From Streptomyces sp. NA04227 (GTDB taxonomy: Bacteria > Actinomycetota > Actinomycetes > Streptomycetales > Streptomycetaceae), in contig NZ_CP054918.1 in the NCBI RefSeq assembly GCF_013364195.1, forward strand, positions 6,747,001 through 6,811,000: DNA of 64,000 nt, given 5' to 3'. This document shows positions 1 through 64,000 of this stretch, piece by piece. Below the pieces are notes generated by a model. That model made no database searches and was not told the DNA's origin. It was given only the letters and a program-made list of their open reading frames with translations. Position numbers and translations under genes: made by a program. The first letter of the stretch is position 1. The number at the start of each line of letters is the position of its first letter.

Positions 1-226
1 ATGTGCTCCTTGCCTACTGGCCCTCTGGCCCCCTGGCACATGCCGCATCTGGCGCAAACCACTCCGCGCGAGGCGCCGACGAGACTGCCCCTCGGCGCGG
101 GTTCCGCTCAGCATCCCCGTTTCGTCAGGAGTTCTTAGGGTGACGGGGGGATCCTTCCGAGCGGCGCCGGGACGGCCGGGGCCGAGCATCCCGGGCCACG
201 GGGACCTACGAGACCACGGAGCTGCC

Positions 227-874
227 ATGTGCTGGAGCGCGAACGCCGACCTCGTGGCGGGCAGTGCCATCGGGGCGGTGGGCGCCGTGTGCGTACTGCG
301 CACCCAGCGCGTGCGTGACCTGCCGCTCGCCGCGCTGCCGTTGCTCTTCGGCGCCCACCAGATCATCGAGTCGGTGATCTGGCACGACGGCGGCGGGACC
401 GGAGCCGCGCCGCTGGCCTGGGCGGTGATCGCGCTTCCCCTGCTGCCGTTCTGGGTGCCGCTGGGCGTCCTCGCCGTCGCGCCCGCGCGGGCCCGGCTGC
501 GTCTGCTGCCCCTGTGCGCCGCCGGAATCGCGACGGCGGCCGTCCTGGCCTGGACCCTCACCACCCACACGGTCCGCGCCGAGGTCCGCGGCCACACCAT
601 GGCGTACGCCATCGGGCTGCCGTACCCCGAACTGCTCCTGGCCGGATACCTCCTCGCGACCATCGGCGCCCTCCTGCTCTCCGCCGACCGGCATCTCGTC
701 CTGCTCGGTGTGCTGGCCGCCATCGGCGCGGCGATCTGTGCCGCGCTGTGGCGCCTGGAGTTCATCTCCACCTGGTGCGCCTTCGCCGCCGTGTGCTCGG
801 TGGTGCTGCTCGGCTGGGTACGGCGGACACCGGCCGCGCCGCCGGGCGGGAGCCGGACGGTCACGACGGCCTGA
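227..874 (+). CDS. DUF6629-family integral membrane protein
   Basis: Predicted 215-residue membrane protein. I start it at the ATG that opens MCWSANADLVAG, because GGAG sits a few bases upstream and this is the conserved beginning of the DUF6629 family as I know it. The upstream in-frame start at 140 would add 29 non-conserved residues. Most of the chain is hydrophobic and suggests about seven membrane-spanning segments, with a conserved-looking GAHQIIESVIW patch near residue 45. No enzymatic motif is visible. The gene stands alone, reading towards the NmrA-like gene with a 184-bp gap. Family assignment is from recalled sequence resemblance; function is unknown. Confidence 0.75.
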   Translation: MCWSANADLVAGSAIGAVGAVCVLRTQRVRDLPLAALPLLFGAHQIIESVIWHDGGGTGAAPLAWAVIALPLLPFWVPLGVLAVAPARARLRLLPLCAAGIATAAVLAWTLTTHTVRAEVRGHTMAYAIGLPYPELLLAGYLLATIGALLLSADRHLVLLGVLAAIGAAICAALWRLEFISTWCAFAAVCSVVLLGWVRRTPAAPPGGSRTVTTA

Positions 875-1058
875 GCGGACCCGGGCGAACCCGGGCGGAC
901 CCGGGCGGACCAGCGAGGCCCGGCGCCCGCGCAGTCGTACGGCAGCGAACGAACCCGAACGCTGCGCAGGACGGCGGGCCATGGCCGCTCTAGGGTCGGA
1001 GGGGCCGAAAGGCGAATGACCCGCGTCCACCACCGGCGCTTTGAGGGAAGGCCCGCCC

Positions 1059-1934
1059 ATGGCACTCGACAAACCTGAAGCCACGCTCGCGGTCACCGGC
1101 GCGACCGGCAGGCTCGGCGGCCGCGTCGCCCGCCGCGTCGCCGACGCGGGCCTGGAGCAGACGCTGGTGGTACGTGATCCGGCGCGCGCCCCCGAGCTGC
1201 CGGGCGCCAGGGCGGTACGGGGCAGCTTCGGCGACCGGGACGCGGTGCGTGCGGCGCTGACCGGGGTGGAGCGGGTGCTGATGGTGTCGGCCGCCGAGTC
1301 CGCCGACCGTGTGGAGCAGCACCGCGCCTTCGTGGACGCGGCCGTGGAGGCGGGTGTCGGGCACCTGGTGTACATCTCGTTCCAGGGGGCCGCCCCGGAC
1401 GCCACGTTCACGCTCGCCCGGGACCACTGGGCCACCGAACAGCACATCCGCGCCTCGGGCGTCGGCTTCACCTTTCTGCGGGACAACCTGTACGCCGACT
1501 TCATGCCCGGACTGGTCGGCGACGACGGGGTGATCCGCGGTCCCGCGGGCAACGGACGGGCCGCCGTCGTGGCGCAGGACGACATCGCGGACGCCGCCAC
1601 CGCCGTACTCCTCGGGGCCACCGCACACACCGGCGCCACCTACGACCTGACCGGACCGCAGGCCCTCACCCTCGCCGAGGTCGCGTCGATCCTGACCGAG
1701 ACCACCGGGCGCCGGGTCGGCTACCGGCCCGAGACGGTCGACGAGGCCTACGCCTCCCGCGCCGGATACGGCGCCCCCGACTGGCAGCTCGACGCCTGGG
1801 TGTCCACGTACACCGCCATCGCCGGCGGCGAACTCGCCCCCGTCAGCGACGCGATTCCCCGCCTGACCGGCCACCCGGCGACCTCACTGGCCGAGCTCTG
1901 CCGCAGGGGGCGGGGCGAGAAACCGCGCGGGTAG
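1059..1934 (+). CDS. NmrA-like NAD(P)-binding reductase (SDR family)
   Basis: 291-residue atypical short-chain dehydrogenase of the NmrA/quinone-oxidoreductase-2 type, expected to bind NAD(P)H in the cytoplasm. The N-terminus carries the Rossmann motif VTGATGRLGGRVARRV (GxxGxxG). A second-strand basic pattern (VVRDPAR) follows. Mid-protein LVYISFQGA and FLRDNLYADF match the family pattern that replaces the YxxxK pair. The start is the ATG at 1059 because GAGGGAAGG lies 7 bases upstream; a TTG 18 bases earlier is the alternative. These proteins act as redox sensors or as quinone or azo reductases, and the substrate cannot be told from sequence. Confidence 0.85.
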   Translation: MALDKPEATLAVTGATGRLGGRVARRVADAGLEQTLVVRDPARAPELPGARAVRGSFGDRDAVRAALTGVERVLMVSAAESADRVEQHRAFVDAAVEAGVGHLVYISFQGAAPDATFTLARDHWATEQHIRASGVGFTFLRDNLYADFMPGLVGDDGVIRGPAGNGRAAVVAQDDIADAATAVLLGATAHTGATYDLTGPQALTLAEVASILTETTGRRVGYRPETVDEAYASRAGYGAPDWQLDAWVSTYTAIAGGELAPVSDAIPRLTGHPATSLAELCRRGRGEKPRG

Positions 1935-1978
1935 CGGCGCGAGGCCCGGCGCGGGGAGCGGCCCAGCCGTGCGCGCTC

Positions 1979-2239
1979 TCATGTGCCTCCCTGCCACTCC
2001 GGGTTGCTGGGCCCGGGGGTCGCTCGCCAGAATGTCCGGGCGAGTTGTACGTACTGCCGGTGTGCGGGGTTGTCGCCGGTGTGAACCATGGCCCAGCACT
2101 TCCCCGAGGCTCTGTCGGGTTTGTTGCCGGACGCGGCCCCGCAAGTACGGCACTGCATCTGGTAGTCGACCTCTGCCATGCCCTTGTGCCGCTCTGCGGA
2201 GATGTTCCAGTCGACCGAGGCGAAAACGTGTGGTGTCAC
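1979..2239 (-). CDS. DUF7848-type small protein
   Basis: 86-residue protein starting at a GTG whose bases overlap the TGA of the upstream gene (GTGA), which indicates translational coupling. It contains CRTCGAASGN, then CWAMVHTGDNPAHRQY, then the TFWRATPGPSNPE ending. This pattern is common in short Streptomyces proteins encoded near XRE/DUF397 regulators and matches what I recall of DUF7848. The two cysteines four residues apart could bind a metal, but only one such pair is present. It is the last gene of a three-gene operon transcribed away from the XRE gene. Function unknown. Confidence 0.75.
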   Translation of the reverse strand: MTPHVFASVDWNISAERHKGMAEVDYQMQCRTCGAASGNKPDRASGKCWAMVHTGDNPAHRQYVQLARTFWRATPGPSNPEWQGGT

Positions 2240-2460
2240 GGGCAACTCCCGTTGCTGCGACGGTTGATCTCGGACACGCGGGCACTGAGCAACTCCGTCT
2301 GCGTGATGTGCCGCACCTGATCCGGACGCGCCTCCCACTCCAACCCACCTGTGAGTGGGCGCAGTTGGATGCGTCCACCGACGTGACCCATGACGGTGCC
2401 GACGCGCCCGCGCCGGGTGTCGCGCACGGTGTCCCCGACGGCCGGGGTCTGTTCGGTCAC
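2236..2460 (-). CDS. Small hypothetical protein (KOW/SH3-like)
   Basis: 74-residue protein starting at GTG, with GTGA overlaps at both ends: it overlaps the stop of the upstream gene, and its own stop overlaps the next start. The sequence MTEQTPAVGDTVRDTRRGRV, then GTVMGHVGGRIQLRPLTGG and EWEA, looks like a small beta-barrel of the kind often seen beside DUF397 and XRE genes. The overlapping architecture is the main reason for accepting such a short gene. No function can be assigned. Confidence 0.65.
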   Translation of the reverse strand: MTEQTPAVGDTVRDTRRGRVGTVMGHVGGRIQLRPLTGGLEWEARPDQVRHITQTELLSARVSEINRRSNGSCP

Positions 2461-2690
2461 TGGTCCGCCTCTCCGGTACGGGGCAGCACGGCGGCCGCGA
2501 GGGCCCGAGCGGTCGCCAGGTTGCAGCGCCCCAGGCTGATCAGCGGGAGAGGGCGCGAACCGGCGAACGAGAGGGGGTCGAGCGTCAGGGACGGAAGGGT
2601 CACACCCGCTGCTCTGACCGCGGCGTCCAGCTCCTCGCGCGCCAGCTCGGCTTCTCGGATCTCCTCGGTTGCGGTCGGCTGATCACTCAT
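2457..2690 (-). CDS. Small hypothetical protein, first gene of three-gene operon
   Basis: 77-residue protein rich in Ala, Glu and Leu. It has a probable N-terminal helix (EEIREAELAREELDAAVRAAG), then PSLTLDPLSF and an LGRCNLATARALAAAV helix ending near the C-terminus. Streptomyces XRE/DUF397 loci often carry a protein of this style. The coding strand has GAGAGGAGCGACC just upstream of the ATG, a usable ribosome-binding site. Its stop overlaps the GTG of the next gene. It is transcribed divergently from the XRE gene across a 110-bp spacer, so both units probably share control. Function unknown. Confidence 0.65.
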   Translation of the reverse strand: MSDQPTATEEIREAELAREELDAAVRAAGVTLPSLTLDPLSFAGSRPLPLISLGRCNLATARALAAAVLPRTGEADQ

Positions 2691-2800
2691 GTGCGGTCGC
2701 TCCTCTCTGTAGCGGTTTCGCTACCAAGAGCGTTCAGAGTGGACTACGGTCGAGGACTGTTCAACGTGTCGGCGTGGGACGGAAGGTGGTTGAACGCGCC

Positions 2801-3637
2801 ATGAACAAGAACGAGTTGGACCCGGATTCCTCTCCCGAAGCGGCCTTCGGAGCGCGTTTACGCAGTCTGCGCGAGACTCGCGGCTGGACCCAGGAAGCAC
2901 TCGGCGAACGCACGGGATATTCCAGCGTGCACGTCTCCGCCGTCGAAAATGGCCGCAAGCCTCCAACCCTCCGCTTCTCGCGTAGTACGGACAGCGCCTT
3001 CGGCATCACGGACACCGAGGACACGTTCGAGCGCCAGTACCGCGAGATCCGCCACGGCAGCTTCCTGGAGGGCTTCCCCCAGTTCGTCGAGTACGAGGCG
3101 CGTGCGGCGGAGATCCGGCTGTACGAAGTCGGGGTCGTACCCGGTCTGTTGCAGACACCGGAGTACGCGACGGTCCTGGCCCAGAGCCACGTCAAGCGAG
3201 GCGCGATCACCGAGGACCAGGCGCACGAGCGGATCACGCTGGTCGCGGAGCGGCAGCAGGCACTTGTCCGCAAGCCCGCGCCGCTGATCTCCGTTGTTCT
3301 CGACGAGAGCTGCCTGCGTCGGCCCGTCGGTGAACCAGCCGTGATGGACGCCCAGTTGGCGCGGCTGATCGAATTCGCCGAGCTGCCGAACACCGTGCTC
3401 CAGCTCGCTCCGTTCAGCATGGGAGCCTGTCGCCCGTTCGATCTGCCGGTCACCATCCTTACGATGGCGGACCGCGCTCTGATGTCGTACGCGGAGTCCG
3501 CCCAGCGAGGGCATCTGGAGCGGGACGGGAAGTTCGTCCTGCCGGTGATGGCGAACTACCATCAACTACAGGCAGAAGCCTGCTCGCAGGCCGAATCCGT
3601 GGTCTTGATCAGCCAGTTGCGAAAGGGCAGCCAGTGA
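2801..3637 (+). CDS. XRE-family regulator with DUF5753 domain
   Basis: 278-residue DNA-binding regulator. Residues about 15-70 form a helix-turn-helix (ARLRSLRETRGWTQEALGER, then SSVHVSAVENGRKPP). The remaining roughly 190 residues are the DUF5753 domain, with the typical EARAAEIRLYEVGVVPGLLQTPEYA pattern. I start at ATG 2801 because the upstream in-frame extension is unlike the family. GGAAGG lies about 14 bases upstream, which is rather distant. Codon 20 is TTA (2858-2860), so translation may depend on the bldA tRNA. Its stop overlaps the start of the DUF397 gene. Such pairs, like whiJ-type loci, influence development or antibiotic production, but the target here is unknown. Confidence 0.92.
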   Translation: MNKNELDPDSSPEAAFGARLRSLRETRGWTQEALGERTGYSSVHVSAVENGRKPPTLRFSRSTDSAFGITDTEDTFERQYREIRHGSFLEGFPQFVEYEARAAEIRLYEVGVVPGLLQTPEYATVLAQSHVKRGAITEDQAHERITLVAERQQALVRKPAPLISVVLDESCLRRPVGEPAVMDAQLARLIEFAELPNTVLQLAPFSMGACRPFDLPVTILTMADRALMSYAESAQRGHLERDGKFVLPVMANYHQLQAEACSQAESVVLISQLRKGSQ

Positions 3638-3840
3638 CGACCGAATCCCCCCTTTGGTGCAAGTCCTCGTACAGCAACAACGGCGGCCAGTGCATAGAGG
3701 TCGCGGGCAACCTCGTTGCCGCGCATGGCGTGGTCCCCGTCCGTGACTCCAAGAACCCGAGTGGTCCGTCGCTCACCTTCGAGTCCTCGGCCTGGTCGTC
3801 GTTCGTCGCCGCAGTCAAGGGTGAGGGCGTCTCCGTCTGA
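3634..3840 (+). CDS. DUF397 partner protein
   Basis: 68-residue DUF397 protein: WCKSSYSNNGGQCIEVAG, then VPVRDSKNPSGPSLTF and WSSFVAAVKGEGV, which is the canonical pattern from end to end. It starts at a GTG overlapping the TGA of the XRE gene (GTGA), so the two are translated together. DUF397 proteins work with the adjacent DUF5753 XRE regulator, probably as a modulator; toxin-antitoxin-like behaviour has been proposed for such pairs. A strong hairpin follows 29 bases downstream. Confidence 0.95.
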   Translation: MTTESPLWCKSSYSNNGGQCIEVAGNLVAAHGVVPVRDSKNPSGPSLTFESSAWSSFVAAVKGEGVSV

Positions 3841-3869
3841 TCCGAGCCGTCCTGGTCCCGCGCTGATCG

Positions 3870-3896
3870 CCCCCGTCGTACCGGGTACGGCGGGGG
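3870..3896 (+). terminator. Hairpin terminator after XRE/DUF397
   Basis: A run of five C and G, then TCGTACC, pairs with GGTACGG, C and five G. The result is a roughly 13-bp stem with one G-T wobble and a very short loop, followed by TT. It lies 29 bp after the DUF397 stop and suits a factor-independent terminator in a GC-rich genome. It has no long U-tract, as is usual in Streptomyces. Confidence 0.7.
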
Positions 3897-4083
3897 TTGG
3901 CATTTGTGCTCTTGGCTTCGTCCGGGAACGGCCATCTGGGAACGCCCACGGGGTAAGTGATACGGCCCCGTAAGCTTCCGGCCTTGCCGCCGGACGGGTG
4001 GATGGCCGATTCTGCGTACGGAAACGTTCGTGATCAGCCGAACAGGCCGTAGGCACAGCCGCAACAGCTCGGAAGGGCAGCCC

Positions 4084-4569
4084 ATGACGCAGACAGTCTC
4101 GGAGACGACGCAGATCGCCGCTCCGCCCGCCGCCGTGTACGCGGCGGTGGCCGATGTGGCCGGGATGGGCCGCTGGAGCCCGGAGTGCACCGGGGCCGAC
4201 GTCAAGGGCGGCCCGGACGCCGAGGTCCGCGTCGGCACCCGGTTCACCGGACGCAACCGCGGCGAGAAGGGCCGCCCCTGGTCCACGGCGTGCACGGTCA
4301 CCGTGGCCGATCCCGGTGAGCGGTTCGCCTTCGAGGTGAAGGCGGCCGGAATGCGGGTCGCCGTGTGGAGCTACACCCTCGAACCGGCCGAGGGCGGCAG
4401 CCAGACCCGGATCACCGAGACCTGGATCGATCAGCGGGGACCGCTGATGACGTGGATCGGCACGCTGGCCACCGGCGTGAAGGACCGGGTCACCCACAAC
4501 CGCGAGACCATGAAGGTCACGCTGCGCCGTCTGAAGGAGGAGTTGGAGGGCGAGCCGCAGAACGCCTGA
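4084..4569 (+). CDS. SRPBCC-family protein (polyketide cyclase/START-like)
   Basis: 161-residue protein of the SRPBCC superfamily. The opening segment (SETTQIAAPPAAVYAAVADV, then MGRWSPECTGAD) is the usual first beta strand and helix of these hydrophobic-pocket folds. A TRITETWIDQRGPLMTWIG segment and a C-terminal helix close the pocket. GGAAGGGCAGCCC precedes the ATG at 4084. Proteins of this kind bind or transform small hydrophobic ligands; no catalytic residues can be named, and neighbours give no pathway. The 243-bp gap upstream holds the DUF397 terminator. Confidence 0.85.
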   Translation: MTQTVSETTQIAAPPAAVYAAVADVAGMGRWSPECTGADVKGGPDAEVRVGTRFTGRNRGEKGRPWSTACTVTVADPGERFAFEVKAAGMRVAVWSYTLEPAEGGSQTRITETWIDQRGPLMTWIGTLATGVKDRVTHNRETMKVTLRRLKEELEGEPQNA

Positions 4570-5011
4570 CCCGGCCCGCTTTCTTCGCTCTTCGCGACGG
4601 TCGGTGCTCTCCGCACCGGCCGTCGCTGTATCCGTCGCCGTCGCCGTCGCCGTCGCCCTCGCTTCGCCGTCGGCATCGGTCGTCGCCGCCCGCCCCGGTC
4701 GCCTGCCGGTGCGGGCGCGGACTGCGACACGCCCGCCGTGGCCGAACCGCCACCCTCGCGCCACCGTGGCCGAACGGCCACTCTCGCGTCAGAGCCGTGT
4801 CAGAGCCTGGTCAAACCCGCCGGTCCCGGTCCCGTGGGAGTACAAGTCCGTTCAATTCCCCTGTTGCAGCAAGGGGATCACTTGGCGGGTACCCGGCTAA
4901 CATGGCTTGTCCGCAGGCCATCGGCTCCTCCAGGGGGCCGCGCGGTGTGCGTGTCCCGCGAGGGGCGGGTCAGGGACAGGCGTCCGAGTACGTGGCGGGG
5001 AGGCCAGAACG
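4570..5011. other. 442-bp intergenic stretch with CGTCGC repeat and weak hairpin
   Basis: No convincing gene. Around 4622-4690 there is an imperfect run of CGTCGC/CCGTCGC hexamers. At 4857-4877 TCCCC...GGGGA with an inner TTGC/GCAA forms a small hairpin, possibly a weak terminator for the SRPBCC gene. GGGGAGG at 4997-5003 is the ribosome-binding site for the phosphatase gene that starts at 5012. Confidence 0.5.
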
Positions 5012-6805
5012 GTGAACGGCGGCAGCCGCAACAGGCGCCTGACCAGTCGACTCGCCTCGCAGAACGCCGATGCACCCCGGCCCACAGGACGCAGGCTGCG
5101 GTTCCGCCGCGGCCACGGCCAGCGTTCCGAACACTTCACCACCCGCAGCCGCCTCGCCTGGCTGAATTCCGCGAGCACCCGCATCGGTACCACCCTCGAC
5201 CTGGAGCGCACCGCCCAGGAACTCGCCGAGTTCACGGTGCCGCGGTTCGCCGACGCCGCGGCCGTGGACCTGCTCGAATCGGTGCTCCGCGGCGAGGAGG
5301 GCTCACGCTGGACGGGCACCGGCCTGCCCGACATGCGCGCGATGGCGGTGTGCGCCGTACCGGAGCTGTCCTCGCTGGAACCCACCCCGGTCGGCGAGAC
5401 GATAATCCGCTCCGAACTGCCGCGCGTCACCCTGCTGCACCGCTTCTGCCTGCGCCAGGGCAAGCCGGTACTGGTCAGCAGGATGTCCGAGGAGGACTTC
5501 GACCGGGTGGCGCCCACCGACAGCGCCGCCGACAAGATGCGCGTCACGGGAGTGCACAGCTACCTGGCCGTACCGCTGATCGCGCGCGGCGTGCTGCTCG
5601 GCACCGCCGACTTCGTACGCGCCGGATCCGGCCCGCCCTTCACCACCACCGATCTCGCCCTCGCCGAGCAACTCGCTTCCAAGGCAGCGGTGTTCATCGA
5701 CAACGCACGGCTGTACGGACGCGAACGCGAGCATGTGGTCACGCTCCAGCGCAGCCTCCTGCCGCGGGCCACTCCGCACACTCCCGGCCTCGGCGTGAAC
5801 GCGCACTACGCCCCGGCCGTGGACGCGCACGGCGTCGGCGGTGACTGGTACGACGTGATGGCGCTGCCGAGCGGCCGTACGGCGCTGATGGTGGGCGACG
5901 TGATGGGGCACGGGCTGCCCGCCGCGGCGACCATGGGCAGGCTGCGGGCGGTGGCCCGCACGCTGATGATGCTCGACATGGCGCCGGAGCGGGTGCTCGC
6001 CCGGCTGGACCTGGCGACCCGTGACCTGGAGGACGAGCAGGTCGCCACCTGTCTGTGCGCGGTCTACGACCCGGCCGACGCCAGCTATACGTTCGCCAGC
6101 GCCGGACACCCGCCGCCGCTGCTGCTCGACGCCTCGGGCGAGACCTCGTACATCGGGGTGTCGACGGGCGCGCCGCTCGGGGCGGGCGTCATTCCGTACG
6201 ACCCGCTGCGGATTTCGGTGCCCGAGGGCAGCCGGCTCGTGCTCTACACCGACGGACTGGTCAAGCGCCGCGACCGGGACATGGACGTCCAACTCGACCG
6301 GCTGCGCGCCACGGTGGGCGGTCTGGTCCCCGAACGGCTCGACGCGGGCGCCCTGTTGTCCTGCGCGCCGAGCGGGGACGCCCGGTTCGACGAGGCGGTG
6401 CTCATGGTCGCCGCGCGGTCCGCCGATCTCGGCGCCGATCTGCGGATCTGGGACCTCCCGCCGGACGGCACCGCCGCCTCGGTCGCGCGCGGCCTGGTGA
6501 CCGGACAGCTCGCCCGCTGGGACCTCGCCGAGCACGCCGACATCACCGAACTCGTGGTGAGCGAACTTGTCGGCAACGCCCTGCGCTACGGCAAGGGCCC
6601 CGGTCGGCTGCGCCTGCTGCGCGGCGAGCGGCTGACCGTCGAGGTGTCCGACACAGGGCCCGACCTGCCACAGATCCAGCACGCCGACGTCAGCGACGAG
6701 GGCGGCCGCGGCCTTCAGCTCATCAACATGCTCTGCCGCAGCTGGGGTTCCTGCCGTACGGCCGAGGGCAAGGTGGTCTGGGCGGAGCAGGATATCGCCC
6801 AGTAG
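5012..6805 (+). CDS. GAF / SpoIIE PP2C phosphatase / HATPase regulator
   Basis: 597-residue cytoplasmic signalling protein. Residues about 45-230 form a GAF sensor domain (LNSASTRIGTTLDLERTAQE onward, ending KAAVFIDNARLYGRER). Residues about 240-455 are a SpoIIE/PP2C-type Ser/Thr phosphatase, with the metal-binding patterns GVGGDWYDVM and VGDVMGHG and the late LVLYTDGLV. Residues about 475-597 are an RsbW-like ATPase (VSELVGNALRYGKG, SDEGGRGLQLINML). Such proteins control anti-sigma factor antagonists by dephosphorylation and kinase activity. The GTG start at 5012 is chosen because GGGGAGG lies 8 bases upstream. No partner gene is adjacent. Confidence 0.92.
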   Translation: MNGGSRNRRLTSRLASQNADAPRPTGRRLRFRRGHGQRSEHFTTRSRLAWLNSASTRIGTTLDLERTAQELAEFTVPRFADAAAVDLLESVLRGEEGSRWTGTGLPDMRAMAVCAVPELSSLEPTPVGETIIRSELPRVTLLHRFCLRQGKPVLVSRMSEEDFDRVAPTDSAADKMRVTGVHSYLAVPLIARGVLLGTADFVRAGSGPPFTTTDLALAEQLASKAAVFIDNARLYGREREHVVTLQRSLLPRATPHTPGLGVNAHYAPAVDAHGVGGDWYDVMALPSGRTALMVGDVMGHGLPAAATMGRLRAVARTLMMLDMAPERVLARLDLATRDLEDEQVATCLCAVYDPADASYTFASAGHPPPLLLDASGETSYIGVSTGAPLGAGVIPYDPLRISVPEGSRLVLYTDGLVKRRDRDMDVQLDRLRATVGGLVPERLDAGALLSCAPSGDARFDEAVLMVAARSADLGADLRIWDLPPDGTAASVARGLVTGQLARWDLAEHADITELVVSELVGNALRYGKGPGRLRLLRGERLTVEVSDTGPDLPQIQHADVSDEGGRGLQLINMLCRSWGSCRTAEGKVVWAEQDIAQ

Positions 6806-7242
6806 CTGGGTGGGGCGGGGCGGTTCCTCGGGGTCGAGTAGGGCCCTCACGGGGGAGCCGGGGCGGTACGTGCGGGTCCGCTGCTCGACGCAGGGCGGCC
6901 GAGCGGGTCCGCCCGTGACGGCCGGGTAGATCCGCGTGCGGTGGGTGCGGGTGCCGTCGCCCGGCGCGCCTTCGCCACCGTCCCCGGCGGCGGGCCACCG
7001 TGGACGCGTGCACCGCCCGCCGCCGCTCGCCCACGCCGTCCGCGCAAGCCACCTCGCCCCCACGCCGCCCTCATGTCGCGCCGCTCACCCGCCGCACCTC
7101 CGCGTACACGTCTGCCCGCGCAACCCCGCGATTACCGCCCTCCCATCCCCTCGGCCGTCTCTCGACCGTCCCGCGTCCACCGCCGCTCGGGACGCGAGGC
7201 TTGTCCGTCGCCCGGGCCAGGGGTTAACCTCGCGAACACATC
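6806..7242. other. Gene-free stretch upstream of the catabolic operon
   Basis: Very GC-rich sequence without a supported gene. Open frames exist on both strands but have arginine-, proline- and alanine-rich translations typical of chance frames. The functional part seems to be the right end, where the LacI-type palindrome at 7243-7260 and the leader of the dehydrogenase gene lie. Confidence 0.5.
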
Positions 7243-7260
7243 ATAGAAAGCGCTTTCTAT
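7243..7260. promoter_or_regulatory. Perfect LacI/GalR-type palindromic operator
   Basis: ATAGAAAGCGCTTTCTAT is an 18-bp perfect palindrome centred on CG, 26 bp before the GTG of the Gfo/Idh/MocA gene. The core GAAAGCGCTTTC is the half-site type typical of LacI/GalR-family regulators of sugar catabolism. It probably represses the three-gene operon that follows. The only LacI-like effector domain in this window is in the DeoR-LacI hybrid at 12900, whose own region carries different (CGATCG) repeats, so the cognate regulator may lie elsewhere. Confidence 0.75.
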
Positions 7261-7285
7261 CCCCGATCCCGAGGAGAGGCCCGAC

Positions 7286-8437
7286 GTGGCACGTAAGACA
7301 ATCCGCATCGCCCTGAACGGCGTCACCGGACGGATGGGCTACCGCCAGCACCTGGTCCGCTCGCTCCTCGCGATCCGGGAGGACGGCGGGCTCCCGCTCG
7401 GGGACGGCGATGTGCTGTGGCCCGAGCCGGTGCTCCTCGGCCGCCGCGAGCACGCCCTGCGCGACCTGGCCGAGCGGCACGGCCTGGAGCACTGGTCGAC
7501 CGACCTCGACGCGGTGCTCGCCGACGACAGTGTCGAGATCTACTTCGACGCCCAGGTCACCTCGGCCCGCGAGGAGGCGCTCGGCAAGGCCATCGCGGCG
7601 GGCAAGCACATCTACACCGAGAAGCCGACGGCCACCTCGCTCGCCGGAGCCCTGGACCTCGCCAAGCGGGCCACGGCGGCGGGCATCAAGCACGGCGTCG
7701 TGCAGGACAAGCTCTTCCTGCCGGGCCTGCTCAAGCTGCGGCGCCTGATCGAGGGCGGGTTCTTCGGTGAAATCCTGTCCGTACGGGGCGAGTTCGGCTA
7801 CTGGGTCTTCGAGGGCGACTGGCAGGAGGCGCAGCGCCCGAGCTGGAACTACCGGGCCGAGGACGGCGGCGGCATCGTCGTCGACATGTTCCCGCACTGG
7901 GAGTACGTGCTGCACGAGCTGTTCGGCCGGGTGCGCACCGTGCAGGCCCTGACGGCCACCCACATCCCCGAGCGCCGGGACGAGCGGGGCGCCGCCTATC
8001 CGGCCACGGCCGACGACGCCGCGTACGGGATCTTCCAGTTGGAGAGCGGGGCGATCGCGCAGATCAACTCCTCCTGGACGGTACGGGTCAACCGCGACGA
8101 GCTGGTGGAGTTCCAGGTCGACGGGACCCACGGCTCGGCGGTCGCGGGGCTGCGCAACTGCCGCGTACAGCACCGTTCGGCCACGCCCAAGCCGGTGTGG
8201 AACCCGGACCTGCCGGTCACCGAGTCGTTCCGCGACCAGTGGCAGGAGGTCCCCGACAACGCCGAGTTCACCAATGGCTTCCGCGCCCAGTGGGAGCTGT
8301 TCCTGCGCCATGTCGTGCTGGACGAGCCCTACTCCTGGGACCTGCTCGCCGGTGCCCGCGGTGTGCAGCTCGCCGAACTCGGCCTGCGCTCGGCCGCCGA
8401 GGGCCGCCGCCTGGACGTACCGGAGCTGACGCTGTGA
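7286..8437 (+). CDS. Gfo/Idh/MocA-family oxidoreductase
   Basis: 383-residue NAD(P)-dependent sugar or polyol dehydrogenase. The Rossmann segment near the N-terminus (RIALNGVTGRMGYRQHLVRS) is a variant of the usual GxGxxG. The conserved EKPTATS motif (catalytic lysine in EKP) follows, then a C-terminal alpha/beta domain with GGGIVVDMFPHW. The GTG start is supported by CCGAGGAGAGG about 10 bases upstream. It is the first gene of an operon, overlapping the DUF993 gene by GTGA. It probably oxidises a monosaccharide or sugar acid; the substrate cannot be read from sequence. The operator at 7243 predicts induction by a sugar. Confidence 0.92.
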   Translation: MARKTIRIALNGVTGRMGYRQHLVRSLLAIREDGGLPLGDGDVLWPEPVLLGRREHALRDLAERHGLEHWSTDLDAVLADDSVEIYFDAQVTSAREEALGKAIAAGKHIYTEKPTATSLAGALDLAKRATAAGIKHGVVQDKLFLPGLLKLRRLIEGGFFGEILSVRGEFGYWVFEGDWQEAQRPSWNYRAEDGGGIVVDMFPHWEYVLHELFGRVRTVQALTATHIPERRDERGAAYPATADDAAYGIFQLESGAIAQINSSWTVRVNRDELVEFQVDGTHGSAVAGLRNCRVQHRSATPKPVWNPDLPVTESFRDQWQEVPDNAEFTNGFRAQWELFLRHVVLDEPYSWDLLAGARGVQLAELGLRSAAEGRRLDVPELTL

Positions 8438-9594
8438 CCCTGACGATCCCCGCACTCGACGGCACCCTGCGCGAGTACCGGCCCAGCGGTCGCGCGCTCG
8501 CGGCGACGGCCGGCGGTCCGCCGCTCGCCTCCCGCCTGGTGTACGCGGCGGCCCATGTGGTCGTCGACCCCCGGCGGGACACCAGCCCCGACGAGCCGCC
8601 CGCCGTGGACTGGGACGCCACCCTCGCCTTCCGCCGCCATCTGTGGGAGCAGGGACTCGCGGTCGCCGAGGCCATGGACACCGCACAGCGCGGCATGGGC
8701 CTGGACTGGCCCGGCGCGAAGGAGCTCATCCAGCGCTCGGCGGCCGAGGCGCGCGCCGTGGGCGGCACCATCGCCTGCGGCGCGGGCACCGACCAACTCG
8801 GGCCCGGGGCACACACCTTGGCCGAGGTGGCGGCCGCGTACGAGGAACAGCTCGGCGTCGTCGAGGCGAGTGGCGCCCGCGCGATCCTGATGGCCTCGCG
8901 CGCGCTCGCCGCGGCGGCCCGGGGGCCCGAGGACTACGTGGAGCTGTACGCGTCCCTGCTCCGGCAGGCCACCGAACCGGTGATCCTGCACTGGCTCGGC
9001 CCGATGTTCGACCCCCAGCTCCTCGGCTACTGGGGCAGCGAGGACCTGGACACCGCCACCGAGACCTTCCTGGAGATCATCGCCCGGCACCCGGACAAGG
9101 TCGACGGCGTCAAGGTCTCGCTCCTGGACGCCGGGCGCGAGGTCGCCCTGCGCCGGCGCCTGCCCAACGGCGTGCGCTGCTACACCGGCGACGACTTCCA
9201 CTACCCGGAGCTGATCGCGGGCGACGAACGGGGCTTCAGCCACGCCCTGCTCGGCGTCTTCGACCCGCTCGCGCCGCTGGCCGCCGAGGCCGTACGGGCC
9301 CTGGACACCGGGCACACCGAGCGCTTCCACGACCTGCTCGACCCCACCGTCCCGCTCGCGCGCCACCTCTTCGAGCGCCCCACCCGCTTCTACAAGACCG
9401 GTGTGGTGCTGCTCGCCTGGCTCTCCGGCCACCAGTCGCACTTCGCGATGGCGGGCGGACTCCAGTCGGCCCGCTCGCTGCCGCATCTGGCCCGGGCCTA
9501 CGAACTCGCCGACGCCGTCGGCCTGTTCCCCGATCCGCAGCTCGCCGAGTCGCGGATGCGCTCCCTGCTCACCGTCTACGGAGTAGCCCAATGA
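8434..9594 (+). CDS. DUF993-family, dihydrodipicolinate-synthase-like protein
   Basis: 386-residue protein of the DUF993 family, related to the DHDPS/N-acetylneuraminate lyase TIM-barrel class. Visible family features are WDATLAFRRHLWEQGLAVAEAMDTAQRG, ELIQRSAAEARAVGG with GAGTDQL, and DKVDGVKVSLLDAGREVALR, whose lysine sits where the Schiff-base lysine of the class is expected. The GTG start overlaps the TGA of the dehydrogenase, and its own stop overlaps the next ATG. It likely cleaves or dehydrates the keto-sugar made by the first gene product. The reaction is inferred from context, not known. Confidence 0.88.
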   Translation: MTLTIPALDGTLREYRPSGRALAATAGGPPLASRLVYAAAHVVVDPRRDTSPDEPPAVDWDATLAFRRHLWEQGLAVAEAMDTAQRGMGLDWPGAKELIQRSAAEARAVGGTIACGAGTDQLGPGAHTLAEVAAAYEEQLGVVEASGARAILMASRALAAAARGPEDYVELYASLLRQATEPVILHWLGPMFDPQLLGYWGSEDLDTATETFLEIIARHPDKVDGVKVSLLDAGREVALRRRLPNGVRCYTGDDFHYPELIAGDERGFSHALLGVFDPLAPLAAEAVRALDTGHTERFHDLLDPTVPLARHLFERPTRFYKTGVVLLAWLSGHQSHFAMAGGLQSARSLPHLARAYELADAVGLFPDPQLAESRMRSLLTVYGVAQ

Positions 9595-10421
9595 CCGACC
9601 TCGCCCGGCTGAGCCTCAACCAGGAGACCATCCGACAGTGGTCGCTGCCCGAACTCGTCGAGGGCTGCGTGGCGGCGGACGTCCCCGGTGTCGGACTGTG
9701 GCGCGCGCCCGTGCAGAAGTACGGTGTCGAGGCCGCCGCACGGCTGGTACGCGACGCGGGCCTGAAGGTCACCAGCCTGTGCCGGGGCGGCTTCCTCACG
9801 GACATCGAACCGGCCGCGCGCGCCAAGGCGTTGGACAGCAACCGTGAGGCCGTAGACGAGGCGGCCGCCCTCGGCACCGACACCCTGGTCCTGGTCTGCG
9901 GTGGACTGCCCGCCGGCAGCCGCGATCTGCACGGCGCCCGTGAGCGGATCGCCGACGCCCTCGCCGAGCTCGTCCCGTACGCGGCCACCGCCGAGGTACG
10001 CCTGGCCATCGAGCCGCTGCACCCCATGTACGCGGCCGACCGCTGCGTGGTCTCGACCCTGTCCCAGGCGCTCGACCTCGCCGAACGCTTCCCGTCCGAA
10101 CACGTCGGCGTCGTCATCGACACGTACCACCTGTGGTGGGACGACACCTTGGCGGAGGGCCTGACCAGGGCCGGAGCCCAGAACCGCATCGCCGCCTTCC
10201 AACTCGCCGACTGGGTAACGCCGTTGCCCGCCGGGGTGCTCCTCGGGCGCGGTCAGATCGGGGACGGCAGCGTGGACTTCCGGTGGTTCCGCGACCGGGT
10301 GGCCGAAGCGGGCTGGACCGGCCCGGTGGAAGTGGAGATCTTCAACGAGCGGCAGTGGGAGCGGGACGGGGGCGCCGTCCTGGCCGAGACCGTGGAACGG
10401 TATCGTGCGCACTTCCAGTGA
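9591..10421 (+). CDS. Sugar phosphate isomerase/epimerase-like TIM-barrel protein
   Basis: 276-residue AP-endonuclease-2-like TIM barrel of the sugar isomerase/epimerase family. Metal-ligand patterns are visible: LAIEPLHPMYA (glutamate), VGVVIDTYHLWWD (aspartate and histidine), FQLADWVTPLP, and GPVEVEIFNERQW (late glutamate). The ATG overlaps the preceding TGA (ATGA), so it is the third coupled gene. It probably isomerises or epimerises an intermediate of the same sugar pathway. The strong bidirectional hairpin at 10556 ends the operon. Confidence 0.9.
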   Translation: MTDLARLSLNQETIRQWSLPELVEGCVAADVPGVGLWRAPVQKYGVEAAARLVRDAGLKVTSLCRGGFLTDIEPAARAKALDSNREAVDEAAALGTDTLVLVCGGLPAGSRDLHGARERIADALAELVPYAATAEVRLAIEPLHPMYAADRCVVSTLSQALDLAERFPSEHVGVVIDTYHLWWDDTLAEGLTRAGAQNRIAAFQLADWVTPLPAGVLLGRGQIGDGSVDFRWFRDRVAEAGWTGPVEVEIFNERQWERDGGAVLAETVERYRAHFQ

Positions 10422-10555
10422 CCGCGTGGCGCTCGACCGGGGCATCTGATGCCCGAGCGCGACGTGCGGGGCCCGGGTGACCGCGTGGGGGCGGACATCC
10501 GGGCCCTTTGCCGTCCGCGGCGGGTTACTCCTCACCCATGACGTGCCGTCAACAA

Positions 10556-10594
10556 CCAAGGGGTTCCGGGCAGTTGATGCCCGGAACCCCTTGG
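10556..10594. terminator. Strong bidirectional terminator between convergent genes
   Basis: A 17-bp perfect stem, CCAAGGGGTTCCGGGCA pairing with TGCCCGGAACCCCTTGG, with loop GTTGA. It sits between the stop of the isomerase (10421, plus strand) and the stop of the beta-helix gene (10613, minus strand), so it can end transcripts from both sides. Confidence 0.9.
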
Positions 10595-10612
10595 CCTCCG
10601 CGGTACTGGGCG

Positions 10613-12601
10613 TCACTGCTTCACGAGCGTGACCCCGTCGCAGTAGCCCTGACCGCCGCCGCTGCGGGCGTAGCAGTAGACACGCACGCTCGTCGCCTTG
10701 TCACCGGTGGTGAAGGTGGCGGTGCCCCGGGTGTACGAGGTGCCGGTGAACGCGGCCCGCACCGCAGTGCCCTTGTCGTCGAACTGCTTCGCGCCCAGGG
10801 AGAGTTCGGTGCCCGCGGCGGAGACCTTGCCGTAGCCGCGGAGCTGGTAGGTGGTGTTCGGCTCGACCGCGATCACCTGCTCGGCGGCGGCGGGGGAGGG
10901 GCCGACCCGTACCGCGGTGCCGCCCTCGTTGCCCTGTCCGGCCGCGAGCGCGACGCCGCCGTAGGTGGTCCAGGGCAGCAGCGCGCCGGACTCGAAGCCG
11001 CCGTTGCGTACCAGGTCACCCGGGGCGCAGTCGCTGTCCTGCACGGGGCTCACCTGGTGGAAGCCGATGTCGGTGCGGCAGACCTTCGGCCGTACGGTGC
11101 CGAAGTAGTCCTTGCCCGCGAGGTCACCGAGCAGCGGGCCCATGCCGCGGGCGGGGGAGTCCGCCGCCAGCTTGTAGTCGGCGGCCTTCCTGCCGTCCTG
11201 GTTCACGAAGCGGGGCGCGGCGGTGATCTTCTCCGGGTCGGTGGGCTCGTTGGCCGGGTGGTTGCCGGAGAAGAGGTTGGACCGCCAGGTGAAGTCCCCC
11301 GGCCGGTAGGTGTTGTTGCCGAAGCCGCGGTAGCCCCCGGAACCGAGGTTGTGGAAGATGTTGCCGCTCAGCTCGGTGCGTGAGGTGCCCGAGCCCTGCT
11401 CGATGATCGCGGCGGTCGAACCCTCCGGCAGATAGGCCGTGTTGTTGTACACCCGGGCCGACTTCTCACCGACCGCGAACAGCCAGCGGCTCTTGTCGGC
11501 CACGCTCAGGTTGTTGCGGACCACGGTGCCGGTGGCGCTCGAACCGGCGCCGCAGGCCCCGCAGAAGAGCATGAAGCCGCCCTCGTTGTCGTGGCTGTAG
11601 TTGTACTGGAAGAGGGCGTTGTTGTTGCCGTAGTCCGCGTCGAAGGCCATGCCGTCGTTGTTGTCCGGCAGCCGCCGGACGTGGTGGACCTCGTTGTACT
11701 GGATCGTGGTGTCGTCCGAATTGATCGTCCAGATACCGGCGTTGGCGCCCATCGGCCGCATCGCGATGTCGTACGCGGTGTTGTGTTCGACCAGCGCCTT
11801 GTCGGCGGCGCGTACCACGATGCCGTCGCCGCCGGTGTCGTTGATCGTGTTGCCGCGGAACACCAGGCGGGTGTTGGCCCGCCAGTTCTTCTTGGTGCCG
11901 CAGTCGTCGCCGGTGCCGTACTCCGGACGGCACATCCAGGTGCTGCGGTTGGTCAGGCCCTCGCGGTCCACCGAGGAGATACGGGAGTTCTGCACGAGTA
12001 CGTCGTCGAAGTTGGTGGGCGTCGTGCTGCCGCTGACGCGGAACTGGATGCCGTTGCTCCACTTCGACGCGTCGCCGTTGACGTGGTGCACATGGACGTC
12101 GTCGACCTTGTAGTGGGTGCCGACGCCGTCGGGCAGGTCCGCGACCTCCACCAGGAGACCGTTGCGCTCGCGCTTGGTGGCCGCGCTGTCCCGGTAGGTC
12201 ATCTCGATGCCCGAGATCTCCCACTGCTCGACGTTGTACAGGTGCACGGCCGCCTTCTCGGCAGTGGCCGGGTCACCTGCCACCACCGGGCGGGCGGTGC
12301 CCGTGCCGTACGGCGCGAGCCGGATGGGGGCGGTGGCCGAGCCCGAGCCCTTGGGCTTCAGGGTTCCGTCGCACACCGCGCCACGCTTGAGCAGCAGGCT
12401 GTCGCCGGGCCCGAAGGTGTGCGCGTTGGCCTCGGCGAGGCTGTGCCACGGGGCGTTGGCAGTGCCGTCGCCGCCCGAACTCGCGGAACAGTCCAGGTAG
12501 TACGCGGTGCCCGGGTCGGCCGAGGCGGACCCGGCCGGGAGGGACACGGCCCCGGCGACGACTATCGACGCCAGTGCGAGCCGTCTGAACGACAGAGACA
12601 T
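10613..12601 (-). CDS. Secreted right-handed beta-helix protein with C-terminal carbohydrate-binding domain
   Basis: 662-residue exported protein. Residues 1-30 are a Sec signal peptide (MSLSFRRLALASIVVAGAVS, cleavage after SASA). Residues about 30-500 have parallel-beta-helix repeats (VVRNNLSV, VLVQNSRISSV, VEHNTAYDIA, TIQYNEVHHV), as in pectate-lyase-like or rhamnogalacturonase-like folds. Residues about 525-662 form a jelly-roll binding module (LVRNGGFESGALLPW onward). I start at 12601 because GGAG lies 8 bases upstream and the signal peptide begins there; an upstream in-frame ATG would add 50 hydrophobic residues from a polypyrimidine leader. It probably attacks an extracellular polysaccharide whose sugars the nearby ABC system imports. 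The exact substrate is unknown. Confidence 0.85.
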   Translation of the reverse strand: MSLSFRRLALASIVVAGAVSLPAGSASADPGTAYYLDCSASSGGDGTANAPWHSLAEANAHTFGPGDSLLLKRGAVCDGTLKPKGSGSATAPIRLAPYGTGTARPVVAGDPATAEKAAVHLYNVEQWEISGIEMTYRDSAATKRERNGLLVEVADLPDGVGTHYKVDDVHVHHVNGDASKWSNGIQFRVSGSTTPTNFDDVLVQNSRISSVDREGLTNRSTWMCRPEYGTGDDCGTKKNWRANTRLVFRGNTINDTGGDGIVVRAADKALVEHNTAYDIAMRPMGANAGIWTINSDDTTIQYNEVHHVRRLPDNNDGMAFDADYGNNNALFQYNYSHDNEGGFMLFCGACGAGSSATGTVVRNNLSVADKSRWLFAVGEKSARVYNNTAYLPEGSTAAIIEQGSGTSRTELSGNIFHNLGSGGYRGFGNNTYRPGDFTWRSNLFSGNHPANEPTDPEKITAAPRFVNQDGRKAADYKLAADSPARGMGPLLGDLAGKDYFGTVRPKVCRTDIGFHQVSPVQDSDCAPGDLVRNGGFESGALLPWTTYGGVALAAGQGNEGGTAVRVGPSPAAAEQVIAVEPNTTYQLRGYGKVSAAGTELSLGAKQFDDKGTAVRAAFTGTSYTRGTATFTTGDKATSVRVYCYARSGGGQGYCDGVTLVKQ

Positions 12602-12619
12602 GGTGCGGCTCCAGAAAGG

Positions 12620-12720
12620 CAGGAAGAGGAGGAAGGAGGGGAAGGAGAGGAGGGAGAGGAGGGAGAGGAAGAGCGGGGTGGAGCGGGGAGGAAGCGTGAG
12701 GACAGGGGAAGGGCGAGGGG
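12620..12720 (+). repeat. About 100-bp polypurine tract (GAGGA/GGGA repeats)
   Basis: Nearly unbroken purine run made of GAGGA, GGAAG and GGGAGA units, immediately upstream of the minus-strand beta-helix gene, so its untranslated leader would be polypyrimidine. Homopurine-homopyrimidine runs with mirror symmetry can form triplex DNA. They also mimic Shine-Dalgarno sites on the plus strand. It lies between the operator cluster and the gene's own start. Confidence 0.7.
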
Positions 12721-12749
12721 TGAATGTGGGCGACAACGTAGAATCAGCC

Positions 12750-12820
12750 ACTCGATCGAGTCAACGGTTCTGACCAAGTCGATCGTCATTCGATCAAACG
12801 ACGGGTAAATGATCGGGTAT
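12750..12820. promoter_or_regulatory. Cluster of CGATCG-type operator sites between divergent genes
   Basis: Four GATC-centred sites within 71 bp: the perfect palindrome ACTCGATCGAGT (12750-12761), AGTCGATCGTCA (12777-12788), TTCGATCAAA (12789-12798) and ATGATCGGG (from 12809). They lie between the beta-helix gene (leftward) and the DeoR-LacI regulator gene (rightward). The simplest reading is autoregulation of the regulator and control of the exported enzyme. Similar sites recur at 16892-17069. Confidence 0.55.
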
Positions 12821-12899
12821 CTTCGAGGCAACCGGTCGGCGCCCCGGCCGTCAGGTGCCAGGATCGGCACCGCACGCAGAACCGCAGGGAAGGCAGTCG

Positions 12900-13967
12900 A
12901 TGACCAGTTCGGCGCAGGAACGTCGCGCACGCATCCTCGAGACCGTCCGCGCCCTCGGCAGCGTCCGGGTCGTGGACCTGGCCGAGAGCCTCGGCTTCCC
13001 CGCGGTCACGGTGCGCAGGGATGTGGCCGCGCTCGCCCAGGAGGGAAGGCTGCTGCGCACCCACGGCTCGGTGGCCCTGCCCGACGAGGAGGCGGGCCGG
13101 GGCGCCGACGGCGCCGAGCGCGTCCTCGGCATGCTCGTCCCCACCGTCGGCGGCTACTTCGACGAGGTGGTCGCCGGGGCCAGTGCCGCGGCGGCAGCGG
13201 CGGGCGCCCGGCTCATCCTCGGCATCGCACCGTACGAGGCGAGCGACGACCGTTCCCAGGTCGAGCGCCTGCTGGAGTCCGACGTCGACGGGCTGCTCCT
13301 GGTACCGAACTGGCGCCCCGGCGAGGGCATCGTGGAGAGCGACTGGCTCGCCGAACTCCCCGTGCCCGCCGTGCTCGTGGAGCGCAGGGCGGCACCCGCG
13401 AGCCCCGCGGCCGGACTCGATGCCGTCTGCTCCGACCACCGCCACGGCGTCCTGCTCGCGCTGCACCACCTGGCCCGGCTCGGTCACCGCTCGGTGCTCC
13501 TGGCCGCCCGTGACGACACACGGACGGCCCACGAGGTCCGCGCCGGATACGCGGAGGCGGTGAAGCTGCTCGGCCTCACCGAACTCCCGGTCGTCGACGT
13601 GCCCCGGGCAGGCGGCGGCGCCGCGGCGGTCGCCGAGCAGATCGCGGCGGCGGCCCGTGCCGGAGCCCGTGCGGTCCTGGTCCACAACGACCAGGACGCC
13701 ATCCAACTCCCGCCGCTGCTGCGCACCTTCGGCCTCGGCGTCCCCGAGGACATGGCCCTCATCTCGTACGACGACACCTTCGCCGCGCTCTCCGCACCAC
13801 CGCTGACCGCGGTCGCACCGCCCAAGCGGGCCGTGGGCGCGGGCGCGCTGGAACTGCTCGTCCGCCGCATCGCCGCCGGTCCCGAGCTGCCCGTCCACCA
13901 CACGGAACTGCAGCCCAGCCTGAAGGTGCGGTCGTCCTGCGGGGGCGGGAACGGCGGCGGGGCCTGA
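12900..13967 (+). CDS. DeoR-type HTH fused to LacI-type sugar-binding domain, regulator
   Basis: 355-residue regulator with an unusual domain pairing. Residues about 5-62 are a DeoR-like winged helix (RRARILETVRALGSVRVVDL, then AVTVRRDVAALAQEGRLLRTHG). Residues about 70-350 are a periplasmic-binding-protein-like effector domain as in LacI regulators (LLESDVDGLLLVPNW, SDHRHGVLLALHHLARLGHRSV, RAVLVHNDQDAIQLPPLLR, MALISYDDTFAAL). AGGGAAGG lies 6 bases before the ATG. It is divergent from the beta-helix gene with CGATCG sites between them, and probably controls this carbohydrate locus in response to a sugar ligand. Confidence 0.88.
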   Translation: MTSSAQERRARILETVRALGSVRVVDLAESLGFPAVTVRRDVAALAQEGRLLRTHGSVALPDEEAGRGADGAERVLGMLVPTVGGYFDEVVAGASAAAAAAGARLILGIAPYEASDDRSQVERLLESDVDGLLLVPNWRPGEGIVESDWLAELPVPAVLVERRAAPASPAAGLDAVCSDHRHGVLLALHHLARLGHRSVLLAARDDTRTAHEVRAGYAEAVKLLGLTELPVVDVPRAGGGAAAVAEQIAAAARAGARAVLVHNDQDAIQLPPLLRTFGLGVPEDMALISYDDTFAALSAPPLTAVAPPKRAVGAGALELLVRRIAAGPELPVHHTELQPSLKVRSSCGGGNGGGA

Positions 13968-14081
13968 GCAACGGGTGGGCGGGGCCTGCGCGTTGAGCTG
14001 TCGAGTGGGTGGGGCCGGGCCGGTGGCCTGATCGTCGCCCGAGTCTTGATCGCTGCCGAGCCTGCTGGTTTGGTGGCCGGT

Positions 14082-14621
14082 ATGACCGATCTTGGACCCG
14101 TCGCCTGGCCACCTGCCCCGATCCGGACCGAGCGGCTCGTGCTCCGTGCGCCCGAGGCCCGGGACCGTGCGGCGTTCATCGAGTTGCTGACCTCGCCGGA
14201 AGTGCACACCTACCTCGGCGGCTCGCGACCGCGTGACGAGATCGAGCGTGCGATGCCCGGGGCGCCCAAGCCGTGGCCCGGGAATTTCGTCGTTGATCTC
14301 GACGGGGCGATGATCGGCCAGCTTGTGCTCAGGCGAGCAACGGAGCACCTTTGCCCCGCTGCTGCGGGGAAAGTCGATCTCGGCTACCTCTTCCTGCCGG
14401 AGGCGTGGGGCCACGGATACGCCGCCGAGGCGTGCGCGGCCGTACTCGACTGGTTCGCCGACGCACTCCCCGGCGAACCCGTCGTACTCGCCACCCAGAC
14501 CGCCAACACCCGGTCGATGCGCTTGGCGGAGAAGCTGGGGTTCACCGAGGTGGAGCTGTTCGAGGCCTACGGTGCCGAGCAGTGGCTCGGCATGTGGTCC
14601 CCGCTCACGCCGCCTGGCTGA
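14082..14621 (+). CDS. RimJ/RimL-type GNAT N-acetyltransferase
   Basis: 179-residue GNAT acetyltransferase. It opens with IRTERLVLRAPEARDRAAFIELL, the standard RimJ/RimL beginning. The acetyl-CoA-binding segment is LGYLFLPEAWGHGYAAEACAAVLDW (Q/RxxGxG/A region as GHGYAAE). It ends with TANTRSMRLAEKLGFTEVE. The ATG at 14082 is preceded only by a weak GGTGG; a TTG 36 bases earlier is possible. The substrate is unknown. It converges with the DUF2264 gene, the stops being 3 bp apart, and may be unrelated to the sugar genes. Confidence 0.9.
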   Translation: MTDLGPVAWPPAPIRTERLVLRAPEARDRAAFIELLTSPEVHTYLGGSRPRDEIERAMPGAPKPWPGNFVVDLDGAMIGQLVLRRATEHLCPAAAGKVDLGYLFLPEAWGHGYAAEACAAVLDWFADALPGEPVVLATQTANTRSMRLAEKLGFTEVELFEAYGAEQWLGMWSPLTPPG

Positions 14622-14624
14622 CGG

Positions 14625-16706
14625 TCAGTCGGCAGGTACCGCCTCGACGTCGACCGCCCCGGACGACAGGCGCGCCCGGTGCCGTGAGCCGTCCGGCCAG
14701 CGCACGCTCACCGTCCAGCCCTGTGTGACCGACGAGTCCTGACCCTGGCGCGCCTCGGGCGCCGAGGGCTCGAACTCGACGTCAGGGAACGGGGCGAGGG
14801 CCTCCACGACACGGCTGACGCCAGGGTCGGTGGCGGCGACGGGATGCGTAGCCCTCTCCTCGGCGCCGACCTCCGGACCACCGGTACCAAGCGCGCGCGA
14901 GGGGCCCATCAGCCGCAGCGCACACGCGAACAGCGCGCTCTGCGCCTCCGCGCTCCCGCGCAGTACGGGAACGGACACTGCCGGGCCGAACGCGTTGCCG
15001 CGCGCGCTGTGTTCGAGGTCCGCCGACGTGAACCCGCGCAGACCGCGAGCCTCCGTCCGCAGGCCGCCCTCCGCGCCTGGGCTCTCCATGCCCGCGCCCT
15101 CCACGGTCCACGCCGATACGGCCGTCCCCAGGACGGTGCCCTCCACACGGCGCCCCGCGAGCGCCCACCCGCCGTGCACGATCCGGGTGCCGGGCGTGGC
15201 ACCGGAAAGCAGGTGGATCCGTAGCTCGTCCGCGCCGTGGGCCAGGGTCAGCGAGGTGACGCGTACTCCGGGGACCTCCTGGCCGCGCAGGCGTGGGCGA
15301 TGGGTGGAGGCGGCCCAGCCGGGGCCGGTGCCGAGGGGAGTGATCCGGCCGCGTTCGCTGTACTCGCCGCCGTCCTCCAGGCCGAAGTGGTTGTCGGGCA
15401 GTTCCCGGGCGGGGCCGGTGGCCGTGGAGTGGGCCAGACGTGCGTAGAGCGGGTTGTCGGGGGCGACCTCGTCGGCGGGCTGGTCGTCGCTGCCGTGGTT
15501 GTGCAGTCGTACGACACCGTCGGCCGCCGTCGCCTGCACGAGCCAGCCCGGGCCCGCCAACTCCCGTAGGGCATCGGTGCGTTCGGCGGGTGCGGGCTCC
15601 TCGCGGTCGGTCCACACCGGGTGCTCGGGCGGCAGCAGCAGGCCGAGGAAGCCGCTGGCCGACCAGTACGGCGAGGCCGGTCCCGAGTAGGTCTGGACGA
15701 GCGGTGGGTAGGGGCCGTGCCAGCCCAGGGTGAGCAGGCCCTCGGGGTCCGTCGCGCCGCGGTCGAGGAAGTAGCGCAGGGCTCCGGAGGCCAGCCGCCG
15801 GGTGGTGCCGGGGGAGAGCGGAGTGCGGCCGGTCAGGGCGCCGGTCCACAGGGGCGCCGCGGCGGCGAACCGGTAGATCAGCGAGCGGCCCTGGTGCATC
15901 GGTGCGCCGTCGGCGCCGAAGGTCAGGGCGTAGCCGTCGAGATGGGCGGCGAGGCGGTCGCCGTAGCGGGCGAGCAGGGCGGTGTCACCGGCCAGGTGGG
16001 CGTGCAGCATCGGGTAGAAGTGCATGGCCCAGCCGTTGTAGTGGTCGAAGGCGTGGGGGCGGCCGTCGGTGTACCAGCCGTCGCCGCGGTACCACTGGTC
16101 GATCTTGGCGAGTCCCCGTTCCACGGCCGCGCGGGCGGCGGTGGTCTCGATCCCGGCCTCGGCCAGGAAGCCCCCGACGGTGAGCGGGAACAGCCACCAG
16201 TTGTTGTCGTTGGGCGCCCGGTGCAGCGCTTGGGCGAGCCAAGCGCCCGCGCGTTCGCGTACGCCGTCGTCGAGCCGGTCCCACAGCCAGGGGCGGGTCA
16301 GCCGCAGGGCGGCCGCGATCGAGGCGGACTCGACCATGGCCTGGCCGCGGTCGGTGATGCGGCACCAGGAGGAGAGGTCGCCGTCGGCCAGGTCCCGCTC
16401 CTCGCTCGGGGCCCGCGTTCCGGCGTCGAGCCCCGCGGCGTACCGCTCCAGGAGATTGCCCGGATCCGCGCCGCCCGCCCCGGCCACGCGCAGGGCGGCG
16501 AGCAGGAACGTACGGGCGTAACCCTCCAGGCCGTCCGAGCGGTTGCCGGACCAACTCGGGCGCGCGTTCGGCAGGTTGATCAGGGCGTGGCCGGGCCCCG
16601 CGTAGGGCTGGACCGCGGTGAGCAGGGCGTCGGCGGCCGATTCCCAGTGGGATCGGGTCCAGCCGGTGTACGGGCTGAGCGCACGGTCCTCGGGCGGGAG
16701 CTGCAT
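14625..16706 (-). CDS. DUF2264-family protein, probable carbohydrate-active enzyme
   Basis: 693-residue cytoplasmic protein with no signal peptide. The N-terminal 400 residues match DUF2264: SGNRSDGLEGYARTFLLAALR, the tryptophan-rich APNDNNWWLFPLTVGGFLAEAG, and DGRPHAFDHYNGWAMHFYPMLHAHLAGD. This suggests an alpha/alpha-toroid fold like those of polysaccharide lyases and unsaturated glucuronyl hydrolases. The C-terminal third is beta-rich. GAAGGA lies about 9 bases before the ATG. It is transcribed away from the ABC importer, sharing a 453-bp spacer full of GATC sites. It likely processes imported oligosaccharides, by analogy with its context; activity is unproven. Confidence 0.88.
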   Translation of the reverse strand: MQLPPEDRALSPYTGWTRSHWESAADALLTAVQPYAGPGHALINLPNARPSWSGNRSDGLEGYARTFLLAALRVAGAGGADPGNLLERYAAGLDAGTRAPSEERDLADGDLSSWCRITDRGQAMVESASIAAALRLTRPWLWDRLDDGVRERAGAWLAQALHRAPNDNNWWLFPLTVGGFLAEAGIETTAARAAVERGLAKIDQWYRGDGWYTDGRPHAFDHYNGWAMHFYPMLHAHLAGDTALLARYGDRLAAHLDGYALTFGADGAPMHQGRSLIYRFAAAAPLWTGALTGRTPLSPGTTRRLASGALRYFLDRGATDPEGLLTLGWHGPYPPLVQTYSGPASPYWSASGFLGLLLPPEHPVWTDREEPAPAERTDALRELAGPGWLVQATAADGVVRLHNHGSDDQPADEVAPDNPLYARLAHSTATGPARELPDNHFGLEDGGEYSERGRITPLGTGPGWAASTHRPRLRGQEVPGVRVTSLTLAHGADELRIHLLSGATPGTRIVHGGWALAGRRVEGTVLGTAVSAWTVEGAGMESPGAEGGLRTEARGLRGFTSADLEHSARGNAFGPAVSVPVLRGSAEAQSALFACALRLMGPSRALGTGGPEVGAEERATHPVAATDPGVSRVVEALAPFPDVEFEPSAPEARQGQDSSVTQGWTVSVRWPDGSRHRARLSSGAVDVEAVPAD

Positions 16707-16891
16707 GACGGCAATCCTTCGGCGGAATGGCCCCGGCCGCGGGCGCGGGGGACGGGAATCGGAACAAGTCAGAAGAAAACGGGAGTACTCGTCAGAACGC
16801 GCGAGAACTCGGGGGAAGGCAGAGGAACTCGTGGAGTACGAGCGGCGGCGCGGGAGCCGCGGCCGCTCGGTGCGGGTGAGCGAGTGAGCAT

Positions 16892-17048
16892 GCGATCGAA
16901 CGATCAGATCGAGCTGACGCTATCAGGCTCCTGTCTGGCTGATAAGTGCGGAACTCCGGGCTTTTTGGCCGTCAGAGCGTCTCCGGTGGGGTCTCGGTGG
17001 CCTTGTTCGCCCTCCTTCCGTCTGATCAATTCAGATCATGTGATCGAA
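16892..17048. promoter_or_regulatory. CGATCG-type operator sites between DUF2264 and ABC importer genes
   Basis: The 453-bp divergent spacer holds GCGATCGAAC (from 16892), CGATCAGATCGAG (from 16901), TCTGATCAATTCAGATCA (17021-17038, arms TGATC/GATCA) and TGTGATCGAAAA (from 17039). There is also an inverted TATCAG/CTGATA pair at 16921-16944. The sites resemble those at 12750-12820, which supports a shared regulator. The rest of the spacer, 16707-16890, shows nothing further. Confidence 0.5.
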
Positions 17049-17053
17049 AAACC

Positions 17054-17082
17054 TTGACTCCGATCGATCCACCCCTCAGGAT
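17054..17082 (+). promoter_or_regulatory. Candidate sigma-70-type promoter of ABC importer operon
   Basis: TTGACT (17054-17059), a 17-bp spacer, then CAGGAT (17077-17082), 78 bp before the start codon of the solute-binding protein gene. The -35 is near consensus and the -10 is a weak match. The spacer itself contains CCGATCGATCC, so a regulator bound there would block polymerase. Confidence 0.5.
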
Positions 17083-17159
17083 GGCGCCTAATTCACGCCG
17101 GACACCGCTAGCTGGGGCGTTGTGGGACCGGCGTTCGTGGACCTCACAGGAGCCGAGCC

Positions 17160-18497
17160 ATGACCTCATCAGTTTCCCGCCGCCGCACCACCCTCGGGAT
17201 CGCCATCGGTGCCGCGAGCGCCCTGTGCCTGGGACTTCTCACCGGCTGTTCCGACGACTCGGATTCGGGGACCGGCGCCGACGGCAAGCCGGTCACCCTG
17301 ACCTTCTGGGGCTGGGCCAAGGGCACCAAGGAGGTCGTGGACGCCTTCAACGCCTCCCACAAGGACATCAAGGTCTCGTACAAGGAGATCCCCTCCGGGG
17401 TCGCGGGCGGCTACGCCAAGATCTCCAACGCGGTGAAGGCGGGCAACGCTCCCGACCTGTTCAACGTCGAGTACCCGCAGCTGCCGGACTTCGTCAGCCA
17501 GGGCGCCGTCAAGGACATCAGCGACCAGGTCGACCCGGCCCTGGAAGGCCAGTACCTGCCGCAGGCCATCGACCTGGTCACCCTGGGCGGCGCCAAGTGG
17601 GCGCTGCCGCTCGACGCCTCCCCGCAGACCTTCTACTACCGCAAGGACCTGTTCGAGAAGGCGGGCATCAAGACACCGCCGAAGACCTGGGACGAGTTCC
17701 GCACGGACGCCGAGAAGATCAAGAAGGCCGATCCGAAGTCCCGGATCGCCACGTTCTTCCCGGACGACCCGAGCACCTTCGAGGCCATGGTCTGGCAGGC
17801 GGGCGGCCGCTGGTTCAAGGCCGGTGAGAAGGCCTGGGACGTCAACTTCGACGACAACGCCACCCGCGAGACCGCCGCCTACTGGCAGAAGATGATCGAC
17901 GACGACCTCGTGCACGTCACCCCCTCCTTCTCCCAGCAGTGGACCAACTCCCTGCAGAAGGGACGGACGGCCGGTTACCTCGGCGCCGCCTGGGGCGGCG
18001 GCGTGCTCGGCACCACCCTGCCCGACCAGAAGGGCAAGTGGGCCGCCGCACCGATGCCGACCGCCGACGGCAAGCCCGCCAGCGGCATGCTCGGCGGCAC
18101 CACCTTCGCCGTCTCCAAGGACAGCGAGAAGACCGAGGCCGCGGTCGAGTTCGCCAAGTGGGCCACCACCACCGAGGCGGGCATCAAGGCACGTATCGCC
18201 ACCGGCACCTCCTCCGCCTACCCGGCCGCCCCGGCCCTGGTCCCGGTCGCGCGCAAGGCGTTCAAGACCGACTTCCTCGGCGGCCAGGACGTCTACGCCG
18301 ACTACGAGGACGCCGCCCGCTCCATCAACGAGGACTGGACCTGGGGCCCGGTCATGGGCGTCACCAACAACGCGCTGCGGGACTCCTTCGCGAAGCTCGG
18401 CTCGGGCGACGGCGACATCCTGGGCAGCGTCCGCAAGGCCCAGCAGGACACCCGGTCCGAGCTGAAGAACCGCGGCATCGAGGTGTCCGGCCGATGA
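17160..18497 (+). CDS. ABC sugar transporter, extracellular solute-binding lipoprotein
   Basis: 445-residue family-1 sugar-binding lipoprotein. The N-terminus has arginines (SRRRTT), a hydrophobic stretch and the lipobox LLTGC at about residues 26-30, so it is anchored outside the membrane. Then come VTLTFWGWAKGTKEVVDAFN, the early strand of the fold, and NAVKAGNAPDLFNVEYPQLP, a hallmark of this family. CAGGAG lies 7 bases upstream of the ATG. It is the first gene of a four-gene operon with ATGA overlaps. It should capture the mono- or oligosaccharide released by the secreted enzymes. No ATPase gene is in the operon; many Streptomyces importers share MsiK. Confidence 0.94.
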   Translation: MTSSVSRRRTTLGIAIGAASALCLGLLTGCSDDSDSGTGADGKPVTLTFWGWAKGTKEVVDAFNASHKDIKVSYKEIPSGVAGGYAKISNAVKAGNAPDLFNVEYPQLPDFVSQGAVKDISDQVDPALEGQYLPQAIDLVTLGGAKWALPLDASPQTFYYRKDLFEKAGIKTPPKTWDEFRTDAEKIKKADPKSRIATFFPDDPSTFEAMVWQAGGRWFKAGEKAWDVNFDDNATRETAAYWQKMIDDDLVHVTPSFSQQWTNSLQKGRTAGYLGAAWGGGVLGTTLPDQKGKWAAAPMPTADGKPASGMLGGTTFAVSKDSEKTEAAVEFAKWATTTEAGIKARIATGTSSAYPAAPALVPVARKAFKTDFLGGQDVYADYEDAARSINEDWTWGPVMGVTNNALRDSFAKLGSGDGDILGSVRKAQQDTRSELKNRGIEVSGR

Positions 18498-19450
18498 CCG
18501 CCCCCGGCAAGACCGAGTCCGTCCGCGGCGCCGGCACCGGCGCCCGCGCGCCGCGCCGCCGCGGACGGCTCGGGGCCCCCGCCCTGCTCCTGCTGCCGTT
18601 CTTCCTGCTGTTCATCGCGTGCACGCTGGTGCCGCTCGGCAACGCGGTACGGCTCAGCCTGTACCGGGAGAGCCGCTCCGGACTCGGATTCGGCGGCACG
18701 GAACGGGTGTTCAACGGGTTCGGCAACTACACCCGGGCCCTCGAGGACGACGCCTTCCGCGACGGCTTCCTCACCCTGGCCCAGTACTGCGTCCTGTACA
18801 TCCCGCTGATGATGGGCCTCTCGCTGGCCCTGGCGCTGCTGCTCGACTCCACGCTCGCCCGCGCCCGGCGCTTCTTCCAACTCGCGCTGTTCCTGCCGCA
18901 CGCGGTGCCCGGCATCATCGCCGCGCTGCTGTGGATGTACCTCTACACACCCGGCGTCAGCCCCGTCATCGACTTCCTGGACTCCGCGGGGCTGCCCGCG
19001 AACCTGCTCGGCAACCCGGTACCCGCCGTCGTCAACATCGCGCTGTGGGAGTGGACCGGCTACAACCTGGTCATCTTCTACGCCGCGCTCCAGGCCATCC
19101 CGCGCGAGGTCCTGGAGGCCGCGGTGGTCGACGGCGCCGGGCCGCTGCGCGTCGCCCTGAACATCAAAGTGCCGCTGATCCGCGCCTCGTTGACCATGGT
19201 CGGCCTGTTCACCGTGATCGGCTCGCTCCAGCTGTTCACCGAGCCGATGATCCTGCACGGCGCCGCACCCGAAGTCGTCACCACCTGGACCCCCAACATG
19301 TACGCCTACACCGCGGCCTTCGAACGCAACGACTACGGCCTCGCCGCCGCGGCCTCGGTGCTGCTCGCCCTGGCCGCCGCCCTGCTGTCGTTCGCCGTCA
19401 CCCGGCTGTCCGGCAGCCGGTCCCGCAAGCGCGAGGAGGCCGCCGGATGA
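18494..19450 (+). CDS. ABC sugar transporter permease (MalF/UgpA type)
   Basis: 318-residue inner-membrane permease with about six hydrophobic segments after a short basic N-terminus. The EAA-type loop is EVLEAAVVDGAGPLRVALNIKVPLI, matching the EAAxxDGAxxxxxFxxIxxP consensus that docks the ATPase. The ATG overlaps the stop of the solute-binding protein gene. It forms the channel together with the next gene product. Confidence 0.95.
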   Translation: MTAPGKTESVRGAGTGARAPRRRGRLGAPALLLLPFFLLFIACTLVPLGNAVRLSLYRESRSGLGFGGTERVFNGFGNYTRALEDDAFRDGFLTLAQYCVLYIPLMMGLSLALALLLDSTLARARRFFQLALFLPHAVPGIIAALLWMYLYTPGVSPVIDFLDSAGLPANLLGNPVPAVVNIALWEWTGYNLVIFYAALQAIPREVLEAAVVDGAGPLRVALNIKVPLIRASLTMVGLFTVIGSLQLFTEPMILHGAAPEVVTTWTPNMYAYTAAFERNDYGLAAAASVLLALAAALLSFAVTRLSGSRSRKREEAAG

Positions 19451-20361
19451 GCACCGTCGCACCCGTCGACAAGCCCGCGGCCCGCCCCGGCAGGGCCCCG
19501 GCCCCGGCCGCGGGCAAGCCCCGCCGGCCCTGGTCGCTGTCGAAGACGGCCGTCAACGGAGCCCTGCTCCTGGCCACCGTCTACACCCTCTTCCCGCTCC
19601 TGTGGCTGCTGACCGCCGCCGCCAAGAACACCGGCGACCTGCTCGGCGGCCGCACCATCTCCCCCTCGCGCTGGCACCTCGGCGAGAACCTCGGCAACCT
19701 GCTCTCCCAGTCGGACGGCATCTACTTCCGCTGGTACGCCAACTCGCTCCTGTACGCGGGAGTCGGCGCCGCACTGTGCGCGCTGATCTGTGTGGCCGCC
19801 GGATACGCCTTCCACGTCTACGACTTCCCGGGCAAGGAGAGCCTGTTCGGCCTGGTCCTGCTCGGGGTGCTCGTCCCGACGACCGCGCTCGCCCTGCCGA
19901 TGTACCTGCTCGCCACCAAGGTCGGTGTCGTCAACACCTTCTGGGCCGTGTTCCTGCCCTCCCTGGTCAACCCCTTCGGCGTCTACCTGGCCCGGGTCTT
20001 CTGCGCGGGCTACGTACCCGGCGAGGTCCTGGAGGCGGCACGGATGGACGGCGCCGGGGAACTGCGCACCTTCTGGTCGATCGGCCTGCGCATGGTGATG
20101 CCCGGCTTCGTGACGATCTTCCTGTTCCAGTTCACGGCCATCTGGAACAACTTCTTCCTGCCGCTCGTGATGCTGTCCGACACCGAGCTCTTCCCGGTCA
20201 GCCTCGGCCTGTTCTCGTGGAACACCCAGACCCACGCCTTCCCCGAGTACTACCCGCTGGTGGTCACCGGCTCGCTGCTCGCCGTCGTCCCGCTCGTGGT
20301 CGCCTTCGTCGCCCTCCAGCGGTTCTGGAAGGCCGGGCTCACCGCGGGCAGCGTGAAATGA
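19447..20361 (+). CDS. ABC sugar transporter permease (MalG/UgpE type)
   Basis: 304-residue permease, second half of the heterodimeric channel. Six hydrophobic segments are visible, and the EAA loop is EVLEAARMDGAGELRTFWSIGLRMVMP. The N-terminal 30 residues are a proline/alanine-rich cytoplasmic tail. The ATG overlaps the previous stop by ATGA, and its own stop overlaps the dehydrogenase start, so all four genes are coupled. Confidence 0.95.
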   Translation: MSTVAPVDKPAARPGRAPAPAAGKPRRPWSLSKTAVNGALLLATVYTLFPLLWLLTAAAKNTGDLLGGRTISPSRWHLGENLGNLLSQSDGIYFRWYANSLLYAGVGAALCALICVAAGYAFHVYDFPGKESLFGLVLLGVLVPTTALALPMYLLATKVGVVNTFWAVFLPSLVNPFGVYLARVFCAGYVPGEVLEAARMDGAGELRTFWSIGLRMVMPGFVTIFLFQFTAIWNNFFLPLVMLSDTELFPVSLGLFSWNTQTHAFPEYYPLVVTGSLLAVVPLVVAFVALQRFWKAGLTAGSVK

Positions 20362-21536
20362 CCGCCACCCACGAGCCGTACGAGACCCGTCCGTCGTACG
20401 CGCCCTTGCTGCCGTACGAACCGCTAGTCCCCCACGACCGGCCGGGCGCGCAGCCCCACGAAGCACACCGGGAGACCCCCGTGCACAGCCCCCTGCCCGT
20501 CCCCGCGCCCACCGCCGGGGGCACCGCCCCCCGGCGCCCGCGCGCACTGCTCGCCATGCACGCCGATCTCGCCGACCGACTGATCGACGCCGAGACGAGG
20601 GAACGGCTCACCACCCTCGCCGAACTCGACCCGGACCTGGTGGTGGACGACTTCCGCACCCCGCGGGCCGCGGCCGCGCTGCGCGAGACCGAGGTCATCG
20701 TGAGCTGCTGGGGCTGCCCGCCGCTCGACGAGGAGGTCCTCGCCGCGGCGCCCCGGCTGCGTGCCGTCATCCACGCCGCCGGGTCGCTGCGGCACCACAT
20801 CACCGACGCCTGCTGGCGGCGCGGCATCGATGTCACCTCCGCCGCCTCGGCGAACGCCCTGCCGGTGGCCGAGTACACCGTCGCCGCCGTCCTGCTCGCG
20901 GGCAAGCGGGTCCTGCGGATGCGCGAGGACTACCGGCGTCTGAGGACCCCGTACGACTGGCAGGACGGCTACCGCGCGGCGGGCAACTACCGGCGCATCG
21001 TCGGCATCGTCGGCGCCTCCCGGATCGGCCGCCGCGTCCTGGAACTGCTGCGCCCCTACGATCTCGACCTGCTGCTGCACGATCCGTACGTCGACGAGAC
21101 GGAGGCGGCCCGGCTCGGCGCACGGGCCGTCGACCTCGACGAGCTCTGTGCCACCGCGGACGTGGTCAGCGTGCACGCCCCGGAGCTGCCCGAGACCCGC
21201 CACCTCGTCGACCGCCGCAGGCTGGCCCTGATGCACGACGGCGCCACCCTGATCAACACCTCCCGCGGTTCCCTGATCGACCAGCGGGCCCTGACCGAGG
21301 AACTCGTCACGGGCCGTCTGGACGCCGTGCTCGACGTGACGGTCCCCGAGGTACTGCCCGCCGACTCCCCGCTCTACGACCTGCCCAATGTGCTGCTCAC
21401 CCCGCACGTGGCCGGATCGCTGGGCAACGAACTCCACCGGATGGCGGCGGCCGCCGCCGACGAACTGGAGCGGTATACGCGAGGGCGGCCGTTCGCCCAC
21501 GCGGTGAGCAGGGAGGAGGCGGTGCGGTCCGCCTGA
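20358..21536 (+). CDS. D-isomer-specific 2-hydroxyacid dehydrogenase
   Basis: 392-residue NAD(P)-dependent dehydrogenase. After a roughly 60-residue variable tail comes the catalytic domain. The Rossmann motif is IVGIVGASRIGRRVLELL, with GASRIG in place of the usual GxGxxG. Catalytic-region motifs are LINTSRGSLIDQRAL (arginine), DVTVPEVLPADSPLYDLPN (glutamate) and LTPHVAGS (histidine). It is the last gene of the ABC operon, with an ATGA overlap, so it likely reduces or oxidises a keto or hydroxy acid from the imported sugar. Annotators often call this family hydroxyacid dehydrogenase or glyoxylate reductase; the true substrate is unknown. Confidence 0.9.
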   Translation: MTATHEPYETRPSYAPLLPYEPLVPHDRPGAQPHEAHRETPVHSPLPVPAPTAGGTAPRRPRALLAMHADLADRLIDAETRERLTTLAELDPDLVVDDFRTPRAAAALRETEVIVSCWGCPPLDEEVLAAAPRLRAVIHAAGSLRHHITDACWRRGIDVTSAASANALPVAEYTVAAVLLAGKRVLRMREDYRRLRTPYDWQDGYRAAGNYRRIVGIVGASRIGRRVLELLRPYDLDLLLHDPYVDETEAARLGARAVDLDELCATADVVSVHAPELPETRHLVDRRRLALMHDGATLINTSRGSLIDQRALTEELVTGRLDAVLDVTVPEVLPADSPLYDLPNVLLTPHVAGSLGNELHRMAAAAADELERYTRGRPFAHAVSREEAVRSA

Positions 21537-21605
21537 GGGGACGGCCGGTGGCAGGCCCGGCCGCCGCACCCGAGAATTGACACACCTCCGGCGGAAGGCT
21601 TGCCC

Positions 21606-24056
21606 ATGCCCGAACTCGAGGGCGGCGGCGAGCGGGCCGCCCCCTTCGATCTGCCCAGGACGGCGAGCGCCGCCTGCGACGAGAACGGTGTGATCACCGG
21701 CTGGTCGCAGGCCGCCGCCGAACTGCTGGGACGGGGCGCGGAGGAGGTGCTCGGCACCTCGCTGGGCGACCTCCTCGCGCCGGGGGAGGACCCGGCCGCA
21801 CTCCTCGGAGTGCTCCGGTTCTCGCCCGGCCCGGACGAGGAGACCGCACGGCTGGCCCAGGTACTGCACCCCGAACGGGGCACGCTCACCCTCGGCGTAC
21901 GAGGCGTCCCGCTCACCACCGCCTCGGGCCCCCAGTGGCACCTGTCCGCCGTGGACCTGGCCGCGACCCCGTGGTGGAGCCAGAGCCACTCGGTGGTCGA
22001 GCGGTTCCTGATGAACGCGCCCTTCGGCATCGGGGTGCTCGACCGCGACCTCAACTTCGTCTGGGTCAACCGGGGCCTGGAGAACTTCTCCGGAGTGCCG
22101 CTGCGCGAGCGCATCGGGCGGCCGATCAGCGAGATCCTGCCCCGCCTCTCGCCGCACCGCCTGGAGGAACGGCTGCGCTACGTGCTGCGTACCGGCGAGC
22201 CCGTGAAGCACTTCGAGTACCACGGATTCGTCCCCTCCGAGCCGCACCGCGAGCGCGCCTTCTCCTCCTCGTGCCTGCGCCTTGAGGACGCCGACGGCCG
22301 GGTGCTCGGCGTCTGCTACACCGGCGTCGACATCACCGAACGCTGGCGCACCCGGCAGCGGGTGGACTTCCTGATGGAGTCCGGCGGGCGCCTCGGCACC
22401 ACGCTGGACCTGCGGCGTACGGCCGAGGAAGTGACCGAGGTGGCCGTTCCCCGGATGGCCGACCTGGCGGTGGTCGACCTCCTGGAGCCCGTACTGCGCA
22501 CCGAGGAACCCACCGGGACCGTCGGCCCGGACACCGGGCGCCGCCTGCGCAGGATGGCCCGGCTGTGCATGCGCCCGGAGCTCGTCGGCCACACCGCCGT
22601 CCCGATCGGCAGTTCCCCCGACTACCCGGCCGACTCCCCGATGGTGCGCGCCCTGCTCGCGGGCCGGGCCGTGCTCGCGCCCGGGCCCCTGGCCGGAGAC
22701 GCCGCACCCGGCTCGCCGGACGAGTGGCCGGAGCCGGACGAAGGCGTGGGTTCCCTGCTCGCGGTGCCGGTGCGGGCCCGGGGCAAGGTGCTCGGCCTTG
22801 CCGTCTTCTCCCGGTTCGCGGGCCGGGAACACTTCGAACCGGCCGACCTGTCGATGGCCGAGGACTTCGTCTCCCGGGCCGCCGTCTGCCTGGACAACGC
22901 GCGCCGCTACACCCGCGAGCACCGCACCGCCCTCGGCCTCCAACGCAGCCTGCTGCCCCAGGTCATCGCCGCGCCGCCGTCCGTCGAGGTGGCCCACCGC
23001 TACGTTCCCGCCACCTCCCACGAAGGGGTCGGCGGGGACTGGTTCGACGTGATCCGGCTGTCCGGGGCGCGGGTGGCCCTGGTCGTCGGGGACGTGGTCG
23101 GGCACGGCATCCACGCGGTCGCGGCGATGGGACGGCTGCGTACGGCGGTGCACTCGCTCGCCGACATGGACCTGCCGCCGGACGAACTCCTCGCCCATCT
23201 CGACGACTTGGTACTGCGGCTGGCCGAGGAGCAGGCCGAAGGACCCGAGGCGGCGGGGGCGGCCGCCGCCGCGGTGGGGGCGCGCTGCCTGTACGTGGTC
23301 CACGACCCCGCGACCCGCCACTGCACGATGGCCACGGCCGGACATCTGCCGCCCGCCCTGATCACACCGGAGGGCGCCGTCGACTTCCCCGAACTGCCCG
23401 CCGGGCCGCCGCTCGGCATCGGGGCGCTGCCCTTCGAGGCGGTCGAGTTCCCGCTCGCCGAGGGCAGCACCCTCGTCCTCTACACGGACGGGCTCCTGAC
23501 CGGCACCGGTCACGACATGGACGCGGCCGCCGAACGGCTGCGGCGGGTGCTCGCGGACACCGGTGCGGACCTGCAGGAAGCGGCCGACGACGTACTCGCC
23601 GGGATGGGCGTCCGCGCGCGCGACGACGACGTGGCCCTGCTGCTCGCGCGCCCGCACGGGCTCGGCGACGAGCAGATGGTCACCTGGCAGCTGCGCGCCG
23701 AACCGTCCGAGGTGGCCAGGGCCCGTTCGCTGGCCGCCGACACCCTGCACGCCTGGGGCCTGGACGACCTCGTCTTCACCACCGAACTCGTGGTCAGCGA
23801 GCTGGTCACCAACGCCATCCGGTACGCGGCCGAGCCGATCCGGCTCCGGCTGATCCGGCAGACCGTACTCACCTGCGAGGTCACCGACGGCACCAGCACC
23901 TCGCCCCGGCTGCGGCACGCCCGTACCACCGACGAGGGCGGCCGCGGACTGTTCATGATCGCGCAGCTCGCCCGGCGGTGGGGGACCCGGTACTCACCGC
24001 AGGGCAAGATCATCTGGGCGGAGCAGGCGCTTCCGGAACCGGCTGCGGGGCGGTGA
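21606..24056 (+). CDS. PAS-PAS / GAF / SpoIIE phosphatase / HATPase signalling protein
   Basis: 816-residue multi-domain regulator. A PAS domain (CDENGVITGWSQAAAELLGRG) spans roughly residues 15-115. A second PAS (ERFLMNAPFGIGVLDRDLNF) is at about 130-250. A GAF domain is at about 255-440. A SpoIIE/PP2C phosphatase is at about 455-680 (GVGGDWFDVIRL, VGDVVGHG, LVLYTDGLL). A C-terminal RsbW-like ATPase is at about 695-816 (VVSELVTNAIRYAAEP, TDEGGRGLFMIAQL). GGAAGG precedes the ATG by 7 bases. Such proteins sense a signal through PAS/GAF and adjust anti-sigma pathways. It shares its C-terminal layout with the 5012 gene but is about 220 residues longer. Confidence 0.93.
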   Translation: MPELEGGGERAAPFDLPRTASAACDENGVITGWSQAAAELLGRGAEEVLGTSLGDLLAPGEDPAALLGVLRFSPGPDEETARLAQVLHPERGTLTLGVRGVPLTTASGPQWHLSAVDLAATPWWSQSHSVVERFLMNAPFGIGVLDRDLNFVWVNRGLENFSGVPLRERIGRPISEILPRLSPHRLEERLRYVLRTGEPVKHFEYHGFVPSEPHRERAFSSSCLRLEDADGRVLGVCYTGVDITERWRTRQRVDFLMESGGRLGTTLDLRRTAEEVTEVAVPRMADLAVVDLLEPVLRTEEPTGTVGPDTGRRLRRMARLCMRPELVGHTAVPIGSSPDYPADSPMVRALLAGRAVLAPGPLAGDAAPGSPDEWPEPDEGVGSLLAVPVRARGKVLGLAVFSRFAGREHFEPADLSMAEDFVSRAAVCLDNARRYTREHRTALGLQRSLLPQVIAAPPSVEVAHRYVPATSHEGVGGDWFDVIRLSGARVALVVGDVVGHGIHAVAAMGRLRTAVHSLADMDLPPDELLAHLDDLVLRLAEEQAEGPEAAGAAAAAVGARCLYVVHDPATRHCTMATAGHLPPALITPEGAVDFPELPAGPPLGIGALPFEAVEFPLAEGSTLVLYTDGLLTGTGHDMDAAAERLRRVLADTGADLQEAADDVLAGMGVRARDDDVALLLARPHGLGDEQMVTWQLRAEPSEVARARSLAADTLHAWGLDDLVFTTELVVSELVTNAIRYAAEPIRLRLIRQTVLTCEVTDGTSTSPRLRHARTTDEGGRGLFMIAQLARRWGTRYSPQGKIIWAEQALPEPAAGR

Positions 24057-24095
24057 GTGGGGCATTGGGTGGGGCGGCGGCGCATCCGTCGCGGG

Positions 24096-25013
24096 TCAGC
24101 CTCGGTACTGCCGGGGCGGCACTCCGAAGCGGGTCCGGAAGGCGCGGCTGAAGTGGAAGGGGCTGGCGAATCCTGAGGCGGCGGCGACATGGCCGACGTC
24201 CAGCGCGGTGGTCTCCAGGAGTCGGGCCGCGTGCTGGAGTCTGGCCTCGCGCAGCGCCCGCATCGGCGTACGCCCGGTCTGCTCGGTGAACAGATGGGCC
24301 AGGCGCGAGGGGGACAGCCGGACCGCCTCGGCGAGCGAGGCCACCGTGTGCGGCGCCGCCGGATCCGCCGCGATGAGGGCCTCCACGCGCCGCACCCGGC
24401 TGTCGGCACCGCCGCCCGCCTCCGGGGCGCCGCCCGAGTACCCCGAGGACGTCGTCAGGAGCAGTACGCGTTCGACGCCGTTCATGGCCAGCTCGTGGGC
24501 GCGCGGCAGCGAGGCGGCCACGGCGGGCGCGGCCCTGCGGTGGGCGGCGACCGGCAGCGGCGGCGCGCCCTCGCCGGTCCACCGGGCGTCGGCGTGCAGC
24601 CGTCGCAGTTCGGCGCCGATCCGGGGCCGTGCGGCGGTGGGCACCGGGCCGACCGCGAAACAGCCGTCGCCGCGCGCGTGCGGGCGAAGCCACGCCTCCC
24701 ACGCGGGCCGGGCCCGGCAGTGCACCCACCAGAAGTGCCAGCAGTCGGCGTCAGGTGCCACCCGGTAGTCCTGCCGTACACCGGGGGCCAGCGCCACCAG
24801 CTCGCCTTCCTCGGTACGCACCTCTGCGGCGCCCTGGCGGATTCGTCCCGCGCCGCCCTCCGTCCACAGGAGCAGCCAGCTCCGGGCGCCCTGCGCGCGG
24901 TGCACGGCGTACCCGGGGAGCTGGGCGTAGCGGCCCGCGATCAGTAGCTCGGGCGGCGGCGACTCACCGTGGTCGGCAGCAGAATCAGGCATGTTCTCGG
25001 AAGTCACGGTCAT
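24096..25013 (-). CDS. AraC-family transcriptional regulator
   Basis: 305-residue regulator. The N-terminal 170 residues form an AraC-type cupin effector domain (WLLLWTEGGAGRIRQG, ELVALAPGVRQDY). The C-terminal 100 residues have the paired helix-turn-helix: VRRVEALIAADPAAPHTVAS, LSPSRLAHLFTEQTGRTPMR, then DVGHVAAASGFASPFHFSRA with a final FGVPPRQYR. This is the rhamnose/arabinose-operon style. Start codons at 25013 or 24992 are both possible; neither has a strong ribosome-binding site. It is divergent from the dioxygenase gene with only 35 bp between starts, so it very likely controls that gene. Confidence 0.93.
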   Translation of the reverse strand: MTVTSENMPDSAADHGESPPPELLIAGRYAQLPGYAVHRAQGARSWLLLWTEGGAGRIRQGAAEVRTEEGELVALAPGVRQDYRVAPDADCWHFWWVHCRARPAWEAWLRPHARGDGCFAVGPVPTAARPRIGAELRRLHADARWTGEGAPPLPVAAHRRAAPAVAASLPRAHELAMNGVERVLLLTTSSGYSGGAPEAGGGADSRVRRVEALIAADPAAPHTVASLAEAVRLSPSRLAHLFTEQTGRTPMRALREARLQHAARLLETTALDVGHVAAASGFASPFHFSRAFRTRFGVPPRQYRG

Positions 25014-25048
25014 AGCCTGGCACGGCGCCGCCCGCCTACGTTCGAGTC

Positions 25049-25834
25049 ATGGACACCAGCCTGTTTCACCGGACCGGACACACCCTCGTACCGGGACTCC
25101 TGGCACCGGACGAAGTGGCGGCGCTGCTCGCCGAGTTCATGGCTCTCCCCGCCGGTGGGCGAGTGCCGGGCCACTTCGAACCCCGCCCGCAGGACCCCTC
25201 GCGACCGTACGACCCGCTGGGTGACTACCCCCGGGTCATGAACCCCCACGAGATCAACGACCCGGCCCGGCGCATGCTCCTGGACGAGCGCCTCGGGAGC
25301 ATCGTGACCGAACTCCTCGGCGAGGAGCCGATAGCAGCACAGAGCATGTTCTACTTCAAGCCGCCCGGCGCCCGGGGGCAGGCGCTGCACCAGGACAACT
25401 TCTATCTCCGGGTCGAGCCGGGCACCTGCGTCGCGGCCTGGATCGCCCTCGACCGCGTCGACCGGGCCAACGGCGGACTCGAAGTCGTCCCCGGCACCCA
25501 CCGGATGGACCTCTTCTGCCCGGAGGAGGCGGACCCGGGCACCTACTTCACCAAGGAGTACGTGCCGCCGCCGCCCGGCCTGGAGCGGGTGCCGGTCGAC
25601 ATGAACCCCGGCGACGTCCTGTTCTTCAACGGCAGCCTGGTCCACGGATCCGAGCCCAACTCCACCACGGACCGCTTCCGCCGCTCCTTCATCTGCCACT
25701 ACGCCCCGCGCTCCACCGTCAGCATCAGCCGCTACTACCGCCCGCTCTCCCTCGCGGGCGAGGACCTCTCCCTCGCGGAGAGCGTGGGCGGCGGGCCGTG
25801 CGGTACGGAGAACGCGGTGGGGGCGGTGCACTGA
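25049..25834 (+). CDS. Phytanoyl-CoA dioxygenase-family protein
   Basis: 261-residue Fe(II)/2-oxoglutarate dioxygenase. The metal triad is visible as HQDNFYLRVEPGT (HxD) and SLVHGSEPNSTTDRFRRS (distal histidine followed by the arginine that binds 2-oxoglutarate). LEVVPGTHRMDLF is a typical family segment. There is little room for a promoter, since the spacer to the AraC gene is 35 bp, and no clear ribosome-binding site is present, so the transcript may be nearly leaderless. The substrate is unknown; with an AraC partner it may hydroxylate a small metabolite. A strong terminator follows at 25920. Confidence 0.9.
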   Translation: MDTSLFHRTGHTLVPGLLAPDEVAALLAEFMALPAGGRVPGHFEPRPQDPSRPYDPLGDYPRVMNPHEINDPARRMLLDERLGSIVTELLGEEPIAAQSMFYFKPPGARGQALHQDNFYLRVEPGTCVAAWIALDRVDRANGGLEVVPGTHRMDLFCPEEADPGTYFTKEYVPPPPGLERVPVDMNPGDVLFFNGSLVHGSEPNSTTDRFRRSFICHYAPRSTVSISRYYRPLSLAGEDLSLAESVGGGPCGTENAVGAVH

Positions 25835-25919
25835 GCCAGGCCCCGGAAGGCGGGGATGGCGAGCGCGGCGCCGCCGCGACTTTTCCCGGCAGGCATACAT
25901 GCGTGCATGCATGGCATGG

Positions 25920-25955
25920 CCGAAGGCCGACACCTGGTGGGGTGTCGGCCTTCGG
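25920..25955. terminator. Strong bidirectional hairpin terminator
   Basis: CCGAAGGCCGACACC and GGTGTCGGCCTTCGG form a 15-bp perfect stem with loop TGGTGG. It lies between the dioxygenase stop (25834) and the convergent transglycosylase stop (26027) and can serve both. Just before it is an ATGC-rich run (25893-25916) without further visible function. Confidence 0.88.
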
Positions 25956-26026
25956 TGTGTGTCGCTGTGTTGCTGTGTCGCGTGGTGCCGTGCCGTGTGG
26001 CTGCCGTGGGGTGGTGTCGGTGTGCC

Positions 26027-26845
26027 TTAGTAGGCGCTGTCGACGTTGTCCATGGAGCCGTACTTGTCGGCGGCGTAGTTGGCGGCGGCGGTGATGTTGG
26101 CGACGGGGTCGTAGATGTTCTTGGGGGTGCCTTCGACGTGGTAGGCCTCGAAGGTCGGGGGGATGACCTGGAGGAGTCCCTTGGAGGGGATTCCGTTCTG
26201 GGCGTTGATGTCCCAGTCGTTGATGGCCTTGGGGTTGCCGGAGGACTCGCGGAGGATGTTGCGGTGGAGGCCTTCGTAGGAGCCGGGTATTCCCTTTTCC
26301 TTCATGATGGCGAGGGATTCGCGGATCCAGCCGTCGAGGTTGTTGGCGTAGGTGCGGTGGGTGGAGCGGTTGGCGGCCTGCTTCTTGCCTCGTTCGGCCT
26401 TGGCCTTGGCGGCGGCCTTCTCGGCCTTCTCAGCCTTCTCGGCCTTTTCCTTCTTGGCGGCGGCGGCCTTCTTCTGTGCGGCGTCCTTCTTGGCGTCGTC
26501 GGTCTTGACGCCGAGCTTTTCGGCGACGCTGTTGATCTTCTGGTCGTCGGTGGCGTGGGGGCCGGTGGTGCTGGTGTGGGTGTCGACGGTCTTGGTGGTG
26601 GCGACCTTGGTGCTGGCGGCGGGGGCGGCGTCGGTGGTGGTGTTGCCGCCGGTGGTGGTGAGGCCGAGGGTGAGGGCTGCGGCGCCGAGGGTGGCGAGGC
26701 CGGTCATGGTGTACTTCTGGGCCGTGGAGAGGTCCCGGGCGTAGGCGGTGGTGGCCGTGGTGGCCTGGCGTGCCTTGTCCTGGGTGTAGGTGGTGGCCTT
26801 GGTGAAGTGCTTTCCGAGACCGTGAATCGTCGTGTTCTTGGGCAT
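26027..26845 (-). CDS. Transglycosylase SLT-domain protein (probable lytic transglycosylase)
   Basis: 272-residue protein. A hydrophobic segment (MTGLATLGAAALTLGLTTTGG, about residues 47-67) probably anchors or exports it. Residues about 118-160 are an Ala/Lys/Glu coiled-coil-like stretch (AEKAEKAEKAAAKAKAE). The last 100 residues are the SLT fold: LHRNILRESSGNPKAINDWD holds the catalytic glutamate in RESSGNP, followed by GLLQVIPPTFEAY and DPVANITAAANYAADKYGSM. It should cleave peptidoglycan glycan strands outside the cell. AGAGG precedes the ATG by about 10 bases. The coding strand is less GC-biased than its neighbours, and the first 45 residues are unlike a classical signal peptide. Confidence 0.88.
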   Translation of the reverse strand: MPKNTTIHGLGKHFTKATTYTQDKARQATTATTAYARDLSTAQKYTMTGLATLGAAALTLGLTTTGGNTTTDAAPAASTKVATTKTVDTHTSTTGPHATDDQKINSVAEKLGVKTDDAKKDAAQKKAAAAKKEKAEKAEKAEKAAAKAKAERGKKQAANRSTHRTYANNLDGWIRESLAIMKEKGIPGSYEGLHRNILRESSGNPKAINDWDINAQNGIPSKGLLQVIPPTFEAYHVEGTPKNIYDPVANITAAANYAADKYGSMDNVDSAY

Positions 26846-26953
26846 GGGGGTGACCTCTTCTGTGGTGCGGAGGAGGTCGCTCTCAGTCCGGGGGACGGTT
26901 CCGGCGTAAACGGCCTGGGGTGTTTTCCCAGTGGCGCCGAGCGACGTGAACCA

Positions 26954-26982
26954 GTTTTAGGGGCGGGTTTTGTGGTTGGCAA
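26954..26982 (-). promoter_or_regulatory. Candidate promoter of transglycosylase gene
   Basis: Read on the minus strand: TTGCCA (26982-26977), 17 bp, TAAAAC (26959-26954). It lies about 110 bp before the start codon, leaving a leader of roughly 100 bases. The -10 lacks the final T of the consensus. The rest of the gene-free stretch up to 27248 (403 bp in all) contains G-rich sequence and TTATAT at 27104, with no supported gene. Cell-wall hydrolase leaders in this genus can carry a c-di-AMP riboswitch, but I could not match its conserved segments. Confidence 0.3.
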
Positions 26983-27248
26983 AGGTGTGAGCTACGAAGG
27001 TGTTTAGTGGGGACTGGGGTGGTCGAAAGTCCCGGGACTGTCCTGGGTGCTCGGTGGTTTTGGGGGGTGTGGCCACTAGGTGGGTTCGTACGTGACGTGG
27101 GTTATATGTCGGGGCTCACATTCGGGCCCTTGACCCCTCACTTTCCGTTCCCCGGATTTCGCACGCAGTGAAGAAAATCCGGGGGTAATCCGGGGTCATC
27201 CGGCGGGGTTTATGGACGGCCCGCCGGGACTTCGTACGGGGGGACCCG

Positions 27249-28142
27249 CTAAGCGGTGTGCGAGGCGCGGCGGGCATCGGGAGAACCGCCCTCGGCGAGC
27301 CTCTCGGTCAGCGCCTCCGCGAGTGCCTCGGGCCACGGGCGCAGCGGCGTCAGTCCGGCGGACGCCCACCGGTTGTGGCCGAGGAGGGTGAACGCCGGGC
27401 GCGCGGGCGGCGCGGTGACAAGGGGACGTACCAGCGCGGGGTCGGCGCCCATGAGCCGGTAGACCTCGCGGGCGAGCCCGTACCGGGTGGTGCGTCCGGT
27501 GCAGGTGGCGTGGAAGAGGCCCGCGGCGCGGCTCGGCGGCAGGCTGCCCAAGAGATGGAGGCGTTGTGCGACGTCCCGGGCCCAGGTCGGCTGGCCGTGC
27601 TCCTCGTCGCTCATGTGTGTGGGGGCGCCCGCTGTGGCCCGGGAGGCGAGGCCGGTGACGAAGTCGTCGCCGTACGTGCCGTAGACCCAGGAGGTACGTA
27701 CCACCGTGCCGCGGCGTGGGAGTTCCTCCAGTACGGCGCGTTCACCGGCGAGCCTGCTGCGGCCGTAGGCGGTGTGCGGAGTGGGGGAGGCGCTCTCGGG
27801 TCGTACGAGGTCGGCCTTGCCGTCGAAGACCCGGGCGGTCGACAGGTGCAGCAGTCGCGCGCCGGTGCGCGCGCAGGCGCGGGCCAGCTCTCGTACGGCC
27901 TCGGCGTTGACGCGATGGGCGGTGGCCGGGTCGCGCTCGGCGCCGTCGAGGTCCGTGTACGCGGCGCAGTTGACCACGACGCGCGGGCGTGCGCGCCCGA
28001 GTGCGCTGCGCAGGGCGACGGTGTCCGTGAGGTCCAGGTCGCTGCGGCCCAGTGCGAGCACCGGCTGTCCGGCGGCGCGCAGCACCTCGCACAGCTCCCG
28101 GCCCACCACACCGCCCGCACCGGTCACCAGCCAGCCGCTCAC
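27249..28142 (-). CDS. RmlD-like NAD-dependent sugar reductase (SDR)
   Basis: 297-residue extended SDR resembling dTDP-4-dehydrorhamnose reductase. It begins VSGWLVTGAGGVVGRELCEVL with the GxxGxxG nucleotide motif. VVNCAAYTDLDGAERDP and LHLSTARVFDG follow. The active-site tyrosine is in TAYGRSRLAGE: Tyr126 is present, but the usual lysine four residues on is Arg130 (codon AGG). GTG 28142 is chosen because GAGGTGG lies 5-6 bases upstream; earlier in-frame codons give a non-homologous extension. No other deoxysugar genes are near. It may act on a different NAD-linked sugar, or be impaired by the Lys-to-Arg change. Confidence 0.82.
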   Translation of the reverse strand: MSGWLVTGAGGVVGRELCEVLRAAGQPVLALGRSDLDLTDTVALRSALGRARPRVVVNCAAYTDLDGAERDPATAHRVNAEAVRELARACARTGARLLHLSTARVFDGKADLVRPESASPTPHTAYGRSRLAGERAVLEELPRRGTVVRTSWVYGTYGDDFVTGLASRATAGAPTHMSDEEHGQPTWARDVAQRLHLLGSLPPSRAAGLFHATCTGRTTRYGLAREVYRLMGADPALVRPLVTAPPARPAFTLLGHNRWASAGLTPLRPWPEALAEALTERLAEGGSPDARRASHTA

Positions 28143-28538
28143 CGCCCCCACCTCGCACCGTGTGTGCGGGACGGGGCGTCGGAGCAGCGCGTGCCGGCGG
28201 TCGCCGGACGTCGAGAGCGCCGGCGGCACATGTGGAGGGCGGACCCGTCCGGGTTTCCGGGTGTGGGGCGAGGAGATCCCGTATGCATGAAGTTAGCTTA
28301 GGCTAAGCTAACTTTCACTGACGAGGGGTGTCCGAGTCCGGCCGTCGGTGCCTCATGGCGGTCGCCGTGCCCAACGCGCGCCGCCCGTACGGCAGATGGC
28401 GAGGCGTCAGCCAGGAAAGCGGGGAATCATGCGTGTTCTGTTCGCCGGTCCGTTCGCCGGTCCGCCCGTCCCACTGTCCTGCGCGGCGGTACGCACCGTC
28501 GCGCGGGCGCGGGTCGCCAGGTCCGGCGCGGGACCGCG
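28143..28538. other. 396-bp divergent spacer containing the iron box
   Basis: Between the RmlD-like gene (leftward) and the esterase-like gene (rightward). The notable element is the iron box at 28293-28311. The remaining 225 bp before the esterase start codon contain no supported gene; the frames present are arginine- and proline-rich. Confidence 0.5.
28293..28311. promoter_or_regulatory. Iron box (DmdR1/IdeR-type operator)
   Basis: TTAGCTTAGGCTAAGCTAA is a 19-bp near-perfect palindrome, and the symmetry extends three bases further on each side (28290-28314). It matches the actinobacterial iron-regulator consensus TTAGGTTAGGCTCACCTAA. It lies 227 bp upstream of the esterase-like gene, which is followed by a siderophore-binding lipoprotein gene. 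Both should therefore be repressed by iron-loaded DmdR/IdeR. It could also affect the divergent reductase gene. Confidence 0.88.
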
Positions 28539-29891
28539 GTGAGCGTGACCATGGTGCGCACCGCGACACCTCGCACCCACAGCACCCCGGACGGGTCCGG
28601 CATCGCCGCCGTCCCCACCGTCGGTCCCTGCGTCGAGCGCCTGGCGGCCCGGCTGACCGGGGCCGACCCGGCACGCCGCGAGGTGGTGCTCGCCGAGTTC
28701 TGGGCGGAGGCGGCCCGGCGCGGCACGCCCCTCGTCGAGGAGATCGAGGGCGACCCCGAGCACCGTGTGGTGACCTTTCTGTGGCGCGGCCACCGGGCCA
28801 CCCGGCAGGTACTGCTGCTCGCCAACCGGCTGATGGACCGCGGGCAGTTGGCGCGCTCGCTGCTCAACCGGCTCTCGGACACCGAGGTCTGGTACCGCTC
28901 CTACCGGCTGCGTGCCGATCACCGCGGTTCCTACAAGATGGCCGCCGATCTGTCCCCCGGTGAACTCCCCACCGAACCGGGCAGGTTGCAGCAGCGGCTG
29001 CTCGCCCTGACCGCCCACGCCGCCGCCGACCCGCTCAACCTCCACCCCATGCCCAGCCGCTGGCGCGCCTCCGACACCTCGGTCTACGCGCTGCCCAAGG
29101 CCCCGCCCCAGCCCTGGGCGGCCCGCCGGGCGGGAGCCCCCCGGGGCGAGGTCGTGCGGCACCGGTTCACCAGTGCCGCGCTCGGCACGGACCGCGACGT
29201 GTGGGTGTACCTGCCGCCGTCGGCCGCACCCTCCGGGCTCCCCGTGCGCGAGCCCGCCGAACTGCCCGTACTGGTGCTGTGCGACGGGGACATGTGGTTC
29301 GGCAGGCTCGGCTTCCAGGACACGCTGGACGCCCTGATCGCGGACGGTGCCGTGCCCCCGCTCGCGGTGCTCGCCCCCGACGCGGTGGACGACGCAACCC
29401 GCTCCCGGGAACTGGGCGCACGCGAACCCCATGTCCGTTTCCTCGCCGACGAGTTGCTGCCCTGGGCGGCCGGACGCTGGCCGGTCACCACCGACCCGGT
29501 CCGTACCGTGGTCGCCGGGCAGGGCCTCGGGGCGATGACATCGTTGTACGCCGCGCTCCTGCGGCCCGATCGCTTCGGCCGGGTCCTCGCCCAGTCGTGC
29601 GCCCTGTGGTGGCGGCCGGGCCTGGCACCCGGCGTCGCGACGGCCGCGACGGGCACGGTGCCGTGGCTGGTGTCCCGGTTCGCGGAGGCCGAACCGAGGC
29701 CCGTCACCGTGCACTTGGACGTCGGCCTGCACGAAGGCGCCGTGGTCGAGGACACCCGCGCCCTGTACGCGGTGCTGCGTGAGCGCGGCCACGAGGTCTC
29801 GCTGGGCGAGTTCAACGGCGGCCACGACTACGCCTGTTGGCGCGGCGCACTCGCGGACGGGCTCGTACGCCTGCTCGGCACTCGCCCCTGA
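28539..29891 (+). CDS. Enterochelin esterase (Fes)-like protein lacking the catalytic serine
   Basis: 450-residue Fes-like protein. The N-terminal 190 residues fit the Fes N-terminal domain (PLVEEIEGDPEHRVVTFLWR, WYRSYRLRADHRGSYKM). The C-terminal half is the alpha/beta-hydrolase (RDVWVYLPPS, LVLCDGDMWF). In this family the nucleophile lies in AGQSFGG; here the segment reads VVAGQGLGAMTSLYAALLRP, with Gly329 (GGC, 29523-29525) instead of serine. The histidine region GGHDYACWRG (His429) is intact. So it is either inactive, ligand-binding only, or a one-base mutant (AGC to GGC). GTG 28539 or ATG 28551 could start it; neither has a good ribosome-binding site. It is under the iron box. Confidence 0.88.
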   Translation: MSVTMVRTATPRTHSTPDGSGIAAVPTVGPCVERLAARLTGADPARREVVLAEFWAEAARRGTPLVEEIEGDPEHRVVTFLWRGHRATRQVLLLANRLMDRGQLARSLLNRLSDTEVWYRSYRLRADHRGSYKMAADLSPGELPTEPGRLQQRLLALTAHAAADPLNLHPMPSRWRASDTSVYALPKAPPQPWAARRAGAPRGEVVRHRFTSAALGTDRDVWVYLPPSAAPSGLPVREPAELPVLVLCDGDMWFGRLGFQDTLDALIADGAVPPLAVLAPDAVDDATRSRELGAREPHVRFLADELLPWAAGRWPVTTDPVRTVVAGQGLGAMTSLYAALLRPDRFGRVLAQSCALWWRPGLAPGVATAATGTVPWLVSRFAEAEPRPVTVHLDVGLHEGAVVEDTRALYAVLRERGHEVSLGEFNGGHDYACWRGALADGLVRLLGTRP

Positions 29892-29995
29892 GACGACCGC
29901 CCCCGAGACGCCTGCCCCTGAGACGCCCGCCCGGCCCCGGCGCGTACGTCCCCGCGCAGTCCCCAAAACCCCAGTACCAGCAAGGAGTTGTCCCG

Positions 29996-31081
29996 ATGTC
30001 ACCCACCCGCCTGCCCGGCGCGGCGACCACCGGCCCCGCGGCGAACCGTGGCCCGCAGCACCCTCGTTCGCTCTCCCGGCGCGGCGTGCTGGCAGGCGCC
30101 GGTGCGCTCGCCGTCACCGCCCCGCTCACCGCCTGTGGCAGCGACGAGGACGAGGGTTCCTCGGACGGGAAGGGTGAACAGACGGGCGGCGCCTGGCAGT
30201 TCAAGGACGACCGGGGACGGCTGGTCCGCCTTCCCGAGCGTCCGGAGAACCTCGTCGCCTTCATCAGTACGGCGGCCGCGCTCTACGACTACGGCATCGA
30301 GTGCAAGGGCGTCTTCGGACCCAGCAGCCCGGTGCGCGGCAAGCCCAATCCCCAGGCGGGCAGGCTCCCGATGGAGAAACTGACCAGCCTCGGCGAGAGC
30401 TACGGGCAGTTCAACGTCGAGAAGTACGCGGCGCTCCGGCCGAACCTGCTCATCAGCAATATGTTCCCGCCGCCCGACCTGTGGTTCGTCCCCGAGGAGA
30501 GCCGCGAGAAGATCGAGTCGCTGGCGAAGACCGTGGGCATCAGCGTCGCCCGTACCTCTCTGCCGCAGCCGCTGCGCCGCACCGCGGAACTCGCCGAAAG
30601 CCTCGGCGCCGACCTCTCCGCCCCCGACGTCACCCGCGCCAAGGCGGACTTCGAGAAGGCGGCCGAGGCGGTCCGCACCGCGGCGCGCGACAACGGCGGC
30701 CTCAAGGTGCTCGCCATGACGGGTGACGACGAGCAGATGTACGTGGCGGTGCCCGACTCCTACTGCGACCTGCGGTACTTCAAGGAACTCGGGGTCGAGT
30801 TCGTCGAGGGCCGCAAGAGCGACGAGTGGGGCTTCTGGGAGTTCCTCAGCTGGGAGAACGCGGACAAGTACCACGCCGACCTGATCATCATCGACAACCG
30901 CTCCACCGCCCAGTCGCCGCAGGACCTGCGCCGTCATCCCACCTGGCGCGAGCTGCCCGCCGTCAAGGCCCGGCAGACCGTGCCGTGGGCCATGGAAGAG
31001 CGCTACAGCTACCTCGGCTACACGCCCGTACTCCAGTCCCTGGCCGAGGCGTTGCGGAACGCGCGCAGACTCAAGGCCTGA
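29996..31081 (+). CDS. Iron-siderophore ABC transporter substrate-binding lipoprotein
   Basis: 361-residue exported lipoprotein. The N-terminus has SLSRRGVLAGAGALAV, a twin-arginine motif, then the lipobox LTAC at about residues 43-46. The body is the two-lobed FecCD-partner binding fold (WQFKDDRGRLVRLPERPENLVAFIS, EKYAALRPNLLIS). AAGGAG lies 8 bases upstream of the ATG. It is 104 bp downstream of the esterase-like gene under the same iron box, so it likely binds a ferric siderophore. No permease or ATPase genes are next to it, so it must share a membrane complex encoded elsewhere. Confidence 0.92.
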   Translation: MSPTRLPGAATTGPAANRGPQHPRSLSRRGVLAGAGALAVTAPLTACGSDEDEGSSDGKGEQTGGAWQFKDDRGRLVRLPERPENLVAFISTAAALYDYGIECKGVFGPSSPVRGKPNPQAGRLPMEKLTSLGESYGQFNVEKYAALRPNLLISNMFPPPDLWFVPEESREKIESLAKTVGISVARTSLPQPLRRTAELAESLGADLSAPDVTRAKADFEKAAEAVRTAARDNGGLKVLAMTGDDEQMYVAVPDSYCDLRYFKELGVEFVEGRKSDEWGFWEFLSWENADKYHADLIIIDNRSTAQSPQDLRRHPTWRELPAVKARQTVPWAMEERYSYLGYTPVLQSLAEALRNARRLKA

Positions 31082-31118
31082 TGCCCCGATCGGGTTCGGG
31101 CGCGAGGTGCCGTCCTGT

Positions 31119-32447
31119 TCAGGACGACCTGGCGCCCGCCCCCGATTCCCGTCCCGGCGAGGGCGGCGCCTCCCCCGGGGACGGCGCCGCCCCGGAGGGC
31201 GCGGGCGCGGCCTGCTCACGCGGCAGCTCGCGCCGGTGACGTACGGGGGAGAGGAAGACCGGCAGGAAGGCCAGCGAAAGCAGGGCGCCGCCGACCCACA
31301 ACGTGACCTGGGCGGAGGCCAGTTCACCGATCAGGCCGGACAGCGCGGCGCCGATGGCGAGGGCCCCGGTGAGCAGGAAGCGGAAGGTGGCGTTCATCCG
31401 GCCGAGGAGCGCGTCCGGCGTCATACGCTGGCGCAGGCTCACCCCGAGGACGTTGTCCATGCCCGTCTTGAACAGTGTCAGCAGATAGCCCGCACCCGCG
31501 ACATAGAGCCACACTCCGCCGTCGACCAGCGGAACGAGCAGCCCCGCCGGAGCCATGCACAGCCCCGCCAGGCCGAGAGTGCGGCCGAACCCGAGCCGTG
31601 CGGAGACGGGCCGCGCGCATCGTGCGCCGAGCAGCAGCCCCAGCCCGCCACTCGCCCAGAACAGCCCCAACACGCCTGGGGACAGGCCGAGTTCGCGCAC
31701 GAACAGCAGCGGGAGCATGGTGTTGATGAGCTGGAGTCCCAGATTGGTGAGCGAGGCGGTGAGCGCCAGCGCCCGCAGCTCGGCGTTGCCGAGCACATGC
31801 CGCAGCCCCTCACGGATCTGGGCGCCGAGCCCGGCCGCCGCGCCCGTCGTCTTCGTGACGGGCGCCGGAACATGCCGGAGCGCGGTGAGCCGCAGGGCCG
31901 AGGCCAGATAGCCCACGGCCGTACAGGCGACGGCGACCGGCGCGGTGAGCAGTTGGACCACCCCACCACCGGCGCCCCGCCCCGCCACATTGCCCGCGGC
32001 CATCAGCGTCACCACGGCACTGTTGGCCCGTACCAGGCCGTCCCTGCCCACGAGTTGGGGCAGCACACTCTGCGAGGCGACATCGAAGAAGACCGTCGCG
32101 CACCCGTTGAGGAGCACCACCACGTACAGCTGCTCCAGCGTCAGCACGTCCAGCCACCAGGCCAGCGGCACCGAACAGAACAGCAGCGCACGGCCCAGAT
32201 CCGCCCCGATCAGCACACCGCGCTGGCGCATCCGGTCCACCCACGCGCCCGCGGGCAGCCCGATGAGCAGAAAGGCAAGGGTGCTCAGGGTGGCGAGCGC
32301 TCCCACCTGACCCGGACTCGCGTCCAGCTCGGCGACCGCGATGAGCGGAACGGCGACATGACCGACGTTGGTCGCCAGCTGGCTGAGCGCGGTCGCGGTG
32401 AACAGGGTGCGGAAGTCGGGTATCCGCCATGGGGAGTTGGGCTGCAT
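31119..32447 (-). CDS. MFS transporter (enterobactin-exporter EntS-like)
   Basis: 442-residue major facilitator protein with about 12 hydrophobic segments. It begins NSPWRIPDFRTLFTATALSQLATNVGHVAVPLIA, the usual first helix of the EntS/MFS_3 group. LLIGLPAGAWVDRMRQRGVLIGADLGRA is the loop 2-3 signature with DRxxRR-like charges. The last 45 residues are a Pro/Ala-rich tail. It converges with the iron-uptake genes, 37 bp between stops. A role in siderophore or drug export is plausible from family and neighbours only. Confidence 0.9.
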   Translation of the reverse strand: MQPNSPWRIPDFRTLFTATALSQLATNVGHVAVPLIAVAELDASPGQVGALATLSTLAFLLIGLPAGAWVDRMRQRGVLIGADLGRALLFCSVPLAWWLDVLTLEQLYVVVLLNGCATVFFDVASQSVLPQLVGRDGLVRANSAVVTLMAAGNVAGRGAGGGVVQLLTAPVAVACTAVGYLASALRLTALRHVPAPVTKTTGAAAGLGAQIREGLRHVLGNAELRALALTASLTNLGLQLINTMLPLLFVRELGLSPGVLGLFWASGGLGLLLGARCARPVSARLGFGRTLGLAGLCMAPAGLLVPLVDGGVWLYVAGAGYLLTLFKTGMDNVLGVSLRQRMTPDALLGRMNATFRFLLTGALAIGAALSGLIGELASAQVTLWVGGALLSLAFLPVFLSPVRHRRELPREQAAPAPSGAAPSPGEAPPSPGRESGAGARSS

Positions 32448-32888
32448 GGTCCGATCATGCGGTCCGCGCGGGAGTTTTTCCGCAGATTTTCGCGGGCGGG
32501 GACGCAGTTCTGCTAACGGGTATGGCGTACGAACTCTTCACTGTGCGAGCGGTGTTCGGTGCTGTCCGAGGCCGAGTGCGGCGGTGCGCACGGGTGCCGA
32601 ATCGTATCCGTGGCGGCGAGCAGCGGACCGTAGAGGGGAGCGGCGTCGCCGCCGGTCGACGGCTGGGCGGGGACGTCGGCTCGACGAGCAACAGCCCAGG
32701 TCAGCCACTGCGTTGAGGCGACTACCCGGGGGGAGCACCGCGGGCGCTGTGCTTGTGACGGGGCGTGGGCGGGATGGTGTCACGGAGAACACCACCTGTT
32801 TCACCGTACATGAGTTGGCTTGCTCCCGAACTTCGGCCACATGTATTACTGGTGATGGAACCACGGGCCGGGAAGTGCACCCTCGGAA
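32448..32888. other. Gene-free stretch before the five-gene operon
   Basis: About 440 bp without a supported gene between divergent units (MFS leftward, SCP2-like gene rightward). GC content falls in the right half (32810-32920), as expected for a promoter region. I could not pick a consensus -10/-35 pair with confidence. Confidence 0.4.
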
Positions 32889-32905
32889 TATTCGCGAGAC
32901 GAATA
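32889..32905. promoter_or_regulatory. Small inverted repeat before the five-gene operon
   Basis: TATTCG, CGAGA, CGAATA: 6-bp arms with a 5-bp spacer, flanked by GGAA and CCGT, ending 22 bp before the GTG of the SCP2-like gene and close to its ribosome-binding site AAAAGGGG. It could be an operator or an mRNA hairpin that limits translation. The arms are short, so chance is possible. Confidence 0.35.
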
Positions 32906-32927
32906 CCGTACCGAAAAGGGGTTTTCC

Positions 32928-33263
32928 GTGAACACCGATCAGGTCTGTCGACTCATCAGCCGACTTTCCGATTCACCGACAGCCGCCGAGGCATACAAGG
33001 CCGTCGGCGCCTCCACCCGATTCGTCATCGACAGCTCTCGGGAGATCGTTCTCAACGAGGACGGCAGTGTCCGGACGACGACGGACGAAGCCGCCCCCGA
33101 CCTCACCGTCCGCATCTCGGGCGAAGACGCGGCCGCGATCATCGCGGGCGGTCTGTCCGTGATCCGGAGCATCACCTCCGGCCGGGTGGCGGCCGAGGGG
33201 CCGATCTTCCAGTCGATCGGCGTGGTCCGGTCGCTCAGCCAGCTCAGCAACGAGGAGGTCTGA
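32928..33263 (+). CDS. SCP2-like sterol-carrier-domain protein
   Basis: 111-residue protein covering one SCP2-type lipid-binding domain: VDSTRFVIDSS-like early strand (TRFVIDSSREIVLNEDGS), APDLTVRISGEDAAAIIAGG, and ITSGRVAAEGPIFQSIGVVRSL, with the typical GRVxxEG turn. It would form a small hydrophobic cavity for acyl chains or other lipids. It opens a five-gene unit, 3 bp ahead of the acyl-CoA dehydrogenase gene, which suggests a carrier or presentation role for the acyl substrate. GTG start after AAAAGGGG. Confidence 0.75.
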   Translation: MNTDQVCRLISRLSDSPTAAEAYKAVGASTRFVIDSSREIVLNEDGSVRTTTDEAAPDLTVRISGEDAAAIIAGGLSVIRSITSGRVAAEGPIFQSIGVVRSLSQLSNEEV

Positions 33264-33266
33264 ACC

Positions 33267-34472
33267 GTGCATACCCTCTGTCTGCCCGATCTGACGACGC
33301 TCGAAGGCCTCGACCCGACCGCGCACAAAGCGGTGGTCCAGCTCGGTGAGTTCGCACGCGACCGCGTCGCACCGACCGCCCGCCGCCGCGACAGCGCCCC
33401 CCTCGGCACCGTGGACTGGGACCTCGTCGCGGAGGCCCAGGCACTCGGCGGCCTGCGGATGGGCATTCCGGAAACGCTCGGCGGGCTGGGCCTCGGAAAC
33501 CTGGCCCTCGGCCACATCCTGGAGGAGTTCGCCGCAGCGGACCCGGGCTTCGCGCTCATCCTCGGTGCGACGGGCCTGTTCCACACCCCGCTGATCCTCA
33601 GCGGCGACAAGCGTCTCAGTGAGACCTACCTCGTCCCCTTCACCGGTGACACGCCTCTCCTCGGCAGCAACGCGGTCGCGGAAGAGCTCAACGGGATGGA
33701 CGTAGTGCGTCGCGAACACGCCGAATTCGCCACGGACTTCACGGTCGCGCGTGATGCGGGGGACCACTTCGTCGTGCGCGGCAAGAAGAAATACATCACG
33801 AACGCCCCGGTGTCCCGCTTCGCCACCGTGATGGCGAACGTCGAGGGAAACCCGGGCTCGACCGGCATGACCTGCTTCGTCATCGACCTCGAATGGGACG
33901 GGGTCGGCCGCGGCGAAACGCACGACAAGGTCGGCTATCGTGCCGCCCCCGCCGGCGAACTGGTCTTCAACGGTGTCCGTGTGCCCAAGGAGAACGTCAT
34001 CGGCGACGTCCTCGGCGGCTGGGACCTGAACATCACGCAGGGAAATCTCTGCCGCATCACCTGTGCCGCGATCTCGACGGGCATCGCCCGCCATGCACTG
34101 CAGCACGCCCTGCAGTGGTCCACCGAGCGCCGGCAGACGGGCAAGACGCTCTATCAGCACCAGATGTCGGCGCGAAAGCTCGCGGACATGGCCGCGCGGG
34201 TCGCTTCTGCCCGGGCGCTGTGGACCGAGGCGGCACGCATGGCGGACGTCACCCTCCCGGTCCCCGAACTCGAGCCCGCACTGGCCAAGTTGGTCGCCGA
34301 CGAGGCTTCGGTCTTCAACGCGAACGCGGCCGCCTCGCTGCTCGGTGCCCAGGGGTTCCAGCGGAACGACGACATGGAGCGCATCGTGCGCGACTCGCTC
34401 GGGCCGCGGATCTACGAGGGTTCGCCCGAGGCGCTGGCCATGACGATCACGGAACAGATCGCGCGCGGCTGA
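33267..34472 (+). CDS. Acyl-CoA dehydrogenase-like flavoenzyme
   Basis: 401-residue protein with the full acyl-CoA dehydrogenase fold. The N-terminal helical domain has DWDLVAEAQALGGLRMGIPETLGGLGLGNLALGHILEEFAAAD. The middle beta domain has GKKKYITNAPVSRFATVMANV. The C-terminal helical domain ends NANAAASLLGAQGFQRNDDMERIVRDSLGPRIYEGSPEALAMTI. FAD binding is expected. The middle domain lacks the common ALTEP start, reading LLGSNAVAEELNGMDV, so the substrate may be unusual. It sits 3 bp after the SCP2 gene and one base before the next ATG. A role in alpha,beta-desaturation of a carrier-bound acyl group is likely. Confidence 0.88.
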   Translation: MHTLCLPDLTTLEGLDPTAHKAVVQLGEFARDRVAPTARRRDSAPLGTVDWDLVAEAQALGGLRMGIPETLGGLGLGNLALGHILEEFAAADPGFALILGATGLFHTPLILSGDKRLSETYLVPFTGDTPLLGSNAVAEELNGMDVVRREHAEFATDFTVARDAGDHFVVRGKKKYITNAPVSRFATVMANVEGNPGSTGMTCFVIDLEWDGVGRGETHDKVGYRAAPAGELVFNGVRVPKENVIGDVLGGWDLNITQGNLCRITCAAISTGIARHALQHALQWSTERRQTGKTLYQHQMSARKLADMAARVASARALWTEAARMADVTLPVPELEPALAKLVADEASVFNANAAASLLGAQGFQRNDDMERIVRDSLGPRIYEGSPEALAMTITEQIARG

Positions 34473-34473
34473 C

Positions 34474-35310
34474 ATGAGCACTCACTCACTCGACGAGACA
34501 GCGGAACAGGCCTCCGCCTTCTCCTTCGCCAAGTTGGACGCGAGCCTGACCGCGCCTCCGGTGTTCCTGTCGGCCGGGTGCGACGGCACGCTCACCCTCG
34601 TGGCGCGGGGCGACCACATACCGGCCCGGTACCGCAGGGCCATGCACGCGTTCCGGTTCTCCCAGTACTGGCGACTGGGATTCCTGGACGCACACCAGGT
34701 CGACATCGATGTCTACTGCGACGAGCTCGTGGGATATCCGCCGGACCGGGAGTTCCACACGATCGTCCTGGACCGGCATTCGGGGCGCGCCGCCGCGTAC
34801 GTGTACCTGGCGATTCCCGACCCCGACTCCGCAGGCGCTCCCTTCGCCCTGGAGAAGGAGTACGACCTCACCGTGGGCGAGACCATCGGCAAGGGCCTTG
34901 AGCGGGCGCGGGTCTGGGAGGCGAAACGGCTGGTGCGCCGGGTCGGGATGCCCTGGTCGAGCATGGCCCGGAATTCTCCGTGGTGGGCCATGCTCGGAAT
35001 GTCGCAGGCCATCGGGGCTCTGCACAAGCGCGGGCATCTGGACGCGTTCGTCGCGGACGGCGCACCGGACGGCAGCCCCAGGATCTTCGAGCTCCTCGGC
35101 TTCGATGTGCACCGCCTGGACGTGAAGCCCAGGGTCACCAATGTGGACGGCCGGTACGGCCCCATGTGGCGACAGCGCACCGTTCCCGTTCCGTACATCT
35201 GCGAGAACAGGGAGGGCCAGGGCGAACATCTGCGCGGAGTCGAGGAATTCCTGCAAGGCAATCAGGGACTGTCGGTTCGGGAAACGCTGGCGGCGTGGAG
35301 GCAGGCATGA
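34474..35310 (+). CDS. GNAT/LuxI-fold-like protein of unknown function
   Basis: 278-residue protein that I do not recognise as a named family. Its pattern resembles LuxI/FeeM-type acyl synthases, a branch of the GNAT fold. There is an N-terminal region with Arg54/Arg55, Phe60, Phe62 and Trp66, then VDIDVYCDEL (Asp77, Asp79, Asp83) where LuxI has its acidic EXDxxD segment. ARVWEAKRLVRRVG follows, with Glu149-x-x-Arg152, like the ExxR of LuxI proteins. Then come a helix and PRIFELLGFDVHRLD, as at the end of GNAT folds. It could join an acyl group to an amine. The evidence is pattern-level only. Its stop overlaps the ThiF start by ATGA. Confidence 0.55.
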   Translation: MSTHSLDETAEQASAFSFAKLDASLTAPPVFLSAGCDGTLTLVARGDHIPARYRRAMHAFRFSQYWRLGFLDAHQVDIDVYCDELVGYPPDREFHTIVLDRHSGRAAAYVYLAIPDPDSAGAPFALEKEYDLTVGETIGKGLERARVWEAKRLVRRVGMPWSSMARNSPWWAMLGMSQAIGALHKRGHLDAFVADGAPDGSPRIFELLGFDVHRLDVKPRVTNVDGRYGPMWRQRTVPVPYICENREGQGEHLRGVEEFLQGNQGLSVRETLAAWRQA

Positions 35311-36293
35311 CGGACATCGAAACTGTCGACGAGGCCCGAAGTCTGGAGGCCGAGCCCTACTACCGGCATCTGATCCGCCGCAACAAGGGGCTTGTCCACC
35401 CCCATGTGCAGCAGCGGATCCGCGAGGCCAAGGTCCTCGTCGCCGGTTGTGGCTCCGTCGGCGGTGCGGCGATCCAGCCCCTGGCCCGTATCGGGTTCAA
35501 GGACTTCCGGTTCGCGGACTCGGGCAGCTACGAGCTGAACAACCTGAACCGGCAACTGGCGTTCCTGGACGACCTGGGCAGGAACAAGGCCGAGGTCGGC
35601 GCCGACGCGGTGCATCGCATCAACCCGCACGCCCAGGTGGTGGTGTTCCCCGAGGGGGTCACGGCCGAGAACGCGCGGGCCCTGGTCCAGGACGTGGACG
35701 TCATCGTCGACGGGGTGGACGTCACCACCCGGTCGGGGCTCTCCGCGAAGCTGGCCCTGCACGAGGCCGCCCTGCTCCAGCGGAAGCCGCTCATCACCGG
35801 CTGGGACCTGGCCGGGGTGATGTGCGCGCAGTACTTTGACTACCGGGAGCTCCAGCGGATCTTCGACGGGGCGATCGAACCGTCGGAGCTGGACTCGCTC
35901 GACATCTGGGAGGCGATCTTCCGTATCGCCCCCATGCGGCACATCCCCACCTCCATGCTGTTCGAGTTGGCGTCCCACATCGCCGACCCCGAGTACAGCG
36001 TCCCCCAACTACCGGAGGCCGCCTGGCAGTTCGGGTCACTGGCCTGCCATATGGCGGTGCGCTCGATCACCGGGAAGAGGATCCCCCGCAATGTCCCGGT
36101 GAACGTCCACCGGTGCACCAGCCGGCTCCCCGAACGCATGCTGCAGAGCATGGGAAAGCCGTTCGGTTTCGCCAAACTCGTGCAGACGATGGGCTGGTCG
36201 CGGGCGGGGGAGTCGTTCATACCCGCGCATTCGTTTCTCCGGCCGACAAGTTCGAGGAAGGCGTTTGGGAATGTCGGGCAAGACTCTCGGTGA
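35307..36293 (+). CDS. ThiF/MoeB/HesA-family E1-like adenylating enzyme
   Basis: 328-residue E1-like protein. The nucleotide-binding motif is VLVAGCGSVGGAAIQPLARIG (residues about 43-63), followed by DSGSYELNNLNRQLAF, the conserved NxNRQ segment (Asn81, Arg82, Gln83) that contacts ATP. The DVIVDGVDVTTRSG acid stretch completes the adenylation site. The Zn-binding CxxC pairs of MoeB/ThiF are absent. ATGA overlap with the previous gene. Such proteins adenylate a carboxylate, either a ubiquitin-like carrier tail or a small acid. No small carrier gene is adjacent apart from the SCP2-like protein, so a small-molecule substrate is possible. Confidence 0.85.
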   Translation: MTDIETVDEARSLEAEPYYRHLIRRNKGLVHPHVQQRIREAKVLVAGCGSVGGAAIQPLARIGFKDFRFADSGSYELNNLNRQLAFLDDLGRNKAEVGADAVHRINPHAQVVVFPEGVTAENARALVQDVDVIVDGVDVTTRSGLSAKLALHEAALLQRKPLITGWDLAGVMCAQYFDYRELQRIFDGAIEPSELDSLDIWEAIFRIAPMRHIPTSMLFELASHIADPEYSVPQLPEAAWQFGSLACHMAVRSITGKRIPRNVPVNVHRCTSRLPERMLQSMGKPFGFAKLVQTMGWSRAGESFIPAHSFLRPTSSRKAFGNVGQDSR

Positions 36294-37308
36294 CATAAGC
36301 CGCGAACTCTCGTACTCGGACATCAGGGACGTCGTCGAACTGACCGGGCCCGAGCGTGAGCGGGTGCGCGGCGAGTGTCTGGCCGTCGCCGACCGTTTCG
36401 CGGTGCACGACCTGCACGACGACGCGCTGATCTACGCGGCGGAAGACCTCGCCCGTCGCCTTCCCAGCCGGGTGGTACAGAGCATCCGGGGAATCCGTGA
36501 CCGCAGTACGGTCGACGGGGTGCTCGTCATCGAGGGCTTGCCCGTCGACCAGGGGGTGGCGACCCCGCACGGCCCCCGCGACGAACCCGGCTGGACGACC
36601 GTGCCGGTGGCCTCCCTGGTGCAGCTGTCGATCATGACCATGCTCGGCGCCCCGATCAGCTACGCGGAGGAGAAGTCCGGCAGGCTCATCCAGGACGTCT
36701 ATCCGAAGGCCGGTTTCGAGGAGCGGCAGGAGAACTCCGGCTCGGTGCTGCTCGAACTGCACACCGAGGACGGGTTCTTGCTGAGTCCTCCGGACTATGT
36801 GTCGCTGCTGTGCATGCGGCCCGATCACGAAGGCCGTGCCGCCACGGTCGGATGCGGGATCCGCAGGGTGCTCAGCACTCTGCCCGCGGAGATCCGGACG
36901 GTGTTGCGCCAGCCGCGGTTCAAGCTGTTCTTCAGCAGCTCCTTCACCGTGGACAACGCGACACGGTGGACGCATCCGGTCCCCGTGCTCAGGGGCCCGG
37001 AGGACGATCCCGACCTCTGCGTCGACCTGCACGGAATGATCGGTGTGGACGAGACGGCGGTCCTCGCGCTGGACCGGCTCAGAAGGGCACTGGAGGACAA
37101 CCTTCTGGGAGGGGTTCTGCAGGCGGGCTCGCTGCTGATCGTCGACAACAACGCGGCCGTGCACGGCAGGACGGGGTTCGTCCCCCGCTACGACGGGTCC
37201 GACCGGTGGCTCAGGCGCTGCTTCGTCACCAAGGATCTGCGCCGTGTCAGGGGCGACATCGTCCAAGGGCGCATGCTGCGCAGCCGGGAGCGTTCGTCAC
37301 ACGGGTGA
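36271..37308 (+). CDS. TauD/TfdA-like (AsnO/VioC/clavaminate-synthase type) dioxygenase
   Basis: 345-residue Fe(II)/2-oxoglutarate dioxygenase resembling the amino-acid hydroxylases AsnO and VioC. The facial triad is visible as LLELHTEDGF (His164, Glu166; HxE rather than HxD, as in clavaminate synthase) and NNAAVHGRTGF (His298). The 2-oxoglutarate-binding arginine is in GSDRWLRRCF. GAGGAAGG lies 9 bases before the ATG at 36271. It overlaps the end of the ThiF gene by 23 bases. It probably hydroxylates or desaturates an amino-acid-like substrate made by this cluster. A perfect hairpin 55 bp downstream ends the operon. Confidence 0.88.
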   Translation: MSGKTLGDISRELSYSDIRDVVELTGPERERVRGECLAVADRFAVHDLHDDALIYAAEDLARRLPSRVVQSIRGIRDRSTVDGVLVIEGLPVDQGVATPHGPRDEPGWTTVPVASLVQLSIMTMLGAPISYAEEKSGRLIQDVYPKAGFEERQENSGSVLLELHTEDGFLLSPPDYVSLLCMRPDHEGRAATVGCGIRRVLSTLPAEIRTVLRQPRFKLFFSSSFTVDNATRWTHPVPVLRGPEDDPDLCVDLHGMIGVDETAVLALDRLRRALEDNLLGGVLQAGSLLIVDNNAAVHGRTGFVPRYDGSDRWLRRCFVTKDLRRVRGDIVQGRMLRSRERSSHG

Positions 37309-37363
37309 CGGAGGATCGGCCCGGGCCGGTTTCGGACCGGTTCGGGCCGTCCTCCCTCCACCG

Positions 37364-37398
37364 GTGCAGGAGCCGTCGACCGCGGACGGCTCCTGCAC
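37364..37398 (+). terminator. Terminator closing the five-gene operon
   Basis: GTGCAGGAGCCGTC and GACGGCTCCTGCAC pair over 14 bp with loop GACCGCG, 55 bp after the dioxygenase stop. It marks the end of the unit 32928-37308. Confidence 0.88.
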
Positions 37399-37457
37399 TC
37401 GTGTGGGGCTCAACGCCTCGCGGAGCAGGGCCCGTTGTGCTCGATCGGCAGGCCGGG

Positions 37458-37499
37458 CCAGACCCCGCGACCCCCGGCGAGATCCAAACGAGAGGCCCT
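37458..37499 (+). repeat. 42-bp repeat, solo end related to the element at 47350
   Basis: The segment from CCAGACCCCGCGACCCCC through AGATCCAAACGAGAGG to CCCT matches the reverse complement of 47350-47391 at 38 of 42 positions. It is one end of the MITE-like element described at 47350, with no second end visible on its left. The final bases overlap the stop codon of the marR-type gene, so that TAG is built partly from the repeat. It lies in inverted orientation to the 47350 copy, with 9.85 kb between. Confidence 0.8.
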
Positions 37500-37932
37500 A
37501 CGCCTTTCCGATCGCCTGCTTGTCCTTGGCATGTGACGTGCCGCCCGGACCGCCCGGCATGTCCTGCTCCTCGAGGATGCCGAGCAGGGTGTCGGCCGAC
37601 GCGTGCAGCGCTCGACGGCCCTTGCGCGTAATGGCGATCTGGTAGGCGCGGCCGTCGGAGTCGGCGCGGTGCCGCTCGACCATCCCGCGCTCCTCCAGCT
37701 GGCTGACGAGCCGGGAGACGCGTGGCTGCGACCTGTCGATGTCCTTGCAGAGCTGTGTCAGAGGGGTCCTCCCGCGCTGGGACGCCAGGAGATAGAGGAC
37801 TTCATAACCGGTGATGCAGAGCGAGTGGCGCAGGGTGAGTTCGTTCTCGATGCGGGCGTTCAGCTGCTCGATCGGCCTGACAATCGCCTTCCAGCGGCCG
37901 AGCGCCTCATACGCCTCATCCTGTGACTCCAT
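37498..37932 (-). CDS. MarR-family transcriptional regulator
   Basis: 144-residue regulator. The winged helix is CITGYEVLYLLASQRGRTPLTQLCKDI, then SQPRVSRLVSQLEERGMVERHRADSDGRAYQIAITRKGRRAL. AAGGAGG lies 6-7 bases before the ATG at 37932, which rules out the longer in-frame starts. It is divergent from the MFS gene at 38091 and most likely represses it; a palindrome at 38028 is a candidate operator. Its stop codon falls in the terminal bases of the repeat at 37458-37499. Confidence 0.92.
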   Translation of the reverse strand: MESQDEAYEALGRWKAIVRPIEQLNARIENELTLRHSLCITGYEVLYLLASQRGRTPLTQLCKDIDRSQPRVSRLVSQLEERGMVERHRADSDGRAYQIAITRKGRRALHASADTLLGILEEQDMPGGPGGTSHAKDKQAIGKA

Positions 37933-38027
37933 GGCGACCTCCTTACGCGCTGGGTGTGCCGCGCATTGACGCCAAGGATACCGCCAACTCGCCCCGGTAC
38001 AGGTGGCCCCATGAGTAGTATGCTCGG

Positions 38028-38043
38028 GCATGGAGTTCCATGC
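38028..38043. promoter_or_regulatory. Candidate MarR operator
   Basis: GCATGGA, GT, TCCATGC: a 16-bp inverted repeat with perfect 7-bp arms in the spacer between the marR-type gene and the MFS gene, 47 bp before the MFS start codon. Its size and position fit a MarR dimer site. Confidence 0.6.
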
Positions 38044-38090
38044 GCGGGTATGTAGTTGGCTTCGTGGTGCGGATGTGAATGGAGAGTCTG

Positions 38091-39566
38091 ATGTCGGTGG
38101 AACCTGAGGAAGACACCCGGTCGCTCACACAGGACGCGCCCGACCGTGTACCGGATCAGCCGTGGAGCGCGCTGGCGGTCGTCGGCCTCGCGCAGATGCT
38201 GGTCATGCTCGACTCGACCGTGGTCAACGTGGCGTTACCGTCGATCGGCGACGACATCGACGCGGGCGCCAAGGCCTTGCAGTGGACGATCAGCGGATAC
38301 GTCCTCACCTACGGTTCCCTGCTGCTCTTCGGAGGGCGCCTCGCCGATGTCCGAGGCCGGCGCGCGATGTTCCTTCTCGGCGTCGCGATCTTCTCCCTCG
38401 CCTCCTTCGTCGCGGGCCTGGCCGGGAACGGCGCCGTCCTTGTCATGTCGCGCGTGACGCAGGGCGTCGGTACCGCGGTCCTCTCGGCGGCGGCCCTGTC
38501 GATCATCATCGCGACGTACCGGTCGGAACGTCAGATGAAGATCGCACTCACCGCGTGGAGCGGACTCGGTGTCATCGGGGCGGGCATCGGCGTCATCGCG
38601 GGCGGTGTCATCGTGGAGTACGTCTCCTGGCGCTGGGTGTTCCTGATCAACCTCCCGATCGGAGCCGCCCTCACCCTGGCCGCGATCCGTGTGGTCGCGC
38701 CGATGGCGCGGCAGTCCGGCGCCCCCGCCCTGTCGCTGCGCCTGCCCACCGCGGCCCTGGTGACGATCGCTCTGAGCTGTGTCTCCTACTCCTTCATCGG
38801 TATGCAGGAAGGGTTCGACGACCTGACCTCCTGGATCTTCCTGGCCGCCGGGATCGTGCTCCTCGCCGTCGTGATCCGTTTCGAACGTCGCGCCGAGGAC
38901 CCCCTGTTGCCGCTGTTCCTGATGAAGATCAAGACCTACGGCCTGGCCTGCGCGGGCATGGTGATGGCCGCGACGCTGCTGCTCGGCTCCATCTACCTGG
39001 GGAGCAACTACTTCCAGCGGGCGGCCGAACTCTCGCCGCTGGAGACGGGCTTCGCCCTGCTCCCGCTGTGTCTGGGGTCGCTGGTCTCCGCCTTCGGGAT
39101 CCCGCATCTGGCAGGCAGGATCGGCATGCCGAAGATCTATCTGTCGGGTGTCGTGGTCCAGCTCGTGTGCAGTGTTGTACTCGCCGCCCTCGCCTGGAGT
39201 GCCGACGAGTCGGTCCCCGTCGCCGTCGTGATCGTGGTGCTCGGCGTCTTCGGCCTCGGACTGCCGTCGATGTTCGTACCGCTCTACACCTTCGGGGCCG
39301 CCGAGATCCCCGCAGAGCACAGCGGAACCGGATCCGGGCTGCTCAACACCTTCAACGAGGCGGGCGCGGGCATGGGTCTCGCCATCGTCGCGCCCCTCGC
39401 CGCGTACATCGGCAGCAGTGAGCACGACGACGGAACAGCACGGACCGTCGCCGAGTCCCACGGCATCGGGGTGGCCTGGACCGCTCTCGCCGTGTGCTCC
39501 CTCGTCGCGGCGGTCATCGCCTCCGCGATCGTCCGCGCGACCCGCGTCCAGAGCCGTGGGGCGTGA
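38091..39566 (+). CDS. MFS drug efflux transporter (DHA2, 14-helix type)
   Basis: 491-residue exporter of the EmrB/QacA type. The first helix is LAVVGLAQMLVMLDSTVVNVALPSIG, with the D-x-T-V-x-x-V-A-L-P motif C-like signature of DHA2 proteins. LLLFGGRLADVRGRRAMF is motif A. About 14 hydrophobic segments follow. ATG 38091 has GGAG 6 bases upstream; an ATG at 38079 is the alternative. Codon 49 is TTA (38235-38237), so expression may depend on bldA. Divergent MarR control suggests efflux of a toxic compound, possibly a product of the neighbouring cluster. Confidence 0.93.
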   Translation: MSVEPEEDTRSLTQDAPDRVPDQPWSALAVVGLAQMLVMLDSTVVNVALPSIGDDIDAGAKALQWTISGYVLTYGSLLLFGGRLADVRGRRAMFLLGVAIFSLASFVAGLAGNGAVLVMSRVTQGVGTAVLSAAALSIIIATYRSERQMKIALTAWSGLGVIGAGIGVIAGGVIVEYVSWRWVFLINLPIGAALTLAAIRVVAPMARQSGAPALSLRLPTAALVTIALSCVSYSFIGMQEGFDDLTSWIFLAAGIVLLAVVIRFERRAEDPLLPLFLMKIKTYGLACAGMVMAATLLLGSIYLGSNYFQRAAELSPLETGFALLPLCLGSLVSAFGIPHLAGRIGMPKIYLSGVVVQLVCSVVLAALAWSADESVPVAVVIVVLGVFGLGLPSMFVPLYTFGAAEIPAEHSGTGSGLLNTFNEAGAGMGLAIVAPLAAYIGSSEHDDGTARTVAESHGIGVAWTALAVCSLVAAVIASAIVRATRVQSRGA

Positions 39567-39706
39567 GGCGTGACCGACTTCTTCCAGCAGGTCAAACCGC
39601 GTCTGGTGAGCGAGTCCGTGATCACGGGAGTTGGGTACAGGGGGCCCGGCCGGTCGCGCAGGGTGTGTCTTACGTGCGCGACCGGGTTCCCTCGGCGAAG
39701 AACCCT

Positions 39707-40075
39707 TCAGTCGCATCTGTCGTTGATCCACTTCCACAGCGGATAGAGCTGCTCGGCAAGACTGCGACCGGATTCCGTGAGTCCGTATTGGACGCCGGGT
39801 GGTCGTGTGTCGAGAACTTCACGGCCTATCAGCCCCTCTTCCTCGAGAAGTTTGAGAGTCAGTGTCAACGTCTTGGTGTTCGTACACTGCATCTCTTTCT
39901 GGATCTCGGAGAATCTGAGCTGGCCGGGGAAGAGCGTGAGGAGAATGCTGACCGACCACTTTTTGGCCAGTACGGCGAACAATTTGTGTACGTAGGCCCA
40001 CTCGCCGCCGGAGGCCGCTTCTGCCGCGATAGCCATCTGCTTCTTCTTGATGTCCACGTGCGGTTTGATGTCCAC
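39707..40075 (-). CDS. HxlR-family transcriptional regulator
   Basis: 122-residue winged-helix regulator of the HxlR group: VLAKKWSVSILLTLFPGQLRFSEIQKEMQ, then NTKTLTLTLKLLEEEGLIGREV and PPGVQYGLTESGRSL, ending LYPLWKWINDR. The start is uncertain because the first codons lie in an 18-bp tandem duplication. GTG 40075 has GAGG about 15 bases upstream, and GTG 40057 lies in the second copy. Members often respond to aldehydes or redox signals. It converges with the MFS gene and has no divergent partner within 600 bp. Confidence 0.88.
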   Translation of the reverse strand: MDIKPHVDIKKKQMAIAAEAASGGEWAYVHKLFAVLAKKWSVSILLTLFPGQLRFSEIQKEMQCTNTKTLTLTLKLLEEEGLIGREVLDTRPPGVQYGLTESGRSLAEQLYPLWKWINDRCD

Positions 40076-40082
40076 GTGCGGT
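40047..40082 (-). repeat. Tandem 18-bp direct duplication at the HxlR start
   Basis: TTGATGTCCACGTGCGGT occurs twice in tandem with no mismatch. On the coding (minus) strand each copy offers a CAC-GTG, so the gene has two equivalent GTG starts and a repeated Pro-His-Val-Asp-Ile-Lys. This looks like a recent slippage or duplication event. Confidence 0.85.
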
Positions 40083-40692
40083 AATCCTCGGATCTCGTGG
40101 CGGCCGGCAGCCGGCCCGCCCGCGCGTGAGGGCATGCGGGCGGACTTCGGCTTCGCGGGCGCCGGTGGATTGTGGAGGTCGGGGCGCGGGCGGGACCGGA
40201 TCCGGGCATGCGTCCGGGTCCTCGTCGGCGCCCTCGTCTCGGCTGCGGCCGTATCCGCGGATGTGGTGTCAGCCGGGCCCCGGAACGGAAAGGTGAAGGG
40301 GCGACAGCGATCTGTCCGCTGCCGCGGTCACCTGTCCTGCCGGTGCCGTCGGCCCTGCCGCACGGCACGACCGCGCCGCACCGTGCCGACCACAGGCAAC
40401 CATGCGCGTCCCGCGCACACTGAATGAAGGCCTGGACAACGGCCGATCCCCCCACCCGTTAGAGATCAACTGTGCTCCCACGGAAGCGCATTGAGGCTTC
40501 CGTGGCGCCTGATACAGCGTAAAGTTGCTGAAGTCACCGACCAAGCACTTCTCAGCCACCTTGCGAGAATCTCCCCACGATCAATTTGTGAATCCGGGGT
40601 CGGTCTGTGCCGGTGGCCCCCCGCAATTCCAGCCGGACGACTTTGTCGATTTCCCGGTACGGGCGGTCAAGGAGGCGAGGTGCGCCAGGCGT
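40083..40692. other. About 610-bp gene-free stretch between HxlR and ketosynthase
   Basis: No supported gene on either strand; the frames present have chance-like composition. A hairpin at 40477-40504 (CCACGGAAGC pairing with GCTTCCGTGG, 8-base loop) may terminate the leftward ketosynthase transcript. GC content drops around 40540-40600. The HxlR promoter should lie at the left end. Confidence 0.5.
40477..40504. terminator. Hairpin, possible terminator downstream of ketosynthase
   Basis: Perfect 10-bp stem CCACGGAAGC/GCTTCCGTGG with loop GCATTGAG, about 190 bp beyond the ketosynthase stop on the minus strand. The distance makes the assignment tentative. Confidence 0.45.
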
Positions 40693-42021
40693 TCAGGAAC
40701 AGCGCCGCAATGCCAGTACCGCATTGTGTCCCCCGAACCCGAACGAACTGCTCAGCGCGACATCCGCAGGCGGCAGCGGACGCGGGGCCCCGGTGACGAT
40801 GTCCAGGCCGAGCCCCTCCTCCGGGTCGTCGCAGCCGAGGGTGGGCGGGATCAGGGCCTCGCTGAGGGTCAGTGCGGTGACGATGGCCTCCACACCTCCG
40901 GCGGCGCCCTGCATGTGGCCGAAGTGGCCCTTGCTGGCGGTCACCGGGACGGGCCCGTAGGAGGTCTGGCCGTCGAGGACTTCGCACATCGCGAGGGCTT
41001 CGGCGCGGTCGCCCTCGACGGTCGCCGTCGCGTGGGCGTTCACGTGCGCGACCGAGGCGGCGGGGGCGCCCGCGTCGGCCAGGGCGTGGCGCAGGGCGAG
41101 CGCGATCCCGGCGCCGGTCGCGTCGGGGGCCGCGATGTGGTGGGCGTCCGCGGAGAGTCCCCAGCCGGCGGCCTCGCAGTAGACGCGCGCACCGCGGGCG
41201 CGGGCGTGCTCCTCCGACTCCAGGACCAGCACTCCGGCGCCCTCCCCGCAGACGAAGCCGTCGCGGTTGCGGTCGAAGGGGCGGGAGGCGCTCGCCGGGT
41301 CGTCGTTGCGGGTGGACAGGGCCCGCATGGCGGCGAAGGCGGCCATGACCACCGGGGTGATGACGGCCTCGGCGCCGCCGGCCAGGACGACGTCGAGGTG
41401 TCCGTGGCGGATCCGGTCGATGGCCTGGCCGATGGCCTCGGTGCCGGAGGCGCAGGCGCTGGTCACGGTGCGGGCCTCGCCGGTGATGTGCAGATCGAGG
41501 GAGATCTGGGAGGCGGCCTGCGAGGGCACGGTCATCGGATTGGTCAGCGGCGAGACCCCGCGCGGGCCCTTCGCGCGCAGCGTGCGGTCGCTGGCCACCA
41601 TGACCGGTGTGCCGCCGATGATGGTGCCCATGCTGACGCCGACCCGGTCCGGTGCCAGCCCGCTCGGCACCGTCCCCGCCGGGTCGAAACCGGCGTCCTG
41701 CCACGCCTCTTGGGCGGCAAGCACCGCGAACTGCGCGGCCCGGTTCATCCGCCGCGCCCGCGAGCGCGGCAGCCGCGACGCCGGGTCGGGTGCGGTGGCG
41801 GCGATCCGTACGGGCTGCTCGGCGAACTCCTCGTCGAGCAGGGTGTGCACTCCGCAGTGGCCCTTGAGCATGCCCTGCCAGAGCTCGGCGACCGTCGCGC
41901 CCAGCGGGGTCATGGCGCCGAGACCGGTGATCACGACCCTGCGCGGGGGATGCGCCGCGTATCCGGGGGGAGTGTCCGGCAGGGGCCGTACCTTGCTGCG
42001 CGCGTTCTCGGCTTCCGGCAT
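40693..42021 (-). CDS. Stand-alone beta-ketoacyl synthase (FabF/KAS II-like)
   Basis: 442-residue ketosynthase. After a 28-residue lead comes VVITGLGAMTPLG, the usual first strand. The nucleophile is in TVTSACASGTEAIG. The two active-site histidines are in VNAHATATVEGD and in TASKGHFGHMQGAAGG, where the family lysine is also present. GFVCGEGAGVLVLE matches KAS II. It thus keeps the Cys-His-His triad and should condense acyl-ACP with malonyl-ACP. No ACP, ketoreductase or acyltransferase is nearby, so it may serve a modified fatty acid or a scattered pathway. GAGG precedes the ATG. It follows the tetR-type gene on the same strand by 152 bp. Confidence 0.92.
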   Translation of the reverse strand: MPEAENARSKVRPLPDTPPGYAAHPPRRVVITGLGAMTPLGATVAELWQGMLKGHCGVHTLLDEEFAEQPVRIAATAPDPASRLPRSRARRMNRAAQFAVLAAQEAWQDAGFDPAGTVPSGLAPDRVGVSMGTIIGGTPVMVASDRTLRAKGPRGVSPLTNPMTVPSQAASQISLDLHITGEARTVTSACASGTEAIGQAIDRIRHGHLDVVLAGGAEAVITPVVMAAFAAMRALSTRNDDPASASRPFDRNRDGFVCGEGAGVLVLESEEHARARGARVYCEAAGWGLSADAHHIAAPDATGAGIALALRHALADAGAPAASVAHVNAHATATVEGDRAEALAMCEVLDGQTSYGPVPVTASKGHFGHMQGAAGGVEAIVTALTLSEALIPPTLGCDDPEEGLGLDIVTGAPRPLPPADVALSSSFGFGGHNAVLALRRCS

Positions 42022-42173
42022 CTCACTGCACCTCGCGGTCGTCGCTCGGGGTGAAGGTTGCCCGGTATCGGCATGATGTCACCGTTTGTCGATGCTACTG
42101 CGAGCGGCGTGGACCGGCTCTTCGTGGGCCGGGAGCGAGGTTCTGTGCCAGGTGAGCGGGGTGGGGGGCCGGG

Positions 42174-42767
42174 TCAGTCGACGGGGAAACCGGCGACCCG
42201 TGCGGTGATCCGGGCGATACGGCGGGCGGACTCCTCCGGGGAGTCCACCGGGAGCACGATGTGGCTCACGGTGAGTCGCACGATCGTCTCCACCGCGAGG
42301 CTGCGCCACTGGGCCTCGACCTCGGGCCAGTATTCGAGCGCATAGGCCTCGAGCATCGCGGTGGCGGTGTTGAAGACCGGCTCGGGCCGGGTCGTCAGAT
42401 AGGAGAGCAGTTCCTCGTCGCCGCCCCTGGCGTAGGTGAGGATCGCCTTGATCAGGGCGTTGTCCGCGGCCTCGCGGAGGGTGAATCCGACGCCGGCCGT
42501 GGCGGCCGCCTGGAGGTCGTTGGCGTGGGGGCGCAGTTCGCGCTCGATGCCCACCAGGAAGCGCTCGGCCTCGCGCTCCACCAGTGCGCGGCCGATGGCT
42601 TCCTTGGATCCGAACTCGTTGTAGAGGGTCTGCCGGCTGATGCCCGCCTCGCGTGCGATGCCCGCAAGCTTGAGACCCGCCCAGCCCTGGGCGGTCACGA
42701 GTGCGTACGCCGCGTCCAACACCCGCTCTCGGAGGAGGGATCGGACGTTCTCCCGAAAGGTAGTCAT
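42174..42767 (-). CDS. TetR-family regulator, divergent from alkB
   Basis: 197-residue TetR regulator. The helix-turn-helix is RVLDAAYALVTAQGWAGLKLAGIAREAGISRQTLYNEFGSKEAIGRALV (residues about 15-63). The C-terminal ligand domain is helical with no close recall. It sits divergently from the alkane hydroxylase operon, 112 bp between starts, and probably represses it until an alkane or fatty acid is bound. An inverted repeat overlapping the alkB transcript start region is a candidate site. Confidence 0.92.
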   Translation of the reverse strand: MTTFRENVRSLLRERVLDAAYALVTAQGWAGLKLAGIAREAGISRQTLYNEFGSKEAIGRALVEREAERFLVGIERELRPHANDLQAAATAGVGFTLREAADNALIKAILTYARGGDEELLSYLTTRPEPVFNTATAMLEAYALEYWPEVEAQWRSLAVETIVRLTVSHIVLPVDSPEESARRIARITARVAGFPVD

Positions 42768-42806
42768 CGTGTTCCCACCCTATCGATCGGAGCCTTGTCA
42801 AAAGTA

Positions 42807-42862
42807 TTGACGGTCTTCTCGACTGTGCCTACCTTCTGGACACTCCCCCTGTGAAGTGTCCA
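42807..42862 (+). promoter_or_regulatory. alkB promoter with overlapping inverted-repeat operator
   Basis: TTGACG (42807-42812), a 17-bp spacer and TACCTT (42830-42835) form a good vegetative-type promoter. Directly after it TGGACACT (42837-42844) and AGTGTCCA (42855-42862) make a perfect 8-bp inverted repeat with a 10-bp gap, covering the expected transcription start. This is where a TetR dimer could block alkB. Confidence 0.6.
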
Positions 42863-42879
42863 ATGAAGGTGAGGCGGAC

Positions 42880-44052
42880 ATGTCAACGACCAGTGGTACG
42901 GGTGCCACGGCCGAGGCCACCTGGCGCGATCCCAAGCGCTATCTCTGGCTCCTGGGGCTCATCGTCCCCCTGTTCCCGTTCCTCGCCTGGGCCGCGGTCG
43001 AGGCCACCGGCTGGGGAATCTTCTGGTGGAGCGGCATCATCCTGCTCTACGTGATCTTCCCGGTCATCGACCTCGTGATCGGCAAGGACAGCGAGAACCC
43101 GCCGGAGGCCGCGCTGGCCTGGCTGGAACAGGACCGCTACTACCGCTGGTGCACCTTCGCGTACCTGCCCGTCCAGTACGGGGGACTCGTCTTCGGCTGC
43201 TGGCTGCTGACCAACGGGGATCTGTCCTTCGTGGACAAGCTCGCCGTCGCGACCACCCTCGGTGGCGTCGCGGGCATCGGTATCAACACCGCGCACGAAC
43301 TCGGCCACAAGAAGGAGTCCGTCGAACGCTGGCTCTCCAAGATCGGCCTGGCGCAGACGTGTTACGGCCACTTCTTCATCGAGCACAACCGCGGCCACCA
43401 CGTACGGGTCGCCACTCCGGAGGACCCCGCGAGCGCACGTCTGGGGGAGAGCTTCTGGGCCTTCTGGCCACGTACCGTCCGCGGCAGCCTGAGCTCGGCC
43501 TGGGGCCTGGAGCGCAAGCGGATGGAGCGCCTCGGCAAGAGCCCCTGGTCGCTGCGGAACGACGTACTCAACTCCTGGCTCATGTCCCTGGTCCTGTTCG
43601 GCGCGCTCACCGTGGCCTTCGGACCCGAGCTGCTGCCGTGGCTGCTCTACCAGGCGGTGTTCGGCTTCACGCTGCTCGAAGTCATCAACTACACCGAGCA
43701 CTACGGCCTGTTGCGCCGGCGCACCGAGAGCGGACGCTACGAACGCTGCGCCCCGCGGCACAGCTGGAACAGCGACAACCTCGCCACCAACGTCTTCCTC
43801 TACCACCTCCAGCGGCACAGCGACCACCACGCCAACCCGACCCGCCGCTACCAGGCCCTGCGCCACTTCGAGGAAGCACCCGAACTGCCCACCGGATACG
43901 CCGGGATGATCGTGCTCGCCTACTTCCCGCCGCTGTGGCGCAGGGTGATGGATCACCGCGTGATCGCCCACTACGACGGCGACGTCCGGCGCGCTAACAT
44001 CCACCCGTCCAAGCGTGAAGCGCTGCTCGCCCGGTACGGATCCGCGGTATGA
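42880..44052 (+). CDS. alkB: Alkane 1-monooxygenase (AlkB)
   Basis: 390-residue integral-membrane di-iron hydroxylase that oxidises the terminal carbon of alkanes using electrons from rubredoxin. Hydrophobic segments fill residues 20-70 and 95-140. All histidine boxes are present: AHELGHKKE (about 138-145), EHNRGHHVRVATPEDP (about 168-183), NYTEHYGL, and LQRHSDHHANPTRRYQ. ATG 42880 is chosen because GGTGAGG lies 6-7 bases upstream. Its stop overlaps the first rubredoxin ATG (ATGA). Divergent TetR and the downstream electron-transfer genes make the function very clear. Confidence 0.96.
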   Translation: MSTTSGTGATAEATWRDPKRYLWLLGLIVPLFPFLAWAAVEATGWGIFWWSGIILLYVIFPVIDLVIGKDSENPPEAALAWLEQDRYYRWCTFAYLPVQYGGLVFGCWLLTNGDLSFVDKLAVATTLGGVAGIGINTAHELGHKKESVERWLSKIGLAQTCYGHFFIEHNRGHHVRVATPEDPASARLGESFWAFWPRTVRGSLSSAWGLERKRMERLGKSPWSLRNDVLNSWLMSLVLFGALTVAFGPELLPWLLYQAVFGFTLLEVINYTEHYGLLRRRTESGRYERCAPRHSWNSDNLATNVFLYHLQRHSDHHANPTRRYQALRHFEEAPELPTGYAGMIVLAYFPPLWRRVMDHRVIAHYDGDVRRANIHPSKREALLARYGSAV

Positions 44053-44216
44053 GCCGGTTCGTCTGCCCGGTCTGCGACTACGTGTACGACGAGGAGAGCG
44101 GCGCTCCCCACGAGGGGTTCCCCGCGGGTACCGGCTGGAGTGCGATCCCCGACGACTGGTGCTGCCCCGACTGCGGGGTGCGCGAGAAGATCGACTTCGA
44201 ACCAGAGAACGGCTGA
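44049..44216 (+). CDS. Rubredoxin 1
   Basis: 55-residue rubredoxin: [15 protein letters not shown], then [18 protein letters not shown]. The two CxxC pairs that bind a single iron are intact, with the CPVC/CPDC spacing of alkane-hydroxylase rubredoxins. The ATG overlaps the alkB stop. An extra cysteine precedes the second pair (WCCPDC). It probably passes electrons to AlkB, or is the AlkG1-type variant that cannot replace AlkG2-type rubredoxins. Confidence 0.93.
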
Positions 44217-44223
44217 GGACCAG

Positions 44224-44397
44224 ATGAAGAAGTGGCAGTGCCTGGTGTGCGGGTTCATCTACGACGAGGCCGAGGGCTGGCCGGAGGAGGGCATCGCCCC
44301 CGGGACCCGCTGGGAGGACATCCCGGACGACTGGTCCTGCCCCGACTGCGGCGCGGCCAAGGCCGACTTCGAGATGACCGAGGTCACGCATGCCTGA
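44224..44397 (+). CDS. Rubredoxin 2
   Basis: 57-residue rubredoxin: [29 protein letters not shown], then [19 protein letters not shown]. Both CxxC pairs are present, and it is the more canonical (AlkG2-like) of the two, so it is the likelier electron donor to AlkB. It starts 7 bases after the first rubredoxin and overlaps the reductase gene by 8 bases. Confidence 0.95.
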
Positions 44398-45643
44398 GCC
44401 CGCTCCGGGTTCCCCGACGCATACGGACGGTGACCGGCCCCTGGTCGTCGTGGGCTCGGGCGTGGCCGGTGCCACCGCCGCCCTGACCCTGCGCGCCGAG
44501 GGCTATACCGGCCCCCTCGTCCTGATCGGCCAGGACCCCGAACTCCCTTACCGCAGGCCGCCGTTGTCCAAGGACGTGCTGCGCGGCAAGCAGTCCGCCG
44601 AGCGCACCGCGCTGCGGCCCGCGACCGCCTGGGCCGAGCAGGGCATCGAGGTGCGCACCGGGACCACGGTGACCCGCCTCGACCCCGCCGCCCGGACCCT
44701 CGTCCTCGAAGGTGGCGGTGAACTGCCGTACGAGCGGCTGTTGTTGGCCACCGGCGGCCGGGTCCGCCGGGTGGCCGCCGCCGAAGGGATCGACGGCGTA
44801 CACCAGTTGCGCACCCTCGCCGACGCGCTCGCCCTGCGCGACGCGCTGACGGGCGGCGGCTCGCTGCTCGTGGTCGGCGCGGGCCTCATCGGCCTCGAAG
44901 TCGCCGCCGTGGCAAGGGAGTCGGGCTGGGAGGTCACCGTCGCCGAGACCGCGCCCGAGCCGCTCGGCCGTGTGCTGCCTGCCCGGCTCGCCCGCGCGGT
45001 GACCGCCCTGCACGCCTCGCACGGGGTTGAGGTACGCACCGGAGTCCTTCTCGACCGCTTCGAGGCCCACGAGCAGGGCGTGGCCGCCTACCTGGGGCAG
45101 GACCTGTTCCACAAGGCCGACCGGGTCGTCGTCGCGGTCGGCACTAGTCCGGACACCGCACTCGCCGAGCGCGCCGGACTGGCCGTGGACGACGGCATTC
45201 TGGTGGACGCGTACGGGGCCACCAGTGACCCGTACATCCACGCCGCCGGTGACGTGGCCCGCCGCCCGCACCCGTTCGGCGAGGGAACCTGCCGCGCCGA
45301 GAACTGGACTCCCGCACAGGACCAGGGTGCCGCGGTCGCCCGCAACATGCTCGGCAAGGGCGTCCCGTACACGGCGGTGCCCTGGTACTGGACCCACCAC
45401 TACGGCCTGAATCTCCAGGTGGCCGGGTACCCGCAGCTCGCCGACCGGATCCAAGTCACCGGAAGCATCGAGGAGTTGGACTTCGCCGCCCTGCTGTGGC
45501 GCGGTGACCGGCTGGTCAGCGCCGTCTGCGCCAACCGTCCGCGTGCCTTCCGCCCGCTCAAGGACTTGGTGGGCGGCGGGCCGGGCCCGGGCCGCGAGGA
45601 ACTCGCCGAGTTCCGGGCCGTGCTGGCAGAACCGCTCGGCTGA
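44390..45643 (+). CDS. Rubredoxin/ferredoxin reductase (FAD, NAD(P)H)
   Basis: 417-residue flavoprotein of the BphA4/rubredoxin-reductase group. The FAD motif is [22 protein letters not shown] near the N-terminus, with [14 protein letters not shown] next. The NAD motif is [40 protein letters not shown] is the second FAD contact. It transfers electrons from NAD(P)H to the rubredoxins and so to AlkB. It is the last gene of the operon; a strong hairpin follows. Confidence 0.94.
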
Positions 45644-45721
45644 TACGAGGGCCCGACTGCGACGATCGGACTACGAGGGCCCGACTGCGACGGCCCGACT
45701 GCGAGGACCGGACTACGAGGG
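45644..45721 (+). repeat. Short imperfect tandem repeats after the alkane operon
   Basis: TACGAGGGCC recurs at 45644, 45672 and 45714. The first two copies extend to TACGAGGGCCCGACTGCGAC, 28 bp apart, and a further CGACTGCGA lies between copies two and three. It lies between the reductase stop and the terminator, so it is transcribed but untranslated. Confidence 0.7.
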
Positions 45722-45729
45722 CCTGCAAA

Positions 45730-45770
45730 AGCGGGGGTGCGGTTCCGTCAGCCGGAACCGCACCCCCGCT
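45730..45770. terminator. Strong bidirectional terminator
   Basis: AGCGGGGGTGCGGTTCC pairs with GGAACCGCACCCCCGCT over 17 bp (18 with one more G-C), loop about 5-7 bases. It ends the alkane operon from the left and the phosphopantetheinyl transferase transcript (stop at 45812) from the right. Confidence 0.9.
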
Positions 45771-45811
45771 CGCCTCTCCGTCCGCTCAACTCCCTTACTG
45801 TGTCCGGCCGT

Positions 45812-46501
45812 TCAGCGCTCCGCGTCGCTACCGGCCGCCGCCTCCAGGACGATGCCGGACACCACGAAGCCGCCGCGCACCAGCCACCGGCCGTGGAACA
45901 CGCCGACCCGTTCGCCTGTCACCAGCGGCCCCGGCACCAGGAGCCGTGCGCTGAAGGTGCCCGTGTCCGGATCGATGTCGAGTTCGGCCTCGTCGAAGTC
46001 GAGCTCCTCGCCGGTGAGCGGGTACCAGGTCTTGAAGACCGACTCCTTGGCGCTGAACAGCAGCCGGTCCCAGGACACTTCGGGCCGCAGCTCGGCCAGC
46101 CGGGCGAGCTGCCGTGCCTCGGCCGGACGCGTGACGACCTCGAGAACGCCCTCGGGCAAGGGCAGGTTGGGCTCCGCGTCGATGCCGAGCGAGGTGACGT
46201 CCTCGGCCCGGGCGACGGCCGCGGCCCGGAACCCGGCGCAGTGGGTCATGCTGCCCACCACCCCGGACGGCCAGGCGGTGGCGCCGCGCTTGCCCGGCAC
46301 CAACGGCACCGGTTCGACGCCCAGTTGCTTCAGGGCGCGCCGCGCGCAGATCCGTACCGTGGTGAACTCCTGGCGCCGCTTGGCGACCGCCCTGGTGATC
46401 ACGGCCTCCTCGGCCGGGAACAGGGTCCCGGGCGCCTCGTCGGCCAGGTCGCCCAGCGACGAGGCGCAGGCCACTTTTCCGGGCAGGATGTCCTCGATCA
46501 T
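45812..46501 (-). CDS. 4'-phosphopantetheinyl transferase (EntD/PptT-type)
   Basis: 229-residue Sfp-class transferase that converts apo carrier proteins to holo form using CoA. Motifs in order: RICARRALKQLGVEPVPLV, GSMTHCAGFRAAAVAR, LGIDAEPN with Asp108 and Glu110 binding Mg, and WDRLLFSAKESVFKTWYP with Glu163 and Lys167. This is the EntD-like subgroup that serves NRPS/PKS. GAGGAGG lies 9 bases before the ATG at 46501, 13 bp after the metallophosphoesterase stop, so the two genes are cotranscribed. No carrier-protein genes are in the window, so it probably acts on systems elsewhere. Confidence 0.93.
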   Translation of the reverse strand: MIEDILPGKVACASSLGDLADEAPGTLFPAEEAVITRAVAKRRQEFTTVRICARRALKQLGVEPVPLVPGKRGATAWPSGVVGSMTHCAGFRAAAVARAEDVTSLGIDAEPNLPLPEGVLEVVTRPAEARQLARLAELRPEVSWDRLLFSAKESVFKTWYPLTGEELDFDEAELDIDPDTGTFSARLLVPGPLVTGERVGVFHGRWLVRGGFVVSGIVLEAAAGSDAER

Positions 46502-46514
46502 GTCCGCCGCCTCC

Positions 46515-47348
46515 TCACGCGGGCTCGGGCAGAATCTGCCGCAGCGGCTTGCGCGGCGGCCTGGGGCGCCACTCGCGCGGATAGCCGATGGACACCTCCT
46601 CGAAGCGCACCCCGTCGTGCCAGGTGACCCGGGGGATGTGCAGGTGTCCGTAGACCATCGCCGCGGCGCGGAAGCGGACATGCCAGTCGGCGGTCCGCTC
46701 GGTGCCGCACCACTGCGCGAACTGCGGGAAGCGCAGGATCCGGGTGGGCTCGCGGACCAGGGGATAGTGGTTGACCAGGACCGTGCGGTGCTCCGGATCG
46801 ATGGCGCCGAGCCGCTTCTCGGTCAGCGCGATCCGGTCCTCGCACCACGCCTCGCGGCTCGGATACGGGTCCGGGTGCAGCAGGTACTCGTCGGTGCACA
46901 CGACCCCCGAGTCGTGGGCGATCTTCAGCGACTCCTCCTTGTTCCGCGCCCCGGGGGCGAGGAAGGAGTAGTCGTACAGGGTGAACAGCGGGGCCACGGT
47001 CACCGGGAACGCGCCGCCCTCCCAGACCGGGTACGGGTCCTCGGGGGTCACCACGCCCACCCGGCGGCACATCTCGACCAGGGCGTCGTAGCGCTCCACG
47101 CCGCGCACGGTGACCGGGTCCTGGGGGTGTGTCCACAGTTCGTGGTTTCCGGGCGACCAGATCACCTTGGCGAATCGGTCGGCGAGCAGCGTCAGCGCCC
47201 ATTCGATGTCGGCGAACTTCTCGGCGACATCACCGGCCACGATCAGCCAGTCCTCGTCCGACTCGGGCCGCATGGACTCGGTGATCCGGCGGTTCTCCGC
47301 ATGGGTGACGTGCTGGTCGCTGACCGCGAGCAGTTTTCCTCCGGGCAC
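46515..47348 (-). CDS. Metallophosphoesterase
   Basis: 277-residue calcineurin-like phosphoesterase. Metal motifs in order: LLAVSDQHVTH (D-x-H), DWLIVAGDVAEK (GDxxE-like), VIWSPGNHELW (GNHE), VLVNHYPL and VYGHLHIPRV (GHxH). The only start that keeps the first motif is GTG 47348. Its ribosome-binding site, CGAGAGG, lies inside the terminal repeat of the adjacent MITE-like element, which ends 1 bp before the start codon. It is commonly found upstream of a PPTase in Streptomyces. The substrate is unknown; a CoA or carrier-protein link has been suggested only by this pairing. Confidence 0.92.
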   Translation of the reverse strand: MPGGKLLAVSDQHVTHAENRRITESMRPESDEDWLIVAGDVAEKFADIEWALTLLADRFAKVIWSPGNHELWTHPQDPVTVRGVERYDALVEMCRRVGVVTPEDPYPVWEGGAFPVTVAPLFTLYDYSFLAPGARNKEESLKIAHDSGVVCTDEYLLHPDPYPSREAWCEDRIALTEKRLGAIDPEHRTVLVNHYPLVREPTRILRFPQFAQWCGTERTADWHVRFRAAAMVYGHLHIPRVTWHDGVRFEEVSIGYPREWRPRPPRKPLRQILPEPA

Positions 47349-47349
47349 T

Positions 47350-47562
47350 AGGACCTCTCGTTTGGATCTTGTTGGGGGTCGCGGGGTCTGGCACGCACTC
47401 CCCCAGCCTTCGGCCGGGAGGTGCCCCCAGCGGCGTTGTCGTCAATCACCATGGCTCCGCCATGATTCAATCCTCCGCCTTGCAGCTGCACGCACCAGAC
47501 CCCGCTCGGGTTGGACATAGAGTGCTGTTGGCCACACCAACCAGATCCAAACGAAAGGTCCT
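47350..47562. mobile_element. 213-bp MITE-like element with 26-bp terminal inverted repeats
   Basis: The left end 47350-47375 (AGGACCTCTCGTTTGGATCT, then TGTTGG) and the right end 47537-47562 are inverted repeats with 24 of 26 matches. A second inner pair, GCGGGGTCTGG (47381-47391) and CCAGACCCCGC (47495-47505), is perfect. Between them are small hairpins, including CATGG/CCATG. No coding capacity is seen, which fits a non-autonomous element mobilised in trans. No clear target duplication is visible. Its left end supplies the ribosome-binding site of the metallophosphoesterase gene, and a related end lies at 37458-37499. Confidence 0.75.
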
Positions 47563-47581
47563 GGGCTCCTTTCGCCGGTAT

Positions 47582-47609
47582 GGACGCCGCCTCCGGTCGG
47601 GCGGCGTCC
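47582..47609 (-). terminator. Terminator of thioesterase gene
   Basis: GGACGCCGCC and GGCGGCGTCC form a perfect 10-bp stem with an 8-base loop, 28 bp beyond the thioesterase stop codon on the minus strand. Confidence 0.75.
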
Positions 47610-47637
47610 CTGCTGTTGTGGGGGCCGGGGCTCAGGC

Positions 47638-48393
47638 TCAGGCCGACAGAAGCCGCTCGGTGACGCTCTTGTTGATCGCCGCCTGATGGTTGACCAGGTA
47701 GAAGTGGCCGCCGCGGTAGACGTCGAGGGCGAACGGGCCGCTGGTGTGCTCACCCCAGGCGCGGGCCTCGTCCTCGGTCACCATCGGGTCGTCGTCGCCG
47801 GTCAGCGCGTACACCGGGCAGGTCAGCGAGCGACCGGGACGGTAGCGGTAGGTCTCGGCGGCCTTGTAGTCGCCGCGCACCGCCGGCAGGGTCAGCCGCA
47901 GCAGTTCCTCGTCTTCCAGGACCTGGGAGTCGGTGCCGCTCAACCCCTTGATCAGCGCGATGAGTTCGTCGTCCGTGCCGAGGTGCACCGTGCCGCCCTC
48001 GCGCTGCCGGGACGGCGCGGGACGGGCCGAGGCGAACAGCGCCCGGGGCGCCCGACCGGCCTCCTCCAGACGGCGGGCCACTTCGAAGGCGAGGGAGGCG
48101 CCCATGCTGTGCCCGAACAGGGCGAAGGGGCCCTCGAGCCGGTCGAGGAGCAACGGGAAGAGCTGGTCGGCCAGTTCGTCGACCGATTCGAGGAGCTTCT
48201 CGGAGCGGCGGTCCTGCCTGCCCGGGTACTGGATCGCGAGGACCTCGACGCGCGGGGCCAGTGCCCGGGACATCGGGAAGTAGAAGGTGCCGCTGCCGCC
48301 CGCGTGCGGCAGGACCACCAGTTTGGGCGCGCCGGGATCGGCTGGGTGGTAACGGCGTATCCACAGCTCGTCGGTCTTCTCGGTGGCCGTCAT
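47638..48393 (-). CDS. Type II thioesterase (alpha/beta hydrolase)
   Basis: 251-residue stand-alone thioesterase of the RifR/GrsT type that removes stalled acyl groups from PKS or NRPS carriers. The entry motif is KLVVLPHAGGSGTFYF, the nucleophile is Ser96 in FALFGHSMGAS, an acid lies in TGDDDPMVT and the catalytic histidine in YRGGHFYLVNH. It reads leftward after the PabC-like gene, 73 bp apart, so they are probably cotranscribed. GGAAGGAAA precedes the ATG. No PKS or NRPS is in view. Confidence 0.93.
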   Translation of the reverse strand: MTATEKTDELWIRRYHPADPGAPKLVVLPHAGGSGTFYFPMSRALAPRVEVLAIQYPGRQDRRSEKLLESVDELADQLFPLLLDRLEGPFALFGHSMGASLAFEVARRLEEAGRAPRALFASARPAPSRQREGGTVHLGTDDELIALIKGLSGTDSQVLEDEELLRLTLPAVRGDYKAAETYRYRPGRSLTCPVYALTGDDDPMVTEDEARAWGEHTSGPFALDVYRGGHFYLVNHQAAINKSVTERLLSA

Positions 48394-48466
48394 GAGGTGG
48401 GCATTTCCTTCCGTGCGGTGCGGCGCCCCGCCGTCCGGGTCGGGGCGGACAGTGGCGGTTTGGCGG

Positions 48467-49249
48467 TCACCGGAGTGCCTCGGGGGCGATCCGGGCGTAC
48501 GCGTCCTGGAGTTCGGTCACCGCGGGGTGGTCGGCCGGGAAGCGTACGGACCCGATGGCGGCCAGCGGGCGGACGCCGACGGCGGCGTTGGTCGCGAACG
48601 CGGCGCGCAGGGAGGGGAGTTGGGCGAGGGTCACCGGGCCGGTGTGCTGCACCACCGTGGTGCGGCTCAGCAGTTCCCGGGTGGTCCCGGGGAGTTGCTC
48701 GGCCTGCGGCCAGAGCACCCGTTCCCCGTCGTGGAACCCGATGTTCCAGGTGGCGCCCTCGCTGATCTCTCCGTCCGGGGAGACGAACAGCGCGTCGTCG
48801 AAGCCCTCCAGCTGTGCGGCCCTGCGCAGATGCAGGGACTCGAAGAGTCCGGTGTGCTTGACGGCGGCGACCTGGCGCAGATAGGTCACCGGCCGTACCC
48901 GCAAAGGGGGTTGGGGCACCTCGGGTGCGGGGCGGGTGGTGACCAGGACGCGCGGGTGGGCGGGCGCCGCCGGATGGGCGAGGCCGAGCGCGGGGTCGAA
49001 GACCGTGACCCGGGCGATCACCGTGCCCTCGGCGTCCGGCAGGGCGTGCCGCAGATGCGCGCGTACCGCGTCGAGGTCGAGTGCGGTGCCGAAGACCGCC
49101 CGGCAGTCCCGCGCCAGACGGTCGAGATGCAGACCGAGTCCGCGTACGGCGCCGTTCTCGACCCGCATGGTGGTGAAGTGGCCGTAACCGGTCAGCGCGA
49201 GCGACGCCAGCGCGTCGGTGCTCACCGGCCCCCCGTCGAGCTCTCCCAT
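48467..49249 (-). CDS. PLP-dependent class IV aminotransferase / aminodeoxychorismate lyase-like (PabC)
   Basis: 260-residue fold-type IV PLP enzyme. The PLP lysine is in YLRQVAAVKHTGLFESLHLRR. The family signature DALFVSPDGEISEGATWNIGF follows, and ATNAAVGVRPLAAIGSV is near the C-terminus. With the fused PabAB synthase 1.4 kb away on the opposite strand, the likely reaction is release of pyruvate from 4-amino-4-deoxychorismate to give p-aminobenzoate. ATG 49249 is chosen because longer frames lack similarity; only a weak GGTGG precedes it. A D-amino-acid or branched-chain aminotransferase is a less likely alternative. Confidence 0.82.
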   Translation of the reverse strand: MGELDGGPVSTDALASLALTGYGHFTTMRVENGAVRGLGLHLDRLARDCRAVFGTALDLDAVRAHLRHALPDAEGTVIARVTVFDPALGLAHPAAPAHPRVLVTTRPAPEVPQPPLRVRPVTYLRQVAAVKHTGLFESLHLRRAAQLEGFDDALFVSPDGEISEGATWNIGFHDGERVLWPQAEQLPGTTRELLSRTTVVQHTGPVTLAQLPSLRAAFATNAAVGVRPLAAIGSVRFPADHPAVTELQDAYARIAPEALR

Positions 49250-49728
49250 GCCCGCCAGTGTTCCACCTGGTGGGCGCACCGGGTGGCAGGTGACGGTGAT
49301 GATTGTCACGCGCCGCCGGGAGCGGTGGCGCGGGCCCGGGGCATACGACACGATCACGCTCCACGGGCGGGCGCGGCCGAGGCCCCGAAGCGAAGGCGCG
49401 GACGGGGGTCTTCGGGTGGTGACAGGGCTTCGTACTACCGGCGTGCGCCGCGCCGCACGCCCTCCGCGCCCCGGCACAATCCAGACGGCCGGATTGCTCC
49501 GCTCCCCGGCTTCCGGGCCGCTGCAAAGCGCCTTTTCTCAGACCCGTTCAACTTCCTTAATGGGTAAGGAAATTGGGGATGAGCTGCGACGATGCCACCC
49601 GTCCAGGGGGCTGCGAGCAAGTTTGAGTCAACTGCAACGCTCGCAAGCGGGAAGTGCCCTTCCCCGGTGGGTAGCATGCCCGGAACCAGCCGGAGGTTTC
49701 CGCGTACCTGACCACTCACGGAGCGTCA
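49250..49728. other. 479-bp divergent spacer before the butyrolactone-receptor-like gene
   Basis: No supported gene. It separates the PabC-like gene (leftward) from the TetR gene (rightward) and becomes AT-richer after 49530. The main element is the inverted repeat at 49553-49571. Confidence 0.5.
49553..49571. promoter_or_regulatory. Inverted repeat, candidate autoregulatory site
   Basis: TTCCTTA, ATGGG, TAAGGAA: perfect 7-bp arms with a 5-bp gap in the AT-richer part of the spacer, 157 bp before the regulator start codon. Butyrolactone receptors bind imperfect palindromes of about 22 bp near their own promoters; this one is a candidate but I could not match it to a known consensus. Confidence 0.45.
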
Positions 49729-50409
49729 ATGGCCAAGCAGGACCGTGCAGTCCGTACCCGTCAGGAGTTGATCCGCTCCGCTGCCGAGACTTTTCTCCAG
49801 GGCGGTTTCGCCCTGGCCTCGCTGAACGGGATCAGCGCCAGGTCGGGGGTCAGCACGGGGGCCCTGCACTTCCACTTCAGGAGCAAGCGCGAACTCGGGC
49901 AGGCCGTCGAGGAGAAGGCCGCGAGCACACTGCGGCAACTCCTCACCGCGGCCTCGCGCGGCGGTTCGCCGTCCCTGGCGCGACTGGCGGAGACCTCGCA
50001 GCGGCTGGCCGACCTACTGGTCGACGACGTCGTTCTGCGCGCCGGGTTCTGCCTCGGCGTGGACGCGACCTGGCACTCCGAGTCGCTGCTCTGGGAGATC
50101 TGGCGCGACTGGGTCAGATCCGTCCTGGTCCGCGCCCGGCACGAGGGCCGTCTCGCCGTCGACGTGGACCTGGAGGACACCGTCTTCGCGGTGACCGCCG
50201 CGGTGGTCGGATTCGAGGTGCTCGGCCGCCGGGACGCCGCCTGGTCCTCGCCCCGGGTCCTGGACGGCTACTGGCAGATCATGCTGCCGCGACTGTCCGG
50301 CAAGCCGCCGGGTCAGGCGGTGCCCGGTCCCTGTCCGGCCACCGCGCCCGCACCGAGAAAGCCGCCGACGGTTGTGGTGAAACCGGCCGGGTCGTCCAGC
50401 CACGGGTAG
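49729..50409 (+). CDS. ScbR/ArpA-like TetR regulator (gamma-butyrolactone receptor family)
   Basis: 226-residue regulator. The N-terminus MAKQDRAVRTRQELIRSAAE, with SLNGISARSGVSTGALHFHFRSKRELGQAVEEKA, is nearly the consensus of butyrolactone receptors and pseudo-receptors. The ligand domain has LVDDVVLRAGFCLG and WRDWVRSVLVRA. The last 35 residues are an atypical Pro/Ala tail read antisense through a hydrolase relic, so the native stop may have been lost. It lies between the PabC-like/thioesterase genes and pabAB, which suits control of that pathway. No butyrolactone synthase gene is nearby, so it may be a pseudo-receptor. Confidence 0.9.
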   Translation: MAKQDRAVRTRQELIRSAAETFLQGGFALASLNGISARSGVSTGALHFHFRSKRELGQAVEEKAASTLRQLLTAASRGGSPSLARLAETSQRLADLLVDDVVLRAGFCLGVDATWHSESLLWEIWRDWVRSVLVRARHEGRLAVDVDLEDTVFAVTAAVVGFEVLGRRDAAWSSPRVLDGYWQIMLPRLSGKPPGQAVPGPCPATAPAPRKPPTVVVKPAGSSSHG

Positions 50410-50483
50410 TGCCCCGCCCCCGGCTGGACCACGAGCTCGGAGTCCGGGAACAACTCCGAGATGTGAGTGGCCACTTGAGGAAG
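50313..50483 (-). pseudogene. C-terminal relic of an alpha/beta hydrolase
   Basis: The minus strand encodes QVATHISELFPDSELVVQPG, then AGHYPWLDDPAGFTTTVGGFL and a stop. This is the typical last 50 residues of an alpha/beta hydrolase, including the histidine in GAGHYPWLDDP. No nucleophile elbow or earlier core is present upstream in any frame that I can see, so only the end of the gene remains. It overlaps the tail of the TetR gene on the other strand. Confidence 0.6.
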
Positions 50484-50663
50484 CGGTCCGCTGTAAGGCA
50501 GCTTTGGCGCGCGCAACGCACAGACGCTGTGACGAGCGCGACATTTGTTGCTCCGTGCCGTCGCGCCCCTTAGGGTCGGCGCCGACACAGCTCGGTGGAC
50601 TCGTCCCGGTCCACGCAGGGCTTCCCGGAGTGCGAAGTGAGTCGGTGACCAGGTGAGTACGGC

Positions 50664-52865
50664 GTGCGCACTCTGCTGATCGACAACTACGACTCCTACA
50701 CCTACAACCTGTTCCACCTACTCGGACAGGTCAACGGCGAGGAGCCGGAGGTGCTCCGCAACGACGCTCCGGACCTGCCCGACTTCGACGCGTACGACAA
50801 TGTCGTCATCTCGCCGGGCCCTGGACACCCGGCCCGCCCCCGCGACTTCGGCATCTCGATGGACGTGCTGCGCAAGACCGACCTGCCCGTCCTCGGCGTG
50901 TGCCTCGGCCATCAGGGTCTGGCCGTCTCGGAGGGCGGCGAGGTGGTGCAGGCCCCCCGCGCGCGGCACGGACACGTGAGCACCGTCCGCCACGACGGCG
51001 ACGCCCTCTTCGCGGGCATACCCGAGTCCTTCGGCGCCGTGCGCTACCACTCGCTGTGCGTCACCGAGCCGCTGCCGCGCGACCTGGTGGCGATCGCCCG
51101 TTCCGAGGACGGCGTGATCCAGGCACTGCGGCACCGCCGACTGCCGCGCTGGGGCGTGCAGTTCCACCCCGAGTCCGTGGAGACCGAGCACGGGCTGCGG
51201 ATGATGGCGAACTTCCGTGATCTCACGCGCGCCGAGCGGGGCGGCGCGGGGCGCGTGGTCGTTCCCCGCCCGGCGGCGCACACCGGAACCGGGACCGCTC
51301 CGTCTCGTAACGCGTCTACGGTGGCCAACTCCCTTTCTCCGAAGCTCCGTTACCGGCTTCACGTACGGGAGATCGACGGTGCCGTGGACACCGAAGCGGC
51401 GTTCGCGGCGCTGTACGGGGACTCGCGTCACGCCTTCTGGCTGGACGGTGCGCACATCGAGGGCGGGCGTTCCCGGTTCTCCTTCCTCGGGGACGCGGCG
51501 GGTCCGCTCGCCGAGACGGTGCGTTACCGCGTGGGCGAGGGCGTGGTGCGCGTGGAGACGTCCGCGCCGTCTTCGTCGGCCACGGGGGCAGGTGGCCGTG
51601 AGCCCGTGTCCAGCCACCCAGAGTCCGTATTCGACTACCTCAAACGGGAGTTGGAGCGGCGCGAGATCGCCGCCCCGCCGCTGCCGTTCGCGTTCACCGG
51701 TGGCTACGTCGGCTACTTCGGCTACGAACTCAAGGCGGACTGCGGCGCGTTGGAGCACCACAGCGCCGAAACCCCGGACGCCGTCTGGCTGTTCGCCGAC
51801 CGCTTCCTCGCGGTCGACCACGAGCAGGGGCGTATGTACGTCCTGGCGCTGAGCCGCGAAGACGGCTACGGCGCCCAACAGGCCGACGGGGCGGGCCACT
51901 TGAGTGACGACGCGGACGGCACCGAGGCAGCCGCCCTCTCCTGGCTCGACAGGACGGCCTCCGGACTTCGCGACCTCGGCACTGCCCCGGCCACTGGAGC
52001 CCCGAACCTCGACGGCACCCTGTCCGCCGAGCCGTATCTGGCGCTCGACCGGGCGGCGTACACCAAGCGAGTGGCCGCCGCGCAGGACTTCCTTCGCATG
52101 GGCGAGAGCTACGAGATCTGCCTCACCACCACGGCCGAGATCCCCGCGACCGACAGCGGCTGGGACACGTACCGCAGGCTGCGCAGGCTCAACTCGGCGC
52201 CGCACGCGGCCTATTTGCGGCTCGGCGAGGTGGAGGTGGCCTGCTCCTCGCCCGAGCGGTTCCTCAGGATCGGCCCTGAGGGGGACGCCGAGGCGCGGCC
52301 CATCAAGGGCACCGCGCCCCGCGGGGCGACCCCGGCCGAGGACGAGGCGGCGCGTGCCGGGCTCGTCTCCGGGGCCAAGACCCGCGCCGAGAACCTGATG
52401 ATCGTCGACCTGCTGCGCAACGACCTCGGCCGGGTCTGCGAGGTCGGCAGCGTCGAGGTGCCCGCGCTGATGGCGGCGGAAAGCTACGCCACCGTGCACC
52501 AACTCGTCTCCACGGTCCGCGGCAGGCTCAAGGACGGGGCGCACGCCGTCGACTGCGTACGGGCCTGTTTCCCCGGCGGCTCCATGACCGGCGCGCCCAA
52601 ACTGCGCACCCTGGAGATCATCGACTCGCTCGAAGAGCGCGCCCGGGGCATCTACTCCGGCTCGCTCGGCTACCTCGCCTGCAACGGCAGCGCGGACCTG
52701 AACATCGTCATCCGCACCCTGGTCCTCACACGCGGCCGCTGGCTGCTCGGCGCGGGCGGCGCCCTCGTCCTGGACTCCGATCCCGGCGAGGAGTACGACG
52801 AGATGCTGCTCAAGGCCGACGCCCCGGCCCGCGCACTGCGCGACCCCGGCGAACTGCCGTACTGA
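50664..52865 (+). CDS. pabAB: Fused aminodeoxychorismate synthase (PabA-PabB)
   Basis: 733-residue fusion making 4-amino-4-deoxychorismate from chorismate and glutamine. Residues 1-190 are a class I glutamine amidotransferase with Cys80 (VLGVCLGHQG) and His168/Glu170 (WGVQFHPESVETEHG). Residues about 230-733 are the chorismate-binding part. The motif PIKGT (546-550) carries Lys548, which marks aminodeoxychorismate rather than anthranilate synthases. The GTG start has AGGTGAG 6-7 bases upstream. Fused PabAB is typical of secondary metabolism in Streptomyces, such as PABA-primed polyenes or chloramphenicol, though folate supply is possible. Confidence 0.95.
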   Translation: MRTLLIDNYDSYTYNLFHLLGQVNGEEPEVLRNDAPDLPDFDAYDNVVISPGPGHPARPRDFGISMDVLRKTDLPVLGVCLGHQGLAVSEGGEVVQAPRARHGHVSTVRHDGDALFAGIPESFGAVRYHSLCVTEPLPRDLVAIARSEDGVIQALRHRRLPRWGVQFHPESVETEHGLRMMANFRDLTRAERGGAGRVVVPRPAAHTGTGTAPSRNASTVANSLSPKLRYRLHVREIDGAVDTEAAFAALYGDSRHAFWLDGAHIEGGRSRFSFLGDAAGPLAETVRYRVGEGVVRVETSAPSSSATGAGGREPVSSHPESVFDYLKRELERREIAAPPLPFAFTGGYVGYFGYELKADCGALEHHSAETPDAVWLFADRFLAVDHEQGRMYVLALSREDGYGAQQADGAGHLSDDADGTEAAALSWLDRTASGLRDLGTAPATGAPNLDGTLSAEPYLALDRAAYTKRVAAAQDFLRMGESYEICLTTTAEIPATDSGWDTYRRLRRLNSAPHAAYLRLGEVEVACSSPERFLRIGPEGDAEARPIKGTAPRGATPAEDEAARAGLVSGAKTRAENLMIVDLLRNDLGRVCEVGSVEVPALMAAESYATVHQLVSTVRGRLKDGAHAVDCVRACFPGGSMTGAPKLRTLEIIDSLEERARGIYSGSLGYLACNGSADLNIVIRTLVLTRGRWLLGAGGALVLDSDPGEEYDEMLLKADAPARALRDPGELPY

Positions 52866-52885
52866 TCAACCCTGTTCGGCCCGGC

Positions 52886-54244
52886 TCAACTCCCAATGGC
52901 CGAGGCCGCGACGTGCTCCCTCACCTGCTCGGGCGTCAGATAGGCGTCGGTGAACTCGAAGTCGCGCAGCCGTGCGGGGGAGCGGGCCTGGAAGCCGATG
53001 CGGACGTAGTCGTCACCGGCGGTGGCGTTCAGGAGCCAGTTGGTCAGGGTGCGGACCTTGGCGACGCCGGTGCGCAGCGCCATCAGGTGGTAGCCACGGG
53101 CCACCGCCTGCGCGGGCAGGCCGGTGAGCTGGATGCCGAGCGGTTTGGACACCGCGTCCTTGCCGCCGAGGTCGACGACGAGCCCCAAGTCCCGGTGCAC
53201 GTAAGGCCGCAGGGACCGGCCGCGCAGTCGCGCGAGGACGTTGTCGGCCACCGCCCTGCCCTGCCGCTGGGCGTGCTGGGCGGTCGGCGGGCAGACCGCG
53301 TCCTTGCCCTGGGCCAGGTCCGGTACCGCGGCCGCGTCGCCGAGCGCGAAGACACCGTCCCGTTTCGGCACCGCCATGGTGTCCGCGACGACCAGGCGGC
53401 CCTTGTGGGTCTCGGCGTCCAGGGTGCCGATGAGGGGGCTGGCGGCGACGCCCGCCGTCCACACCAGGGTGCGGCAGGGCAGTACCCGGCCGTCGGTGAG
53501 GCTGACCTGCTCGGCCTCCACCTTCTCGACGGAGACGCCGAGCGAGACCTCGATGCCCCGCGCGCGCAGCAGGGCCAGCGCGTCCGCGCCCAGTTTCTCG
53601 CCGAGTTCGGGCATGAGCTGCGGGGCGATGTCGACGACGTGCCACTTGATCTGCCGCGGATCGAGCCGCGGGTAACGGGCCGCGGCCGCCGCGGTGATCC
53701 GCTGCAGACAGGCCGCCGTCTCGGTGCCCGCGTAGCCGCCGCCCACCACGATGAACCGCAGCCGCGACTCCCGCTCGCGCGCGTCCGGGGTGGACGCGGC
53801 GAGATCGAGCTGGGCGATGACCCGGTCGCGCAGATAGGCGGCCTCGGCGAGCGTCTTCATGCCCAGTGCGTGTTCGGCCAGGCCGGGGATGTCGAGGGTA
53901 CGGGTGATGCTGCCGGGCGCGAGGACGAGCTGGTCGTAGGGTTCGGTGACGATCTCGTCGGTGATCTTGCGGAGCACACAGACCTTGGCCGCCGTGTCCA
54001 CTCCGATGCAGCCGCCGGGGATGATCCGGGTCCGGCGCAGCCCCCGCCGCAGCGAGACCGCGACCGACTGCGGAGTGAGCATGCCGGAGGCGACCTGCGG
54101 CAGCAGCGGCAGATAGAGCTGGTAGCCGAAGGGCGTGGCCAGGGTGATCCGGGCCTCCGCGTGCCCGAGCCTGCGTTCCAGCCGGCGCGCGCACTCCACG
54201 CCGGCGAAACCGCCGCCGATGATCAGGATCCTGGGTGGTGTCAT
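52886..54244 (-). CDS. Type II NADH dehydrogenase-like FAD oxidoreductase
   Basis: 452-residue peripheral membrane flavoprotein. The FAD motif is RILIIGGGFAGVECARRLERR, the NADH motif is RFIVVGGGYAGTETAACLQ, and a later FAD contact is GVFALGDAAAVPD. The C-terminus has the amphipathic region seen in Ndh-2. It probably passes electrons from NADH to menaquinone without pumping protons. GGAGGAG lies 7 bases before the ATG at 54244, so the longer upstream frame is not used. It converges with pabAB, 20 bp between stops. Confidence 0.92.
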   Translation of the reverse strand: MTPPRILIIGGGFAGVECARRLERRLGHAEARITLATPFGYQLYLPLLPQVASGMLTPQSVAVSLRRGLRRTRIIPGGCIGVDTAAKVCVLRKITDEIVTEPYDQLVLAPGSITRTLDIPGLAEHALGMKTLAEAAYLRDRVIAQLDLAASTPDARERESRLRFIVVGGGYAGTETAACLQRITAAAAARYPRLDPRQIKWHVVDIAPQLMPELGEKLGADALALLRARGIEVSLGVSVEKVEAEQVSLTDGRVLPCRTLVWTAGVAASPLIGTLDAETHKGRLVVADTMAVPKRDGVFALGDAAAVPDLAQGKDAVCPPTAQHAQRQGRAVADNVLARLRGRSLRPYVHRDLGLVVDLGGKDAVSKPLGIQLTGLPAQAVARGYHLMALRTGVAKVRTLTNWLLNATAGDDYVRIGFQARSPARLRDFEFTDAYLTPEQVREHVAASAIGS

Positions 54245-54364
54245 GCGGAACTCCTCCGGAACTCCTTGTCGGAACATGTGCGGTGCTTGCCGTAGGGGAA
54301 ATCGAGCCCTCACCAACTCGCTTCTCACGAGCGCGTTCTCACGAGCCCGGTCGTGCGGACCGGG

Positions 54365-54883
54365 TCACGAACCGGCGTCCGTGTCACGGGAGCCGCGGGT
54401 GTCGTAGCGCCGCCGGGCCCAGGCGGGCAGGGCGAACCAGGTGAGGACGAACATGAGGGCGACTCCGGTCGCGATGTAGGGGACCGCGTCGTTGTGCAGG
54501 GCCACTCGCAGGATCAGCAGCATCGCCGCGGTGAGCGTGCAGAGCAGCAGGACGAGTCCCGCGATGGTCATCCGGGAGGCCCAGATCACCGTCTGCGGCT
54601 TGAGCTGTCTGCCCGTGAGGAGCCGGTGGAAGGAGACCGGGCCGATCAGCGCCCCGGTCGAGGCGGCGCCCAGGAGCGCCGTGGTGACGTACAGGTTCCG
54701 GTCGAAGGTGGACAGCTCGGGAAAGCGCGGCGTGAACGCCACCGTCAGCAGGAAGCCGAGCAGGATCTGTACGCCGGTCTGCGCCACCCGGACCTCCTGG
54801 AGCAGTTCGCCCCAGCGCCGGTCGGCCCGTTCCTCGGGGGTCTCGTCGCGGCCCGGTGTGGTCGAACCGTCCCGATTCCGCAT
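54365..54883 (-). CDS. DUF6328-family membrane protein
   Basis: 172-residue protein with a charged N-terminus and about four hydrophobic segments (GVQILLGFLLTVAFTP, LLGAASTGALIGPVSFHRLL, MTIAGLVLLLCTLTAAMLLI, IATGVALMFVLTWFALP). RWGELLQEVRVAQTGVQILLGFLLT is the conserved opening of DUF6328 as I recall it. AGGAG lies 8 bases before the ATG. It lies between phosphoketolase and the NADH dehydrogenase, all on the minus strand, 103 bp after the former. Function unknown. Confidence 0.85.
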   Translation of the reverse strand: MRNRDGSTTPGRDETPEERADRRWGELLQEVRVAQTGVQILLGFLLTVAFTPRFPELSTFDRNLYVTTALLGAASTGALIGPVSFHRLLTGRQLKPQTVIWASRMTIAGLVLLLCTLTAAMLLILRVALHNDAVPYIATGVALMFVLTWFALPAWARRRYDTRGSRDTDAGS

Positions 54884-54986
54884 GAGAGGGCTCCTGTCCT
54901 TCGGTGTGTGCCGTGGTGTGCGGTCCTTCAAGTACGTCTGGTCCGAGGGCTGTTGGGGATGCGCGGTCCAGCGGTGGCGGGGCTGC

Positions 54987-57356
54987 TCAGGTCCACGTCC
55001 AGTCGCGGACCTCGGGCATGTCCTGGCCGTACCGGACGACGTACGCGCGGTGCTCGGCGCGCTTGTCGCGCATCCGCTGCCGTACGGAGATGGCCGACTC
55101 GGCGAGTCCGGGGACACGGTCGATGACGTCCATGACCAGCTGATAGCGGTCCATGTCGTTGCGGACGACCATGTCGAACGGCGTGGTCGTGGTGCCCTCC
55201 TCCTTGTAGCCCCGGACGTGCAGGTTGTCGTGGCCGTGGCGGCGGTAGGCGAGCCGGTGGATCAGCCACGGATAGCCGTGGTAGGCGAAGATCACCGGCC
55301 GGTCCGCGGTGAACACGGCGTCGAAACCGCGGTCGGACAGGCCGTGCGGGTGCTGGTCGGGTGGCAGCAGCCGCATCAGATCGACGACGTTCACCACCCG
55401 GACCGCGAGGCCCGGCAGTTCCGCGCGCAGCAGCTTGGCCGCCGCCATCACCTCGGTGGTGGGTACGTCGCCCGCCGCCGCGAGCACCACGTCCGGCGCC
55501 CGCCCCGTGTCCGTACCGGCCCAGTCCCAGACGCTGATCCCGCGTTCCACGTGGTGGACCGCGTCGTCGATGCCGAGCCAGTCGAAGGTGGGCTGTTTGC
55601 CCGCGACGACGAGGTTGATCAAGTCCCTTGAGTCAAGGGTGCGTTGGGCCACCGCGAGCAGTGAGTTGGCGTCCGGCGGCAGATAGACACGGATGGTCGC
55701 CGGGTCCTTGTTGACCATGTGGTCGACGAACCCCGGGTCCTGGTGCGAGAAGCCGTTGTGGTCCTGGCGCCACACATGCGAGGTGAGCAGGTAGTTCAGC
55801 GAGGGGATGGGCAGCCGCCACGGCAACTCCCTGGAAACCTTGAGCCACTTGGCGTGCTGGTTCGCCATCGAGGTCACGATGTGGATGAACGCCTCGTACG
55901 AGGAGAACAGGCCGTGCCTGCCGGTGAGCAGGTAACCCTCCAGCCAGCCCTGGCAGTTGTGCTCCGAGAGCATCTCCAGGACTCGGCCGTCGCGGCTCAG
56001 GTTCTCGTCCGTGCCGAGGAACTCCTCCTGCCAGCCCTTGCCGGTCGCCGCGTACACGTCCTGGAGCCGGTTGGAGGCGGTCTCGTCGGGGCCGAAGAGC
56101 CGGAAGTCCCTGCGCTCGGCGGTGAGTTCGAGCAGATCGCGCAGGAGGCCGCCGAGCACGCGGGTCGGCTCGTGCACCGTCACCCCGCGCGCGGCGACCG
56201 GCACCGCGTACTCCGCGATCTCGGGGACCGGCAGGCTGCGCACCAGGCGGCCGCCGTTGGTGTGCGGGTTCGAGCCCAACCTCCGGTCGCCGTGCGGGAC
56301 TTGGGTCAGCAGGCCGGGGCGGGGGCGGCCGTCCTCGTCGAAGAGCTCCTCGGGCCGGTAGCCGCGCAGCCACTCCTCCAGCTGGGCGAGATGACCGGGG
56401 TCGTCGCGTACCGCGGACAACGGCACCTGGTGGGACCGCCAGGTGTTCTCGACCGGCTTCCCGTCCACCTTCCGCGGGCCGGTCCAGCCCTTGGGGGTGC
56501 GCAGCACGATCATCGGCCACCGGGGGCGCTCGGTGACGCCTTCCTCCCTGGCCGCGCGCTGGTACGCCGCGATGGTGTCCAGGCAGTGGTCCAGGGCGGC
56601 GGCCAGCGCGTGATGAACCCGCACGGGGTCGTCGCCGCTCACATACACCGGCTCGTGCCCGTATCCGCGCAGGAGGTGGTCCAGCTCCTCGTGCGGCAGC
56701 CGGGCGAGCACGGTGGGATTGGCGATCTTGTAGCCGTTGAGGTGGAGGATCGGCAGCACCGCGCCGTCGTGCACCGGGTCGAGGAACTTGTTGCCGTGCC
56801 AGCCCGTGGCCAGCGGTCCGGTCTCCGCCTCGCCGTCGCCGACGATCGCGGCGACCACCAGGGACGGGTTGTCGAAGGCGGCGCCGTAGGCGTGGCCGAG
56901 CGAGTAGCCCAGCTCGCCGCCCTCGTGGATCGAACCGGGGGTCTCGGGCGCGACATGGCTCGGGATCCCGCCCGGAAACGAGAACTGCCTGAACAGCCGC
57001 GCCATCCCCGCCCCGTCCCGGGACACGTCCGGGTAGACCTCGCTGTAACTGCCGTCGAGCCAGCAGCAGGCCACCGTGGCCGGGCCGCCGTGGCCCGGGC
57101 CCGTGATGTGGATCAGGTCGAGGTCGCGCGCCGAGACGACCCGGTTGAGGTGTGCGTAGAGAAGGTTCAGGCCCGGACTGGTGCCCCAGTGACCGAGCAG
57201 CCGTGGCTTGATGTCGCCGCTCGTCAGCGGCTCGCGCAGCAGCGGATTGGCGAGCAGGTAGATCTGGCCGACGGTCAGGTAGTTCGCCGCCCGCCAGTAG
57301 CGCATGAGGACCGACAGCTCGTCCTCGGACAGATACGTGGTGGTGGCCTCACTCAT
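54987..57356 (-). CDS. Phosphoketolase (xylulose-5-phosphate/fructose-6-phosphate)
   Basis: 789-residue thiamine-diphosphate enzyme that splits xylulose-5-P (and often fructose-6-P) into acetyl-phosphate and a shorter sugar phosphate. Motifs: [34 protein letters not shown], the ThDP-binding [26 protein letters not shown], and the C-terminal [21 protein letters not shown] with [16 protein letters not shown]. The length matches the family. No acetate kinase gene is adjacent in this window. It reads leftward from a 325-bp spacer shared with the SepF-like gene. Confidence 0.96.
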
Positions 57357-57681
57357 CGGGGTCGCGCCCTTCCCCTCGCGAACGTGTGACGGGTACGCCT
57401 TCCCAGCCTGGTGCCCGCCTCACGTGTTCGCGCGGGGAAAGTTCCGCGGGGCGCCGTCGACCCGGCGCGGAACCGGGCCTGGGGAGAGCCGAGTACGGCA
57501 GGTCGGCGCCCGCGTACGGAGCGTTCACACGTCGCTCCACGACGGCCGCCGGTCCGTACCGAACGGCTTGGAGTGGTGCATGACACGACCCGGCTCCGTG
57601 TCGCAGTTGGGCCGATCGGGTGAGTACGCGTAAGAATTGCGCCGTGCAGACAACCGGGACGAGCCAGGACGGGGTGGGGAA
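57357..57681. other. 325-bp divergent spacer, phosphoketolase / SepF-like
   Basis: No supported gene and no clear palindrome. It must hold both promoters. The right end supplies GGGGTGGGGAA directly before the GTG of the SepF-like gene. Confidence 0.4.
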
Positions 57682-58077
57682 GTGAACGGTCACGACGTCA
57701 CCGACGAACAGTGGGAGGGCCTCGCCCAGGTGGTGCCGCTGCGCAACGGCGGCGACTGGCCTTCGTGGCCCGGGCACCCCGCACTCGTCGACCCGGGCCG
57801 GGACACCGAACTGCGGCGCAAGTTCGTCGTCCTGCGGGTGAACGTTTTCTCAGATGCCCGCGACGTCGCGCAGACCCTCATGGCGCAGATCCCGGTGCTG
57901 CTCGATCTGTCCGGCGCGGAGACCGCGGTGGCGCGCCGCGTCCTCGACTTCAGCAGCGGTGTCGTCTTCGGTCTGGGCTGTGGCATGCACCGCGTCGACC
58001 GCAATGTCTTCCTGTTGTCCCCGGCGGGCACCGAGGTGCAGGGGCTGATCGATGACGCGAGCGCGCCGGGCGAGTGA
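57682..58077 (+). CDS. SepF-like protein
   Basis: 131-residue protein with the SepF core: VLRVNVFSDARDVAQTLMAQIPVLLDL, then RRVLDFSSGVVFGLGCGMHRVDRNVFLLSPAGTEV. It lacks the N-terminal membrane-targeting helix and linker of true SepF, which in Streptomyces is about 210 residues and lies in the ftsZ cluster. It fits the short SepF-like paralogues SflA/SflB, which influence septation and branching in Streptomyces. The start is GTG 57682, with a G-rich Shine-Dalgarno close by. It is unlinked to other division genes here. Confidence 0.85.
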   Translation: MNGHDVTDEQWEGLAQVVPLRNGGDWPSWPGHPALVDPGRDTELRRKFVVLRVNVFSDARDVAQTLMAQIPVLLDLSGAETAVARRVLDFSSGVVFGLGCGMHRVDRNVFLLSPAGTEVQGLIDDASAPGE

Positions 58078-58377
58078 GGCCGTCGGTGCCGGGGCATCGG
58101 TGTCGCGGTGGATGCCGCGCCCGGCGGCGTGGTGTGAGGCGCGAGGGCTGGGCGTAAGGCGCGCAGGTTGGGCGCGAGGCGTGCGGGACCGGCGTGAAGT
58201 GCCGCTTGTGCGCCGGGGGTTGGAGCTGTGTGCCCGCCCGAGGTCGCGCCGGTGCGCACGCGTGAACGGCTTTCGCGCGGGAGCGGGTTCCGCACAGAAC
58301 ACCGGGCTGTCGCCTCTTCGTGGGACGCAACGAGGGCAAAACGGTTCGCCTCGCCGCGCCACGCCTACCGTCCGGGC
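58078..58377. other. 300-bp spacer before the AAA ATPase
   Basis: No supported gene. The left part is a G-rich stretch with loosely repeated GGCGTGAGGCGC-like units (58130-58200). The ATPase start codon at 58378 has no clear ribosome-binding site in front of it. Confidence 0.4.
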
Positions 58378-59571
58378 ATGACCTCGACCCCCACCTCCCT
58401 CGCGCCGCCCCCACCGGCCGTGCCGCCACAGGCGACGCGAGCGGACCGGCCCACGCTCACCGAGCTGCGGCTGTCCGCTTTCGCCGGTCACCGGCGCACC
58501 ACCATCCCCCTCGCGCCCCTCACCTTCCTCGCCGGTCCCAGCGGCAGCGGCAAGACCAGCGCGCTGCGCGCCTGCGCCGCCCTGGCCCAACTCGCCTCCG
58601 GCACCGAACTCGCCGAGGTCTTCGCGGACCCGGGCGCCTGTGTGCCGGAAACCGCCCGCGCCGACGCCGGTGGCCGCCGCGGATTCCGGATCGGCTGCAC
58701 GGTCGACGGCCCCGCCGGGCCGGTCCGCCTCGACCTCGCCGTACAGGCCGAACCCGAACTTCGCATCGTCGGCGAACGCCTCAGCCGCGGACCGCTCACC
58801 CTCCTGGAGACCGCCCTGCGCGACCCGGGACGCCGCTCGGTCCAGGCCGCCTGGCACACCGCGGGCTCCGCGCCGGTCACGCGCGGACCACTGCCCGACG
58901 ACCTCCTCGGCACCGCGCTCCTGCCGTTACGGGTGGCCGGAAAGACCGCGGGCCAGCGCACCGTGCTCGCCGCGGCCGAACAGGTGGTGGTCGCCCTGCG
59001 GTCGCTCTTCCCCTGCGACCCGTTGCCGCGGCGGATGCGGCGGGTCGTCCCGCTCGGGCCCGGCCGCCTCCTGCCCGGCTGCGACAACCTCGCCGAGGTC
59101 CTGCGCCGCACTCACAGCGAGTGCGCCATCCGGTACGGCATCCTCGTCAAGGCCGTGGACTCCGGATGCGCGGGCCGCACCGTGAACGTGCTCACCGAGG
59201 AACTCGGCGACGGCCTGGTGCGGGCCCTCCTGGACCGGGGCGAAGGCATCCGCACGCCGGTGGAGCGCCTCGGCGACGGCGAACTGCGCTTCCTGGCCCT
59301 CGCCCTCGTCCTGCTCACCGGCCCCGGCGTACTGGACGTCGACCCCGCGGCCGAGGTGCCCGAGGCCCTTCAGACGCTCACCGTGCTCGCCGACGGATTC
59401 GACCGGGGCCTGGACCGGCGGCAGTTCGCCCTGCTGCGCGACCTGGCCCTGCAGACCGTCGCACGCGGCCACATCCGGCTGCTCGCCACGGTCACCGACA
59501 CCTCGTGGGCGGCCGCCGGGGCGGGCGAGCCGAGGGCCGGGGGGATCGCCGTGGTAGACCTGGGGCGGTGA
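58378..59571 (+). CDS. AAA/ABC-type ATP-binding protein (SMC-like ATPase fold)
   Basis: 397-residue cytoplasmic ATPase. Walker A is FLAGPSGSGKTSALRA (Lys59, Thr60) directly after LSAFAGHRRTTIPLAPLT, as in AAA_21/OLD-like proteins. The C-terminal ABC-like signature is RLGDGELRFLALALVLLTGPG, followed by a D-rich Walker B-like segment (VLDVDPAAEVPE). Codon 184 is TTA (58927-58929), a possible bldA target. Its stop overlaps the GTG of the MazG-like gene by GTGA. The pairing suggests a joint role in nucleotide or nucleic-acid stress, possibly defence; that is inference. Confidence 0.85.
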   Translation: MTSTPTSLAPPPPAVPPQATRADRPTLTELRLSAFAGHRRTTIPLAPLTFLAGPSGSGKTSALRACAALAQLASGTELAEVFADPGACVPETARADAGGRRGFRIGCTVDGPAGPVRLDLAVQAEPELRIVGERLSRGPLTLLETALRDPGRRSVQAAWHTAGSAPVTRGPLPDDLLGTALLPLRVAGKTAGQRTVLAAAEQVVVALRSLFPCDPLPRRMRRVVPLGPGRLLPGCDNLAEVLRRTHSECAIRYGILVKAVDSGCAGRTVNVLTEELGDGLVRALLDRGEGIRTPVERLGDGELRFLALALVLLTGPGVLDVDPAAEVPEALQTLTVLADGFDRGLDRRQFALLRDLALQTVARGHIRLLATVTDTSWAAAGAGEPRAGGIAVVDLGR

Positions 59572-59921
59572 GCGCATCCGAGACACCGACCGGGCCGGGC
59601 CTGCCCGAACTGCAGCGTAGACTGGCCGAGTTCGCCGCCCGGCGCGACTGGGAGCCCTTCCACACGCCCAAGAACCTCGCCGCCGCGCTCAGTGTCGAAG
59701 CCTCCGAACTCCTGGAGATCTTCCAGTGGCTGACGGCGGAGGAGTCCCGCGACGTCATGCGGGACCCCGGCTCCGCCCACCGGGTCCGCGACGAGGTGGC
59801 CGATGTGCTCGCCTATCTGCTCCAGTTCTGCGAGGTGCTCGGCATCGACGTGCTCGCCGCGCTCGAAGCGAAGATCGAGCGGAACGAGGAGCGCTTTCCG
59901 GTGGAGGAGCCGGGCGCGTAG
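59568..59921 (+). CDS. MazG-like nucleotide pyrophosphohydrolase
   Basis: 117-residue all-alpha NTP pyrophosphatase of the MazG/dCTPase (RS21-C6) type. Motifs: ELQRRLAEFAARRDWEPFHTPKNLAAALSVEASELLEIFQW holds the E-x-x-E acids, and RVRDEVADVLAYLLQFCEVLGID holds the E-x-x-D pair. These acids bind Mg for hydrolysis of a (d)NTP to the monophosphate. The GTG overlaps the ATPase stop (GTGA), so the genes are translationally coupled. Confidence 0.93.
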   Translation: MSASETPTGPGLPELQRRLAEFAARRDWEPFHTPKNLAAALSVEASELLEIFQWLTAEESRDVMRDPGSAHRVRDEVADVLAYLLQFCEVLGIDVLAALEAKIERNEERFPVEEPGA

Positions 59922-60111
59922 GGCCGGAGCGGCGTCCGGCCGCTGGTCGGTCGCCGGTGGGTTGCCGGTTGGTTCGTGCGTGTTCCGGAGCGCGAAGGCC
60001 GCGGGTTCCGGGCAGGTCGGGGGTGGTCTCCGGTGGGCGGAGGCCGCTGTCGGCCGGGCCTGGCCGGATCCCAACTGCCTTGTGGGCAGGGGTTCTTACC
60101 ACATTCGGCAA
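59922..60111. other. G-rich left part of a 373-bp spacer
   Basis: No supported gene. The sequence is GC-rich to about 60090, then turns AT-rich, where the inverted repeat and the DnaA boxes lie. Confidence 0.4.
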
Positions 60112-60141
60112 CGGAGAGTAGTCAATATATGTCACTCTCCG
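60112..60141. promoter_or_regulatory. Inverted repeat around an AT-rich core
   Basis: CGGAGAGT (60112-60119) and ACTCTCCG (60134-60141) are perfect 8-bp arms around AGTCAATATATGTC. The AT-rich centre is exceptional in this window and may be an operator or a weakly melting site. It is followed 12 bp later by the first DnaA box. Confidence 0.5.
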
Positions 60142-60152
60142 GAGTCACAAAG

Positions 60153-60179
60153 TTGTCCACAAGCAAGATTCTGTCCACA
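60153..60179 (+). promoter_or_regulatory. Two DnaA boxes in tandem
   Basis: TTGTCCACA (60153-60161) is the preferred Streptomyces DnaA box, and CTGTCCACA (60171-60179) is a good second box in the same orientation, 18 bp from start to start. They lie 116 bp before the DUF6099 gene. With only two boxes this is not an origin; it could titrate DnaA or let DnaA regulate the gene. Confidence 0.6.
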
Positions 60180-60294
60180 GATTTAGGACGAGCTCTGGCT
60201 TTTTGCCGAATGAGCTCTCACTCTGGGTAGTGGCAGGGCGAGTTCGGGTAAACGCTCAGTAAGCATGCGGACAGGGAGAGACGGGGCAAGGCAC

Positions 60295-60942
60295 ATGGAC
60301 GCGGTGCGGCTCATTGGAGTGGGCAGGCGTGCCCTGGCTGAGAGCCACGAGGCGCCGGACATCATGGTGGAGGCCTGGCAGGCGCAATCGCTGGCACAGG
60401 CCATCGGAAGCAGACTGGCGGTGGCCGGACCGCCGGAACTGCGCGGCGAGGCACTGGGGTTGAGCGAGATCGGCGGGCGCGGCTGCGGGGCTCTCACCTC
60501 GCCGCTGTTCGGCGTCGATCAGATACGCGCGGCCCAGCTCTCGGAGATCTCGGACCCCCGGGAGACGCTCACCGGCCTCGGCGGGCTGCTCGGTGACGTG
60601 GGCATCGCACTGGTCCAGGTCGCCTCGACCGCCGACGAGGAGCGGATGTACTGGCAGTGCATGGAGGCCATCGACGCCGCCGACGAATGCCGGGACCGGG
60701 TCCTGGAGATGCTGCGCCGTCTGACGGACCGCGAGCAGTCGATGACGAAGTCCGGTCCCGAGCCGGGAGAGGGGCCGCGGTTCGTCTCCGGGGTGCGGAC
60801 CGTCTCGGGGCGGCTGCCCGGTGACGGCGGGCGCCGCGGGCGCGCCCGCGGCGCGGCACCGGAACGCGAGGAGGCGGTGGAGGTGGAAATGGGGGCGGTG
60901 ATGGACATACGGCCAAGTGCCGAGCGGGACTGGGTGAGTTGA
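60295..60942 (+). CDS. DUF6099-family protein
   Basis: 215-residue protein beginning MDAVRLIGVGRRALAESHEA, then VEAWQAQSLAQAIGSRLAV, which matches my recollection of the Streptomyces DUF6099 family. The first 145 residues are predicted helical (GVDQIRAAQLSEISDPRETL, EERMYWQCMEAIDAADECRDRVLEMLRRL). The last 70 are charged and disordered. ATG 60295 has GGGGCAAGG upstream; an earlier ATG at 60265 is possible. Function unknown. The DnaA boxes upstream are the only regulatory hint. Confidence 0.8.
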   Translation: MDAVRLIGVGRRALAESHEAPDIMVEAWQAQSLAQAIGSRLAVAGPPELRGEALGLSEIGGRGCGALTSPLFGVDQIRAAQLSEISDPRETLTGLGGLLGDVGIALVQVASTADEERMYWQCMEAIDAADECRDRVLEMLRRLTDREQSMTKSGPEPGEGPRFVSGVRTVSGRLPGDGGRRGRARGAAPEREEAVEVEMGAVMDIRPSAERDWVS

Positions 60943-61008
60943 GGGACACCGCGCCACGCGCCGGTTCACGGCCCCGGGGCGGCGGGCGCCGGAGTGCAGG
61001 ATGGAGGT

Positions 61009-61932
61009 ATGGATCTCCGCATCTTCACCGAACCGCAGCAAGGCGCCACCTACGACACTCTTCTCACGGTGGCCAAGGCGACCGAGGCTCTCGGATTCGA
61101 CGCCTTCTTCCGTTCCGACCACTACCTGAGCATGGGCGACTCCGACGGTCTGCCGGGGCCCACCGACGCCTGGATCACGCTCGCGGGACTCGCCCGTGAG
61201 ACCGAGCGGATCCGGCTCGGCACCCTGATGACGGCGGGCACCTTCCGGCTCCCCGGAGTACTGGCGATCCAGGTCGCACAGGTCGACCAGATGTCGGGCG
61301 GCCGCGTCGAACTCGGCCTGGGCACCGGCTGGTTCGAGGCGGAGCACACGGCGTACGGGATCCCGTTCCCGAAGGAGAAGTTTGCCAGGCTGGAGGAGCA
61401 GCTGGCCATCGTGACCGGCCTGTGGGGCACCGAGATCGGCGAGAAGTTCCACTACGACGGCACCCACTACCGGCTCAGCGACTCGCCGGGGCTGCCCAAG
61501 CCCGCGCAGCCCAAGGTCCCGGTACTGATCGGCGGCCACGGCGCCAAGCGCACTCCGCTGCTCGCGGCCCGGTACGCCGACGAGTTCAACATCCCCTTCG
61601 CCTCGATCGAGGACACCGAGCGCCAGTTCGGCCGGGTGCGGAAGGCGGTCGCCGAGGCGGGCCGAGCCGCCACCGAGATGACGTACTCCAATGCCCTCGT
61701 CGCCTGCGTCGGCAAGGACGACGCCGAGGTCGCCCGCCGCGCCGCACGGATCGGCCGCCAGGTCGACGAGCTCAAGGCCAATGGGCTCGCGGGCTCACCG
61801 GCCCAAGTGGTCGACAAGATCGGCCGGTACGCGGAGGCGGGCTCGCAGCGGATCTACCTCCAGATCCTGGACCTCGACGACCTGGACCACCTTGAACTGA
61901 TCGCGGGTCAGGTTCAGTCGCAGTTGGGGTAA
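61009..61932 (+). CDS. LLM-class F420-dependent oxidoreductase
   Basis: 307-residue luciferase-like TIM barrel. Family features: DLRIFTEPQQGATYDTLLTV, FDAFFRSDHYLSMGD, TLMTAGTFRLPGVLAIQVAQVDQMSGGRVELGLGTGWFEAEH and KVPVLIGGHGAKRTPLLAARYADEFN. Actinobacterial members use coenzyme F420 for hydride transfer; the substrate is unknown. GCAGGA lies about 8 bases before the ATG. It stands alone after the DUF6099 gene. Confidence 0.92.
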   Translation: MDLRIFTEPQQGATYDTLLTVAKATEALGFDAFFRSDHYLSMGDSDGLPGPTDAWITLAGLARETERIRLGTLMTAGTFRLPGVLAIQVAQVDQMSGGRVELGLGTGWFEAEHTAYGIPFPKEKFARLEEQLAIVTGLWGTEIGEKFHYDGTHYRLSDSPGLPKPAQPKVPVLIGGHGAKRTPLLAARYADEFNIPFASIEDTERQFGRVRKAVAEAGRAATEMTYSNALVACVGKDDAEVARRAARIGRQVDELKANGLAGSPAQVVDKIGRYAEAGSQRIYLQILDLDDLDHLELIAGQVQSQLG

Positions 61933-62310
61933 GCGCCTTCGCGTCTGCCCGATTCACCGGTGTTCTCGCCCGGGCGGTCGCGGGGGGTGGTTCCCGCGGG
62001 CCGCTCGGGTCGGTGCCGACCTCGAATGCCGACCCCGAATCCCGCCCCCTATCCCGACCTGGGGTGCCGACCTCGAAATCCGACTCCGGGAGTCCCGCCC
62101 AAAAGGTGGCGTAAGAGCCGTATCGGCTGGTGACAGCCCTGAACTGGAGCCGGGTGGGCAGGAGTTCACACCACAGGGTGCTCTCGGGAGCGTGGGCTGT
62201 CGCGGCGAGCGGTAATGGTCCGGCAAGGTCATAGTGTGCCCGCGAAAGTACACACTGTGACTCCGTATCACTCCCGTGACTCCGGAGCTGATTCGCCTGG
62301 AACAATCGAG
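61933..62310. other. 378-bp spacer with degenerate repeats
   Basis: No supported gene. At about 62015-62096 CCGACCTCGAA-like units recur (CCGACCTCGAATG, CCGACCCCGAAT, CCGACCTGGGG, CCGACCTCGAAAT, CCGACTCC), a degenerate short repeat. At 62233-62256 AGTGTG and CACACT form a small inverted repeat with a 12-bp gap. The stretch is downstream of genes on both sides, so these may act in transcript ends. Confidence 0.5.
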
Positions 62311-62505
62311 CTAGTCGTCCGAGCTGTCCTGTCCACCCCGGCCGCTGCGGCGGCCACGTCCCGCCGCGCGAGCCAACTCGCCCGCCGCCAGGGTCGCCCC
62401 GGCCACCGCACGCACCCAGCGTGGCCCGCCTCGGGACGCCCACACGACGCAGACGCATCCTCCGACGGCGAGTACGAGAACAGCGGACAGTACGAGCAGA
62501 GTCAT
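62311..62505 (-). CDS. Small membrane protein
   Basis: 64-residue protein with one N-terminal transmembrane segment (TLLVLSAVLVLAVGGCVCVVWA) and a basic cytoplasmic tail (RAAGRGRRSGRGG). AAGGGGGA lies about 7 bases before the ATG, which is a good ribosome-binding site and supports a real gene. I believe similar proteins occur in other streptomycetes. Function unknown. It is divergent from arginine deiminase. Confidence 0.65.
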   Translation of the reverse strand: MTLLVLSAVLVLAVGGCVCVVWASRGGPRWVRAVAGATLAAGELARAAGRGRRSGRGGQDSSDD

Positions 62506-62777
62506 GGTCGTCCCCCTTCTTGGTCATCGGTCCACCGCATCCTCTCAGGCGGCGTGCTGGCCGGAACCGATCGCACGGCGCGGTCTCGTTCGATGCGTTC
62601 GCCGGGTCGCGAACGCGGCGGCCGTGGTTCGGCGCTTACGGAGTCTGCGTCGGTGAGACGGAAGACTTGCGGTGAGACTCCCCGTGACCCGTCGGACACC
62701 CGTGATTTCCGGGGTCTGACCCGGAAGTTTCCGTCGGAAGCCTGCACGGGGCGGGTTCAGGCGGGGAATATGGAGCC

Positions 62778-64000
62778 ATGGGATTTCACGTCGACTCCGA
62801 GACAGGGCGGCTGAGCCGCGTCATCCTGCACCGACCGGATCTGGAGCTGAAACGGCTCACGCCCAGCAACAAGGACGCCCTGCTCTTCGACGACGTCCTG
62901 TGGGTGCGTCGGGCGCGGCAGGAGCACGACGGCTTCGCCGATGTGCTGCGCGACCGGGGCGTGACCGTACACCTCTTCGGTGATCTGCTCCGCGAGACCG
63001 TCGCGCTGCCCGCGGCGCGCGGTCTGGTCCTGGACCGGGTCTTCGACGAGAAGGAGTACGGTCCGCTGGCCACGGACCATCTGCGGGCGGCCTTCGAGAC
63101 GATGGCCCCGGCGGAGCTGGCCGAGGTGCTGGTCGGCGGGATGACGAAGCGTGAGTTCCTGGAGCAGCACCCCGAACCCACCTCGGTGCGCTTCCACGCC
63201 ATGGAACTGGACGACTTCCTGCTCGGCCCGCTGCCCAACCACCTGTTCACCCGCGACACCTCGGCCTGGATCTACGACGGGGTCTCCATCAACGCCATGC
63301 GCTGGCCCGCCCGTCAGCGCGAGACGGTGCACTTCGAGGCGATCTATCGGCACCACCCGCTGTTTAGCGGCGCGCAGGCCGACCCCTTCCAGACGTGGTC
63401 GGAGGGGCAGGCGGACTATCCCTCGACGATCGAGGGCGGCGACGTCCTGGTGATCGGCAACGGTGCGGTGCTGATCGGCATGAGTGAGCGGACCACACCG
63501 CAGGCGGTGGAGATGCTCGCGCACAAGCTCTTCGCGGCCGGTTCGGCGCACACGATCGTCGCGCTGGACATGCCCAAGCGCCGTGCCTTCATGCACCTGG
63601 ACACCGTGATGACGATGGTCGACGGCGACACCTTCACGCAGTACGCCGGACTCGGCATGCTGCGCTCCTACACCATCGAACCGGGCGCCGACGCCAAGGA
63701 GTTGAAGGTCACCGACCACCCGCCGGAGCACATGCACCGCGCCATAGCGGCGGCGCTCGGCCTCAGCGAGATCCGGGTGCTCACGGCGACTCAGGACGTG
63801 CACGCCGCCGAACGCGAGCAGTGGGACGACGGCTGCAATGTGCTCGCGGTCGAGCCCGGGGTGGTCGTCGCCTACGAGCGCAACGCGACCACCAACACCC
63901 ATCTGCGCAAGCAGGGCATCGAGGTGATCGAGATCCCCGGCAGCGAACTCGGCCGGGGCCGTGGCGGCCCGCGCTGCATGAGCTGCCCGGTTGAGCGGGA
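62778..64000 (+). CDS. arcA: Arginine deiminase (truncated by window end)
   Basis: About 407 residues are visible of an expected 410-420, so only the last few codons are missing. The enzyme converts L-arginine to citrulline and ammonia. Motifs: [22 protein letters not shown] at the N-terminus, [38 protein letters not shown], and [34 protein letters not shown] carries the nucleophilic cysteine. The ATG is at 62778, with GGAG very close and GGGGAA slightly further upstream. It begins after a 272-bp spacer. Downstream genes of the pathway, if any, lie beyond the window. Confidence 0.95.

What the first reader, a model, noticed from the sequence alone, without database searches (positions are those of the whole stretch)
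32928..37308. Compact five-gene operon of unrecognised function: SCP2-like, acyl-CoA dehydrogenase, GNAT/LuxI-like, ThiF-type E1, AsnO/VioC-type dioxygenase
The genes are spaced by 3 bp, 1 bp, an ATGA overlap and a 23-bp overlap, and end in a perfect terminator, so they act together. The set combines fatty-acyl desaturation, a lipid-binding domain, a possible N-acyl transfer, carboxylate adenylation and amino-acid-type hydroxylation, with no PKS or NRPS. That suggests a small biosynthetic pathway for a modified acyl-amino-acid-like metabolite, with the MarR-controlled exporter next door as a possible resistance gene. I know of no described cluster with this exact composition.
Basis: partly seen in the sequence, partly recalled or inferred. 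Interest (0 to 1): 0.75.

Follow-up and report, generated by a model that had tools for sequence, protein, structure and literature searches.

The report
Fatty-acyl amino acid tailoring gene cluster
Five tightly packed genes in a soil bacterium most likely hydroxylate an amino acid, attach it to a fatty acid and then activate its acid group so that it can be flipped or unsaturated; the same four-gene core is found in dozens of other bacterial genomes, and I know of only one such cluster with a known product.

Summary
The operon is real: SCP2-like, acyl-CoA dehydrogenase (ACAD), GNAT, ThiF and TauD/AsnO-like genes with the stated spacing. The same five genes in the same order lie in 12 of 80 loci found through ThiF, and in 7 more in another order. 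The core SCP2-ACAD-GNAT-ThiF occurs in 48 of 80. This core equals litI-J-L-M of the lipothrenin cluster by gene order, length and annotation. There, litL loss abolishes product and litM loss blocks L-Thr to D-allo-Thr conversion. The GNAT model ranks AHL synthases first and FeeM close behind, tied with one ordinary GNAT. The ThiF profile matches ThiF-nitroreductase fusions over its full length. The TauD protein keeps AsnO's key residues, so it probably acts on a free amino acid before acylation. Best reading: a relative of the N-acyl-oxazolone pathways in which an ACAD stands where the nitroreductase-type oxidase normally does. Product, ACAD substrate and oxazolone formation are untested.

The parts
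32928..33263 (+). SCP2-like lipid-binding protein, 111 aa (GTG start); counterpart of LitI
33267..34472 (+). acyl-CoA dehydrogenase-family flavoprotein, 401 aa; catalytic Glu384 kept; counterpart of LitJ
   Evidence: Pfam, PDB short-chain ACAD best E 2e-43, Glu in 49 of 51 aligned family rows
34474..35310 (+). GNAT, probable N-acyl amino acid synthase, 278 aa; counterpart of LitL
35307..36293 (+). ThiF/E1-like adenylating enzyme, 328 aa, probable N-acyl amino acid cyclase/epimerase; counterpart of LitM
   Evidence: Pfam ThiF 7.2e-33; R82, K94, D135, D138 invariant in 52 rows, no CxxC in any; full-length match with ThiF-nitroreductase fusions
36271..37308 (+). [quoted passage not shown] TTG 36265 possible)
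   Evidence: PDB best AsnO 2og5 E 2.4e-49; active-site residues
37310..37399 (+). two stable hairpins at the 3' end of the operon, no T-tract
   Evidence: fold; no T-tailed terminator called here
37498..38031 (-). MarR-family regulator (ORF to 38031; a later start near 37932 fits the codon pattern better)
   Evidence: Pfam MarR_2/MarR; homologue with the block in 11 of 12 same-order loci
38079..39566 (+). MFS exporter, 495 aa
   Evidence: Pfam MFS_1; homologue with the block in 11 of 12 same-order loci
39707..40135 (-). HxlR-family regulator
   Evidence: Pfam HxlR 1.6e-21; homologue in 7 of 12 same-order loci, four of them weak (37-47 bits); between the MFS gene and SCP2 in L003-L005

Best explanation
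The cluster (about 32928-40135) makes and exports a lipid-tethered, modified amino acid. Proposed order: (1) the AsnO-like dioxygenase beta-hydroxylates a free L-amino acid, perhaps asparagine or another small polar one [inferred from active-site residues]; (2) the FeeM/LuxI-like GNAT N-acylates it with a fatty acyl-CoA or acyl-ACP [inferred from fold; litL deletion fits]; (3) the SCP2-like protein holds the acyl chain [inferred from fold]; (4) the ThiF enzyme adenylates the alpha-carboxylate of the N-acyl amino acid and closes it to a 5(4H)-oxazolone, whose acidic alpha-H allows epimerisation and, with a beta-OH, loss of water [inferred; related ThiF enzymes do the cyclisation, and LitM is needed for L-Thr to D-allo-Thr]; (5) the ACAD-family flavoenzyme does a redox step next to this activated carbonyl, in the place of the nitroreductase-type oxidase of the known oxazolone pathways [weakest step]; (6) the MFS protein exports the product under MarR/HxlR control [inferred from synteny]. 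Shown here: gene content, conservation, predicted folds, catalytic residues. Shown in papers for relatives: effects of deleting litL and litM, ThiF cyclisation. Not shown for this cluster: any chemistry.
For: Five genes in the same order in 12 of 80 loci (one search scores 11 of the 12 because SCP2 of L005 falls under its cut-off). Core of four in 48 of 80 ThiF-found loci. Of 16 non-own places found with the GNAT alignment, 14 carry the contiguous core; ten of the 16 are contigs already in the first set, and of the six new places five carry the core and one, a marginal hit, does not. Six loci (L032, L039, L042, L043, L045, L047) share most of the lit layout around this core (Table 5). Gene deletions in lit. 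GNAT fold, SCP2 fold. The family's ThiF profile, built without them, matches 7 ThiF-nitroreductase fusions over nearly its whole length (positions 17-307 of 310, 232-262 bits) but 7 remoter ThiF proteins only in the nucleotide-binding half (28-167, 77-86 bits) (3 of the 7 fusions checked by Pfam). L064 carries the same GNAT and ThiF families with a nitroreductase. AsnO residues E125, N146, D241, R305 and the Fe ligands identical in 20 of 20 TauD rows. ThiF cyclisation: PMC10404671, PMC12856293.
Confidence: 0.6

Rival explanations
1. The ACAD works on the fatty acyl chain (alpha,beta-desaturation or chain processing) and the product is an N-(enoyl) or chain-modified amino acid; ThiF only epimerises or activates the amino acid.
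For: The family's ordinary reaction is on acyl thioesters (Pfam and PDB relatives). The ACAD travels with a lipid-binding SCP2 protein in 50 of 80 loci. Four same-order loci (L007, L008, L011, L014) carry ACP, KS II and KS III genes behind the block (Pfam on L007 only). Loss of litJ is tolerated, as if the host's fatty-acid enzymes could stand in.
Against: Lipothrenins have a saturated chain. The ACAD is the best conserved member of the core (mean identity 59% against 36% for the GNAT over 39 loci) although amino acid and chain presumably vary. In L064 an amino-acid-type flavin oxidase sits beside the GNAT and ThiF.
Confidence: 0.35
2. ThiF makes an acyl-adenylate for ligation, thiocarboxylate or amide formation (MccB, PaaA or MoeB-like logic) rather than an oxazolone.
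For: Adenylation is the shared step of the superfamily (established knowledge); MoeB, ThiF, PaaA and MccB are all sequence matches, and NCBIfam ThiF/MoeB models score above the Rv1355c model.
Against: No CxxC motif in any of 52 rows; no ubiquitin-like or sulphur-carrier family among the 20 window proteins scanned with Pfam (small ORFs not scanned); the C-terminal half of the profile is shared with ThiF-nitroreductase fusions and not with remoter ThiF proteins; LitM loss leaves the amide product but unepimerised.
Confidence: 0.15
3. The fatty acyl group is a temporary handle: the amino acid is acylated, tailored, then freed by an amidase and exported as an antimetabolite amino acid.
For: 13 of 48 full-core loci carry an amidase-family gene within 7 kb on the same strand (Pfam Amidase on one member), and all 7 loci of the other five-gene order do.
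Against: The amidase profile has no match at 1e-3 in the 64-kb window; the lit product keeps its acyl chain. The amidase may have another role.
Confidence: 0.3
4. The operon is catabolic or housekeeping lipid metabolism.
For: ACAD and SCP2 families are common in lipid degradation (established knowledge).
Against: Rare and patchy: GNAT family in 16 of 392 genomes of the genus and 1 of 396 of the phylum, own genome counted in both; bound to an exporter and regulators; parallels a known natural-product cluster.
Confidence: 0.05

Closest known systems
Lipothrenin (lit) cluster of Streptomyces aureus LU18118 (PMC10616846; outline and parts 1-4 of 6 read)
   Same: litI (124 aa, 'hypothetical'), litJ (ACAD, 421), litL (311, 'hypothetical'), litM (ThiF, 297) are the SCP2-ACAD-GNAT-ThiF core in the same order; deletion results are given for litJ, litL and litM
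   Different: lit also has fatty-acyl-AMP ligase, ACP, diiron N-oxygenase, GMC oxidoreductase and others, and litK inside the core; its gene table lists no dioxygenase; its amino acid is threonine, which already bears a beta-OH
N-acyl-oxazolone pathways TyzABC, TrzAS and OxzAB (PMC10404671 parts 1-2 of 6 and passages; PMC12856293 parts 1-2 of 7 and passages)
   Same: N-acyltransferase (TyzA said to resemble FeeM and AHL synthases) + ThiF-type cyclase + flavin enzyme in neighbouring genes
   Different: their flavin enzyme is a nitroreductase-superfamily oxidase, here an ACAD; 'acyl-CoA dehydrogenase' occurs in neither main text and 'SCP2' not in PMC12856293
Stieleriacine, thalassotalic and kyonggic acid clusters (PMC12479983, passages only)
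   Same: N-acyl amino acid synthase + ThiF + nitroreductase, linked by its authors to N-acyl dehydrotyrosines
   Different: nitroreductase instead of ACAD; aromatic amino acid; methyltransferases in Stieleria
AsnO, asparagine beta-hydroxylase (PDB 2og5-2og7)
   Same: Fe triad, alpha-amine Glu, carboxylate Asn and Arg, Asp241 equivalents
   Different: lid motif differs; AsnO serves an NRPS lipopeptide (recalled)

Membership tests
Lipothrenin-type core | SCP2-like, ACAD, GNAT and ThiF genes adjacent, in this order | tested here: met
   lit order from Table 5
Lipothrenin-type core | full lit complement (FAAL, ACP, AurF-like N-oxygenase, DUF4873, GMC oxidoreductase) | tested here: not met
   none among the 20 window proteins scanned with Pfam around the operon; present in L045. 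Hence not a lipothrenin cluster
Lipothrenin-type core | direct sequence match to LitI-LitM (ON169987) | not testable with these tools
   record not held; matched by gene order, length and annotation only
N-acyl-oxazolone pathway (Oxz/Tyz/Trz) | N-acyltransferase of the AHL synthase/FeeM branch of the GNAT fold | tested here: inconclusive
N-acyl-oxazolone pathway (Oxz/Tyz/Trz) | ThiF-type protein with the ATP-binding residues | tested here: met
   R82, K94 and D138 invariant in 52 rows; they match MoeB R73, K86 and D130 through the aligned strings
N-acyl-oxazolone pathway (Oxz/Tyz/Trz) | nitroreductase-superfamily flavin oxidase | tested here: not met
   no match at 1e-3 in the 64-kb window to a profile of the fusions' C-terminal halves, none among 20 proteins scanned with Pfam; an ACAD sits in the operon
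N-acyl-oxazolone pathway (Oxz/Tyz/Trz) | oxazolone product | not testable with these tools
   no chemistry available
AsnO-type dioxygenase | HxE...H iron triad and 2-oxoglutarate Arg | tested here: met
   20 of 20 rows; residue numbers partly recalled
AsnO-type dioxygenase | Glu for alpha-NH2, Asn and Arg for alpha-COO- | tested here: met
   20 of 20 rows; roles, where Asn146 is named; the link of the paper's positions P2 and P19 to E125 and R305 is recalled
AsnO-type dioxygenase | AsnO lid/side-chain sub-pocket (PPS..D) | tested here: inconclusive
   Asp241 kept, PPSF replaced by (S/A)(S/T)SF
MoeB/ThiF sulphur-carrier E1 | zinc CxxC motifs (recalled as MoeB/ThiF feature) | tested here: not met
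   0 of 52 rows with CxxC
MoeB/ThiF sulphur-carrier E1 | ubiquitin-like or sulphur-carrier partner gene | tested here: inconclusive
   none among 20 window proteins scanned with Pfam; small ORFs were not scanned
Acyl-CoA dehydrogenase | three ACAD domains and catalytic Glu | tested here: met
   real substrate not known
SCP2 domain | SCP2 fold | tested here: met

The most novel reading that the evidence does not exclude
A second, independent solution to oxazolone chemistry: the ThiF enzyme turns the N-acyl amino acid into an oxazolone that takes the place of the usual CoA thioester, and an acyl-CoA dehydrogenase has been recruited to oxidise (or reduce) Calpha-Cbeta of this thioester-free ring. 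The fatty chain, held by an SCP2 carrier, serves as a handle on which a beta-hydroxylated amino acid is inverted or unsaturated, and in amidase-bearing relatives it is cut off again.
Probability: 0.25. Interest if true: 0.8.

Novelty: new variant of a known kind. Interest (0 to 1): 0.55.

Why it matters
It links a published but unexplained result (a ThiF protein acting as epimerase, and an essential 'hypothetical' LitL) to the biochemistry of N-acyl-oxazolone pathways. LitL-type proteins become testable N-acyl amino acid synthases and LitM-type proteins testable oxazolone cyclases. It also describes a gene module seen in dozens of actinobacterial genomes, with several accessory gene sets and one product known to me, and so points to unexplored lipo-amino acids and possibly to an ACAD that works without a thioester.

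Tried and rejected
A single-sequence scan of genome contigs with the GNAT found no relative, and the single-sequence protein search found only 6 proteins, one of them the window's own. That rarity is partly an effect of the method: the 50-row alignment finds 15 further genomes among 392, one of them marginal. Vinyl-azoxy pathways (azodyrecin) were considered because of AurF-like genes in relatives and dropped once the lipothrenin paper turned up. The KS gene at 40693-42021 was considered as part of the cluster. At strict cut-offs (1e-120 and 1e-80) no genome of 41 besides the own had relatives of this KS and of the upstream MFS (31119-32447) on one contig, and its similarity to the KS of L007, L008, L011 and L014 is only 217-232 bits, so I leave it out; this also failed to show an empty site. 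The ThiF tree (quick method) has long branches and one misplaced remote row (L077), so I use it only for the closest neighbours of the window. The proteins L076-L082 were labelled MoeB-like by me and not annotated further. ACAD mean identities may include one unrelated ACAD row of L022. The DNA pattern scan was of no use. SCP2 members of the same-order Streptomyces loci can lack a Pfam hit (L014).
Full report
Observation. The five ORFs, their strand and their spacing are as described: gaps of 3 bp and 1 bp, an ATGA overlap and a 23-bp overlap with ATG 36271 as the TauD start. Pfam gives SCP2 at its cut-off, ACAD domains, no family for the GNAT, ThiF, and TauD; MarR, MFS and HxlR genes follow. 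NCBIfam lists no model above its cut-off for any of the five. Behind the operon lie two strong hairpins; the scan found no T-tailed terminator there, so 'perfect terminator' is overstated.

Conservation. ThiF homologues (alignment A2) were used to fetch 80 loci (the best 80 of 121) from one-genome-per-species data. Scored with profiles of the four core families plus TauD and amidase, 48 of the 80 have SCP2, ACAD, GNAT and ThiF within 7 kb on one strand; 18 of these 48 also have TauD, 13 an amidase, 9 both. 39 of the 48 have the exact run SCP2-ACAD-GNAT-ThiF; L003 has it too but its ACAD lies in two overlapping frames, and the other eight are seven loci of the second order below and L051. Of the remaining 32 loci, 18 had ThiF only, 7 had ThiF below my cut-off, and 7 had partial sets: SCP2+ACAD+ThiF 2, GNAT+ThiF 2, and one each of ACAD+GNAT+ThiF+TauD, ACAD+GNAT+ThiF and ACAD+ThiF. 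Two partial loci have an explanation: L005 does have an SCP2 match of 68 bits by phmmer, and L054 begins in the middle of a weak GNAT match. Twelve loci (L003-L014) carry the window's five genes in the same order, with MarR and MFS homologues in 11 of 12 and HxlR in 7 of 12. Seven more (L019, L031, L036, L037, L038, L065, L067) carry TauD and ThiF ahead of SCP2-ACAD-GNAT, followed by an amidase-family gene.

Second search key. The set above was selected through ThiF, so I searched 392 genomes of the genus with the GNAT alignment (A3, itself made mostly from those loci). 16 of 392 genomes matched, the own genome included, at 17 places. I fetched all 16 non-own places: 14 have the contiguous SCP2-ACAD-GNAT-ThiF core; L097 has its ThiF about 6 kb away; L098, the marginal hit at E 3.9e-4, has nothing. 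Of the six new places (L088, L089, L092, L095, L096, L098) five have the contiguous core and the sixth is the marginal hit. In 396 genomes drawn from the phylum only the own genome matched. The core is therefore rare and patchy, and its members travel together. The window copy is closest to Pseudonocardiaceae and Streptosporangium copies (ThiF 69-73% identity) and only 49-52% to the nine same-order Streptomyces copies. 35 of 36 same-genus genomes had no GNAT match and one had a 27% match. This suggests horizontal transfer.

What is known. The lipothrenin paper (PMC10616846; outline and parts 1-4 of 6 read) describes litI-litM between a fatty-acid activation set and a diiron N-oxygenase. Loci L032, L039, L042, L043, L045 and L047 share most of that layout around the core, and Pfam of L045 gives MFS, AMP ligase, ribonucleotide-reductase-like protein, ACP, GDSL lipase, GMC oxidoreductase, AurF, DUF4873, dienelactone hydrolase and TetR, matching Table 5. 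In that table LitI and LitL are 'hypothetical'. Deleting litL abolished lipothrenins, deleting litM left only the L-Thr form, and deleting litJ had minor effects. The authors propose a dehydration route for epimerisation and call a role of LitL in amide formation a vague hypothesis. The lit sequence itself was not available, so this match rests on order, length and annotation.

The dioxygenase. With AsnO numbering (chain number minus 24), E125, N146, H155, E157, D241, H287, R301 and R305 are identical in all 20 TauD rows, whereas clavaminate synthase and an arginine hydroxylase differ at 125 and 146; a lysine 3-hydroxylase shares the Glu but has Ser at 146. Passages of PMC6224419 assign a Glu of AsnO to the substrate alpha-NH2, and Asn146 and a conserved Arg to its carboxylate; that these are E125 and R305 is recalled. 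An N-acylated substrate could not make the same amine contact, so hydroxylation should come first. The lid motif differs from AsnO and the best NCBIfam model is an enduracididine hydroxylase, below cut-off, so asparagine is a guess. Threonine already has a beta-OH, which may be why lit has no such gene.

The ACAD. Its catalytic Glu is kept in 49 of 51 rows; the exceptions are L069, whose ThiF is split over two frames, and a second ACAD of L022 away from the core. It is the best conserved core protein (mean identity 59%, ThiF 50%, SCP2 41%, GNAT 36%, over 39 loci). By analogy with nitroreductase-type oxidases in oxazolone operons it may act on Calpha-Cbeta, and one locus (L064) has the GNAT and ThiF families with a nitroreductase and no ACAD match in the 6.7 kb held; its GNAT is remote (164 bits; hhalign probability 63%). 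No nitroreductase or amidase profile match lies in the 64-kb window. Against an amino-acid role, litJ is nearly dispensable, so action on the acyl chain remains a serious rival.

Verdict. The novelty claim has to be cut back: four of five families, in order, are in a described cluster, and the chemistry has a described analogue. What appears new within my searches (ten searches of the open-access library) is the recognition of the SCP2-ACAD-GNAT-ThiF module as an ACAD-bearing relative of the oxazolone pathways, its spread, and the five-gene variant with an AsnO-like hydroxylase.

Noticed in passing
window 28539-32447: Enterochelin-esterase-like gene (+), periplasmic-binding-protein gene (+) and an MFS gene (-) directly upstream look like the edge of a siderophore cluster, separate from this operon.
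   Followed up: no
window 40693-46501: FabF-like KS (-), fatty acid desaturase (+), a small ORF, a ferredoxin reductase-like gene (+) and a phosphopantetheinyl transferase (-) follow downstream; relatives of the KS were found in other genomes of the genus.
   Followed up: partly
L064:189-5313: ThiF, GNAT of this family fused to a cyclic-nucleotide-binding domain, a nitroreductase and an MFS gene in one row: possible bridge between the ACAD-type and nitroreductase-type systems, and a hint of cAMP control.
   Followed up: partly
L027:8353-11637: SCP2-ACAD-ThiF followed by a PF12261 protein where the GNAT is missing; a possible replacement acyltransferase.
   Followed up: no
L026, L030, L033-L035, L040, L041, L044, L046: A further group of loci carries the core next to a large f130 gene; the one member scanned (in L014) is an MMPL-type transporter. 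Product unknown to me.
   Followed up: no
L020, L021, L022, L025, L048: Core flanked by IclR, SpoIIE-type and FGGY-kinase genes on one side and MFS and LuxR-type genes on the other (Pfam on L020 only): another accessory set with no product known to me.
   Followed up: no
L003:7962-9171, L067:10192-12486, L069:9698-10917: Core genes (ACAD in L003; ThiF and ACAD in L067; ThiF in L069) appear as pieces in two or more frames, by frameshift or sequencing error.
   Followed up: no
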